The translations under genes and the position numbers were made by a program. Positions 1 through 64,000 of a stretch of 64,000 nucleotides of DNA are shown here, in pieces. The notes beneath the pieces are model-generated. The model worked only from the letters and a program-made list of their open reading frames with translations, searched no databases and had not been told where the DNA came from. This DNA is from Owenia fusiformis (lineage: Eukaryota > Annelida > Polychaeta > Sabellida > Oweniidae). Where the stretch lies: the NCBI GenBank assembly GCA_903813345.2, contig CAIIXF020000010.1:12777181-12841180 (forward strand), in the 5' to 3' direction. The first letter of the stretch is position 1; each line of letters opens with the position of its first letter.

Positions 1-1157
1 TTAGATTAATTAGACATTATCGGATTAATGAGAGGGATTATATATATTTGGGATTAATACAAAATCAAAAACTGAAGTCTGATTTATGTGTCAGGAATAA
101 AGTGAATTTTTTACCTTTAATTATCATACCTGTTTATTTCTATATATGCAGGTAATACATAACATTTCTCAAGTACTGCAATGTCTATTGCTTAAGGCTT
201 AACATGTACATGTATGAAGATGGAATGTCAACATGTCCAACATGATTAAAAAAACAAATATGGAAACTTTAAAAAATGTCACGAATGTACTATAAATGTA
301 GTTTTCCCCTAATTTTTCAATGTTAAATTTACCCTGTGATGTCTAGTAAGATCAACCATGCCTTGCGGGGAATAAAATTTATACACAACATCAAAGTAAT
401 GCTCTCTCGATGGTCCCTGGCAGGTATTTGATATAGGTCGTGTCAAGTCACTTTTATATTTTCAATTTGTTACATTTAAAAGGAAAGCATATTTTGAAAT
501 TATTGAAATATTTTAGTTCTTTGGTTATTGTGACATCAATTGAATGTAAGGGTGGAACACTATGAAAAGAAACATTTATTAAGTGAACTTTAATGAACCA
601 TTTCAACTTGTTTGTAATGCATAAAGGTAAGGGAAAGTGGGTACACACATGAATCATACATGTATTTACTGGAAATCAAGCAAAAAATGAATTGAAGAAT
701 TCAGATCGCGCAAATTGATTGAGTAAACTGGCTAAATAATTTGGATATTTTACACGGAGGCTCACAAACATATGTTGACATCACATCTCCTTAAAGTTAT
801 AAACTTTAAATCAGAGCATCTACATTAGGCTATATAGGAACTACTTCACACATTGAGGTATTTTACTAATTCGAGTTAAATCTGAGCATTCTGATGCTTT
901 TTGCTCAACTACAAACTTACTCAAAACTCAAACGCAGCAGTTACTCAATACTTAAAGTATATTACCTGCTATTTATCAATGAAAGAATTAAAGTTCTTGA
1001 TTTTGTGATCTAATGAATATAATATGTGTAGAAGATAGTAGATGAGGTTATATTGAATTTAGCTAGGTAATTGGATAAAATTGTAGCAAGACTCAATCAC
1101 ATCAGAAAAGTTTACACAACAGAAAATTTAAATTGTACGTGTTGGTTGTACTTTCAG
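1..1157 (+). other. Intron upstream of the first visible exon of the PDZ gene
   Basis: AT-rich sequence without a convincing exon. It ends in a pyrimidine-containing tract and CAG at 1155-1157, a good 3' splice site for the exon that follows. The open frame extends back to 1071, but translation from 1071 to 1157 looks random, and the PDZ similarity starts exactly at the splice site. The gene therefore starts to the left of the window. Confidence 0.6.
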
Positions 1158-4100
1158 GTCAAGAAGGTTCTAGCAAGTGGTGTATGTTCACGCTATAAAG
1201 ACATCCAACCAGGTGTGAGACTACTCAGTATCAACAAACAATCTCTCAAACTTCTCTCACAGTCTCAGTGCCTTGATCTACTTAAGCAATCAGATGAACA
1301 TTTAGAATTAGAAATATTGAAATCAACCTCGAAAGAGACGCTCGCCTTCACTCAGTTAGATAGTGATGATTTAGATACTTTGAATGATTATACTGAAATC
1401 CCTGGGAACCTGAATGTGTTGACAGTGAAAGGACCAAACCAAGTGAAAAGCAGTGAGAAAGACTCCCAGTCCAGTGGTAGTGACTCGAATGCACTTGGTA
1501 AAATAAACATTGATGACGATCTTCCACATAGGCGTGCACAACTTCCACCAAATCAATTGTTCGCTGCTACCAATATGAAACTTGCGTATAAAACCCCTGG
1601 ACCAATCAGACATACAGCATCAGATGATACAACAACAGAGACTGAATCAGAATCAGAGAAATCAAAATTCTTCTCTGATCCTTCTAAATTACATTCCCCT
1701 ACCATGCAGAGAAAGAATCCCCCTCCTCCAAAAGATGATCTCTTCACTCGACTAACCTCTGAATCTGATCTTAAACAAGATGACCTTCCAGTACCTGATC
1801 TTTTGAAAGGAACCAATACAGAGGTCATCACGACCACTGGAGATCCGTCTGTTCCACTGACCCCTAAAGGTCAAGGTAACATTGTAGGTATGTACACCAC
1901 ACCACAGAGTGTCATATACCAACAGGTCGACTCTGACAGTGATGAAGAAATCAGAGAAGTGTTTATAGATCTTGGTGATAAACCCACCATAAAAGAACAA
2001 ATAGTAGAGGTGGCACCTGATTTCGGCACTGAAACTGATAATGCACCAGCTAAGAAAGAAAGACCTCCTCCCCCACCAAGAAGAGGATCAAAACTTTCTA
2101 CTGCACCCACAAATGAAGCAATTGTGGATGATACTTCTGCTGGGGAGGAAACAGCTGAAGATGTCCCTATCACTAATATTGATGACATGTTTACCAGTGA
2201 CTCTGATGATCCTGATGAGAACTCAGCCACTGAGAGCTATGATGTAATAGAGAATAATCCTCCTGGTGCAATACTAGATACATATCCTCCTGATCTGGCC
2301 CATATTGAAATGGATCAAGGACACATTGGGGAATCTTCCACTGATCCTGATGTGTTGCCACCTGCAGTTCAACCAGAGGTTCCATTAGAGGTCAAGATTC
2401 AAGGTCATGATGACTCAACAGTGGTGTCCTCTAGTGATAACATTTCCCTGTCTCCAACCACTCATACTTTGATACTTAGCAACCCATGTTCACCTTTTAG
2501 GAAGAACACTCCAGAGCCCTTTGATATTTCAACAAACATTGAGCGTTCTCCTGTTACACCTGAAACCACAGAAGAACTTAAACATGCTCTAGCTGATCCA
2601 TTTGAACAACTTGAAGCAGAATATGCCAAGGAAAACACAGAAGCTTTTAATACACTTGATGACGCTATCAACTCATTTGATGAAGCAGATGATGACATAA
2701 AAGATGATACAATTGAAAATGAACAAACTGAAGCCAAGCAGATAAAAGATACAGATAAACAGAGAACAGATATTGATCAAAATATTTATCTTCCTGTGAG
2801 AAAAATCACTCCTAGATCCCGCAAAGGGCTGAGTGGAATTATGGATTTGTTTGATCAAGTTGAAACGTCCCCTGTTGAACAAGCATCTTTCGTGACAGGT
2901 ACTTTGACAGATGAGCCCTATGACTTTGATACATCAGAGCCAATTTCACAATTAGCTGAACATGAATACACGACACCCGCTCAATACAATAGCACAGCTG
3001 TAGGAGTAGACCACCTCAATAGAGACAGTCAGGATGACCTTCCAGTAGGGGACCATAGTGATAGTGAGGATAGCACACTTTCTGGATCTGACCAAGGGAT
3101 GGAGCTACCCCCACCTCCAATCATGAGCCCCCCTCCTAGTAGCTTGATGGCAGTAGGGTCAGACACTGAGTCCAACTTACCCCTCCCTTCATCCACTGAT
3201 GTCTCATTCACCCAGGGGTCAGATACAGAATCTTGTGTCCCTCCCCCACCTCCTATCATCACCCCACCACCATCATTCCAAACAGTGCCACCCCCTGGCT
3301 CAACATCTCCACCCCCTAGCTCAACACCCACAGGGAGCCCAACTATAGAAGTGACTCTCACATTTCCATCTAATTGGCGCTCAAGGTCACCTAGTAACCA
3401 TAGTGATGAAGAGCCTGACAAACACAACAAAGTGCTTGATCACACTAAGCTGTCAGGTGCATTGACACATAACAAGTCACTGACATTATCAGATGGAGAG
3501 CTTGAGAAACCTTATAATAAACTAGACACATCATCTCTGGAGGATTTAACTAGTAATCCATACACCAAACTTCAGCCTACGGCTCTGAATATGTTAAAAC
3601 AAGAGGCAAATAAGTCAAATGAGAGTCCATACGAAGTTTTAGATATACCAGAGAGTGATCGTAAAATATACCAAACATTAAACCCTGTTATCCCAGGTAT
3701 GGATATTAATAATGTTGATACAGGGACCAGTGATGATTCAGTTACTATGGGAACGGATCCAGTTACTATGCCAACGATGGGTGTGAATGTAAACAATCAG
3801 CAGGGAGATAATCACATCCTAGATACTACACCTGAGCAGACCTCCAGTGTTAATCAAAATATTTCCGAAATGAAAGCTGAGCATTGGGGAATGTCAGGCA
3901 ATGTAGATAATAACATTGGATTACTTCCAGTGACCTCAGCAGGGGAATGCGAGCCACTTCCAAAGTCAAGTGATCAGATGAGAGATCCAGGTCAAGATGT
4001 TAGCTCACAGCCTCCCGAGGTTAACAGCATCCAAAGTAGCATTCAGAACAGACAAGCAGAGCAGACAGGTGAGGCAACGGAAATTAGAGAGCCAAAATTG

Positions 4101-4717
4101 CAACTTTCTAACGAGACACATGGTTCCCATTCTGAGGATTCCATAGCCACTCCAGACCATGCTGAGACTGGAGGAAACCAATACATTGATTCTACAAGAG
4201 ATCAGGATCAAATAATGGACTTACAAACAACAAACATGAAAATCACGGACCCTGTTGCTATAGCAACCAAACCGGGGACACAAAAGGTGGCACCACCTAT
4301 TCCAAGACCCAGGACATCTCTTTTGAAGCCAGTGACTCCTGTAAAACCTGATTTGAAACCAAAACCAGATTTAAAACAGCCGAAACCAGTGGCATTTCCC
4401 AAACCACAAGTGAATATTAAACCACAACTGAAGACCTTACCAACTAAATCAGAAAATCAACCTATATCTCTAAGAGGAGAGAAGGATATATCATCACTCT
4501 ACACAAAGGATAAAACTGCATCTCAATTTAAAATTCCATCTCCAAAATTCAAGACTAAACTTTATTCTAATAAAAGAACACCTACAGAGCCCTTCCAAGT
4601 GAACATCTTGAAGAGCATTCTGGGATTGGGGGTTACCATAGCAACTAATGACAATGGAGATGCCATAGTGACAAAACTTGACCCCAGAGGGCCAGCAACT
4701 AAAAACAGCAATATTAA
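1158..4717 (+). CDS. Giant exon A: half PDZ plus disordered linker plus start of second PDZ
   Basis: The acceptor CAG is at 1155-1157 and the donor GTGAGT starts at 4718. The exon begins in the middle of a PDZ domain (KVLASGVCSRYKDIQPGVRL, the conserved asymmetric Gly-Val loop and GxRLLSIN strand). The next 1080 residues have no fold that I recognise. They are rich in Ser, Asp, Glu and Pro, with PPPPPRRGS (nt 2059-2088), a poly-proline cluster (nt 3100-3340) able to bind SH3, WW or EVH1 domains, and KPDLKPKPDLKQPKP (nt 4348-4392). The exon ends with the first strands of the next PDZ (ILGLGVTIATNDNGDAIVTK). Its phase 2 end fits the next exon exactly. Confidence 0.85.
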
Positions 4718-7700
4718 GTGAGTAGAAATATTTAATAATATTGTTTTTTTCTTGACTATTGACATGCAGTACTAAAGAGTTCTTTACAAGTATAATGGGC
4801 TTAAGAATCAGAACTTATAAATTACATTCTTAAGTATAATATGTTTACAACTTTTTTTTATTAGATTTCTGTGTGAGTTTATTGTGAGTTTATAATGAAC
4901 AGGTGTTATAATTAAACTTCTAAACATTCTTTAAATACCATTTTCTGTATGGTTCCTTATTTGGAGGAAAAGTTCACTTTTAAGTATAATGTACTGGGGT
5001 CAACTTAAGATTGTGTAGATAGCATAAAAAAATGAGGGTAGCCACAATGGATACCCTTGACAAGAGCTTGGCTTTTTCTACACTCTCAGAGTAACAGAAA
5101 TATCAGTCACAGAATTTCTTAATAAAATGGCTCTAGTTGATTTTTGTTCAATCCGCTCAAAATATGTATTAAAATGTGTGTATTCTTTTCTATGTTCAGT
5201 GATATTATCAAATAAAAATATTAGTCTTTATGGCAAAGCAAGCAAAAATGATAATTCTCTGGTATTCAAATCGTAAAGAGAGAATTCACCTAGATTTAGC
5301 CTACTTTCTTTTATTTTCATTTGTTTCACATTCTAACTCTTCTAAGGGCCACATAAGCTACATTTGAGATTGTTAAGATCTTCTTAACATTAGCATTGCA
5401 AAATCATATGTAATACTCAGAGGGAAGGATGATTAGCTGGTATGGAATCAGGGTATATATGAAAGAGTGTAAGGAAAACCAATGATTTCCTCTGATTACT
5501 GATAATAATTACTAAGTCTAAGTCTACCTGTATCATTTGACTAGATAAGTCTACAGGTAATATTGCTTTTTGACATTGATGTTTATTTTTCCTTGGTGGC
5601 TTTAAATTAGTGCAAATAGTCTTCCCTCTTTCCATTTCTTTTGAACTAAACATTAGTTTAAAATAGTTTTGCCTAATATTTTGTAAGACACTTAATTTTC
5701 CCAAGTGGCTTTATAGTGAAGCATGGTGCATGTACATATCATTATTCAATTCATACAAGTCTTTTAAAGAGGCGAGAATTTAGCCAAAACAATAAAAGAA
5801 CCAGTTCTTGTATATGGTTTTATTTCTAAGATATATCAAACGAGTGGGAGGGGCTCAGGATGAGCCTTTAATGATAATAGATAGCTGCTTTCAGTTTATC
5901 AACATATCTTCAATCATTCTTAAAGCCAGGTGTATTCAGCATTGATGGATATATATGGCAATTACAGGTCCATGATTTACAAACTCAGTATGATGTATCT
6001 GATTCCTCAGTTACTTTCTTTGTGAATGAGATTATTTAGCGGAAAATATAGGCTATTAGTCTCAAAGGGCATTTTTGGGCCTAATTTGGTCTTTTGGGCC
6101 TTTTTAGGCCAAATTATCAAAAATAGGCCTTAAATTTTCAAAATATTTGCCCACATATTTTTGATTTTTGGGACCAAAAATTCCTTTCCGCACAAGCACA
6201 GAAATCTTCTTCCAGCCTTGAAATTTGGGCTCCCCTTTCTTATTAGCTTCTGGATTCGCCAGTGCAGTCAGTGCAGTATTTCCAGTGCAGTATTTCCTTG
6301 AATAAGCTGAAATCTTCTAAAGAAATTGCAATATAAGAAATTTCAGGATTGGAGTGGATATGGATAGGACATGATTTACTTACTGCCAAACAGTTTGGCT
6401 ATTTTGATCTTGAGCAAACATCACTACACAAACTTATGACATTGATTCACATTCTTTAGTTTTTAAGTTCTTAACCGAGAATTTCCTAAAGGCCACAAAT
6501 GGCCTGAAACTTAGTTCAGTTTATGAATGGCCATGAATGAATCAAAAGTTTATATTTTTAGCACTTTCCACTTCCCAGTACTCAACTAGACATTTCCACC
6601 TACTTGGGATGCCCTATGTAGAAATATAATCTCCACATCTTAGTATAATTCATAATAAAAGTAACTAACCAAAACTTTTTTTGATATTATGCACTTTGAC
6701 AAAAGGCTGCCTCTGTAAGTGGAACTGTTTTCAAAGTCCCATTGCCTCAATGTTAAATGAACCTATTGAAGCTTAGGTTCTTTTTACCAAAGCTGTTTCA
6801 CTTACAAGGAGATTAATAATATGTTTTTAAAATATTTTCTATTTTTTCCTTTTGTCATTTATTTGAATCACATTTTAGTCTATAGTGAAAAAGCACAAAC
6901 ATCAACATTAGAAAACATGCAGATTATATTGAGTACATACAAAACTATTTAAATGCCCCTACACTACCCGCAAAAACTTGCATTATTGACTCCTCAGCTA
7001 CCTGCGGTTGCCATCTTCAGAACTTTTATTTGACCTGAGGTAGCCAAAACGTCAAGAATGTAAGTTTTTTGAGTTGTGTCCAGACATTTAAATTGTTTTG
7101 TGAATTAGATAACCTACCCAATTAGATATATTGAAAGTATTTCAATTTTTATTTAGTTTACGTAGTTACCATGACACCCACACTTTTCCCATGATTCTAA
7201 TATTACCTCATACTCTCTGTAGAATAACAACTGTGTACTGTGTCTAGTTAGTTCAGCTTAGCAAACATTGAATAAAGAAGAATGTTTGATACAGTGCAGA
7301 TTTCAAGCAGGTATCACTTTGTTTATAACTCTGACATAATCTGACATGGTCTTGAAAACATCCCTGAGGTACTGGAATAAAAAATACAAATCTATTTATT
7401 CATTAGTACAATTGATCAATGTCGCCCACAGACATTTCCTCTGGGGGAAGATGAACTGATAAAATCTCAAGTCTTTAAGTGATATATATGTGATGTGGTT
7501 ACCATGGCGATTTATTTTTTTAGATTATAGAGCTTTGGGTGTGACATGATGTTGGTAAGATGTATTTGTGTTACGTCTGTCTTCGGTGTATCTCAAGGCT
7601 CTACGAGTCTATTTCCCATGGAACATCCTAAAATATAAAACTTTGTTTCATTTCCAAGTTCCATACAAGTGGTAGAAATTATTTGAAATGCAATATTTAG

Positions 7701-10700
7701 GTTACTGACAATATGCAACTTTTTTGGCTCTTTGGAAGGGGTCATGCCAAGACATCAAATATATGAGAATATACAATGTATGAGAATTTTAATCTTTGAG
7801 ATGTTCAGTGTAAAGATTTGACCCCCTTACCCACCACAATGTTCTTGCTGGCAACAATTTATATTTTGAGTTGGTCCCTCACCTTGGCCATTTGCTAGCA
7901 GATGTTTAGTCTTATTGCAACTCTAGAATACATCCATGCTTCATTTGTTCTTCAAATCACTTCCAGGTGTTCATGTCCAGTAGCAATTCTAATTGTAGAA
8001 TTCTTGGGGGTTGTATCAAATTTGACCTGGAGAGTATCATTGATAGGGGGAGAAATATGTTAAGTGTTTGTATAGCTACAAGCCCTTGTGACTCTCCCCC
8101 CTCACCACTATAACTCTGTGTGAGGTGTTTAGTCAAGTATAGGGGAGGGGGGGGGGGGGTCACAGAGGCTTGTAGCCAGACTAGTTAAGCATCTATGTAT
8201 ATTCAGTTATCATCCAAGGGCAATCAATTGAATGAGTTGAATTGAAAGAATCAAAGCACATCAGATACAACACCCAAAAAGCAAAATTGACATCCATGAA
8301 AGAGAATGAACAAATAGAACAAACCAAGATCAAAGAATAGGGTGGGGTGAAATTGAGACAATTAAACTAAATGTATAAACATATTGATCTGACCCCTATT
8401 CTAAAGAAACCAGCTGAAGATTCTCTGCTGAGATGTATCTGTCCAGAATTTAGGGCTTAATCAATGATGTTTTTACTAGCGAAGATTTGTTCTGTCATTG
8501 GATTAGCCGACTTATTTTTGTCTGTGCATAGAAAATAGTTTTTTGGGGTTTATATTGCCGCAATAAAATAAAAGGTCTTAGGGCCACAGTCTGTATTCTA
8601 TTATTGAGGATGATTATGGTCTATTTATTTCTTCTATAAAATCTGCATCTGTCCAGAATTTAGGGCTTAATCAATGATGGTTTTTATAAGTGAAGATTTG
8701 TTCTGTCATTAGGTTAACTGACTATTTTTTATTAGTGCATAGGAAATAGGTTTTTGGATCTATATTGCCTTAATAAAGGTCATATAGGGGCATAGCATGG
8801 GCTTTCATTTAGTCGAAAGCCCATGTTCATAGTCTGTATTCAAAAATTGAGAATGATAAGGATATATTACCTTCTTCCACAAAATAATGTTAGAAAGCAA
8901 AGTTTATGAATATACCCCTCCCCACCTCCCCCTTTAAAGCGATAATGTTCAAACTCAAATATAGCAAATATACAACTTTACACCTGTGTACTTTTACCAG
9001 ATAATAACTCTGTGATTGATTAATTTGAAAATATTGATAATTAGCTTCTGACCCATGTGGTCATTATCTTATTATCTTACAGTATTTCACTCTTGAGAAA
9101 AAAGTCTTTAATTACTTAAATAAATCTTTCAACTTACAAGTTGCATCTTCAAATAAGTGCTGAATTTGATATAAATATACCACCTTAAATCAATTTATAA
9201 TATTGTTTTTTAATCTGTTCCTCAATTTATTCACTCTTGTTGTCAGCTTTGGCTACTAATCACTCAACTAAAGTACATGTGTTTGTTTTTGATGATGTTA
9301 AATATTTATGGAAGTTAGCTCTGAATTAGTTTTTTTGGGGGGGAAGGGAGGGAGTGCCAGTAGTTTTTTCATAATGGAATATATTCTGCAAATCTGTTTG
9401 TCCTTAATTTTCTCCAGTTTAGGCTGCTTGTTATGATATTTGCCTGGGCTAACTTAGCTAATACATTCAGCATTGAATACATTTTTTGTTTTAAGGACCA
9501 CTTCTAGTTAAGTAAATATAAAGTGTTGTAATATATTATCCACTTAATTATGAAGTTCTATACTTATCCTATAGATGATCTTACTATAAGGCTAGACAGT
9601 ATGCCTTATATTACTTTTTCAATTTTCTTTGGTTTATTTATGATTATTGTGATAATATTAGTATTAAGAATTATGGAACATTTCTAAACAAGTATTAACC
9701 CGTAATCATTTAGATTTTATAACAGAGTTCAAATTAAGTTATTGATCTTACAGAAAGTTTTCTCATAAAGGAGAAAGATTGCATCATTTCATTGTCTCCT
9801 GTTAGAGAAAAAGCACAGAATGTTCATTGTTATTGCAGTTGTTTGTTGTTACTATGTGAATGTTATTAAAATGTAAATTAAATATATGTGCAGATACTTA
9901 AGTATTTTTATTTAATTTTTTCCTAGGTTTTTAATTTGCAAAAGTTCTGCCCAAATTCGAAAAAGTAAAAAGAATTCTACTTGAATACATGTATTTTACT
10001 TTGATAGTCTTCTGGAAGAGTGAAATGTGATGAATCACAAAACCAAACATATTAATAAAACTTAAATTACAATCAAAGCATGCACTTTGAGGTCAACATT
10101 CAAAATCGTGATACAATAATTCACACGCTCTAGAAATTAATTAGAAAATATCAGATTTTAAATCAATTTTACTTATTAATTAGAATTTGATAAATGTCCA
10201 TGATGCTCTTGACTTTGAACCTATGTTTGCATATTACCCCCTTAGGTTTGTCAATTTTTGACTTATGTATTTTAACCCCAAAATATATTTGGGCAATATT
10301 GTGTTTGTTTTACTATTGAGAGTTATTACCAACGCACTTGCACATGTGTATAGTGGGACAGCCCTCATATAGGCTCATCAAATATGGATTTTAAAATTAG
10401 GAATGCTAAATGATAGATAAGAGATTTAATGGTAGGCCTTAAATTATAATTTGTTTTTTTACATGGTGTACAATATCTGTTAGAATAACCACATTGTCTT
10501 TGTAGCAGGTTTTAAATCTAAGACCAATTTGTTTTTCCAGAGTTGGGGATTACGTTGTTTCTATCAATGGGACTGAACTAGGTGGACGAACAGACGCAGA
10601 AGTTCAGACAATATTGCAACGATTGCCCAGGGGGCTAATTAGATTCATCATTTCACTGTCGCCACCTGGTGGGCAAATGGGTGAGTTAACTTATGAAGTC

Positions 10701-13700
10701 ATTTTTAATTTAAAACGTAAATCTAGGATGAAGAGATTATCAATTTGAAAACTCTGATGCCAGGGTGACCTATCTCATTCTATGAATTATATGAATAGTA
10801 AATAACTGATTTATGTACTTTTTCATAATTGCTCAATTTTAAAAACAAAATAACATTTCACTCATTGGATGCACAGCTGACGTAAAAGGCTGATGTGTCA
10901 AATGGAAGAAAAAGAGAGATAAGGAGAGAGAGACAATGAGAGTAGGACAGGAGAGAGGAAGAGGGGAAGGGAGGGGGTGGAAGGAGGGATGGAGTAGAAC
11001 AAATTAAACATTACATATTAGTTCCGATATACATGTACAGAATTTTTAGGAAAGTGAAGGCAGTAGTGACAGGTAGCAAGGACTGACACAATGACATATA
11101 AATCCTGAAAGTTAATCTCCCTGGAGTCTTATTAAGACGTTGTTAACTTAATTCTTAAAGAGATTCATTTGTTGTCAGTAAAGCAAGCCACAACAACATA
11201 CTAGAATATTACCCTACAAATAGCATAGTCATTTGAGGGCTACAAAAAATTACCAAAATATACATGTGGTTGCTCATGAGTCAAAGATCCCAGGTCAAAG
11301 ATCAACAATTTAAAAATCTAATTTTGGGATAAAAATGATAAAATTGGCTTTCGATGAATTATAGCTATACATATTTGGATAAGGTCATGTTGGACTTGAA
11401 AAATTTATGGTTCTAAGAATCGCTATCAGATCTGGTTGATAGTTTACTAGAATTTCAAGTGCCTGAACTTCTATTTTGTGATTTAATGATGAAATATGAT
11501 ATAACGTGTCATGTATGTTATTTGTGATATAATTCCCTAAGTTAAGTTGACATGTATACTTTCTCTAATTTTCTTACATTGACACTCTCATGTAATCTCA
11601 CACGACATCACAATTTAAAATGTTCTATTTCATTAATGATTAGTTTCTAAAACAGTATGCATAACCTTAAGATAAATTTTAATTCAATATAATAGTACAA
11701 TAACGTCATTTTGAAGGGCAATATAGTAGAATATTGGACCGAGGGCCTGCAGAAATTACGTTATTGGTATTACCACCGTTAATGACCAGGTCTGAAACAG
11801 CAAGAAAATCTTACGCACTGAACGATATCTAATTTCCCGGGGAAAAAATTGCTGGTCGAGAATTGCATTCTTGACCGGTCAATATGGACCACCACTATGA
11901 CGTCACTTATTGCTCAGGTCGATATAGTAAAATGAATGCCTTCTAAACTAGCACTAAAGCCCCTAGAACTGGCCCGGCAAGGTGGTAATAATGTTTGTTA
12001 AAGTCAGTCTAAGGCAGTCTTGATGACTTTTCAGTGATTTATATAGTTGTTGAATAGAGGGTTGTTCACTTCGATTATCAAAGGTTAGGTACTTAACATA
12101 GGTAGGCAGTAGGTAGTTGACAGGGTAAAGTACATGTGTTAATCCAAGTTAGTTAAACACACATACATTGTACATTGTAAATGGCATTTTAATGTACTTT
12201 ATTTCATCAACATCCATTGTTTTGCATCCTTGTACATGTACATGTATATTGTATTGCATCTGAGTATACTGTATTGTATCCCAGTTTGTGATATTGCAGT
12301 GTATCTAAGTTACTTGTGTCCCTACTACCGGATTGGTTGACCAAGTCTAACATGATAATGCATTGGAGGAGGCATTACAATGGGGTATTATTAGAAGAAA
12401 TACACAAAATGACCCAGACAAACAAGATGTAAAAATGTAAATTTTTTCTTGTATCAACATAACTTGACAGTGGAATTTGTAATGATGTCATAATCTTCGA
12501 TATTTTAATGATTTTTTTATGAAGGCTTGGTGTGGAGTTATATTTTTGCTATACAATGTTATCACAGGCCATAGCTAGCTTTTACCAAGAAGGGGGCTGG
12601 TTTCACCAAGGGGGAGATTTTGCCAAAGGGGGAGGGAACTTTTTGACAGTTTTGGCTAAAATATCGTGCAAAAATTGCTCATAATGGTGAAAACTACATG
12701 ACATGATTTTGAAAGGGGAGGGGGGGCTCCGCTGGGCTTTTGTGTGCTATGCCCAACCCAATGTTGTCACCAGTGCCACCTGCCTACACTTATAAATCAT
12801 CCGCCCTGCTCTTCATCAGCCCTCACTCATTTTTTATAGCTATACATTTCCTAGCTGAGCCATAAATGCAATTAAATAATCAATTAAATTCAGGATAATT
12901 AGTAATGATAAAGAAGTTTAATTCGTCATCAACTGGACATTGTGTTAAGGTACTGAAATTTTTTCCTTTGATTTAGCTATTATATTTAAGTATTTCACTG
13001 TCTTACATAAACTTTTAATGTCTGTGCAACAGTTGGTGGGTTATTCATTGAGATTCTTTTGGAGAATATCTCATTTTTACTTTAATATAGAGGCTAATAA
13101 ATATATTTTAATGATACAAATTGAAATCACATGATTTTCTTCGGAACATACTGAATTAGAAGTCTGAAATAGGGATAGCAAATTGAATAAAAATATAAAT
13201 CCGATTTATTCTCATATATTTTTAAAGGTTAATGTTACGTTCATTATAATTATTCAATAATTTTCAATTAAACCGAAAAGCACTTTTGGTTACATATGTT
13301 TGAGCAATTAATGAGTTGAATTCAAAAGAAAGGAATCTGAATCTCTAAGGTTAGGAGTTATATTGAGCTAGTTAAGATCATGTTTTGCTGTCACTGTCTT
13401 CAAGTATGCCGACAAAAGATTTGGCCCTGGCGCCACCTACCTGATGGCACAGACCTCAGCACCATCTATAGGCTCTCTACCTCAAATATAATAGTGGATA
13501 ATGTTTCATATAAAAATGGATGTAATGACAGTGGTCAAACAAAAACTGGTAAGGATGCATTTACCTTTTCAAATATTTGGGAGAATTTAATGAAAACTAT
13601 AGAAAAATTCATATCTGCCAGTACAGGAGGTGTAATGTAAATTCTAGTTTTGTAAATTGTTTATATAGTGTAAGATCCCACTATCTCTCATATACCATAC

Positions 13701-16700
13701 TGTAAGAGAAGATTTTACTATAATTTGGCTCAGCTCTCAGTTGATATACAACGTTAACTATAAACATTATTTTACATCTACTTTAGTTGAAATTGGATTT
13801 ATCCATTTAAGAATTGATAAAGAATTGGGGTATTTTGTCCAGATAGATCAACATTTTTGTCAGAATTTATGAAATAAAAAGTTTGCACCCATTTGAGACA
13901 GAATTGGATTAGATAATGATGTTATGTGGTGTAGCGTGCCTGATTTTCAGCATTTTTGGATCAGCTTGCCTCTGTACCTGGATTTCACCGAATCATCTCA
14001 TCATCCCAGGTTATTGACTTTGAAGGTCATGCAGTGGATGTCCTTATCTTAATGATTTGTTTATATTTACCCTTTCTTGAGATTTGAACTTATATGACAC
14101 TTAAGAAACTATTATTGGTCATTTTATTGCTTTACATTATCCCGTTGCCATGGAAGTGCATTGTGTATGGTAAAAGGAAAAATGGAATTTAGTATAAAAA
14201 CTTTTTGTTCCGTTTGATAAAAGAACCATTTATTATTGGCTTTTATTACAAAAACCTTTTACTTATCAAATTTTCAAGTAGAGATGAACTATAAAAGGAA
14301 CATTTCCTGTTTTTTCGAAAATGGTCAATGTTTTAAAGTTAACTTCTAAGTGATTCTTGAAACTTAATCTAGTTAGCTGTGCTTAAAGTACGGTTTACAT
14401 TGATTAAAAATGCATTTTGAATAAAATGTATCTTTATAGTGCATGTTAAAGTAACATTATTTCGAATACTATAAGGGCTACTATTACACGCTGAGACGAC
14501 ATAACCTTCAGCTATTTGGTATAACCTTTAGCTAATTGAATCTGGGAAAATGTGACTTAAAATACATTTTGGGATAAGCAGAATCTATTTTGATTCTGTT
14601 CAGTGATTCAGACAGTGATAAGATATGGATGTGTGGCATTTCTTTTTTATCACGAATGCACTCGGAGATTTTCCCCACTTCCTGATCTCAACCACTAATA
14701 TATCATTAGTTCATCTTTGGATTCAAGACCCATGACATTTGTATTTTGTTAAGTTACGGAGAAGTGACTGAAATGTTGTTTGTATGTAGCATGTGAGATA
14801 ATTGGTCGATGCTGTCTGGCTGTTTGACAGCTGTCAGTCAAATTAAAAAGAAATACAAAACATATATTTCCAAATAACGTGTCTGTATTCAAACTTATAA
14901 TAATGATAATATTAAATAGAAGTTGCCCAAATTACACATATTAGACACATAGCTCTGGCATTAGCCTAACTTGTCAAAAAGTTTAAAAAAAATTATTTTG
15001 GGATTATACGAGGGGGTACTTCAGATCTTTTCATACCAAATTCCCTTTCAAATAATGACATATGGACAGACAACAACTAATTAAACCAAAATCACCATCA
15101 ACAGATGATTTATATTTCTATGAATTCTACACCTGAGGCGATAATATTTTTTAAGTTTTGGGTTAATCCAATGTCCAATGGCATTCATCCAGATTATACT
15201 GATACGTCAAATAATTTGACAGGGTTGGACTATTAGCTGTATATGTTAAGTGCGTTTTTTATAGCCAGCCGTGCTTGGTTCTCGATGGAGTAAAAATTAC
15301 AGTTATTTAACATTGTTGAATGGTGAGATACAACAGGTACTGGAGATAATGAAAAAGTCAGAGATGCTGTGATTATCTCATATATTGGATTAATTTTTAT
15401 CAAAGTGAAGGTAGGGGATTGTTTTTATGAGTTTTCAACTGTTTTTTGGCAACTACCGTAGGAGCATATTTTTTATAGATGGGCTATATTGTTATAATAT
15501 TACAAGTAAAGGAGCAAGTCAGGATATTGCAAACAATTTCAGACAATTCTAACTTGAATATTGAATCTTTCTTTTCTTCACCATGGGTGTATATTTTAGA
15601 CCCATCTGTCATCTTCAAGAAAAGTGGATATAATGATGATTTAGTTAATCAGACCTACCGGTACGTGATCTTAAAGGGGCAATGGACCAATCAACATACT
15701 TTTTCAAAAATATTGACCTAATTTTCACAAAAAATGCAACCTTTTATTATATTTTTGAATGCATAATAAGAATGTGTTTTGAGACATATTCTATTTCCTT
15801 AAAGGAAAAGTTGATTGCTCCAGGTACTTTAAAGATACTGAATTTGGATGACCAAAATATACTGAAACCAATGGATAGCATGAGATTTTTAATGGAGAAA
15901 TAACATGGGGAGCACTAATCTTAAAGCAATTAAGTTTTTCTTTCAAGAACTATTTGATACCTCAAAATAAAGAATAGTAATGCATTAAACATTGTAAAAA
16001 ATGATTGCATTTTTGGTGAAAATGAGGTCAACATCTTTGAAAAAGTGTGTTGATGGGTTGATTGCTAGTTAAATAGTTCCAAGTCTGATTTTGATAATGA
16101 TATAAAATAGTTGCTTCAGGATCTTCTGTAAATTAATAAAGAATGGGTATCGATATGGCGAACTTTTTGAACACACGTTTCTCTTAAACTAAGTCATCAA
16201 AGATTTCTGAAAATCTTACAAATTGTCAATTCAGTGGTCATCTTTTTAATGGTAACAATATAATTTGAAATAGATATACATATTTTCATCTATATTGTTT
16301 TAAAAAACACATCAAACACTTGTTTTGTTCATGGTATCATGTTTCCAGAGTGAAATGAAACATCTTTCCGAACCTCATTGGAACAAAACGACATAAACAC
16401 AACATGTTTAGGTCTCTCAATATTGTAATTGTACAAAGGAAATTTTGGTTCATTTTAAAAAAGTATCTTGTTAATGAAATAAAAGGTTTTTCTTGATTTT
16501 TATCTATTTTGGGGGGATTTTGTTTTAATTTTTTGAATACTTTTTTAAAATCAACCAAAAATTCCTTTGTATAACTTTAATATTGAGAGGTCTAAAAACA
16601 TGTTGTATATGCTATTTTGTTCCAACAAGGTTTGGAAAGACATTTTATTTCATTCTCAAGAATTGGTAGAAAGGAGCAAAAACAATCGCACTAAAAAACA

Positions 16701-19700
16701 AAAAATGTTAACAAAAACAGTTATATAAAATATTTCTAAATAATTTTCGCATTAAATTGTTGTCAATCAGTCAACATTACATAAAATAGCATGTTTTTTG
16801 AGAGAATGTTTTCAATGATTGGTTTAAGAGAAAAACATTGTTGAATTCAGTTCTCCATATCGATACCAATCCTTTGATGAATGATTGCCCATCATTGATA
16901 AATTACCTTTCTCATTGGAAGATGTCATTGTACCAATGAAAGATTGGAAATCACATATAAAATGGATATATTCTGACTGGAGGTAGCAATATGTAATTTT
17001 GTTTCAAAAACTTTTCGTGTTCTGAATGATTTTTAAAAATCTTAAATGAACCCTAGGTCACAATGCAATAATATAATTTTAAAATGACAGCAAAATGAGC
17101 GTCATAAAATAAAGCTTAATAATACAAGTGTGTGATCACAGGTTTTCTGGCTCTATTTGAAATGACACGAAAAGCCACTTCTTGGCATTTTTTCACAATT
17201 TGTTTTTGTTATACTTCAAGTTAAAGAATGTGGTATGGTCTCCTTTGTAAATGTTTAACTATCCATCTAGACCTTTTAAATGTGACTAATTGTTTACTCT
17301 TTGAGGTTGACTTCGAAAAGATATACAGCTTCGAAGAATGTGATAAATAGAATGCGTAATTTCAGTTTTATTAGTGTTAAGTATTAAATTCTTTCTTGTA
17401 AGTTTACAACTATTAACCCTTTTTAAGCGCACGATCTTCTTATAAGAGATAATTCTTTGATTAAGTCTCTATCCAATCAGAATGTGTCGTTGGAAAAATT
17501 TGACTTTACATTTTCTGCCAATAAGTAGATGACATCTATTTCACATTCAAATTCCCATAAAAGGCCTTGAAAGCAACATTTGGGATCATTAAGACCAGCA
17601 TCAATTTAATCTGTTAAATCATTTGTAGTAGTCAGAGGAGAGTATAGCTAGCTCATGGGGATAAAGGGTAAGGTTATGAAATGTGATTTTGACATTTTAG
17701 CGAACACCTGGATTTGAATAATCCTCTTTTGGAAGAAGTCGTTAAATTTTTTAGAAGCGTTATTGTAAGAAATTTTGATTTTTATGGTCTTTAGATGGCA
17801 ACAAAAATGTTAGATTGCATGATGTTCCATAAAACGTTTTGCTTGTATATAAACGTGTATCTTGAATTATAAAGAATTTGTAGTTGGATTATAATATGCA
17901 GTATGTTAACAGATTTACTTCATGTATCTCTGCAGAAGTTAATACAGTGAAACACCTCTAGAAGTGGAACACCTCTGTTAATGGAACACTTTTCAAGTCC
18001 CAAAGTATAAGTAGAACACCTCCTAAATGGAACACTTTTTTAAATGTATAAAATGTGTTCTACTTAGACAGGTTTTACTGTGCATAAAACAATACATAAT
18101 CATGAAAAATATTTAACACCATTTTACGGGTGGGAACCATGCTTAAACTTCGCAATATTTACTTAAAACCTTAAGGATGCAATTCTGAATATTTTAAGTC
18201 AAAAGTTGTAAAAAAGTCAATAAAGAGTTCAAAGTTCAGTTTGAAGAGTGTCATAATTCAAAAGAAGCTTGTTCGTTTTCTATATTTGTACAATTGCTTT
18301 GAAGCAGGTCATAGTAACCTCTATTATATTTTCAGTTCTGAGAAATACCCTAGATCTTTTTATCATCATATTTGATCACCAATATTGTTGTAGATCCTTT
18401 TGTTGGTGTGTGCCTTATCTTTACATATAGATGTAAGGACTAAGGAGTGACTTAACTGGATGGGATGATACCTTATTATTATACAAGGCACTGTAATATG
18501 TATTGTTATGATTAGATTATTAACAGATGTAAATGAAATAACAATTTTTAAAACGGACATGATATTTTCTTTCTTAGAGATATCATGAACTAACATGATA
18601 ATATGATATATTTCTATGGTTGACATTCTGTCTTGAAATCTTGTTCACTGAAAAATTGAAAGATTATAAATGGTAGAATTATTGAAATTATAATTGAATC
18701 TGAAATCAATTTTGAGATTAATACTTCTAGGGCAACATAATGTTATGCTCAGGAGAAGGTTGATCAGTTTATATCATAGCTTGTACCAATAAAATCTGAA
18801 ATCTTGAACCATCAGATGTAGATACACTTATTTCTTATAATGTTTACACATGCCATCTTTACAAACATTGAAGTGTTAGAAACTACAACAGTCTCACATC
18901 TTATAATTTCCTTTCACTGGTAGGGTTATAAACAAAAGGATTCATTTGTTTTCTTGCATAAAGTTTGTGAACCCCTCTCTACATTTCTTTACAAAGGTAA
19001 ATTTATAAGATATAATTAGCAAAAATTCATTTTGTATACTGTAAATGAATAAAAGTTTAATGTGGATTGAATCAAAAATTAATATTAATCGTGGCATAAA
19101 AATTTCAAGTCAAGATGCCTTTTATGCATAATTCCAGTTCAAAAGCATTCCTAAGATAGAAAATACTTTCTCTGGTACTTCAACCATCTTACTGTACGTC
19201 TTAATAACATGATAGTCTTTGACTCCGCCATAACCCTGCATTCTCTGCCATAACCCTCCACCGCTCTCAAATAAACCTGGATTTTTGCAAACACTTGTCT
19301 GTGTTTATTTCGAGTCACTCGAGACTTTGGGCAAATGTTGGTGTATGTGGCGGACGACTAAATCAGAAATTTAACGTAAGTGGGCAAATAATTATGGATA
19401 TCGATATCACTGAGTAAATAAGCGATACTTTCATGACAAGTGATATAGAGATAGGAATAGGTGGATAATTAATGAAGTAGAAGTCTCTTTGGGATATGAT
19501 TATTAACTATGTGATGTCATTAGATTTTAGTCTCTATAGTCTCACTGTATAGTTGATATAGAAACTGTAGGTGTAGAGAATCCTTGTGCAAGTGGATGAA
19601 ACACTCAATTTGGACTAAGATTTATATAAAAAGGTATGTACCATTACATGTATACTATAACTGAATTAAGATTTGTTAGAGTTAATGATAATCTGATTTC

Positions 19701-22700
19701 AAGATCACATCATATGAGTCTTAGTTGATAACCATTCGAAGGATGAAATCAAGATATTTTTGTATGAATCTGAGTTGGTCTCAAAATTTAGATTTAGGCA
19801 TTATTTGTAAAAGAAAATATGGCTGATGGCATTTTGCATTAGCAAATATAGTATTTAGTAGAGTATTGAGACAGCCCTTGACTTTAAGCTTTATGTTTTT
19901 CTTAATATATTGACACAAAGGTGTCAGTTGTTACAATATCAAATAGTCAAGGTGTGATACACTATAACACTATCCCTAATCTTTTCAAATCAGAACAATA
20001 CACCAAAAGTTACAAAAAGTTTCTATTTGCTTGTTTGTCTGGGGAATTCTGACTTCAAAATGGTCGATAAGGAAGTCAGAATTTTATCAACGCAATTTGT
20101 GGTTGGATGTTAAGTGGTGTCTTACCATTAAACTATGTGTTTTCTTAGTGATTCCTAGGACTCCTTCCGAAATCACTGCGTAGAGTTTAAAGTTGAATTG
20201 ATTTGATATATAAAGGCATTCAAGCAGGTACATGTAATTAAAAAAATGATGCATTTAGTTTTTTGTACATGAGTCTACTGCCACAAATATGTGCTAAACT
20301 TCGCTCAGTGATCCTTGATTTTAATTAGACAAAATAATTCAAGTTCTTTTCATTGTGTAGAACCACAGAAGGAACACAAGAAATTTCAAACCATATGTCA
20401 TTGATTTGATGCTGATGACTCATTTGAAATATGATTTCTAAAATGTTAGTGCTTAATCATTTTCCATTTCCAAATAAGGGTCGAGATTTAGTTAACAAGT
20501 CAAAGAGCATCTGGCTGGCTGGTATTGATCATTGAACTCAAGATCGTCAATGACATTTGTATATCTGGAATTCAATTGAAATGTGTAAGTTGCTTTGTTT
20601 ATATTCCTAATTAGTACAAACATCATTGATCTTATATGGAAAGTGTACTGTTCATGCTGTCAAGCACATTGAAGTAAGTTTGTGGTACTTCCTTTAACAT
20701 TTCTTGAAATTTGTAGAAATGGATGAAATGAGACTTAGACACTTCTCCCTCAGGAGACAATGCAAGGAATGGAGATCAAATAAACAAACAATCAATCAAC
20801 CAATCAATCAATCAAACAAAGGAATTCTACCACATCAAGATACAATATTACAATGTAATAACTTATAATAGTATGTGAACCATATTTGAGCTTTGTCTCT
20901 CTGTCCTTATAAACACAAATTGGAGAGAACTATTATAGATAAAGGAGAGGAGGGGGGGGGCACAGCTAGGAAACAGCTTTTGGTAGAAAAAAATGTATTT
21001 GTATTTTCCCATTTGACTCTTGTATTATGTTCATCTGTTCATTTTGGTTTTCTATAAGGTTTATCTATTGGGTATCATCAAAGGTTATAAAATCATCAAT
21101 TGTGTTACTCTTTATAGCCATCGATTGTTCAATTCTTAGAATATCCACTCGTTTGTATTCCTCTTGTGCGAGTGTTGAAGAATGCGCTGAATGTTGATTC
21201 TATGTAGGGCCTCTGTTATATCAACACATCGTGGCATTAAGTCGTTTTGTAGATGTTTGAGCCACCCGAGGCTAGGCACACTTTTAATGTGCATTTTCAC
21301 ATATCAAAGAATTTAATAATTATGAATATAAAACATTAATTAAAATACCTCTAAGGTTTAATCTGAATGCTAGATTTAAAAAAATGTTAATGTACTTAAT
21401 GCACATTAATCATGAGAATGTTGATTTAAAAAAATCTTTCCCCTCACTCAAGATTATATGTAACGTCTTGATATATGGCCTGATATATACATGTTGTGTT
21501 AAAATAAAGGATTGGGCAGGGGTCATTTTGACACTTTATAAAGTTGTAAAAATAGTAAATAAATTAATATATAAGCTGGTTATTTTTTTTACTCTACCAG
21601 AAATGATTGTTAATATACCTTTAAAACTTCAAATGGTCAAAACTGTACAGATGCCAAATAAGGAATAGTGATATAGGATTTTTTTTCATTATTTTATTTG
21701 GCTGGCTTAATATTTTATATCCGGACATCCTAAGTTGAGCTGTGTAATATTATATCAAATGTCAATAATTTGTACAAATGTGTATTTTACCAAGTAAAAC
21801 CTTGTTTGTGTGTACTGTAAACTTAGTTCATAATTCTGTGTGTTTATCTTTTATTTATATATAGAGTTATGTGTGTGTCCACATTGAAGTACCGAAGTAA
21901 CCGTCATCATCTTTTTCCCATTCTTTGCCAAAAGGGGAAGCCTTACAGTTAATTTTAGGATGGAATTTGTGACCTTCGAGATAAGTCATACTACTTTTTT
22001 TTTTATATGTATTCACGTGCTTAGATAGCACTTTTTATTATTGTTTACTCAAGGATTGACACAGAATATGTGACAAAAATCTATTAACCGTAGGACTGTG
22101 AGAGAATCCTTGTTAATATTAACACACGACAATTTGACACATACGGTACAATGTATTTACATAATATTATCATTAGATTATTTTCTTTATTTATTTGACA
22201 AAATAGCCCTTTAAAACACTGCAAAGATCTTCTTCACAATAAAATGACTGCTCAAAACATCTAAAATGAACCGCCATATTCAAGATATGATTTGAAAGGT
22301 GTTTTTTCTATAAGTATGTTTGAATTTGGAAATATAAAAAGGACAGAATTTATCAATTTCAGTGAAAAATCTTTTCAAATTGTCTAAGAAAGTGACCAGA
22401 TCAGCTTTACAATGGATTTTAACACGGGTTATCAATTTCACACCCAAAGTGAAAGATGCGAAAATAGAGCTGTCAATCAAATTCTGAAAAATTTTGAGAA
22501 TAGGAATTTGACATTGAATTGAACAGTTGGTCAAATGTAAATAAAAGAAATGCAACGTCTATATGCATGAAACTCTTAAGACACATTCAATAGAAAGAAT
22601 AAATAAAGATTATGAAATACCAGTTTCTTTATCCCCGAATACTGAAGGGCCCTTTCTTCCAATGCAAATCTGGATTTTCTATTCTGAATTAAAGTTTATT

Positions 22701-25700
22701 TTGGTTAAGAATTAACATAAGGTAGTTCCAAGAGCCATTTCCTCCACCATGCAGGTTTTTACATTGAAAGGTTTCCCATGATTTTCTACTGGTTCAGTAA
22801 CTTGAAGTTAAACAAGCTTAGGTCAGTGTTGACTATGCACCCATATTTTACATGAGGTTCAACATGGGAGTGGAGAGATACATACACTATAGTCAGTTTT
22901 ATCAAGAACACATATTCTGAGTGTATACTGTTCTTATGCTTGAGACATAGTGTGGAAATGAAACCTTTAATGGATTATACAATAGGATAATTATGAACAC
23001 GAATGAAACAATAGAATCAATATAATGAATAGAATTCTTGAAAAATAAACAATACTATTTGAAGGCTAATCAATATGCATATAATGTATATGCAGTGTAT
23101 ACTGACATGGCTATAGTCAATAAAAGAAAAATTAATACTGAATGAATATTTTAAGATCCTCACATTTAGAGATGTGACAACTTCAAGCGATGTCAAAGAT
23201 AGAATCTTAGAATCATAAACTGAAAGGATACTTTGATTTATATAACATTGAAGGTCGCCAAATGGAATTGACCTTTGCTGTAGATATATGTAAGATGGAC
23301 CTAATACACAGACTTCAAGTGGACAATATTGATGCCCTTAACAACTGTGATAACACCAATGATACAACTGATACATCTTGTGACAACAATGCTATCATAT
23401 CTGTGGTATTTATGACTGACAGTTAACTCATCATATTACTTATCATAATCCAATATACATTCTCTTATCCAACTGTTTGACATTAACAGGAGTTGGTCAA
23501 AGTTAAGGTCAAATATCACTGAAAATTTGACACAAACAACTCGTATAGGAGTCAATATTAAGGTCAACGGGAAAAATAATTGACAGAAACAACTTCATAT
23601 GAGCAGGCATATATAAGTAATAATTCAAAGTTGATGTTGTAGTGAAACTAGAATTCAACTTGTTTCAGATTTAAGGTGACATTTAATGGGAGAATAAAGG
23701 TGTAGGATATGGTATGTGGAGTACCTAAGCTATAAACTTGCCAAGGACAACCTGCATTCACACTTCATATAAACTTTGCCAAAAAACACAAAGTCATCGC
23801 ATATTAATGCATAGGTCAGATGATTATGTGTTGACTTTTAATTACCAGGTATACAATTAACAAGGAGTTAATGTATGATAGATATTATTGTAAGAATCAT
23901 AAAGGAGGATTATATTTTGCCATATTTGGTCATATAAGGGATTAGTCATTATGAGTTGCTGTAGCTGCTTTGGTCGTAGGTCAAGTAAGTATCAAACATG
24001 AAGTGTTTAACTTAGGAAATACTTCACAAATATGTGATCATGTTATGTTAAGAGTTAGGTTTGCATACCAGAACATTCATAGGATATGGCATTAACATGC
24101 AAAATGTCACTACCTACCATTTGTTACAGATTCTGACCATCGAACACCAACCATCAAACACCAACTGCTACCCACTGTTTATTAAAAAAAGTTGGAGACT
24201 ATAAGAATGTGTCACTACTTTTGGCATTATTTTACCCCAAGTACCAATGAAGTCAAACAAAAAGGCAACCACCTTTTAAAAAAATTGAAATTTAAAAAAA
24301 CATTCATGTTTTGTACCGTCATGTTTTTCCAGATCCTAAAGAGGAGGAAACAGTGCCACCTATTGTTGAAAAAACTGCTGGTGATACATCAAAATTGGGG
24401 GCAACCAACCTGAGCTTCATCCCTGATGTGATACAAAAGAAACAGAATGGTTTAGATGTTAACAATGGAGAATTGAACAAAGAAAAGGAATCTTTACAGG
24501 AGATAGATCCAATTAAAAGCCCTGAGTTCGAACCTAAGCCTGTATCAGATATTAAAAGTGTACATGTAAATGGTAGCACAAAGGAGACCAGTGATACTTC
24601 AGAACCAATTGTTGCAGTGAATAGTGCCACAACAGCAGTTGAAATAGTTGATTTGAATGACATGAAAGATACACACAGAGAACAAGCCATTGATACAGTC
24701 TCAACTGAATCTAAAGCAGTAAATGGAAAAATAATTGAATCAGAGAATGCCAATGTGAAAATTATTCCTACACCAGGAAACGATTCTGCAACCTCAGACC
24801 CTGTTAAGATCACAAGGATGCAGTCTGAGACAAGTACCGATACGAGGTCTTCTACAAGCACCCCAAGCTTTCCAAGGTTGCCACCAGATGGCGATGAATT
24901 CCCAGAACATTACACAGATGGAGAAGGCCACATTGTTGTTCCAATTCTCAAACCTGGAGATGAGGATCTAATTATTAAAAATGTCAGTCTGAATAATGAT
25001 GCCCCACCTCTCCCATCATCTGTCCCCCCTCTACCAACAGGCCCCCCACCTCCTGTACCCCCTGTTGATGATAGCATAGGAGATGGCCCATCACCATCGG
25101 ACCTCAATGATATATCAACAACAGATGATGATACATCATTTGGTGAACTAGATAAGAAGGACACTATGAGTATTGATGCAATGGAGCTACTTTCACAATT
25201 TCATCCTAGCCTTTTAGACAGGTCCAAACCAGAGGAAACTGTCACTGAGGCTCCCCCTATGCAAATAGATACAATGGATACAAAGCTCAAAAATGGACTA
25301 TCAGATAAAAATGACAATAGAATCAAAGGTGAAGTAACATTAGATGTTAACCTAAACAAAACAGAAGTAACATCCTCCAATCTATCCAGTCCACCCGCCA
25401 AGGTTCTAAGTGCCTGGGAGTACCCGGCCCCAGCTCCCTCAAAAGAAGAACCAGTCGAAACAAATGGCCTTAAAGATGATGTTTTTGATAATCTACCAGC
25501 CCCCACCAAATCCAGCACATTACCAGTTTTATCTAAAGGAAAGCCTCCAAATTATGACTTGTATGGAGCCAGAAGTGAAAGAACTGCATCTCCAGCTGTA
25601 GAAGTGAATGGAACATGTGGTGACTCCATCAAGTCAGATTCTCCAGTGCCATCTATAACATCTCCTGGGAGATCATCCAGCATTGGTTCAGGATCTCTCA

Positions 25701-28700
25701 GTCTGTCCAGAGATGGGTCAGTCTCCCCTAATCTTGCATCAAGTAGTGAATTATCAAGGTGGCGTCGGGCAAGTGTTGACTCTGATAACGAGAGTGTCTC
25801 CTCAAGATCATCCAGTGGAAGTTCTAGGAGGTCATCATGGGCGCCACCTTTATTGAGCCAAAGTAAACAACGCCGACCATCATCCATTATTGAATCCATA
25901 AACGAACAGAAGAAAAGTGAAGGCTCCAAACTGAAGGGCCTCCAGGTGCCAGGATCTACCTCCTCTGCAAGGAGGGTTTCTACTGGGAAAGTTGCAGATA
26001 TGCCCAAATTAGGAGGAGTAAAAACCTTATTGCCACCATTGAAGAAAGACTTGGGTTCTATTCCTGTTAAATTTGATGCCAGTAGGAAGAGCCAAACATT
26101 ACCAATTAGACCTACGAGGCAAAGTTTGCCAGGTAATTTATCGTATAAACCATTCAGTCTGAAATCAACCACCACACCGTCGACTGGTGATATATCAGAG
26201 GAGGAAGTGTCACCAGCCAAACAAGGGAAAACTAAATCACCAGTTAGCATTCAAAAGACTCCACCAATAAAATCACCACGGCGACAGCCAGTATTCACTT
26301 CTCCAGATGTCACCAAGATAGAACCAAAAAATGAAATTGTAATTGACACTGGAACCCATACAATGCATCAGGAAACCCCTGAAAGTATAGCTCTTCCTGA
26401 TAGTTCCCCACCTGAATTGCCATCCTCTCCGCCAATATTACCAGCATCTCCTCGACCGACAGACGATTCTGTTATATTGAGGGTTGAGAAGAAGTCAGTA
26501 ACACTACAAGAAACACCACCAGACCTTCCATCCTCCATGCCAACTTTACCAGTCTCTTCACGACCTTCTGAAGATGATATCATAGTAACTTCTGACAAAA
26601 AATCATTCAAACTACCCCAGTCTTCACCACCAAAAATACCTGCAGACACTGAACCTATTGTTAGTAAATCTAGTCCTTTATTAAGTGCAACAAGACCACA
26701 GGTGTCCCTTAAGCATGAATGGGTCACAAAAACACCTGACACTGACGCTCCATCTATCCCGTCAAACACATACCCTGCTGTTGATAAACCTCTCAAAATT
26801 ACACCAGAGACATCCAACTCTACAGTTTATTCAAGCCAGATTAGTTCTCCTCGTAAGGTGACAGACAAACCAAATGTGAGCACCTTGGAAATAGGAGAGC
26901 CTACCTCTGTCAAGATCACCATCAACTCCCCAGCAAAAAGGACTCCATCACTAAATGTTGAATCATTACCAAGATCACCTGCTGCAGTTGAAGTTCATGA
27001 AGATACCGAGTCTTCAGATGATGATGATCTGCTTAATGAGATTGATGCATTGATGGCTAAAAGCCAAAAGAAGTCCCCTGTGTTTTCCTCATCAACTGTC
27101 GTCTCACTGGCTCCCACAATTCAGGGAAGAACAAAGCCACAGAATGTATATCCCCCTGTGGAGGCAAATCTTTCCCCATCTAAAGTTACAATTGGGAGAA
27201 CCCAACCCGATGCGCCATCTATCCCAGCAACAAAAATAAACATTCAGACTACATCTATAAAAACAGAAATCCTATCTGAAAAACCAGAGTCTAACTTTGA
27301 ACCTATTGCTATATCAGTTAACCCCACATCAATGAAAATACAATCAATAGACAATAAGCCAGAAGATACAAAGGTCAAACCTGTAGAAATCAAAGGACCC
27401 TTTGCAAATACAAAGGTCGAACCTGTAGATGAGCAAAACACTGCTCCTGTTCTGCCTCCATCACAGCCACCCAAACTGGTAGAACCTGAAACGAAAGTTG
27501 AACCAAAGACAGTGGAAGGACAAGAACCCTGTAATGAGAAAACTGCAGTTGAGAAATCTAAACTGACTGATACAGAAATATTTGATTCAAAACCATCCCG
27601 TCCCTCTGTTACCAGAGGTGCTATTGAGATGACCCACACTGATACAAATAGTACTTCATATTCTTCAAAATCCTTAACTCCAGAGACAAAATCCCGCACC
27701 AGTCGCTACAGCTCTGACAGTTCACCAAGTCGATATAACGCTGAATCGACAACTCCCGAAGTCCGACCTCGCTCCAGTCGTTATAGCTCTGACAGCTCGC
27801 CAAGTCGATACAGTGGAGGATCTTCGACCCAAGAAACCCGACCACGCTCAAGTCGCTATAGCTTTGACAGTTCAACGAGGGAACCATACTCCAGTAGAGC
27901 TGATAGGCTATCAACATCTAGGTATAGCAGTGATTCCTGGAGGACTGATAGGTTAACCACTAAGCCTGTTAGTGAGGATGCTCCATGTGGTAAAATACGT
28001 AAGTTTATGAACCTGTTATAAAAATTGAACATTCATCATTGTAAAACAGATATGTTTAACTTGTATAATGAGTGAGATAGCAATGCCCAAAGGCAACATT
28101 TCAACATACCAAACTCCTTGGTATGTTTGAAAGTACACAACAGAGTCAGGGTTATATTGTTTCGATCAATGCTCACTATACTGTATGTCATTGTCATCTC
28201 ATTATATTGAGTGTCATGTTTACATTTGGGGAAAACAAAATGTGTCTCCTTTGTATATATCCATACATTTATATATGGACAAAAAATAATTAACATTTTA
28301 CTGACCAGCACATATAATTTTTTGATTCCGTCCTGTTACAGTGAGCACAGAGCCTGATGGGACCAAGACAATAGAGATCACCAGGGGAGAGTATGGCCGT
28401 ACAGGGCTGGGCTTCAGCTTAGAGGGGGGCAAGGGATCAGCCTTGGGGGATAGACCTATGGCAGTAAAGAAACTTTTTAAAGGTGAGTTTGAAGGGAAGA
28501 AGTATAGAAGTATGATATTAGATGTTCAATAGTAAATAAATGAATGACAAGCTTCCAGATGCTGGTCCATTAACACGTGTTGATTTCTCGCACATATTGC
28601 CTTGGAAATCATTGATCAAAATGTTTCACATTAAACTGTAATGAGCAAATTTTTGAACCTAAGTATATATCATTTCATACACGATTAAACGTGGCAAAAC

Positions 28701-31604
28701 ATGATCATCAAAACTTTATTTTCATCACAGGAGATATTCACTCTATCGTTGGTGTTTAATTCTCTGGTGTGTCAATATTTCTGTAGATTTGTTCTGTTTC
28801 TATATTAACATTCACCACCTATCTTCTTGAACTAGGGGAGTGGATCACATTGAATGCAGATGTAAGTAACATTTACAGGACTAATGTCATAGTGTGATGT
28901 CATACAGATGTCGTGTGACATCATGTGGTATATTTAGTACTACTCTGTTTGGTCTTGTTTCCCTAGTTAAATATAATAAATATTAATAAAAGTTAAATAA
29001 AATAAATGATAATTTTTTATACAAAATAATCAATTACTAATAAGAAAATGAATAATAATTATGATTTAAGTAATTTTATTTATAAGTTCGCTTTCTATAC
29101 TGAACCATCGCTATTGAGATTATTTATCACTGTGTCCAGAAATGATTTCAGTTGTAGTGTCCATATTGTAACGAATCTGTGCTGTGTGTTAAGTGAGTTG
29201 TTGGCATGGTGTTGTCTTATTACTACTATTGTCATGCTGTATTTGATGCTTATTATTTTCTCATATTAAGAAAGTCCGAGAATGAAGTTTGCTAATCAAT
29301 TAACTTTTATATTTTACACATAGGCATTTTAATGTCAAATATGACAAGGTCTAAAAGTTGCAGCACAAGGCCCAACTTAATTTTTCCCTGTCAAGATGCC
29401 AGTCAGATTTTTTATTACACTTCACAAATTTCAAGAGTGCTATATTATAGGAGGTTACGTTGGTACATCTGTGAGGATGGGCAGTGTTGCAAAGCACCAC
29501 AAACATCTTTTTATTTATTTCCTAAGTCATATTACAATACATTTACTGGTATTTAATATTAAATCACATTTTTAATATTATAAAATGGGTTCAGAGTTAA
29601 TTTGCCAATTTTGGTGATATCATTTAGATATATCCTATATTCAAAATATCAACTTGTACCCTGTACTTGCAGCAGTTTGGATTGAGCAATTATAGTTTTG
29701 GTAATAACATTAAGTGTTAGCTATTTGCATGTCAGCTCATTTTTGCTTTATATTCACTTCTATTCAGAACTCTCTCAATAAATGCTCATTTTTAATCTCA
29801 ATTTTTGTGTTTTGGTCATCATCAAAAGCATAATACCAAGAAGTGCTTCATGGGTAATAATGCACAATGGAGGTTAAGAGCCAGCATGCTCCAAAGTATC
29901 GATGTTTTATTTGCTCCGATTCATCAGCCGGCGCTCGGGCGATTGAGCATTTTGTTCAAAATTGAATACAGTTTTGACCAGAATACTCAATCGGACTGGC
30001 ACCAGTTAATGAATCCGAGCAAATGTGATGTAGGCATTAGGACACTGAGTCATGTGGCACATTTTCCTCAATTGGGTCAGCCCTAATGTTTTGTGAATTG
30101 TGAAGTATATAGGAAAAGTGCATCCATGGTCATCTTTCACTTTTACTGCAGTCTCTCACATTTATCATTATTCCTTTTATCAGCCTCTTGCAAGAGAGAG
30201 AGCTCTAGAATAAAAAAGGAAATTCTATTATTATTACAACACTGTTAAAGAACAGAAATTTATGACGAGTATCAGATTGTAGTCATATTATTAATTGGAT
30301 AATTCAGACCTCAGATTTTAAGAATGGTCAATGTCTTCTTATTATACATACATGTATGTTATAATAATGCACATGTAGATTCAAATAATCTTTGCTTTTT
30401 TACTAAGATATCTTTCATTAACTAAATTATGGTAGATGTAATGCCTGATATATAAGTTTTTATAAGTTCAATTAAAAGGCTTTGAAGTTTTTTCTTGCAA
30501 TGGAAGCTCATGAGAAACCCATTTTGATTTTGATCCATCCAACTTTCTTTGCTGAGAACATACTCTTAATTAAGTATATTCCACAAAGTAACAGACCCCT
30601 ACAGGATCTTCTACACTTATGATTTGATAATACCATGAATACTTCAAATTATTATAGCATGATAACACTTATACTGTCTTATCACTTAGCCTATTTCTAA
30701 ATATTTGAAGTTATTTTTGCATTATAATTGAGCATCTGCCTGTTTGTGTTGTTGATCATCTTGTGTATCAATATGTTGATTTTTGTCATGTTTCAATTCA
30801 AATAAACACAAATGTTATATGGTTGTATTATACATTATATGGTTGTATTGTAAGTTATATGGTTGTGCTGTTTTGTATGCAAACTTGTGATCACCTGTTT
30901 TTGTTACCTTAGCTTCATAAAGTGTCATATTCATGAATTAAGATTATGTTTGAATTCTCATATTTGACAAAACAATTTCAACCTCATAACCTTACCTTTA
31001 TAATAAAAGATACATAAATTGAGCCATAAAATTTTGTGAATATTTTCAATTCTTAGATCATATGTCATACTAGTCTACCATCAAGCCCATGTTCATGAAT
31101 AGAAAACTATAAAACAAGAGAGGTTCTACATAATCTGTTAAGCTCCATGTATCAATTATGTAATTTCACAGGAGTTTTCGTTTGAATTGGTATGGATAAA
31201 GTTTCACATCCTAAAATGTTACTGTATGCAAAATGTCTTTGCTGCTTCTATGCACATCTACAGTATGAGTTTGATGTCGCGGTCGTTTTATAGATGCCCA
31301 AACGAATTTTTCTGGCTGTACAAAGCCCATAATGTACAGTATGTCACACTTGTGCAAAGAAGCAATAGAGTCTAGCAGCTAGAGTCTGGAGGATGTTACG
31401 GGACCTTCTGTTAATTACTTATATTATCTATATGTTCTAGGTGGTGTAGCAGAACAGAGTGGACTCCTACATGTGGGTGATGAAATATACTCTGTCAACG
31501 GAGAGGATTTCACTAACAAGAGCCATACGGAGGGCTGGAACTATCTGAAGACCTTAACCGAGGATAAAGTGAAGATCAGATTGAAGTCTATACTTGATTT
31601 ATAG
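1158..31604 (+). CDS. Pro-interleukin-16 / PDZD2-like multi-PDZ scaffold protein (5' end outside window)
   Basis: Coding exons are 1158-4717, 10541-10680, 24333-27998, 28342-28482 and 31441-31604. Phases agree at every junction and give 2556 residues plus a stop; the N-terminus is off the left edge. Visible parts (window numbering): second half of a PDZ domain (1-57), a long low-complexity Ser/Asp/Pro linker, a second PDZ (about 1145-1230) across the first junction, another 1200-residue disordered linker, and a terminal PDZ (about 2463-2556) containing GLGFSLEGGKGS, GDRP, FKGG and VGDEI. That last signature is nearly the one in mature IL-16 and the last PDZ of PDZD2. The Trp of the IL-16 EAWN motif, known to occlude the ligand groove, is kept here as EGWN. 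Likely an intracellular scaffold; cytokine-type processing is unproven. IL16 and PDZD2 are paralogues in vertebrates, so one ancestral-type gene is the safest reading. Confidence 0.85.
6961..7079. repeat. 119-bp imperfect hairpin
   Basis: ACACTACCCGCAAAAACTTG with CATTATTGAC pairs with the end (inverted ACACAACTCAAAAAACTTAC then ATTCTTGAC). The inner parts (CAGCTACCTGCGG and CCTGAGGTAGCC) pair as well. Confidence 0.6.
8072..8179. mobile_element. Small TIR element with a G-run (108 bp)
   Basis: ATAGCTACAAGCCCTTGTGA at the left mirrors TCACAGAGGCTTGTAGCCA at the right. A run of about 14 G precedes the right end. A related end (GGGGTCACAAGGGCTTGAAG) occurs at 33690-33715. Confidence 0.65.
8437..8900 (+). 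repeat. Tandem duplication, unit about 211 bp, second copy with hairpin insertion
   Basis: Copies start at 8438 and 8649 with TCTGTCCAGAATTTAGGGCT and TAATCAATGATG. The second copy carries an extra segment of about 40 bp whose core CATGGGCTTTC/GAAAGCCCATG (8796-8825) is a perfect 11-bp hairpin. Confidence 0.85.
10541..10680 (+). CDS. Exon completing the second PDZ domain
   Basis: The acceptor TTTTTCCAG ends at 10540 and the donor GTGAGT starts at 10681. Read in phase with the previous exon it gives VGDYVVSINGTELGGRTDAE, then QTILQRLPRGLIRFIISL. This is the GD-x-VxxING strand, the alpha-B helix and the last strand of a standard PDZ domain. It leaves one base (G), which fits the acceptor at 24333 and also a possible cassette exon at 13405. 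Confidence 0.85.
12562..12775 (+). repeat. Dispersed repeat with CATAGCCAG-type ends, copy 1
   Basis: It starts GGCCATAGCTAGCTTTTACC and holds CCAAGGGGGAGATTTTGCC, TTTTGGCTAAAAT and ATGATTTTGAAAGGGG. It ends near TGTGCTATGCCC. It is related to the copies at 43381-43570 and 62531-62765, all in the same orientation. Confidence 0.55.
13405..13548 (+). CDS. Possible phase-1 cassette exon of the PDZ gene
   Basis: An open stretch of 144 nt (48 codons) lies between a pyrimidine-rich acceptor (GCTGTCACTGTCTTCAAG, ending 13404) and a donor GTAAGG at 13549. It enters with one carried base and leaves with one, so it could be included between 10680 and 24333 without shifting the frame. The insert begins VCRQKIWPWRHLPDG and has no recognisable domain. 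Matching length and phase could be chance, so this is a candidate only. Confidence 0.35.
15671..16073. mobile_element. Inverted-repeat element (about 403 bp, about 65-bp arms)
   Basis: The left end TTAAAGGGGCAATGGACCAA is followed by TCAACATACTTTTTCAAA, TATTGACCTAATTTTCAC and AAAAAATGCAA. The right end holds the complement of each in reverse order (TTGCATTTTTGGTGAAAATG, GGTCAACATCTTTGAAAAAG, GTTGATGGGTTGATTGCTAG). Open frames inside are short and look accidental. Confidence 0.75.
16141..16875. mobile_element. 735-bp foldback element (near-complete palindrome)
   Basis: The outer ends TGGGTATCGATATGGCGAAC and (inverted) TTGGTATCGATATGGAGAAC pair, as do the inner blocks TTGGAACAAAACGACATAAA, AACATGTTTAGGTCTCTCAA and GTACAAAGGAA with their complements at 16562-16630. 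The arms run almost to the centre near 16510. No coding potential; it could fold into one very long hairpin if transcribed. Confidence 0.85.
17945..18082. mobile_element. Pogo/Tigger-like MITE, about 138 bp
   Basis: The left end ACAGTGAAACACCTCTAGAA with GTGGAACACCTC pairs with the inverted right end ACAGTAAAACCTGTCTAAGT then AGAACACAT. CAGTxAAACCTxTCTAAGTGGAACACC is close to ends of Tc1/mariner-pogo superfamily elements. A lone similar right end lies at 56875-56912. Confidence 0.6.
23920..23939 (+). promoter_or_regulatory. Two abutting CArG (SRF-type) boxes
   Basis: CCATATTTGG (23920-23929) is a perfect CC(A/T)6GG box. It is followed directly by TCATATAAGG (23930-23939), which differs from consensus at one position. 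They lie 12 bp before the ATG at 23951. Serum response factor and MADS relatives bind this motif. Binding here is inference, and in AT-rich DNA one box can occur by chance, but two abutting boxes next to a candidate first exon are less likely to be accidental. Confidence 0.45.
23951..23984 (+). CDS. Candidate alternative first exon encoding a cysteine-rich N-terminus
   Basis: ATG at 23951 (A at -3) opens MSCCSCFGRRS and runs into a perfect donor GTAAGT at 23985. It leaves one base (A), the phase needed by the acceptor at 24333, where the junction codon becomes AAT (Asn). The result would be an isoform of 1334 residues: this exon plus the exons at 24333, 28342 and 31441, carrying only the terminal PDZ. 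Cysteines right after the initiator Met followed by basic residues are the usual pattern for N-terminal palmitoylation (GAP-43, PSD-95). No acceptor is visible upstream, which suits a first exon. Mammalian IL16 also makes a shorter form from the 3' part of its gene. Confidence 0.55.
24333..27998 (+). CDS. Giant exon B: disordered linker of the PDZ protein
   Basis: The acceptor TTTTTCCAG ends at 24332 and the donor GTAAGT starts at 27999. It encodes 1222 residues rich in Ser, Pro, Thr, Asp and Glu with no recognised domain. Visible parts are a proline cluster (nt 24990-25065, LPSSVPPLPTGPPPPVPPV), several SSPP/LPSS repeats (nt 26390-26640), a short acidic patch (nt 27005-27030), and a C-terminal repeat region (nt about 27690-27940). 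In the repeat region RSSRYSSDSSPSRY recurs about three times with decay. Such Ser/Arg repeats are typical phosphorylation targets. Continuity of the frame over 3.6 kb and its agreement with both splice sites make coding status certain. Confidence 0.85.
28342..28482 (+). CDS. Exon with N-terminal half of the IL-16-type terminal PDZ
   Basis: The acceptor CTGTTACAG ends at 28341 and the donor GTGAGT starts at 28483. It encodes the stretch STEPDGTKTIEITRGEYGRT, then GLGFSLEGGKGSALGDRPMA and VKKLFKG. GLGF is the carboxylate-binding loop of the PDZ fold. The whole GLGFSLEGGKGS string and the following GDxP are shared with vertebrate IL-16 and with the last PDZ of PDZD2. Reading past the donor hits a stop within 20 codons, so splicing is required. 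Confidence 0.85.
28483..31440 (+). other. Intron splitting the terminal PDZ
   Basis: No exon seen. It contains an inverted-repeat element (29909-30024) and three decayed copies of a unit containing TATATGGTTGT near 30815-30870. Confidence 0.6.
29909..30024. repeat. Short inverted-repeat (MITE-like) element, 116 bp
   Basis: ATTTGCTC(C/G)GATTCAT opens the left arm, and its reverse complement closes the right arm. Arms of about 45 bp match imperfectly, through a CGATTGAG(C/T)ATT segment, around a 30-bp loop. GC content is above that of the surroundings. It is probably a miniature DNA transposon or a decayed hairpin element; no target duplication is clear. Confidence 0.6.
31441..31604 (+). CDS. 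Last coding exon: C-terminal half of the IL-16-type PDZ
   Basis: The acceptor TATGTTCTAG ends at 31440 and the stop TAG is at 31602-31604. It completes FKGG with VAEQSGLLHVGDEIYSVNG, then EDFTNKSHTEGWNYLKTL and VKIRLKSILDL. GGVAEQSGxxxxGDEI is the IL-16/PDZD2 pattern. The protein ends a few residues after the last PDZ strand, as in IL-16. Confidence 0.85.
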
Positions 31605-32314
31605 ACATATTATGAACATACAGTATATAACCTGTCTAAACTGAATTGAACCTTTCTTGGACCTGAGTTAAAGATTTCATGTTAAGTGGTCTTTATTGTG
31701 AGGTTCTGGTCACATGGGAGTCAATGGGATATCCAAATATGGGACTGAGGTAATCATAATATAGTGTCCACATTGTAACAGATTTCGTGCTCTATAGATT
31801 TTCGAGGAGTGAGGCTGTAGACAGACTACAGACTTATAAGTCTAAAGACATTCTGAACAAAGATGAGACAATAGACAAATCATATAAAAACATTCTGAAC
31901 ATATATGACTGATGCAATATTATAATACTATTTTTAGTAAGGCAAGAGCAAGTGGAGTATCAGAAGGATTTAGAAAACATTGAATATGTGAAAACTTCAG
32001 TGAAATAAAGGAGGAATGTGTGAAAATATATGTGAAAATGTGAAACATTTATGTGGAAATAATGTGAAAGAAGGATGCAGTACCTATTATATGGACAACT
32101 TTTGATGGAACAAAGCCATTGAATTGAAGTACTGTCAAATAACATTTCTCTATGCAAACTGACAATAAAAATATGGTGAACATCGAATTATCAAAAAGCA
32201 ATGTGATCTTTATATAGAAATTACATGCATGATGTATGTGAAAAATATTGAAGATTTGTATGTGATCATTTAGAGTAACAATGTCAGCTATCATATGTGA
32301 TGCTCTATCTATTT

Positions 32315-32410
32315 GATGTCATGTGACATCATGTATCTGGTGTCATGTGACATCATGTATCTGGGGTCATGTGACATCATGTATATGGTGTCACGTGACA
32401 TCATGTATTA
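32315..32410. repeat. 24-bp tandem repeat of a palindromic TGATGTCA-type unit
   Basis: About four units of period 24, each with GTCATGTGACATCATGTAT and a short spacer. Each unit holds a self-complementary core (ATGTCATGTGACAT or GTCACGTGAC) resembling E-box and CRE half-site pairs. It lies in the 3' UTR or just downstream of the PDZ gene. Confidence 0.85.
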
Positions 32411-32725
32411 TAAGGGTGAACTATGCAATACTTTATACACTTGTGCTTAAGAACTCTGAACAGTTCGATCAAATAATTTTATATTTCATAATCGAAGATA
32501 TGTTGAAATAGGATGGAGCATTTCAATATACTTGTACATTATGTCTGTACAGTCGTTGAGAATTTATGCAAATTAAGGGTTTAATTAAGTTGCATGTATG
32601 TAAAATGCTCCATTAACCTATTTTAAGAGAAAAGTAGGGATTTAAGAGAAACGTAGGGATCAATGTGTGACATATATAGTCTTAAAATGCAGGAGCTAAA
32701 GGAAAGCCAAGCCCTTATACAATAC

Positions 32726-32771
32726 ATGATAGAAGACTCTTTAAGTCTGTTAAACACAAAGGTAAGGAATC
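32726..32771 (+). other. 46-nt island matching the antisense strand of the LRR gene exon
   Basis: 41 of 46 positions agree with 39652-39697 on the same (+) strand, including 22 identical bases in a row (TAAGTCTGTTAAACACAAAG is part). The LRR gene is read from the minus strand, so a PDZ-gene 3' UTR extending here would be complementary to the LRR mRNA. Confidence 0.7.
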
Positions 32772-34164
32772 GGGTTTACAACTCCTTTAACTCAAACCAA
32801 ATATATGGGTTAACTACTCCCTTAATTACAAATGTATTCTGAATAATTTAAGATGCTTCCAGGTTTGATAAAACATTCTAGCTGCACCACATTTTGAAAC
32901 AGTTTATATCTAGCTGGCTACATGTAGATATAGTACATTTCCTGGGAAATGTTTTGTTGGGAACATAAGAATATACATGATATAGTTTGACTGTTCCATT
33001 TACATATTAAGTATATTGTACTTATGATTCACTTTATTACAATGGTAATTTTGACATATGATTTTTACACATTTGTACAAAAAGCTTCCTTTGAAATTTG
33101 TAATGGTTCGTATATAAACTAAAGAAAGTTTAAAATGTGAATTGACTATATAAAAATGAATAAAGATATATATTATATGGCTAAATTATGAAAATTATTT
33201 ATACTAACGAAACACTATGTATTTGCATAATAAAATAATATTTGTATAAAATATATGTGTTTGTTTGTGAATAATCAATGCTGAATAGAATGAGTAGTAT
33301 ATATGTGATACAATATGTCAGGGATTACTGTTTGGTTATGTGAAGGACAAATCAACAATAATTAATCCAGTATTAAACAAACAATTGTTTGATCAAACCA
33401 CAGTAAAGCACCTTAATAGCAGAGTTTCTAAAATCATTCAATTTAATATGTGATAAAACCCCAAAACATCTAATCCCCAAAGAAAAGGGTAAAAAGTTCA
33501 TTGTATAGTTGTATAATCAAAATTGTCAAATAAGACAATAAAAACCGTAAATACAGTACAGCTGTGGGTAATATAATCAAAAGCATGAAGAACAACATTT
33601 CAAAACACAAATACCCAAAATCCCCCTCAATAATGCCTTCAAACCCATGGGACCCCCTCGATAACTTAACTCTACAAGTAGATGCAAAGGGGTCACAAGG
33701 GCTTGAAGCGAGACTTTGATCATGGATTTACAATAATTTGTCACAGTTCCTGGTTTGATAATGAACACAATGAAGGTTAAAGGAATAAAGATAGATAGCA
33801 GGCTCATAGTTTGCAGGAGATAAAGTGATGTAGTGATCCCTGGCAAGATCCTGATTATGACTTATCCAGAATGTGTGACAATATATAAATTGGATGAAAA
33901 TACATATTACATAATTTGTAGATTAACAATACACACTATACTATTCAATATCAACTTTTTGGGTTACAGTGGTGTAGCCGGGATCTACAAAATAGCTATT
34001 AATTCGAAAATTCTTTAAAAAAGTATACCAATGAAATCTAATCACATATTGCCTCATCTATCTAATTTTGCCTCAACTATTTAATGTTACCTCGTCTATT
34101 TGTAAATTGGGGTGAGGCACTGCCTCTTGTCTATAGCTACACCCATGACTGGAAAAGATTTATA

Positions 34165-34310
34165 GGATATTCTATGATTTTGAGGAATATCATTTTTATC
34201 TACGAGGTGATATTGATATCTTCATGAGAGAGCAAAGCGAACGAGTGCATATATCAATATCACCGAGTAGATTAAAATGATATTCTGAAAAAAATCATAG
34301 GATGTTCTTA
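34165..34310. repeat. Hairpin element with about 65-bp arms
   Basis: The left arm contains GAATATCATTTTTATCTACG and GGTGATATTGATAT. The right arm contains the complement ATATCAATATCACC, then AGATTAAAATGATATTC. The outer parts (TTATAGGATATTCTATGATTTT and AAAATCATAGGATGTTC) match less well. A 30-bp loop separates the arms. It reads as a non-autonomous foldback or MITE, directly next to the TIR element that follows. Confidence 0.7.
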
Positions 34311-34311
34311 T

Positions 34312-34612
34312 TATCCAACACTTACAAGGAGTGTACTAAATGTAGAATATCATTGGAATATGAATTTCATGCCAAATAGAGTCATTATGGCGGGAAATCA
34401 ACAAGCGGAGTATATCGTCACAATATCCTCCGCATATTGGGTTTTCTGGAGTATATCATCACGATATCCTCCGCCCGGAGTATATCATCACGATATCCTC
34501 CGCCCGGAGTATATCATCATGATATCCTCCGGTTATTCATTTTGCCAATAAATATCAAATTTATTTTTTAATGTTATTATACATTTAGTACACTAAGTGT
34601 AGGATAATTTCT
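34312..34612. mobile_element. MITE-like element with TIRs and an internal 29-bp tandem array
   Basis: The left end TTATCCAACACTTA plus GTGTACTAAATGTA matches the inverted right end TACATTTAGTACAC plus TAAGTGTAGGATAA. Inside, at about 34408-34530, lie one diverged and three near-identical copies of a 29-bp unit (GGAGTATATCATCACGATAT plus CCTCCGCCC). Each unit is itself nearly palindromic (GGAG.ATATC...GATATCCTCC). Confidence 0.7.
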
Positions 34613-34901
34613 AAAAATAGGTGAAGGATAATTAGGAAAACAGTTTATAAAGCATTTTATATTAATGAGTGATGGTTCTCTATAATTTATCTTGCAAAAT
34701 ACATATTACAGCCATTGCTTTAACATTAGATGCATTTGTTTATTTTTAAAAAACTGCATAATAAAAAAAGTAATTTCTTACAAAGATAATTAAATTGATT
34801 AATGACAAAGGAATTAATGGTTTGTGAAATGAACCTCAATTGTCCCTTTCCAACTGCTAAGTATTAATTCAAAGGTGTTTAATAAAGTTGAAACTTGGAA
34901 A

Positions 34902-36636
34902 ATGTTAAAATTGTGGATTAACGGATTGATTTTGGCAACATATACGTTTCGGGGCATCTACGCACAATGTAACTGTCCACGGAATGTAACGAAACTCCAT
35001 GAGGAATATTGCAAGGCTGATTTTGGTAAGTTAATGTGATCAGCGAACATTTGTTGGAGGAATGAAGGAGGGGGGGGGCATATGAATGTCAAGTGGATGG
35101 GATGAATTACATTAACAAATACAAATTCTGTTGAATACTGTTATTAACTGAAACTGTTCATGAAATGTAATGTATTTTAAAGAGTTAATAAGATATATAT
35201 ATTAAATAGAGAACAATGAATCTAAAATGGTCTACAAATTAGTAGAAAATATATTATAATTAGGGATGAACATAATTTGGTTCTTCATTGAAAGGGGTAA
35301 CAGCAACAATTCTCATACTAAATAAACCTGAAATATTAAAGTGGCAACATGGCCTGTAGAGAGAAAAATTGAAAAATTTTCTTTTCTGAGGTATCAAAGC
35401 AATGTTTGGCTTAACATCTTTGTCAGACATATTTTCTTAAAATGTATGGACATGCCTATCTATTTCAGCATTTAGAAGTGTAAATTAAATTAAAGAGGAT
35501 ACCAATAATATATTTTTAAGATATACTACATTTCAAAATTTTAACTGCAGGAATTTCAGCATAATTCGTTCAAGCTAAAAAAATTATAAAAGAAAAGAAG
35601 GTTTATGTTAAAAAATATTGAATGTGAAAGTTACGAATCATTATGAATTGAAAATTTAGTTAATCAGTATTAGGATAAGAATAACAGCCATTGGCCCTTT
35701 AATATTGGAAAATACAAGCTAATGACAACTGATTTTTCATGTTTCCAGTTATCAGAGTGATTCCATTGAATCAGTTCCCCAAACAGGGTCTTAACAACCA
35801 GAGATATTACGTCAAGTTGCTGGAAGTGTTCAAGGTATTTACCATTGTCCTAGTTACTACAGTAAAATTTGTCTAATACGAGCACCATTTTCAGTGTTCA
35901 TATTTCGTTTTTTAACAAATGAAATAATCAGAAATAACAAAATAGGGACCAAGAAAGTTTTGACATTGAAATAACTAAATCCAATATTTCATAGGGTCCT
36001 AAACATCTTATGGAGAAGGTTGGAAAAAGAACAAGTGTGTTCACTAAAGCAGAGTTAAACAGATGTGGCGTTTACATGGAATTGGATATGAAGTATTTAT
36101 TAATGGGTAAACAATAATTTGTTTCTTAAGTTATACCTTTTGGGGTCTGGATTGTTTGTCATTTTAAAAAAAAGCTCTTTCTCCTTATTGTCTGTATTTG
36201 ACAAAAAAAGCTTTGGAAACAATTAGACTATTCAACATTCATTGAAATGAAGTGTTCACATTGACAGGTGTTCACATTTCAAGATTTTTTAACATTGAAT
36301 TCTATGACATGACAGATCAAAAATTTGGACCAAAAAGTGTTTACATTTAGAAGTATCCAGATTAGAGAGGTGTTCAGATATACAGGTTTCATTGTACAGT
36401 TCCCACTAACAAAATACACAAAATAAACCAAGAATAAAGCATTGTTGTTTTGTTGTAGTGTATCACTATAGTGACCAAATTCTATATTTATTTCAGGTTA
36501 CTTCAATAAGGTAGATCGTAACCTTGGTAACAAGAAGATGGTTCTACATGCGTGTCAAGGGACCACAAACCTTTGGGAAAATTTACTCTTCAAACACAGA
36601 CAAAGACTGAGAAAAAAATTCAAACTTAATTGTTGA
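34902..36636 (+). CDS. timp: Tissue inhibitor of metalloproteinases, single NTR domain (TIMP)
   Basis: Exons 34902-35025, 35749-35834, 35995-36106 and 36497-36636 have GT..AG borders and consistent phases and give 153 residues. Residues 1-22 form a signal peptide ending IYAQ, followed by CNC, the required mature N-terminus. In TIMPs the first Cys chelates the metalloproteinase zinc. Next come YCKADFVIRV, YYVKLLEVFKGP, RCGVYMELDMKYLLMG and HACQG, and the chain ends in LNC. The mature chain has exactly six cysteines, placed like the C1-C70, C3-C99 and C13-C124 pairs of the TIMP inhibitory domain. The vertebrate C-terminal domain is absent, as in several invertebrate TIMPs. It is secreted and presumably inhibits matrix metalloproteinases or ADAMs. 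The gene looks whole. Intron 1 carries a TIR element (35332-35707). Confidence 0.92.
35332..35707. mobile_element. TIR element in TIMP intron 1 (376 bp)
   Basis: The left end AATATTAAAGTGGCAACATG pairs with the inverted right end AATATTAAAGGGCCAATGGC (read on the minus strand). The TIR is about 26 bp with small gaps. The interior is not palindromic and has no ORF. The AAAGGGxCAATGG part of the TIR resembles the end of the element at 15671. Confidence 0.55.
36240..36405 (+). repeat. Decayed pogo/Tigger-type terminal sequence in TIMP intron 3
   Basis: Repeated GGTGTTCACATT / GAGGTGTTCAGATATACAGG phrases end in GTTTCATTGTA. They resemble the inverted end of Tc1/mariner-pogo elements (CAGTGAAACCTG...GTGTCC). 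A weak opposite end may be ACAGTAAAATTTGTCTAATA at about 35864. TIMP exon 3 lies between the two ends, so a single inserted element is doubtful. Confidence 0.3.
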
Positions 36637-38807
36637 TAAAAATACCTATTTAACGAGATTTCAAGTGATGGACAATACATGCACTGCTTATGCAGGCAAA
36701 ACCATTGGTGTGAAAGCTTTAACAACGTAAATATATTTCAATCATTCATTTTTCATCGCAATGTTGTTTTTGTTACCAGATCAGTGAATAACTGAATTAT
36801 AATATTGGAATCACGTCACAGTACTTATAACCATTGAGTAATTTGATTAATTTTTATATGGCTTTATGGTTCAGGTGAAATACACCATTTTATAATCCTT
36901 TATTCAAGAGTGTTGCTGTCATTTTTCAAATATGTGAATTATGGGAGACAACAAAGGTCCATTTGCAGTATGGCAAGTGATTTTAGACAGTCATATATTT
37001 CACCATAAGTATTTTCTGGGTATAAATACAGTGTTTTTTATTAAAACAATGTATTTTCTTTCAAGTGAAGTCCCCGTGATAGAAAAATATCAATCCAACT
37101 CTCTGAAAAATTATGGATTAGTACCTTGGCACTTTTTAAAAAATGATAGGCTTATTTTCTAAAAAGAGAATCTTGTTTTTCTCAATTTAAACATATCGAA
37201 AGTCTCCCCTACATATATTAACAATTTCTGAAAAGAGGATGGGTATTGATTTGAAATGCGTTAAAGTTAAAAATTACATATCCCATGTTATTTTCCTATA
37301 GGGAAAACTCATGCTATCCATTGTTTTCAGCATAATTTTGGTCATCGAAAATGGATATCTTCAAAACTAGACTTTCAACTGTTCAACACCATTCTGTTTT
37401 TGAAGATGTTTTAGACCCCCTTGTTAAATAATCTTTTCATGCAATAAAAATCAGAAAAGGGAGATCCTCTTTTGAGTAAATAGGTTCAATATTTTGAAAA
37501 TAATGTTGACAAGAGGTCTATATTCATAATTCGAACATGACTGTATTCACGGCTTCTATAAACTGTAAACAAAGTCAATGCTTCAGCTGGGTTATATTCG
37601 AGATCAATCACCCAGTTAAAACGTGTAATGTGTGACGTCATAACGGTGGGTCGTAGTAATGGCGGACCATGATGAATATTCGAAACAATTTGGTGAGTTT
37701 TCATGTTCGAATCGTAATATAGACCTCAGAGCAGGGTTACTAGTTTCGAATAACACCCAGCTGGTCTCGGCACAAAAGCTTTCGAACCCCACTGTATATT
37801 ACAGTGAATTACAAGTACCATACTTGCAATAAATAAAACCAATGCATACTTATACGTCATTAATTACACAATTATGATCAAATAATTAAAAAATGTATTA
37901 CCTTTATAGCTAATTATTTATTTCTGGCATATAAATTCCATTATGCAAAACTTCTCATCCACATGCCATTAATAACATAAAAACAAATAATCTATTAACT
38001 TTTTAAGAATAAACAAACGTTACCATCCAAATAACATTTTTTCATAAAATAAAGTTGGACATCTGGACATATAATCAAGGAAATGATGAAGCATAAATCA
38101 TGAAGTTAGACACATAGATCTGAGATATATGGATAAGATCCATAGTGAAAACTACTCATACTTGTAGCAATGCATAACCAAGACTTTGCAGCTCACTATT
38201 GTACAGAAGCCAGGGCAGTCAAAGGTGGCTACCTAGCTACAGCCTCCTGGCAAGATAGCTACATGTTTTGTAATCAAGTCTTCATTGCTTGGGTCAATTG
38301 GAAAGTTAAGCTACAATTTGCCCAATTGAGTTTTAACTTGTAAGGAAAATAGTTTTAATTGGCCTCTGGAAAAACCTATTGAGAGAGAGAGTTAGTTTGG
38401 AGTAATCATGTAACAATTACACATTCATGTACATTAAGTCCTCCTTCAAATGTACAGATACCTTTTCAAACTCCAGAATATGCCTGTTCATTACCCTAAA
38501 TAGATAAATTGTTTAATGATTTCTAAGAACATATCACTAGTCTAGAAGTATGTATTCTCATAAAAATAATAATTTTTCACATCATAAAGTAATATTTTAT
38601 TCATCTCATCTCATTAGGTAAATTACTTTAACAATGAAAAAAAATTAACTGAATGATATTAACTTGCATAAACCATAAATTGGCAATAAACTATTTCCTT
38701 TTTATGAAAGACAGACAGAATACTGTTTACACTTTTTTAATTAACATTTTATCATCTACTCCAGTTGATGACTCCACTCGGGAGCATCACTATATTTCTC
38801 AGTCTCT
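36637..38807. other. Intergenic DNA between convergent TIMP and LRR genes
   Basis: No gene seen. It contains one clear TIR element (37514-37726). The 3' UTRs of TIMP (+) and the LRR gene (-) must both lie here. Confidence 0.6.
37514..37726. mobile_element. MITE-like element, 213 bp, 26-bp TIRs
   Basis: The left end is AGGTCTATATTC followed by ATAATTCGAACATGA. The right end, inverted, is AGGTCTATATTACGATTCGA then ACATGA. Inside is a GC-richer stretch with TGTGACGTCA and ATGGCGGACC. There is no coding capacity. Confidence 0.7.
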
Positions 38808-40267
38808 TTAATTCCCATGTTCTGCAACATCCCCATTGTTCTGGCCCTCGTTTTCTGTCAGATCCTCTGTGTCTGAAGCACTCTCACTGTCTGTATCAAG
38901 TCCATTGTGGAGCTGAGAGAGCTCTTGGAGGGAAAGACTTGTGGTTGAACTGATGGATGAGTCCAGAGCTATATCTCCTATCAGGATGTAATCTAACCCC
39001 TGAAAACAGAGAGGATTATTGTTTAACATGCATGTATAATAAAGGACATGAAGAGCAATTTAATATTTGTTTGTCTGCTTCAGTTGCAAGCATCAAGGAT
39101 TTTATGAGGCATAATCAAATGATGTCTACATGTAAAGACTTTCTTTTAAAGGTCAATGCCATTGCCATTACGTGTAAATAAATAAATCAAATCAATGACA
39201 TATTTTCTTTTCTCAGCTCATCTCAGTTATTACAGACACAATATCAAGTTTAATTCAAGTTCATTCTTAAGAGCTCACCAGGAATACAAAGGATGCTTAT
39301 TACTGAGTTTAATTAAATAAGATACCTAGCCTTGATTGTTTTGATTCATAAGTTGGTTTCTTTACAACATCCATAACCATCAGGGGTTGCCTTAAAAATG
39401 TGTGTTCTCCAAAACGTTGTACACGAACATAAAAAATAATTCACTGAAGAATCCATGAAAAACTTTAAACCTGAGAGACAAAGTGAGAACACCTCAAAAG
39501 TAAGGCAAAAACAACATAACTGGAGTATTTACCTTCCAGTGTTCTGGCCTATCTACCAATGCATTCTCCCTGAGGTCCAGCTTAGTGAGTCTTGAGAGGC
39601 CTAAGATCATGTCATCGTCTAAGTCCTTGATCTTATTGTTCCTCATGCTCAATGATATAAGACTATCTAAGTCTGTTAAACACAAAGGTATGGATTCAAA
39701 TATATTCCCATCCATATTCAAATACACTAAATTATTTAACTTCCCAAATGGTTTAGGAAGATCTTGAAGTCTATTATCCGCTAATGTTAACCACTGTAAT
39801 GTATGTAAATGACTAATTTCATCAGGTAAGAAACTTAATTCATTATTTCGAAGTCCTAGTTTTTCTAGATGCTTTAATAGACCGATCTCTTGTGGAAGAC
39901 TGACTAGTTGAGTATCAGAAAGCCATAGTTGTTTCAAATTATGGAGGTCTCCTATTTCAGATGGTATCACTCCTAGTGGATTGTGGCTAGCACTCAGATA
40001 TGATAGTAAATGGAGCTGGCCTATCCCAGAAGGCAACATTGTCAATTGATTGCTGTCGAGAGTTAATTCCTCAAGATTGGAAAGATTAACAAGCTCTTGA
40101 GGTGGCATTAATAATTTGTTATCGTTCAGCAGTAGTCTTTTAAGATGCCCAAGTTTTTGAATATCTGAAGGCAATATGGCAATTTCCCGATGACTCAGGT
40201 TTAAAACTTCTGATTGTTTGCCATTAAGATTGTCATTGATGCACTTGATAACCTCCTGGTCTCCCAT
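38808..40267 (-). CDS. Leucine-rich-repeat protein with acidic Ser/Asp tail
   Basis: Exon 1 is 40267-39533 and exon 2 is 38999-38808; the splice is phase 0 (PEHWK | GLDYIL). The protein has 308 residues. Residues 20-240 hold about nine typical 23-residue repeats of the short intracellular type (LxxLxLxxNxLxxLPxxIGxL), as in SHOC2, LRRC57 and plant Ras-group LRR proteins. There is no signal peptide and no membrane segment. The tail (about 260-308) is acidic and Ser-rich (DTDSESASDTEDLTENEG). Likely a cytoplasmic binding scaffold; I cannot name the orthologue. Upstream, a minus-strand acceptor (TTTTTCAG, exon from 40354) shows that the 5' UTR is spliced. The start at 40267 is the first ATG of the LRR frame. 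Confidence 0.85.
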
Positions 40268-41380
40268 TGCATTTGTATATCAATAGCTCTAGCTCTTTAT
40301 TCAAATAGTATTTTAGTTTCCTTCTGACTAATTTAGGTCCTAGTATCAGCTTTCCTGAAAAAGTAATTCAAACATCAGAATTAACATTATGTGAGTAAAT
40401 CTATTTCCTAATCAGACTATAACTCCAATGTCTCCAATGAATTAAAATTCGAAGCAAACGCGTGACATACAGTGTACATGTATATACGGATGAAAATTCC
40501 GAACGCACTGCATTATTGTTTCTCAGCATTTGTTCTTTTTATGTTTTCTCGTGAAAAAAATGCTTTTTGCGTGACATACATTTATTCTGTCATGCAAAAA
40601 ACGAGCATGACTTCAATTTCTTCAGCAAATATGCAAACTGCAGGACAGTTGGACAGCCTGCAAAGTGCAAACATGACTTCAAAATCACCAATAATTTGAG
40701 TGTCATTGTTTTCCTCCAAGTTAAAGATCTATTCTCATGATTCTGAATTGAATAGATCTAGGCTAAAGAATCAATTGAAATTTCAATTCAAGAATATGAA
40801 GAAATTGAAAATAATTTTAGAAAAAAGTTATACATTGAAATCATGTCAGTTAGGCTAGTCTATACATTGAATTTCAAACTGGCATACGATGCATCTAAAG
40901 CCATATTGATTCAATGTAAATATACACCAAACTTACATCAAATAAACCCATATCCTTGGAATAAAGACGAAATTCATGAGGTTGTCAAGTACGCCGAATC
41001 CATTTTGAATTTAGCAGCGCCATCTGTCAAAACATTGGGTCAAGGTCACAAAAACCGCGAAAAACAAAAATGACAACAAATATCGAAAACAGTTTAATTT
41101 CAGCGTCAGCGTAAGTATAATCAACAACTTTTATGTAGATTAAAATCAGGGAATCATCGAACATAATTAGTTATATGTGTATAACTGTATAGAATGTGTG
41201 AAATCGGATCCACATGAGGTCTGCAAAAGATGCATCATATTTTCAAAATCAAAGGATTTTCAGATGATCATTCATTGAATGATGATGGATCATTGATTTG
41301 AATCACAGAAAGTTGTAATTGTGCAGGTTTATCGGGTGCCAGTACAATATCACCGAATAAGTACAAGCCCATCCAAAGTT

Positions 41381-42562
41381 GGGGGGGGGGGGTAGTATGT
41401 ATCCAACAGACTGACTAGAAGTCAGTCTGTTATGATGTACTACTTTCCTGTGGAAATTGCAGTGAAATTTTTTGCACAAAATTATCAATTAGAGGAACCA
41501 TTTCTTCACTAAAATAAGCATTACAAAATTTCAATTAAGTAGTAAGGTACAATTAAATGCAATAAAAAGTAACACAGCATATTGTCAAGTGGAAATAAGG
41601 CTAGTTGAAGTAAAAATGTGCAAATTAATTTTACCAAATCGGCCATTTTGAATAGCACTTCCTATGTAAACAAATATTGAAAATTACCAAACTTTAACAT
41701 AGGTGCCTTATAGTCTGAATATAATTCAGACTAAATAGGATATAGTCTAGGGGGGGGGGGGGGCTAGTATGTATCCAACAGACCGAATATAATATTCGGT
41801 CTGTTATGATTGATATATTTCCTGTGGAAATCGCGGTGATATTTTTTGCACATTAATTCCTTGTTTATTATAAGAATGTTCACCTTGAAAATTGGTGAAT
41901 ATGTTGAAGAGATGTTCATCTTAAACTAGAAGCAAAAATATTTGTATAAGGCAGGTACAAGTTGATATAAAATAATGAAATGTTCAGACTCACCAAAACT
42001 TCAGGATGTGTTCATAAGTAGATCGCGAAATCAATGTCAAGGACGTTTGAGTTCACGAGATCCAAACGAGATATGCAAATTTTGAACTTTGACAACACAT
42101 GACCACTTGATTACCTCGGCCTTCTTCATGAATATTTCCGCTCTATTTACTATAAATGAAGAAAATTAATCGGGATAATGATAATAAATGACTAGATCTA
42201 ATAAATTCCCGCACAAATGGAATTTAGCAATACGCTTCCGTAATGTTGCTCCGTCCGCTCCACGTGTTATTTGTTTACAAATAGACTGACGTCACTGGCT
42301 AAATCTCGTTTATCGTGAGAATTGGCACTGCCAAAATGGCTTGACCTAATCAATGGCTTCGCTACAAGAAGCGTCTGTACATTTTATGAATATCTTCAGT
42401 AAGAGGACAATATACGAAAAAATAATATTGTAAGTTCTTTATAAGGTAATCATTTTATCATTAAACAAACTTATTTGTAACATTTATACAACACCACATT
42501 TTACAATAGGTGACTTACAGTCTGAATATTTATTCAGACAAAGGATACAGTCTAGGGGGGGG
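41381..42562. repeat. Three G-run/hairpin repeat modules
   Basis: Copy A (41381-41477) and copy B (41698-41851) share a G-run of 12 or more, then TAGTATGTATCCAACAGAC, a hairpin, TTTCCTGTGGAAAT and TTTTTTGCAC. Copy B and copy C (42506-42562) share TAGGTG.CTTA.AGTCTGAAT, a hairpin, GGATA.AGTCTAGGGGGGG. The stem after the G-run is AACAGACTGAC/GTCAGTCTGTT in A and AACAGACCGA/TCGGTCTGTT in B, so one T-A pair is replaced by C-G. Confidence 0.75.
42225..42429 (+). promoter_or_regulatory. Promoter-like block with E-box and CRE, plus candidate first exon
   Basis: The block is GC-richer than its surroundings, with CCACGTG (E-box) near 42260, TGACGTCA near 42288, and an ATG at 42352 opening MASLQEASVHFMNIFSKRTI before a GTAAGT donor at 42430. 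It lies about 600 bp before the first firm exon of the coiled-coil gene. Calling it that gene's promoter is inference from position and composition. Confidence 0.4.
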
Positions 42563-43021
42563 CACATACGATCAAATACAGGATTCCGTCTGGTACAACC
42601 GTGGCAATGTTGACGAATTCTGCAGGAATCTGGTGCAACCGTGGCACGTTACAATTTTGTGTCACAACCGTAGCTATGTACTATACAATGTTACATTATG
42701 TAACTTTGTTACAGTTGTTACTGACAGCATAACACTCTTTAGCATTGCCAGAATTGTGACAGCCACTGTTACATTGAACAAACATAGCCGATATTGTAAT
42801 GGTGCATTATTGGAAACTGTCACAATTGTTACAGGTAGTGTTACAGTGATTTTCAACTAAACTATGTTATATGTTATATTTTTCGACATTGTCATGGTAA
42901 TAACTGACATTGTTACACTACATCTATTCTATTTTCTTAATACTTAAAGGTTCTTGCCCTATATTATAATGGTAGCCTTGCCAAAATTGGTCTCTTTTAC
43001 TTATCTTGATTTCTATCCAAG

Positions 43022-46000
43022 ATCAGATAGTAAAAAAAATACCGACTTGGGGAAGGCTAGCCAATGGGTCAATGAAGGAAACTGGTATTATTTTCAGTTT
43101 ACTAAAGGAAAACAAGAAGCGTTCATTGGGTATTGAGAAAAAGCGAGACAGTGCCCTGAATGAAGAGAACAGTAACGTTGCTGTACAGTTTGCTCAATGC
43201 AAGGTAAGCTTTTGTGTAGCAAATGAATAATGGAAGTGTCACCACTAGCTTTCTTACCATGTCATATTCCCAAACTGGCATCAAACAATGCAGCATTCAG
43301 GAACTATTTATTCTGAACATGGATGCTCTGCATCTGTTAATTTGAAGTAAATTATTAATATAAAATGGTATACGAACTACAGGCCCATAGCCAGGATTTA
43401 CCAAGGGAGGTCACTTTTTAAAAAATTCCAGGGGGTTCACTTTTGACAACTCTGGCCCAAAAAGGGTCAAAATCTCTTGAAAAACTGCATGATTTTGAAA
43501 GAATTTTTGGCTACTCAACCCCCCAACCCCCCCCCCCCCCCCTTACCTTGGCTATGGGGCTACTGGCCTTAGCTACATGGCGCGCTCCCAGATATGAGGT
43601 GCAAGTAGTAACTGTCTATGATGTGCACAAAGATGGTTCACAGTGAACTATTAAGTGTGCCAAAAGTTATAGATATCCTGTATGTTCTGAGTTGTGGGTA
43701 GGTGGGTATGAGGTAGGAGGTTTTTTATACAAAGCCGAAAAATTGTTATAATCCTGTAGGTGCTAACTATACATGTATTTGTAGGCTGATTTTAAAGAGT
43801 TGAAGCAAAAATTGATCCAGTTACAAACAAAGTTCCATTTTGTGAAGAGTCTAGCTACAGATGAAGAAACAACAATAGATGAAGAAAGATTAGGTGAGTG
43901 TTCTCTCATTCCTTCAACTAAATACAATGTATGTCCATGTATAAATATTCAAAGCTCAATAATCTTCAAAATAGGAAGTGAACTGTCATGTATTTTGCTG
44001 ATAAAGTCAGGGAGTTAAGAAATACTACATTGTATGGGCGGAAATTAACTCAACTTTATTAAAGGTGCATGCACCAAATTCCACACGCATTAGTGAAAGC
44101 TAGACTAGAACGGTAGCATAGAACCATTACATGAATCTCAACAGGGGTCTCATTGGCAGAAGGCAGAAGTCTATTTTTGAGGTGGTATTGATTAATATAT
44201 ATGTGCATATTGATCCATCAATGAAGTTCATATGACTGAAGGAATACAATGGTTTAACAGGATGATTCTTTTGGACTAGAAATGAATTTAAACTCACAAG
44301 CCAGATGTCATCATAGGCTGTGAGACTAACCTGGACAACACCATCGACAGCAAATGGATATTCGGTCAAGACTACCGTAGCCCACCTCCAAACAGGAAAG
44401 ACCGAAAGAAATGTGCTGGCGGTGTCCTTATCGCAGTCAAAAGTGACTTCATATCAGTCGAATATGAAGCGACAGCTGATTGCGAAATCATATGGTCCAA
44501 AGCATCTCTATCAAATGGGGACATACTGTTTGGATCCTTCTATCGTCAACCAAACAACGATACTGGTGCTTTGGACTCGCTCCAAACATCCCTCGATAAA
44601 CTTTATGCTAATGGTAATACACATATGAAAAACATCTTCCTATGTGGTGACTTCAACTTACCAGACATCGATTGGGAGAATGGAACTATAAGGCCTAATT
44701 CTCAATATTCTAATGATCTTAATGAGAAGATGATTACAATAACTGATGATCATGGCCTAACCCAACTAGTCAAGGAACCAACTAGACAAAATAACATCCT
44801 TGACTTAGTATTCACTACATGCCCAAACCTCGCAGAAAGAATCTCAGTGGTTCCGGGCATGAGTGATCACGAGGCAGTCCTATGTGATATAAACCTAAAA
44901 ATGAAAATTCAGAAAAAGAAGCCTCGTAAGGTCCACATATACAAGCGGGCAGAATGGACTGGACTTAAAGAGACTCTACGATCTAAGTTCAGCGAATTCA
45001 AAGAGAACTCTGAAAGTTGATCAGTTGAAGACAACTGGTCCTCCTTCAAATCCACATTAATATCGTCAATGAATGAGCATATTCCAAGTAAAACTCTAAG
45101 TGGGAAATTCAAAGTACCCTGGATTACCACCAGGATACTGAGAATGATCCGACAGAAACAAAGACGATATAATGTTGCCAAATGTTCAAATGAACCTCAT
45201 CATTGGCATAAATACAAATCACTACGGAAATTAATCCATAGTGAAATTCGTAAAGAACATCAGCGCTACATCAACGATCTGCTTGACATTGATGAAAGCG
45301 AAATCATAAATGAGAATGTTCAGCACAAAGGCATTACCAAACGCTTCTGGAGCTACATAAAGTCTAAACGCAAAGATGCATCAGGTATCAGCGTGCTGCG
45401 TAACAAAGATGGCGACGAAATAACAGACGCCGCCCAGAAAGCAAACATCCTCAATGACCAATACAATTCTGTATTCACAGATGAGGATGCCACTCTACCG
45501 ACAATGGTACCTAGTCAAATTCCTGAAATGCCAAATATCAAAATTTCTACAAAAGGAATTCACAAATTGCTAACTGGCCTAAATCCATCAAAAGCCACTG
45601 GACCCGATCTTATTCCGACTAGGGTCCTGAAGGAATGCAGTGACAGCATATCACCATTCCTTCAAATAATTTTTCAACAGTCTATCGATGAAGGCTTAGT
45701 GCCTATGGACTGGAAACATGCCAATGTTACTGCTATCTACAAAAAGGGACGAAGAGATGAGGCTGTGAATTACAGGCCTGTATCTCTGACGTCAGTTCCA
45801 TGTAAAATAATGGAACATATTATATTCCATCATGTTATGGCCCACTTTGACCTCTATGAAATTCTAGTAAAATTCCAACATGGATTCAGGTCAAAGCACT
45901 CATGTGAAACACAACTTGTCAATACAATAGAGAATATAGCTCGGGCCCTCGACAACAATAAACAAACAGACATGTTGGTATTAGACTTTTCCAAAGCGTT

Positions 46001-49000
46001 TGACACGGTGGCTCACGAACGCCTCTTGCTCAAACTCGACTATAATTATGGAATTCGCAATAATAACTTGAACTGGTTCAGATCCTGGCTTGTGGGAAGA
46101 TCACAACAGGTAGTGCTCGATGGTGAATCAAGTTCAAAAACTACAGTAAAATCAGGAGTTCCTCAAGGAACAGTTCTTGGACCACTCTGTTTCCTTGTTT
46201 ATATCAATGATATGGGCAATAACCTATCATCCTCAGCCAGTCTTAAGCTTTTTGCTGACGACAGCCTTTTATTCATGACAGTCGAAAGCAAGCAAGATGC
46301 ATTAACACTACAGGAGAATCTTGATAAACTGGTCTCCTGGGCATCAACATGGCAAATGAAATTCCATCCATCAAAATGCTATGTGCTAAATATTCACAAA
46401 GGTAAATCCCCTATCATGCACAATTACACCATGCTAGGGGAAAACCTTAAGTCGGTAACACACATCCCATACCTAGGAATTGACATCACAAATAACTTAC
46501 GCTGGACTACACATATTCAAACTATTGTATCCAAAGCCAATAAGGTGCTTGGATTTCTCAGGCGCAACCTCCATCAATGCCCTGAAAAAGTGAAGGCTCA
46601 GGCATATAAGTCACTAGTCCGGCCTAATTTAGAGTATGCGAAGCTCGGCATGGGATCCATACGGATAAAAAGATATTGATATGTTGGAACAGGTACAGAG
46701 AAGAGCAGCCAGGTTTGTAACCAAATGTCACTCAAGGGAACCAGGCTGCGTCACCAAAGCTCTTCAAGACCTACAGTGGGAGCCACTGAAGGAGCGTCGA
46801 GAGGCTGCTAGAGTTTTCCTTTTCTACAAAGGAAAGCAGAACCTAGCAGCCATCGACGTGCCTCCATACTTCCGCCAACAGATCAATACCAACACTAGGT
46901 TGTATCATCCTTCTAAGTTCATACAACCATCAACTAGAACGGATGCATACAAACTTAGCTATTTCCCTAGGACAATAGCTAAATGGAACACTCTACCTGG
47001 TGACATCTTAGACTGTGACAGTCTAAGTAGTTTTAAATCATCATACTATGCCTATGTCAATAACTGCAATTAAATAGGTGTGTTTTTTTAATATAGATCT
47101 ATGTTTTAATGTAAAGGGTCCCCAGTGCACAGCAACAAGCCTGCACTACTGGTAAAGAGGGGTGATGTCAATGCAGTAGCCTGACAGTCTCCCCAGGTAA
47201 AATGAGTTGTAAACCATAGATCTATTTTTAAATGTTAAGGTTTTAAATTATATTCTATTCAAATTCTATCACTGTTAAATTATATATCTGCTTTATATGG
47301 GCTTATTGGCATGTTCTAATCAGTGGACTGGCCCCAAGAAAAGATGGACTGGACTCCGGGCCATCTTTTAGACATTGCTTCACAAAATTACTAAAAAGTG
47401 GACTTAACCCTCTATACTCCATTATGGGGCCACACTTTAGGTTTTCTGTAAGTATTTTGACTAAAAGATGGCCTCAAGCAATACATATCTAAATTTGAAT
47501 TTAACTTATCAATATCATTATCCCAGCAAATGAAGTTCGATAGGGATGTCACGAAGCCCTCCATTTATCAAGTCCTTTTCCCAAGCACAATAAAAAATAT
47601 GTGGATTTTTAAATTCCTTTCAAATTAAGAAGATGGAATTTAGAAGGTTTGACCACAAAGGTTCAAGCACAGACACACATGAGTAGCGGGATGAGTAGAC
47701 GGTGTTTTTCTAAAATATAGCTTTGTTACATGCAAGAGGAAGGCATTTTAGTGTAGATTGGAGAGCAGGGGCATAGTCAGCTTTCAGTCAGGGGGGTACG
47801 ATCGCCAAATTTTTGGGTTTCAGTCAAGTGGGTGGATAATCGTGGCATAAGCAAGGCAAAACAAAGAAATAAGATCTGTTTTGAGCTAGAAGCTTAAAAA
47901 AGCATTTTAAAGCTCTTTTCTTCCATTATCTAATGGTTCTATTTTTATTGGTTATGGAGGGGATGCGACCCATCACATTCCCTTCTGGCTATGGAGAGAT
48001 TGTGTTACCCGTAAGCAATTCACTCACAAGAAATGGAATATTGTTTCATATAATATATATTTGTTCTCTCATTAATATGCTACTGATCTCCAGATGGCAG
48101 GTATTTATATTAATCCAGTTGTTTCTTCCATTCTAACTTATTAACAAGAACACAAACGTGTACAATATGTCCATACCGATGGGTGGTCCTTAAGTTTTTA
48201 TCCCCAATGCCCAATTCTTTAATCAGTTGAAAATACACGATTTTAGGTAAAAAAATCAAAATGGCAACATCAGCCAGAATGCCCAAAAACTAATCAGGTT
48301 GAGATTTTCATACAAAGAATCACATCTGAAAAGTTGAATTCGATCTTTCAAATGGTTCTTCTGTAAACCTGTAGATAAGTCTTTGCACACAAGATTCAGG
48401 ATGGAAGATTCAAAATGATCACCTTATCATTTACCCAGAATGCTTAAACTCATCCCTGAAAATGTTAAAGTTGACATGGCAGATTGATATCAAGTTAAAG
48501 TTCAGCATGTATCCAAGTTTCAGTGTGATAATTTGGATCACTAGTCGAATTATGAAGCAAACAAGTGAATGTCTAGGATCCCTGCATGTTCATGTATAAC
48601 TCAGTAATACTATGTATGCCAGATAATCCACTTGAGCATCGCTATATCAAAAAAAACTTCATTAAATCCAGCAGCAGAAAAGACATGCTAACTACTGAAC
48701 TATTTTCATCATGTCCATGTACCCATTGTGTGAATTCAATGTCAAGTGTGGTCATTTCCATAAAGATTATGAAGCATGTAAAGGACCTTATGCACCCTCC
48801 ATTGGGATCTCCCCATGGGAAAAAATAATTCATCTGATTTTTCAAAATGAGAATTCTGCTTCAATTATTACATTTATATGCACACTAGTATCTTGTTGAC
48901 CTATATTCAGCACTTTATTGATGTATAGGCCACTTATTAGGGTCATAATTCAATCATAAAGTGTAGAGGCATAGATTCCAAACCAGGAAGTATTTTTGTG

Positions 49001-49954
49001 TCTGTCAAAATCCATTTACATCCTACGCATCCCTGCATCTTATCCAAATATTTTACTACATAATGAAATATAATAGTATAATCTTTGGTTTTACTAACTT
49101 GTATGATATTTGATGAGTGTAAAAGTTGTTTTTGGAGCATTTTTCTACAGCCATTTTGTAGGGAAAAAAATGATGAAAAAATGTACAATCTTTTAATTTT
49201 AAGTATGACCTGAATCGATTGCAAACTTCATATTTGCACATTTGATGAGATAAACCATTTGTGTCGTATTGTGAAATTATTAAGTTTGCAATCGATTCAG
49301 GTCATAGTGTATTTTTGGTATTTCTGTGATAATCAATGGAAACCAATGGCCTCTATTGGGATCTGCTGATATCCGGCCTCATGTTAAGACACTGGTGCAC
49401 AGCCCAATGTAAGTCAATACAACCTTACTGAACGAAATGATCCCTATCTCAGCTTATGTGTGTCCGAGCACTTTAATATTTTCCAAAGTATTATATGACA
49501 TTTTATTCTTCATGTTACACCTACGAATGATTCATTTTGACCATAGGGATATTTGCCAATAATTGCACCTTGTCCTTTGAGATTTAGAGATAAAGTATGT
49601 AAAGGTATTATAACCACATGCAATTCAACACTTATGGATTTTAATTTAGGTGCAGAAACCGACTTTTATCAATAAGTGATAATATATAATTTCATTGTTA
49701 CCAGCCAGCCCGAAAAAATATATAATAAATAAAAGTGATGGTTTTGATAAAAGATAAATTACCAAAATTAGCAATAGATTTGATAATTATCAATTGTTTT
49801 TATAAATTATCAGATATTGCTTATTTCACACGAGCCCTTTTCTATGAAACAATTGCTAGAAATAGTTATCAATAAAAGTGATAGTTTTGATGTGACTAAA
49901 ATTATAACTGTTAGCAATAGTTTTGATAATTATCAATATTATCTGATATTATTA

Positions 49955-49985
<31 letters not shown>

Positions 49986-52900
49986 ATAATATAATTATAT
50001 ATATAACAGATTTTTCAGATTTAGTCTTTATAGGAATAAGCGAAACTTAAAAAGCTACCATTCAAATGACATGGGGCTGGAAAAATTAGCAAATAAAAGT
50101 GACATTCCGCACCTACCTCCATATTTCCCTGCCATTAAGAGTCGACCCTTTTAATGGAATGATAAATAATTCTGATAAAGTTACAAAGCAAAAAAAAATG
50201 AATGGTTTTATAATCATTTTACAAAAATATAATTCAACACTACGCCATATGTTTTTTTCATTTTCATAAAATATATACTGAAGGAACTACTGACTGCAAA
50301 CTTCTATGATATTTTCAGTAAGGGAACATTTTATATCAATTGGAATTCACATCTGTCCTTACAAATTGATAGTTGTGGAAAAAGAGTAAGTATATTTAAT
50401 CAATTGTTTTACCATCCCCCCCCTCTTCAAATTAAATTGAGTTAAGGTTGGTTGTCCAGCCCCAGGGTTCAACATTATAACATGAGGAGCTTCACTTTTC
50501 AAAATATACAGTCAACATTTGTAAGCTAAGGGAAACAACAAAGATATTTAGGTGGCGTGCAGATGAGTGTTAGGTAGATTGTCAGCTAGATTGTCCCCAT
50601 TGAAAAGAATGTGAAGGATACTTTGACAAATTATGCAAATATTATACAAGCGTGGTCATACTAAAATTATAAAGCATGTCAATTTTAGATTTTAGAGATA
50701 AAGTATGAGAGGCTTGTAATTCAGCTCTTCCAGATTTACTCTGCCTTAAACTTACAATGGAATGCTATTGATTCTGATATATTTACAAAAAATGACGTAA
50801 CTTCATAATTTTCATCAACAATAGAATTCAACTATATCTAGTTCTTTTATTTCACAGCTTAAAACTAATGATTGCAAACTCCTCCAACATAATCATTTAA
50901 TAGGGATAATTCTATATAAATAGGGATACTCACATACCCTTACCAACTGCAAGTTATGGAAAGTTTGTAATTAATTTTTTTTAGCATTGTTTACCCCCAC
51001 CTCTCAACATTAAGCTGTCTCGAGACTGTTTTGGGTCATGTAAAGTTATGAAATCAGAGCTTCATTGTTTGTGATAATTGTTACTTTGACAAAATTATAT
51101 AAAATTTTAAAGGGATACTAAGATACAATAGTTGATGGTGTCTGGTACAGATTATATCACTTGATAAGGTTTTATGATTCTATTAGGCATGCACCTTGGG
51201 TGGGTTGGATCACTCAGTACCATCCTTTTACTTAACCCTTTATACTCCAGTTTGAAGCCACTTTTTAGTCATTCTCCTATCAAAATACCTAAACAGTGGC
51301 CTTTGTATCAGTCCACCTTTTAGTCATTTTAACCACACAATGACTAAACAGTGGATAAGGCCACAGAGTCCACTAAATTGGAGCCAGTCCACTGATTAGA
51401 ACATGCCGGGCTTATTAGCCTTTATCAGATTATTGACATAGACATAGACTAACTGGGATAGAGGCATATAAGCCATGAAGATAAAGCCATCTCTTATCCT
51501 TTTGATGAAAGTGACTTTACATTTATTCAACAACAATACGTACATGTAAACACTAATATTATATTGAAAGAAGCATGGTAAACAATCGTTATACATATTG
51601 TACTGTGTTGTTGTGTTATCTGCATGATACAAAGTAGTGCTTCTCAATTACTAAAATAATGTCAAATTGATTTTTCTTGTATGAACACTATGAGATTAAC
51701 ATGTTTAAGATTCTTATTTACATAATAATATGTGCTTAAATTTTTCTGACTGATCAATGTCAAATCAACAAAATGATATGTTCCAATTGAATTTTTTAAC
51801 TTACTCAAAGATGTCTATAATTTTGATTTTTCATGGCTAACAGTTTTTAAGATGGAATGATATTACCGAACTTCCAAAAATACATGTCTTTTAACAAGCT
51901 GAATTTTTCTTTTTTCTTTTAAACTTCAATTTCTTTTTACTTTTCACTGGAGGATTTGGCAGCCTAACACTATTTGTCCGAATAGTTTCATAATTTGAGG
52001 CTCCTTCAACATTTGTCTTATCAATTTCCTCATAATGGTGCTCCGTTGCTTCTTCATCCTTTAAGTCCATAACTGTGTTATCACAGGCAATATTTTTGTT
52101 AACATTGTTAGCCGTAGTGTCCATCTTTGTGTTGTTCCCTCTATCTGTGTCATTGTTACGACGCCTGTGTACCACGTAGACACCCAAAATAACAAAAATG
52201 AAAGCAATACTGAGTATAACGAAGAGGATTATCACTGTGGCCTGTAAAGCATGGATCTGTCGCTCATATTGATCTACCATTTGTTTATGTTTGGTATCGA
52301 CTACTCTTACTGTACTGGTAGCTACAGAAGAGGAAGTTCCAGAAGTCGCAGTTTCAGAAGAGGCAGAAAAGCTTGAGGTTGATTTACCTGGAGATGTTGT
52401 CAGTGTTGAAGGAGTCATTGTTTCCGAAACTTGGGAAGTAGTAGACATAATGCCTTGACCATTTTGAAGAACATAAATGTCAAACCCGAAGCCCTGATCT
52501 GTTACATTGATCAACTTGATATCAGATTCTTCATCTCTTCCTCTTTTACAGAACCTTAGATCACATATTACTAGTGTTGCATTGCTGTTGTAGTTAATGA
52601 CATTAAATCCTTGTTCACAAGCATGAAGCATACATTGTCTCAAGTCCCTTGCTTCATGAATCATAATGGACTTGTCACAGTTAGACATCAAACATTGGTT
52701 TTTAAGTCTTGTAAGCACAAAAGAAGAGGATCTGCAATCTGGAGTACCTGGGAAAGGTAGAATGAGCCAGTTTGAGTCTGTGTCACTGTTGTAACATTTG
52801 TTATCATTGAAAGTATACGTAAACCTCCATCCTGTCCCTTCGTGGTTACTTCGACACTTCCCGGCAACTGAACGACGATATGATGTCGCAGTCGAATCAT

Positions 52901-55900
52901 ATAGAACAAGAGTTTTGCCATAGTTGCAAAACATTTCTTCAACTATTTCATTTCCACATGCTTCATAATCATCTTCGTCACAAGCAAGATGATAGCGAGA
53001 GAACCCAATAGTTTGATTTTGGACGCTGAAGTTACAAGGTTTCGATGTATGGGAGAGGCCATAAACAAGTACATTGCTGTTACCTGTAGCATTATATAAC
53101 TCAAAGACATAGTCATCAGGTAAATAGGCAGAATATGGTGCTTTCCATCCGCAATGTTTCGTTTCACAGATCGGTGGTACTTTTTGAGGGTAAAAGTTAA
53201 AAACATTCGCTTTAGCTCCACAAGCTAATGTCATACATTCATGCAAGTCTGCGACAGTTCTGGTTGTAATTGGAAAACAATTTGACGCAATTGGTTGGTC
53301 ATCAATACGCCATGTTCTCCTCATGAAATAAGAGTTATGACATCTTGGTGCGTATGAATGTGGCTTTGCATATATCCAAGCTTGAATATTGTTTCCAACC
53401 CTCAGCCATTTGAAGTCCCAATCAGTGCCATCTGTATTTGACATACATCTGAATATTGCACAATACCCATCCCACGGGCCCCACTGTATAACATTCCCTT
53501 TTCGCTCGCATGCTGTAGAAAAGCAAGTCTCTATTGAAGGTCTTCCAAATCTATACTCATGTATCATTTGACAGGAGGGAAGGTAACTATCATTTTCTGG
53601 GGCTCTCACCAAGAGGTAGTCACCAAAATAACAGTCACCTAGAAATAAATGCCTCTTATTACATATGATTTATTCCCATTCATAAATTTGAAAACCTGAA
53701 GTTGAAAACAAGATGATATATGTATGTGACAGATACATGTATGTTAACCTCTTGAATCGCAGGCTCTAAAATCAGTTGAAATCAGAGATTTTTTCATTTT
53801 TGCCACCTTTTGACATTATACTACATACCTATACAACTTCAGATGCTCAACTTAGTAAAATTAGACGGCAGAGATCATATCTACACATTTTAAAACAATT
53901 TTTGTGTAAATTGGATCAAAATTGTTCAAATATGATCAATTTTAGTGAAACATTTTGTGACGGATTTTCTCGTCACTCTGGGTTTCAAGGTCATTTCCGA
54001 GGTGATGAGAAATCTCGTCACTCCAAGTAGTCAAGAGGTTAATCGCTCATTCTCCGTTAAGGACAGGGTGCATGTTGGGAAATTTTCTGCATTCCTCAAT
54101 TGAGTAACATGTTATTTTTTAAACAAGAATAACTCCTTCCCCAAATTGTCTTCATCTTCCAAGTTTGCACAAAGAGTGCACTTATGTGCCTAGAAAAGCC
54201 TTGTGAGAAGGTTTGTTTTGTAAAATGTATAAAAAATGAGAAAATTCAGTGAAAAAAATTTCTGAAAATTTTCTGATTTTTTTCACTGAATTTTCTTGTT
54301 TTTTATACACTTTATGAAAACATCCTTCTCACAAGTCTTTTCTAGGCACATAAGTGCACTCTTTGTGCAAAACTGGAAGATATAGACAATGTGGGGAAGG
54401 AGTGATTCTTGTTTGAAAAATAACATGTGACTCAATTGAGGAATGCAGAAAATTTCCCATCATGCACCCTGACCTTATTAAGCGTGACTTTTGAGGTGTC
54501 AAAATATTAATTTTTCGACCTCAACCAAAATACTAGCTCTACTTAATTCATGGATGGCTATGGTCTGTGGATGAAAAATGCCAAGTTTCACCAGCCTTGT
54601 ATCAAAATTAGAGAAGTTATGACGCATTGTATAAACAGTATGCTGTAACACACATTTAATTTACGAACCTAATTTACGGGACACCTCTAAATGCTAAAAT
54701 GACAAATATTGTACATCACATACTTATTTCCTTGGTTAAATATCAATCTCATGGTCCTAACAAGTAAATTGATATGAAAATATAAGTTAGTTTTCGTATT
54801 TTCAAAAAGCGTGTGTCCCGTAAATTAATCTCGTAAATTAATTTAGGATTTTAACTAATTATAACACAAGAAATATGAAACCATGATCAGGAATATAGCT
54901 GGTTTTAAAAAGAGACCCAACGTGCCTAAATATCTGTTGTATTAGATTTGTCATAATATGTCTGCATGTTCTTTTAAAATGGCAGTCCCGTAAATTAGGG
55001 CAAAAATTTCCATTCTAGAATCCATAAGTTGGACTAGAATTTCTGATTACATGGACCCTTTGTCATAAAAAAGCCTCGTTTGTTGGATCAGGTATCAATA
55101 TGTGATTAGGTTGCGATCAATACATTGTTGATAAGAAGCTTATATACGAGACCAGGTTGAAGTGTCATAGTCTGACTCGTAAATTAGATACAACTGAGTG
55201 ACAGAATCCAACATCAAATTTTTGAAAGACTAGAATATGGACCGTGAGGTTAGGTATTTTTTATGAAATTAGATACTAGTATACCGAAGATACGTTATAA
55301 TATGTTACATAGCGACTGTATGCCATTTGTGTACAATGAACAGCAACTCTATGTTCACTTATCACTTGTGTGACAGGCCATTCTGGGTACCCCCACATAC
55401 TTCAGACACCTCTCGATCAGTAACACAATATGGTGCATATGTAATATGTATTTAATTTTACTGCCATTTCATAATTTTTGATAAAAAATGTCATTTATAC
55501 CATAAAAAGTGCATATATTTTGATTAACATCATTATGAAAAGCAGTTACACCATTTTTCACGCTTAACGGAGAATGGCTGTAATAAGGATTGAAACCATC
55601 CATAGCCATTGTGAATTATTGTGTTTTATGGATTATGGCAACGGCTTTGCAAAAAGATGTTGACCCTTTGAAACACTTATGGACTTTTGAGACTGGATTT
55701 TGTCTATCCCACATCATTTGACACTGAATGCTCTATTTTGAGATACAAGTACTACTTTTTATGTCACCATTAAAAAGTGGTGACATATTGTTATGGTCTC
55801 AATTTTTTGTGACGGCGGATGGTGGTCGGCAGTTGGCAGTTGATGGTTTCTTACAACTTCCAATAACTTGTTATTTCTTATCTCAAACTATTTTTGATGT

Positions 55901-58900
55901 AATGAGTATTGGCTACCATTTTCTAAATTTTTCTTCAACATGTATTATAATGACTTCAGTGTGACTGGTATACACTTAGAGATTGCTTTTTCTTGTGTGG
56001 TTCCATTACAACTTTTGGTTCTTTCCCTTTGGCACTAGTACTTAGATATTTATGCCTGAATTGTTATATTGAAAAATGATTTATATTAATGTCAGTTTTC
56101 TTTATTAATAAAACATTCTTACCTGGACATGGCCGTTGTGCGACAGATTGATGTAAAACAGCATTGAGAAAGAAGATCAGAGACACCAACAGCCGTTGTG
56201 CGACAGATTGACGTAAAACACCATTGAGAAAGAAGATCAGAGACACCAACATATTGATATATAAACTCTCAAAGACTGAGGGAAAAGCTTATAAATGATT
56301 GAAATATATTAGTCTTAGAGTAAACACTAAGTCTTATCAACATTTACACTTTGAACAGGACGTTTTTATATATTAATTTATTGAAATGACAGATAATATA
56401 TTTTAATTTTATCATTATGCATTAAACCACTTGATATTCTAAGAGGAAAGCTAGATACTAGATAGTAGTTGGAAACCTCTCTTGATCTGTAAATATTTTG
56501 ACTGTTGAAAGTAATTTTCATACTAAAATAATAAATGATTACATTTACATATGGAACTGCAATAACAAGACACAGAGTGAAAAGTATTGCACCCTTGAAG
56601 ACTTACCTTGAATACTATCCTCATTAGTGAAGAGGTCAAAGCTTTATTTTTGTACAAAAGAGTAAGAATACTGAATGATCAGTGGTAGTGATTACATGTA
56701 CAATTGATATGTTTTCACATACTATTAAGTTCACCGCACATTTTTGGAAGTGAAATGGATTTTATCAAATTCAATGAATGCAGAAGCAAACAAAAGCATC
56801 GGCTTTCAAAAATAGCATTTCAGAAAAGCTTTTTCCAGTCAGAAATGAATTAATCTTTTCTCGTAAAAGTGCGGTGGAGGGGTGTCCACTAAGACAGGTT
56901 TTGCTGTAATTATTTCAGTAGTGGTATAAGATTTAAATTAAACACTTGTACTTTAAGTGTCTCACACTCTAACTCTCATAATAAACACCAATATTAAATA
57001 AATTCAGAATCACCCATATCCATGCATACTAGTGAATTTATTCATATTTTCATAAAATTAATCATAATTTAATGATGTAAATGTACTATATCAATTCATA
57101 AGGTGATTATCGCCATCATTAGAATATTGACAATATTTGTTTTCATGGCGATAAATTAAAAGCAGAGTCACTTTAACATTTATTTTGTTTGGTTTTCAGA
57201 TGAAGAGATCAAAGATTCCAAACTTGATATAGCTGAAGCCAAAGGTGCTCTTGAGGAACTGAAGACAAAGATCACTGCTTGCATAGAAACTGGAGAACAG
57301 GGTAAAAATTTTAATGTACATTATACACCATGCTTCAAAATGACCTCAAATCTTCCATCAACTGCCATTTGTGGAAAGCTAACCCCCATATGTTATATAT
57401 CATATGAAAGCTTGCTCCATTCTGGACTGTTATGTATAGATAAATGTTTGTCTAAGAACATATTTTCTAATAAGTGAAACTGTGTATTAACTCATTGCTG
57501 ACCAACCCCGAGATATCTCGTCTATGACGTCATAATCGTATCTGACCAACCCGAGATATCGGGGTGCTGTACAATAATTGTCACACAATTTGTACCAATA
57601 AGCTTTCAAAATATTGTAGGGGTCACATGAGGAATACTGTTTTGTGCAATTGAAATATATTTTCATCATTTTGTCATTGCTGTTCACAATGGTATTAAAC
57701 ATAGCAAAGAGGGATGATGGTTGAATAATTTATCTAATCTATTAATTACCCTTTGCATTCGTTTAACTTCACTTCTTAAAAGAAAGCTTCGTCTTCACTC
57801 TTTCAAACTAAAATAAACCTGCGAACTCACCGTGCCAATCTGTTCGTCGGCCAAATTTGACCTACGTTCTTTATATGGTCATTCCTTCTGACGTCATTCT
57901 GACTAGAATGAGACATCTGGACAATTAGCTTTACACAGAACTTTCAAAGTAGCATACTGACATCATGCTGAAATAGGTTGAAATTGTACATCTAGTTCCA
58001 CCTTAATGTTTCATAAATTGTATTTCAGAGTATAGAAGGTAGAAAAATTGTACCTCTAGTACCACCTTAATGTTTCATGAATTTTTTTCAGATACTAGAA
58101 GGTAGAAAATTATACATGTACCACCTTACTGTTTGATGAATTGTATTTTAGATTATAGAAGGTAGAAAATTGTACCTCTAGTCTCACCTTAATGTTTCAT
58201 GAACATTATTTCAGAATACACAACATGTCAGAATGACCTTGTTAGCTTGGAGCAGTTGGTCACCCAGGTTTCTGCTAAGGTAACACACAATTACAGTCCA
58301 GCTTATTTGGTAAAGTGAGGGTTTTATAGAGTAAGAAAATTGCAAGCAACATTAACTATTGAACCAGATCATTCCTTTACATTCAATCCAAATATATTTT
58401 CCAGAGGAATGATGATATCTTATCAAAAGGTAAAGTTTTTTAAGATTCAAAGGGCAAAGATGTGTAGTCTCCCAAATGATTTAATGTACTGTACATATCC
58501 CCTTTATAATAAAGTGAGTCTCCTATTTGACTAGTATACATCGGGCATGTGTATTTCAGAGGATAAAGATGTGTAAAGTCTCCCAAATGATTTAATGTAC
58601 TGTACATATCCCCTTTATAATAAAGTGAATTTCCTATGAGACTCGTATAAATGGAAAATGTTTAATTCAGAAACAAAAGCTTGACAGTCTTGTTGCTGAG
58701 CGAGAACAAGCCCTGCAGTCACTTGGGGATCTTGGATCATCAAACTTCATCAATGATATCTCTGCCATGGTAGAAAGTAAGGTATGAAAATATTTCAATC
58801 TGGACACTTTAGGAATCAAAGACAGTAATTGACACAGCACATGCTTGGTTCAAATGTTTGGGAGATCACTCGGCAGGTTTCCCTATTAGACAAAGGTTAA

Positions 58901-61702
58901 TTTTCTTCTAAACAGAGAAACTAAAAGGCATGGAAAATATTTAAAATATATATTGACATGTAACGATGTAGCAATCTTTAATTAATTATTTTAATCTGAA
59001 TTTAAAGATGAACATATGAACATAAAACTTAACCTGAGTTTTTCTAAAAATGACAATCTTTCTAAAGTAAGACCGAATAATTAATACAAAACAAACAATT
59101 TTATGGCATTGTCTTTTGTATGGATGTATTGAATGGAATAAAAATAAAACACCAAATCTAAAATAAAATTACAGAAATCAGAGGTGAAGGAGTATTCAGA
59201 GAAACTTTCCCAATCCAAGAAAGCTCTTGATGAGCTTGCTAAGACAAAGGAAGACATCAATGCTATTATCCAAGAGTTTGATGCTTCCACCAAGGAATAC
59301 ATGGCTGTGATTGGAGACCGAGAAAAAGAAGATAAGCTTATGAATAATACAAAGAAAGAGGAAGATGAATTGTAAGCACTAAAATATGTACTCTCATGTT
59401 GTATTAAGGTAAACAGAAAGGAATGTTTGATCCATGGCTCTAGCACGTTTTTGTTGTTTTCCCCTATTTGACCCATCATTATTACATATGATGCCTATGT
59501 GGAGGCCTAATTAATTAATTTAATTACATTTTCCATTTTACTCAACCTACCAAAACCAAAAATAATGCCTTTTTGCTGAAAATCTATGACATAACCAAAC
59601 ATAAAAGCACTTGATACCTACATGTAACATTGAATCTTACAGTTTGTCCAGTGTAGTTGGTTACCTCCAGCACCTTAGTGGGTTAAGCATAGAACATCTC
59701 CATGGTGACCAACTGAAGGTGAAATTCAACCAACCAGAAGGCAAAGATGAAACTGAGGCTTTGACCTTGACCATGACTTTCAGATCAGAGCCACCTAGCC
59801 CATGTGTCTTACATAAAGCAGAGGTAAATGTTACACCAATGCTAAATAACAAATAATAAAAAATGTCCTTTGTCCAGGATAAAAGTTTATTGATTCAGAA
59901 GATAACGTGTTTTGAAAAATCAATGTAGGGGTGGGCGAAGATTAATGGCACCAGGTTTTGATGAAAGAATTAATCAGTAAAGTAAAAAACATATTGATTA
60001 AATTAACTAAAGTAATAAGAATTATTCATTCACTGCATATTAATCTTCACTATTTTAATTACGATCATTCTGTATCAAAATGTCAACTGTTTTAATGTTT
60101 GAAATGTTGTTCGTGTATGGCTAGAATTTGATAATTAAAACCCTTATATGAACTCCATTGTTGTTATTAGGTGAACATTTCTACATTAATTGTTGATGAC
60201 ATCATAGAGCGGGCTATAGCACAAAATGACTGCAAATATCTCATACAAGAGGTTCAACAAAGGTGGCAGAAACATTTCTCTCTACTTCATGAGATAACTA
60301 TTCTCAGAGAGAGGTGAGTTATTACAGGGTGGGCTATGGACTTTATGGTACCCTGTTTTAACTTAATCAGTAACCTTTTTGGTGTGTAGAAAGAGTCGAA
60401 ATTTTTGCTGATTTTTTAAAAATAATTTTCCTTTGATTTGATCTCGATCTTTTTGTTTCAAGTATTTCATGAAGAATTAAAGGTTGTGTATACCTATTAA
60501 AGTGATTTTCACTCGTAATCCAAGCTTTAATTCAGCATGTTTCTGTGTATATAAGACAACGGCCAAATACTTTCGCTATTAGAGCACTTTCACATCTGAT
60601 TAGATAGCATTGAATATTATTAAATATTACTATTCCCTTTCTATTGATGAATCCAATTATTTTTCATATCTTGATTATTGCATAATTACCATACATGTAG
60701 TTTTATCTTTCAAACTCATGTGCTTTAAAGTTTCCTTCATTTTTCAGGTATGCTATAGATTGGATATGTAATGAAGGTGTACTCCGCATGATGCTTGGTG
60801 ACAATGGACATATTGTTTGTACCTTAGAGATTCAAGATGGCTACCCAGCAACTGGTGAAGTAAAACTAAAGTCTATAAGTGGCCGGTCTGAAGATAGCCC
60901 TGGTGATTTGCAGGTAAATTGGAGTAGCCCATTTAAAGGTTTTATGTATTTAGTAATTGTGAATATTTTTTGGGAAATCTGAGGACAAAAAACATGAGGG
61001 TAATGTTATTTGAGGTTTTGATATGGGGCATATCCTGAGGGAAATATCTTATAGATATCACAAACAAAGGTTATTCAAACATCCCCACATTAATAAGAGT
61101 CAAAAATAAGGCAATTTCGTCTAACTCCACCTTTTATCCTTTTGGGTCATGATTTTTGTAACCTTCCGGAATGTGACATAAGCTTACAAAAGCAAGCATG
61201 CTAAGTTCAAAGCAGTAACTTCTTTTGATGTTTTTTGTAAAATGATCAGAATCTTCTTCAAAATTGCAAAAAATTCTGCTGGGAAACAAGTCTTTTTTCT
61301 ATTTCTTTCCGACCCATATTTCACAAAATTCAATATTTTTGAAAAGATAACAAACACTCTAGTATCCAACTTCCGGTCGCAAAGAATTGAAATACAGCGT
61401 TTAATTTCAGAATTCCAATTTTATAGAACCAAACAAATTGCAATAGAAAGATGAAGTATTAGGCTATAATGGACATTTGAGATCTGTTGCAGAAAAGAAA
61501 AGTATAATTTCATTTGAAGGGTGGTCAATTTATTTTGTGTGTGTTAGTGTAAAATGTTTGACACAAGTGGCAGTTGTAAAGTACCGTAGGTGATCACATG
61601 TTTCTATATTTGTAGCCTCCACAGAAGTCCCCCACTCTAACAGACTGGCTCCATTATCTCGCCTGCAGGTACAACAGTTCAGATGAAGACACAGACTCTT
61701 AG
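43022..61702 (+). CDS. Coiled-coil protein with C-terminal double-RWD-like module (KNL1-type?), 5' exon unresolved
   Basis: Firm exons are 43785-43893, 57200-57301, 58215-58279, 58671-58781, 59175-59371, 59643-59823, 60171-60313, 60748-60913 and 61616-61702. All phases agree and give 386 residues before a TAG. The exon before them ends at 43203 (QFAQCK) and starts near 43022; a Met at 43072 would make 430 residues. The first 210 residues are heptad-rich coiled coil. The rest resembles two RWD folds: strands LKVKF and LTLTMTF, a helical stretch with QRWQKHFSLLHEITILRERY, strands LRMMLGDNGHIVCTLEI, the RWD-type GYP turn, and a last helix LTDWLHYLACRY. That order matches the tandem RWD end of kinetochore KNL1 and, less closely, CENP-O/P. 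No MELT repeats are seen. Kinetochore function is a guess. Its fourth-from-first intron hosts a whole opposite-strand gene. Confidence 0.7.
43381..43570 (+). repeat. Dispersed repeat with CATAGCCAG-type ends, copy 2 (best ends)
   Basis: The left end GGCCCATAGCCAGG is mirrored by CCTTGGCTATGGGGC at the right. The interior carries CACTTTTTAAAAAATTCCAG, TTGACAACTCTGGCCCAAAA, GCATGATTTTGAAAGAATTT and a run of about 18 C. There is no coding capacity, so it is a non-autonomous DNA-transposon-like family. It lies in the intron between 43203 and 43785 of the coiled-coil gene. Confidence 0.65.
44290..47290 (+). mobile_element. 5'-truncated, degraded non-LTR retrotransposon (CR1/Jockey group)
   Basis: It starts inside the endonuclease domain (KPDVIIGCETNLD at about 44298), then GDFNLPDIDW (about 44649), SDHEAVLCD (about 44862), RT motifs KATGPDLIPTRVLK, NYRPVSLTS, LDFSKAFDTVAHERL (about 45980), SGVPQGTVLGPLCFLVYIND and FADDSLLF (about 46250), and a C-terminal part ending at 47073. 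The frame is interrupted by an in-frame TGA at 45018, a frameshift around 46640 and a TAA in the shifted frame just after it, so it cannot be active. EN plus RT in one reading frame with this motif style fits the CR1/L2/Rex1/Jockey group. The 5' truncation is typical of incomplete reverse transcription. The 3' end is placed where a different repeat begins; no tail or target duplication is certain. Confidence 0.88.
47300..47490. repeat. Repeat related in inverse orientation to 51234-51415
   Basis: It contains CATGTTCTAATCAGTGGACT then GGCCCC, and later TTAACCCTCTATACTCC and GGGGCCACACTTTAGG. The reverse complement of 51384-51408 matches the first part nearly perfectly. It abuts the LINE 3' end. 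Confidence 0.6.
49205..49305. repeat. 101-bp hairpin element with perfect 24-bp arms
   Basis: ATGACCTGAATCGATTGCAA plus ACTT at 49205-49228 is exactly complementary to 49282-49305. The loop is 53 bp. It is probably a very small MITE; perfect arms suggest youth or constraint. Confidence 0.8.
49648..50114. mobile_element. TIR element (467 bp) with internal TTA microsatellite
   Basis: The left end AGGTGCAGAAACCGACTTTT and the inverted right end AGGTGCGGAATGTCACTTTT match at 17 of 22 positions. The interior holds CAATAAAAGTGAT(A/G)GTTTTGAT repeats and a (TTA)n run at about 49948-49995. No ORF of note. Confidence 0.5.
50100..50990 (+). repeat. Diverged tandem duplication, unit about 0.5 kb
   Basis: Segments of 50140-50400 recur in order at about 50750-50970: AATGGAAT..T....ATTCTGAT, AATTCAAC.CTA, AACTA.TGA.TGCAAACT.C and TCACAT..CCTTAC.AA.T. 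Identity is low to moderate, so the duplication is old. No coding signal is seen in either copy. Confidence 0.45.
51234..51415. repeat. Repeat with TTAACCC end and internal hairpins
   Basis: It begins TTAACCCTTTATACTCC, holds hairpin CCACCTTTTAGTCATT...AATGACTAAACAGTGG, and ends GGAGCCAGTCCACTGATTAG then AACATGCC. The end is shared in reverse orientation with 47310-47340. It is probably a non-autonomous DNA transposon, possibly of the TTAA-using kind. Confidence 0.5.
51891..56252 (-). CDS. Type I membrane receptor: cysteine repeats, mucin-like stalk, ITAM-like cytoplasmic tail
   Basis: Exon 1 is 56252-56123 and exon 2 is 53638-51891 (phase 1 splice, junction Gly in PCPGDCYFG). The protein has 625 residues. 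Residues 1-40 are a signal peptide present twice. Residues 41-400 form a Cys-rich ectodomain with recurring units such as CFSTACERKGNVIQW, CMTLACGAKANVFNFY and CMLHACEQGFNVINY, each followed by a CxxxxC-type pair. This pattern recalls PAN/apple-like domains but is not a firm match. Next come a Ser/Thr-rich stalk, a membrane segment (TVIILFVILSIAFIFVILGV), RRR and a 100-residue tail with YEEI, YETI (10 residues apart) and PNPPVK, ending in a polybasic stretch. YEEI is the classic Src-family SH2 ligand and PNPPVK fits the class II SH3 pattern. The ligand is unknown. The gene lies wholly inside the 13.3-kb intron of the plus-strand coiled-coil gene. Confidence 0.82.
53744..54042. mobile_element. 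TTAA-flanked MITE, copy 1 (299 bp)
   Basis: The ends are TTAA-CCTCTTGA and TCAAGAGG-TTAA, perfect 12-bp inverted ends including a TTAA that can be a target duplication. The interior matches the copy at 63503-63794 over its whole length at roughly 80-85%. TTAA targeting is the hallmark of piggyBac-like transposases; family membership is inferred from that. It sits in the intron of the receptor gene. Confidence 0.85.
54057..54481. mobile_element. TTAA-flanked foldback element (425 bp, about 200-bp arms)
   Basis: An almost complete palindrome. The left arm starts TTAAGGACAGGGTGCATG; the right arm inverted starts TTAATAAGGTCAGGGTGCAT. Both continue through GGGAAATTTTCTGCATTCCT, CACAAAGAGTGCACTTATGT and GAAAATTCAGTGAAAAAAAT with over 90% identity. 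The centre is near 54265. No ORF. Confidence 0.9.
54478..55567. mobile_element. TTAA-flanked 1.09-kb element with GCGTGA ends
   Basis: The left end TTAAGCGTGACTTTT is mirrored by TTTTTCACGCTTAA. The interior repeats CCCGTAAATTA in both orientations (for example TAATTTACGGGACAC at 54670 and its exact complement at 54813). No ORF. Its left TTAA is also the right TTAA of the foldback next to it. Confidence 0.6.
56133..56252 (-). repeat. Tandem 60-bp duplication of the signal-peptide coding sequence
   Basis: Two adjacent 60-nt copies (56252-56193 and 56192-56133) differ at three positions. They encode MLVSLIFFLNGVLRQSVAQR and LLVSLIFFLNAVLHQSVAQR. The first codon is ATG in copy 1 and CTG in copy 2. 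Confidence 0.95.
57983..58214 (+). repeat. Four-copy tandem array of a 60-63-bp 3' splice-site unit
   Basis: Units share GAAGGTAGAAAATTGTACCT then CTAGT..CACCTTAATGTTTCATGAATT..TTTCAG. AG dinucleotides end the units at 58028, 58091, 58151 and 58214. Only the last is used by the exon starting at 58215. Confidence 0.9.
58454..58670 (+). repeat. Two-copy tandem duplication (about 112 bp) including a 3' splice site
   Basis: Both copies carry AAAGATGTGTA..GTCTCCC, AAATGATTTAATGTACTGTA, CATATCCCCTTTATAATAAA, then GACT.GTATA and a TTCAG. The first copy has GTATTTCAG ending at 58558; the second has TTTAATTCAG ending at 58670, which is the real acceptor. Confidence 0.9.
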
Positions 61703-61794
61703 GACCAAAAATACTAATGGACAGATTTTAGTTTGATCGGTGTATCTTCTCTATTGACTACTACCCTCTGCCTAGTATAGACTATATCACCGTT

Positions 61795-61999
61795 TAGCAG
61801 CCCCGCCCCCACGACCAATGTCAGTGACATCTCTGGTCTTAAATCATTTCACACCTACCATGCTAACCTATTCTCAACCAATCAGTCAGCTTTAAGGAAA
61901 AACTGCTTAAATGCGTGCACAATAATTATGCGATTACGTCAGAGAAAATGACCATATAGAAAGTCGTCCGTATTTCGACGACGATCTCTGATTCACTCG
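61795..61999 (+). promoter_or_regulatory. CpG/GC-box promoter-like block with possible non-coding first exon
   Basis: CCCCGCCCCC at 61801-61810 is followed by CCAAT boxes (in GACCAATGTC and AACCAATCAG) and TTACGTCAG near 61934. CpG-rich sequence then leads to a good donor CTCG|GTGAGT after 61999. This order fits a plus-strand promoter and 5' UTR exon of a gene to the right, or an end-of-gene enhancer. Confidence 0.45.
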
Positions 62000-62530
62000 G
62001 TGAGTTCAGAGATTTATTGAAAACTGAGAGTTTTTTATATAGACTATCCCAAATATCGGAAGACTAGAAAGATTTGTGAAATCTTTCTGTTTCTTCATAT
62101 TTTTCAAACATCTGGAATTAAAAAGATTTATTTTGATGTCTTACTATTTAATTAGAAAAGAAGTCAGAGAAATGATAAAATAATTGAAAATAAGATTATG
62201 AAAATACCCCTGTATTAAAACATCTTGTTATTGATTTGTAGCTTAATGTAACAAGGGATGTTTCCTATCATTAGTAATTCCTGTTTGACACTTAAGTACA
62301 ACTGGTTTAGATATTTATACATGTCATTTATTGTATAATTGTATTATTTTTACATCATAAAATGTTGTTCATTAATTAATGTGTGTTGACAACAGAATTA
62401 TTCTCTCATACTTGTAGTAACATCGTTTTATGTCATACATAATACTGTACCAGATTTTCTCTTAACAAGGCCACTGGCTTCAACATGAATTCAAAGGCAT
62501 TTTTAATTTTAATGTTTTCCCTTGGAATTA

Positions 62531-62765
62531 AAGGCACATGTGGCTTTCAGAAAACATCCACTTGGGATTTATTTGAAAAACAGACAAAAGCCAGCATGGA
62601 ACAGTTGCCAAGGGGTCACATTTTAAAAAATCTAAGGGGATCATGTTTGACAACTTTGATCCAAAAATGGCCAAAACCACTTAAAAGTGCTCAGAATGGT
62701 AAAGAAACTGCTTGATTTTGAAAGAATTTTTGGCCAGGGAACCTCCCTGACTATCATGGGCCTGA
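62531..62765 (+). repeat. Dispersed repeat with CATAGCCAG-type ends, copy 3
   Basis: It contains CATTTTAAAAAATCTAAGGG, TTTGACAACTTTGATCCAAA and CTTGATTTTGAAAGAATTTT, then TGGCCAGGGAACCTCC. It ends ATCATGGGCCTGAC, homologous to 43420-43570. Confidence 0.6.
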
Positions 62766-63502
62766 CTTACTATCTAGCAAATATGCAGCATTGAATGAAT
62801 GTTGTGGATTGTGGATGGCCAAAACAAAAATAGGGACAGATCTTTGAACAGTTCCTCACTGAACAGGCTTGATGACTGAAAAATTGCTAATCATCCTTGG
62901 GCAGTATTATTATGGCAAGCACATTTAACCATCTAATGAGCCGGCCTTATTATGAGAAATCCTGGTACTAATGATACGATACATAGTGAGTATTATAATA
63001 ATTTACATTTAACAGCACATACTAAATTATTATGTACAGTGAATTTGTACATCATGTGCCTAATATCGACTACATCATATATTTTTACACTTGGAGTGTT
63101 AAAGTTGTACATATTTATTGAGAATAACGAGAATATATCTACATTTAAGTGCTAATTATAATGAAATGAGTATTTACTTATGATTTTTAAGGTAATATAA
63201 AATAACTGGTGATACACGATGTCGACTCTCATAGAAAACAACTAACCTTTCGAAAATATTCAGTTAATTGTAAAAGAAGACTTCCTCAAGTGTGAAACTT
63301 TAAATAGAATATATCTGTCCATACTGTATTTTGGATTTAAACCTACTGCAAAATATGTATATTTTTAATTTTAAAAAGAGATTGTAAATACCCTGAACTG
63401 AGTTAAACCTCAGATGCCCTAAGACATACACCAACATGAGGTGTTCTCTCCATTCATTTACATGTACATGTACCTAATTTGTGCATTCGAGTCTATGGCT
63501 CT

Positions 63503-63794
63503 TTAACCTCTTGAATCCTAGGCCCTAAAATCATTTGAAATCAGAGAATTTTTCATTTTTGTCACCACTTGACATGCTACTACATACCTATACAACTTTA
63601 GATACTCAACTTAGTATTATTACACGGCAGAGATCATTTCTACAATTTTTAAAACAATTTTTGTGTAAATTGAATTAATGAAAATTGTTCAAATGAGAGT
63701 AATTTTAGTGGAAAATTTGTGACCGTCACTATGGGTTTCAAGGTCATTTCTGAGGTGACAAGAAATCCGTCACTCCAGGTAGTCAAGAGGTTAA
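63503..63794. mobile_element. TTAA-flanked MITE, copy 2 (292 bp)
   Basis: Same ends as copy 1 (TTAA-CCTCTTGA / TCAAGAGG-TTAA), same orientation, shared interior including TACATACCTATACAACTT, CGGCAGAGATCAT and GGGTTTCAAGGTCATTTC. Several short indels separate the copies. Confidence 0.85.
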
Positions 63795-64000
63795 TCATAT
63801 TGATGAAACTTTAATAAGTCCCTACCACAATTTTTATTTGTTATGGTTCAGTAGTTTTTGCCAATATTTCCTTAAACTGATTTTTAACCTATAGGGCCTG
63901 GTTGTCATCATAGGCCTCATTTACATGTTGAGTTGCCTTGGGGGTCTCTGCCGCCTTTGAGGTCTTTGTGGTTTGAAGTTCAGGGGGTGCTTCAGGGTTC

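Follow-up and report, generated by a model that had tools for sequence, protein, structure and literature searches.

Positions 23951-23984 of the window, by which we mean the whole 64,000-nucleotide stretch of Owenia fusiformis DNA analysed here, have what we judge to be just short of an even chance of being the real coding first exon of a short transcript. This transcript would begin within the 13.65-kb intron of a multi-PDZ gene resembling IL-16 and PDZD2, and its donor at 23984 would join the common acceptor at 24333, leaving out all upstream PDZ exons and placing MSCCSCFGRRSN before a long, probably disordered linker and one IL-16-like PDZ domain. For a lipid-anchored product of this kind, the fit of 23951-23984 appears to be better than chance expectation.

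The host gene resembles IL-16 and PDZD2

The plus strand of the window holds the 3' part of a multi-PDZ gene, whose exons are given below together with the candidate first exon and its splice site.

1158 to 4717, plus strand: long-form exon with the end of one PDZ domain and the start of the PDZ domain completed by 10541-10680; its acceptor was placed by eye
10541 to 10680, plus strand: upstream PDZ exon of the long form, with a phase-1 donor GTGAGT at 10681
23951 to 23984, plus strand: candidate alternative first exon, encoding MSCCSCFGRRS plus one base, phase 1
23985 to 23990, plus strand: 5' splice site GTAAGT, preceded by CAA
24333 to 27998, plus strand: large common exon with a linker and proline- and serine-rich stretches; acceptor TTTTTCCAG at 24324-24332
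28342 to 28482, plus strand: exon with the first half of the terminal IL-16-like PDZ domain
31441 to 31604, plus strand: last coding exon, with the second half of the terminal PDZ domain; stop codon TAG at 31602-31604

The PDZ domain at the start of exon 1158-4717 is partial and weak (21.5 bits, under the Pfam cut-off of 23.2), the domain across the join 4717/10541 scores 36.6 bits, and the terminal domain formed by 28342-28482 and 31441-31604 scores 52.1 bits. The best single-stretch PDB matches of this terminal domain are the IL-16 chains 5fb8 and 1i16 (65.6 and 65.3 bits), with five DLG4 chains and one InaD-like chain ranking above them on two or three summed stretches. We assigned the gene to the IL-16/PDZD2-like class on two features, namely a C-terminal PDZ domain that is closest to IL-16 by its best single-stretch match and the presence of several further PDZ domains upstream. 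A small home-made profile picked up same-strand PDZ matches in two regions ahead of the window (about -29365 to -20575 and about -3221 to -1542), and their strand and order suggest that they belong to the same gene. The long form therefore very probably starts off-window with other PDZ domains, as the original prediction had supposed. The linker of exon 24333-27998 has no Pfam match up to an E-value of 1, and among viral contigs 30 stretches fit the pattern of the terminal PDZ domain but none was confirmed as a relative.

Elsewhere in the window, reverse-transcriptase-like open frames split over three ORFs at 44292-47073 belong to what we take, from a FADD motif, to be a LINE-type element. By eye, the minus strand carries a leucine-rich-repeat-like open frame of 261 codons at 39494-40279 and, at 51891-53669, a single long open frame (592 codons), rich in cysteine, that includes a transmembrane-like segment and ends in a basic tail.

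Anatomy and predicted product of the candidate exon

The original description of the candidate as a 34-nt open exon reading MSCCSCFGRRS can be followed letter by letter: the start codon is ATG 23951-23953 with A at -3, the frame is open throughout 23951-23984, and the exon ends in GTAAGT in the phase required by the acceptor at 24333. Read on without splicing, the frame from 23951 reaches a stop at 24001. On generic weights, which underlie all splice-site scores given here, the donor at 23985 scores 4.93, compared with 2.03-8.04 for the four donors of the gene assigned in the window, and U1 pairing at donor 23984 is -7.5 kcal/mol, compared with -5.7, -10.4 and -10.7 for three other donors. The predicted junction 23984/24333 is in phase 1 and creates an AAT (Asn) codon; donor 10680 competes for the same acceptor in the same phase, with GAT (Asp) as its junction codon. 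At the sequence level, the candidate has the form of a small coding first exon whose phase suits the common downstream acceptor. Its GC content is 47%, compared with 32% for the intron, and the stretch 23900-24020 has a single match, itself, in its own 498-Mb genome (525 contigs, with the match on contig C10), and is not a repeat. Between the candidate donor and the acceptor at 24333 lies an interspersed repeat fragment (24064-24228), for which at least 39 further copies with 77-91% identity were found among 2298 candidates.

Joining 23951-23984 to 24333-27998, 28342-28482 and 31441-31604 gives a predicted product of 1334 residues with one PDZ domain, the terminal one; here the spliced translation and the PDB match agree with the length and the single IL-16-like domain originally proposed. 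Cysteines occur at residues 3, 4 and 6 and next only at 440, so that the first ten residues hold three of them, where membership in a lipid-anchored class asks for at least two. The rule used here for a palmitoylated N-terminus is cysteines near the start followed by basic residues. There is no glycine at position 2 and therefore no myristoylation signal. Under the proposed mechanism, a DHHC enzyme would S-acylate Cys3, Cys4 and Cys6, which are followed by Arg-Arg, as in PSD-95-alpha, and this acylation would hold the short form at membranes, with the long form depending on its other PDZ domains instead.

Other ways of using the same letters were considered. The stretch could lie in a cassette exon within the gene, such as the 39-nt stretch 23946-23984, and so insert a Cys-rich peptide into the long form; by eye such an exon would have phase 1 on both sides and a frame open from 23946. 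Its acceptor, however, scores -7.5, compared with -0.26 to 4.55 for the four acceptors assigned in the gene, and has 8 pyrimidines in 18 positions where those have 12-13, and the alternative acceptor at 23939 scores -2.41 and is out of phase. We rejected the cassette exon on its acceptor and regard it as very improbable. An exon starting at 23980 (acceptor score 3.22) was also rejected, since by eye the stretch from GTAAGT 23985 to the in-frame stop at 24095 contains no further GTRAG donor. A short form starting at an internal ATG of exon 24333 was set aside as well, its first in-frame ATG, at 24662, lying behind seven out-of-frame ATGs.

Chance expectation for the candidate exon

A serious alternative to a real first exon is chance, in which an ATG in the intron happens to be followed by a short open frame containing cysteine codons and by a GTAAGT that is never used, and only the long form is made, by splicing from 10680 or another exon to 24333. 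We would give this alternative somewhat less than half of our belief. Much of the arrangement is easily obtained at random: an ATG, an open frame of at most 60 codons and a GTAAGT in phase 1 were found together in 61% of 3000 simulated introns (order-3 Markov, as long as the real one), and the ATG, donor and phase alone are therefore not above chance. The cysteine cluster behaves differently, as the same set with at least three cysteines in the first ten residues arose in just 10 of 3000 order-3 introns; when at least three had to fall within the first eight residues, 2 of 4000 order-2 and 4 of 3000 order-4 introns qualified. Because it is so rare in simulated introns, the cluster exceeds chance, although all of these chance tests were post hoc and picked once the sequence was known, and such a choice of features after the fact favours the chance reading.

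Genome-wide counts point both ways. The motif MxCCxCF occurs at 66 sites in the 498-Mb genome, compared with 50 in a reversed control, and 23951 stands alone among the 66 in having GTAAGT or GTGAGT within its open frame; it is also alone in having a canonical CArG box at most 200 bases upstream. Four other sites have GTAAGA or GTGAGA. By contrast, ATGNNNTGYTGY followed by GTAAGT within 30 bases is not enriched (194 occurrences compared with 202 in the reversed control, counted over the whole genome on both strands with frame ignored and repeats included). Most MxCC...GTAAGT places are therefore noise, in line with the chance reading. Codon use leans the same way, since the 34-nt exon shows no coding-like usage: it scores -0.32 per codon, below the intron average, and 75% of the 147 ATG-open 11-codon stretches in the intron score at least as high, on a measure whose training exons contain few cysteine codons.

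CArG boxes ahead of the candidate exon

Two abutting CArG boxes were originally placed directly upstream of the exon. The first of these is canonical, and the second is one base off CC(A/T)6GG, which is the CArG consensus according to PMC7925694.

23920 to 23929, unstranded: canonical CArG box, CCATATTTGG
23930 to 23939, unstranded: CArG-like box, TCATATAAGG, with one mismatch to CC(A/T)6GG

A canonical CArG box, the mark of an SRF target promoter used here, is therefore found at 23920-23929 and not at 23930-23939. Across the 498-Mb genome, the box-pair pattern CCWWWWWWGGTCWWWWWWGG was counted 38 times, compared with 10 times in the reversed control. Canonical boxes number 24 over 204 kb, and five of them lie in the 13,652-base intron (at 17555, 20470, 21654, 22964 and 23920, four of the five within 3.5 kb), where simulations gave means of 1.17 and 1.23 and probabilities of five or more of 0.0065 and 0.0077. 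This excess would suit an intronic SRF enhancer unrelated to any exon at 23951, as would the observation, in PMC7925694, that SRF also binds distal intragenic places. However, the 204 kb contain just one canonical box that abuts a near-box, and it sits right at ATG 23951. An enhancer unrelated to the exon strikes us as unlikely and is compatible with the other readings; more generally, an enhancer role for the boxes would be an equally good reading.

Whether the boxes could serve a promoter of the candidate exon turns on their spacing. They lie 12-31 bases ahead of ATG 23951, with almost no space for a start site in between. At the usual promoter spacing the start site would be at or beyond the ATG, and if the leader begins upstream of the boxes, they would fall inside it. 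The boxes and the ATG therefore do not appear to reinforce each other. By eye, we saw no well-placed, coherent core promoter near 23951, which again favours chance over a real first exon.

A second candidate first exon in the same intron

The intron contains a second candidate, absent from the original prediction, that shares its strand and phase with 23951-23984 and that can be read in two ways.

13380 to 13548, plus strand: second in-phase candidate first exon, MFCCHCLQVCRQKIWPWRHLPDGTDLSTIYRLSTSNIIVDNVSYKNGCNDSGQTKT (beginning MFCCHCLQVCRQK), with A at -3 and donor GTAAGG preceded by CTG
13405 to 13548, plus strand: rival internal cassette exon of 144 nt, flanked by phase 1 at either end, with acceptor TTTTGCTGTCACTGTCTTCAAG

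The intron yielded six in-phase ATG-open stretches that run for at most 60 codons to a GTRAG or GTATGT donor, and two of these six, 23951-23984 and 13380-13548, start with MxCCxC. A mechanical listing over 204 kb, on both strands and in all phases with coding exons included, gave 573 candidates with GTRAG donors. Only three of these start with MxCCxC: the two from the intron and a third that is antisense and lies upstream of the window. Of the simulated introns, 2 of 6000 and 2 of 4000 had an MxCCxC candidate, and none had two. Under a looser rule (three cysteines in eight residues and a GTRAG donor), the sets of 6000 and 4000 simulated introns included 33 and 22 with at least one candidate, and 1 and 0, respectively, with two. 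Bare MxCCxC occurs 1670 times in the genome, compared with 460 in the reversed control, a count inflated by a tandem array on contig C1, and by arithmetic this amounts to about 0.02 per intron strand. The stretch 13300-13660 is single-copy, with one match in the genome, itself. Having two MxCCxC candidates in one intron speaks against the chance reading of 23951-23984 and appears to be the best support for a real pattern, to which it adds some weight.

The cysteine codons at 13380 are, however, also a polypyrimidine tract before CAAG, and 13405-13548 or 13453-13548 may therefore be a cassette exon. We see it as an even call whether 13405-13548 is simply a 144-nt cassette exon used in the long form, in which case MFCCHC would be no more than the exon's polypyrimidine tract translated as TTY and TGY codons. 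Such an exon has phase 1 at either end, a pyrimidine-rich TTTTGCTGTCACTGTCTTC ahead of AAG, a donor score of 6.53 at 13548 and an acceptor score of 0.09 at 13405, compared with -0.26 to 4.55 for the four acceptors assigned in the gene. An acceptor at 13453 scores better (2.9) and gives an in-frame 96-nt exon, the sole cassette in the intron above the scoring thresholds. Weighing against the 144-nt cassette are the unfavourable A at acceptor -3, a codon score for 13407-13547 of only +0.09 per codon, which antisense open stretches of the intron surpass, the lack of any Pfam family at an E-value of 0.01 or below (best 0.1), and the lack of any relative besides itself at an E-value below 0.8 in the PDB or its own genome.

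Taken furthest, the first-exon reading of both candidates would give one intron with two alternative first exons, 13380-13548 and 23951-23984, that each place an MxCCxC lipid anchor on one and the same IL-16-like module at the C-terminus, with SRF controlling the second exon, as a DLG2-like membrane-anchored set that arose in another PDZ gene family. We consider this full picture unlikely. If the lipid-anchored short form is real, even without this full picture, promoter switching would tether an IL-16-like module to the inner side of a membrane, IL-16-type PDZ proteins could have been membrane scaffolds in non-vertebrate animals, and lipidated first exons could have arisen more than once in PDZ genes.

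Comparison with known PDZ proteins

Palmitoylated DLG forms keep three PDZ domains, unlike the predicted product, which would keep only the last. DLG2 further differs from the candidate in being a MAGUK with SH3 and GK domains, and both palmitoylation and transcripts have been reported for it, whereas the candidate is known here from sequence alone. The peptide MSCCSCFG has no mention in the open-licence full texts searched, and no lipidated IL-16 isoforms or invertebrate PDZD2/IL-16 proteins were found in the one open-licence library searched, judged partly by titles. Palmitoylated alternative first exons are known, and their combination with an IL-16-like gene was found nowhere in the open-licence literature searched.

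According to PMC6389146, DLG2 uses alternative promoters and has several kinds of first exon, among them palmitoylated alpha exons and L27 exons, and it also has a shorter isoform with SH3 and GK domains only. The palmitoylated residues of PSD-95-alpha are Cys3 and Cys5, and two N-terminal splice variants of multi-PDZ proteins, GRIP1b and GRIP2b (pABP-L), are palmitoylated as well (PMC6365469). Like DLG2/PSD-93, PSD-95-alpha and SAP97-alpha, the candidate would combine a PDZ scaffold with a separate first exon and a cysteine pair near the N-terminus (PMC6389146, PMC6365469), and like DLG2, with its alpha0, alpha1 and alpha2 exons, the gene would have more than one Cys-bearing first exon, with two candidates here (PMC6389146 for DLG2). 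GRIP1b and GRIP2b have 19 or 18 alternative N-terminal residues and seven PDZ domains, and truncation to one PDZ domain is not described in the passages of PMC6365469 consulted.

Mammalian IL16, for its part, gives rise to a precursor of 631 residues and to the longer NIL-16 of neurons, which carries two additional N-terminal PDZ domains (PMC12171437). The gene in the window resembles it in having a terminal PDZ domain like that of IL-16 and, putatively, a short and a longer form; unlike the putative N-terminus of the candidate, a lipidated one is not mentioned for mammalian IL16 in the passages of PMC12171437 consulted. The original parallel with pro-IL-16 is a loose one for the 631-residue protein, and DLG2, PSD-95 and GRIP1, whose alternative N-termini are palmitoylated, offer closer parallels (PMC6389146, PMC6365469). 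Overall, it is plausible but unproven that the candidate would work like the members of the DLG2/PSD-95/GRIP group and would do so from within an IL16-like gene.
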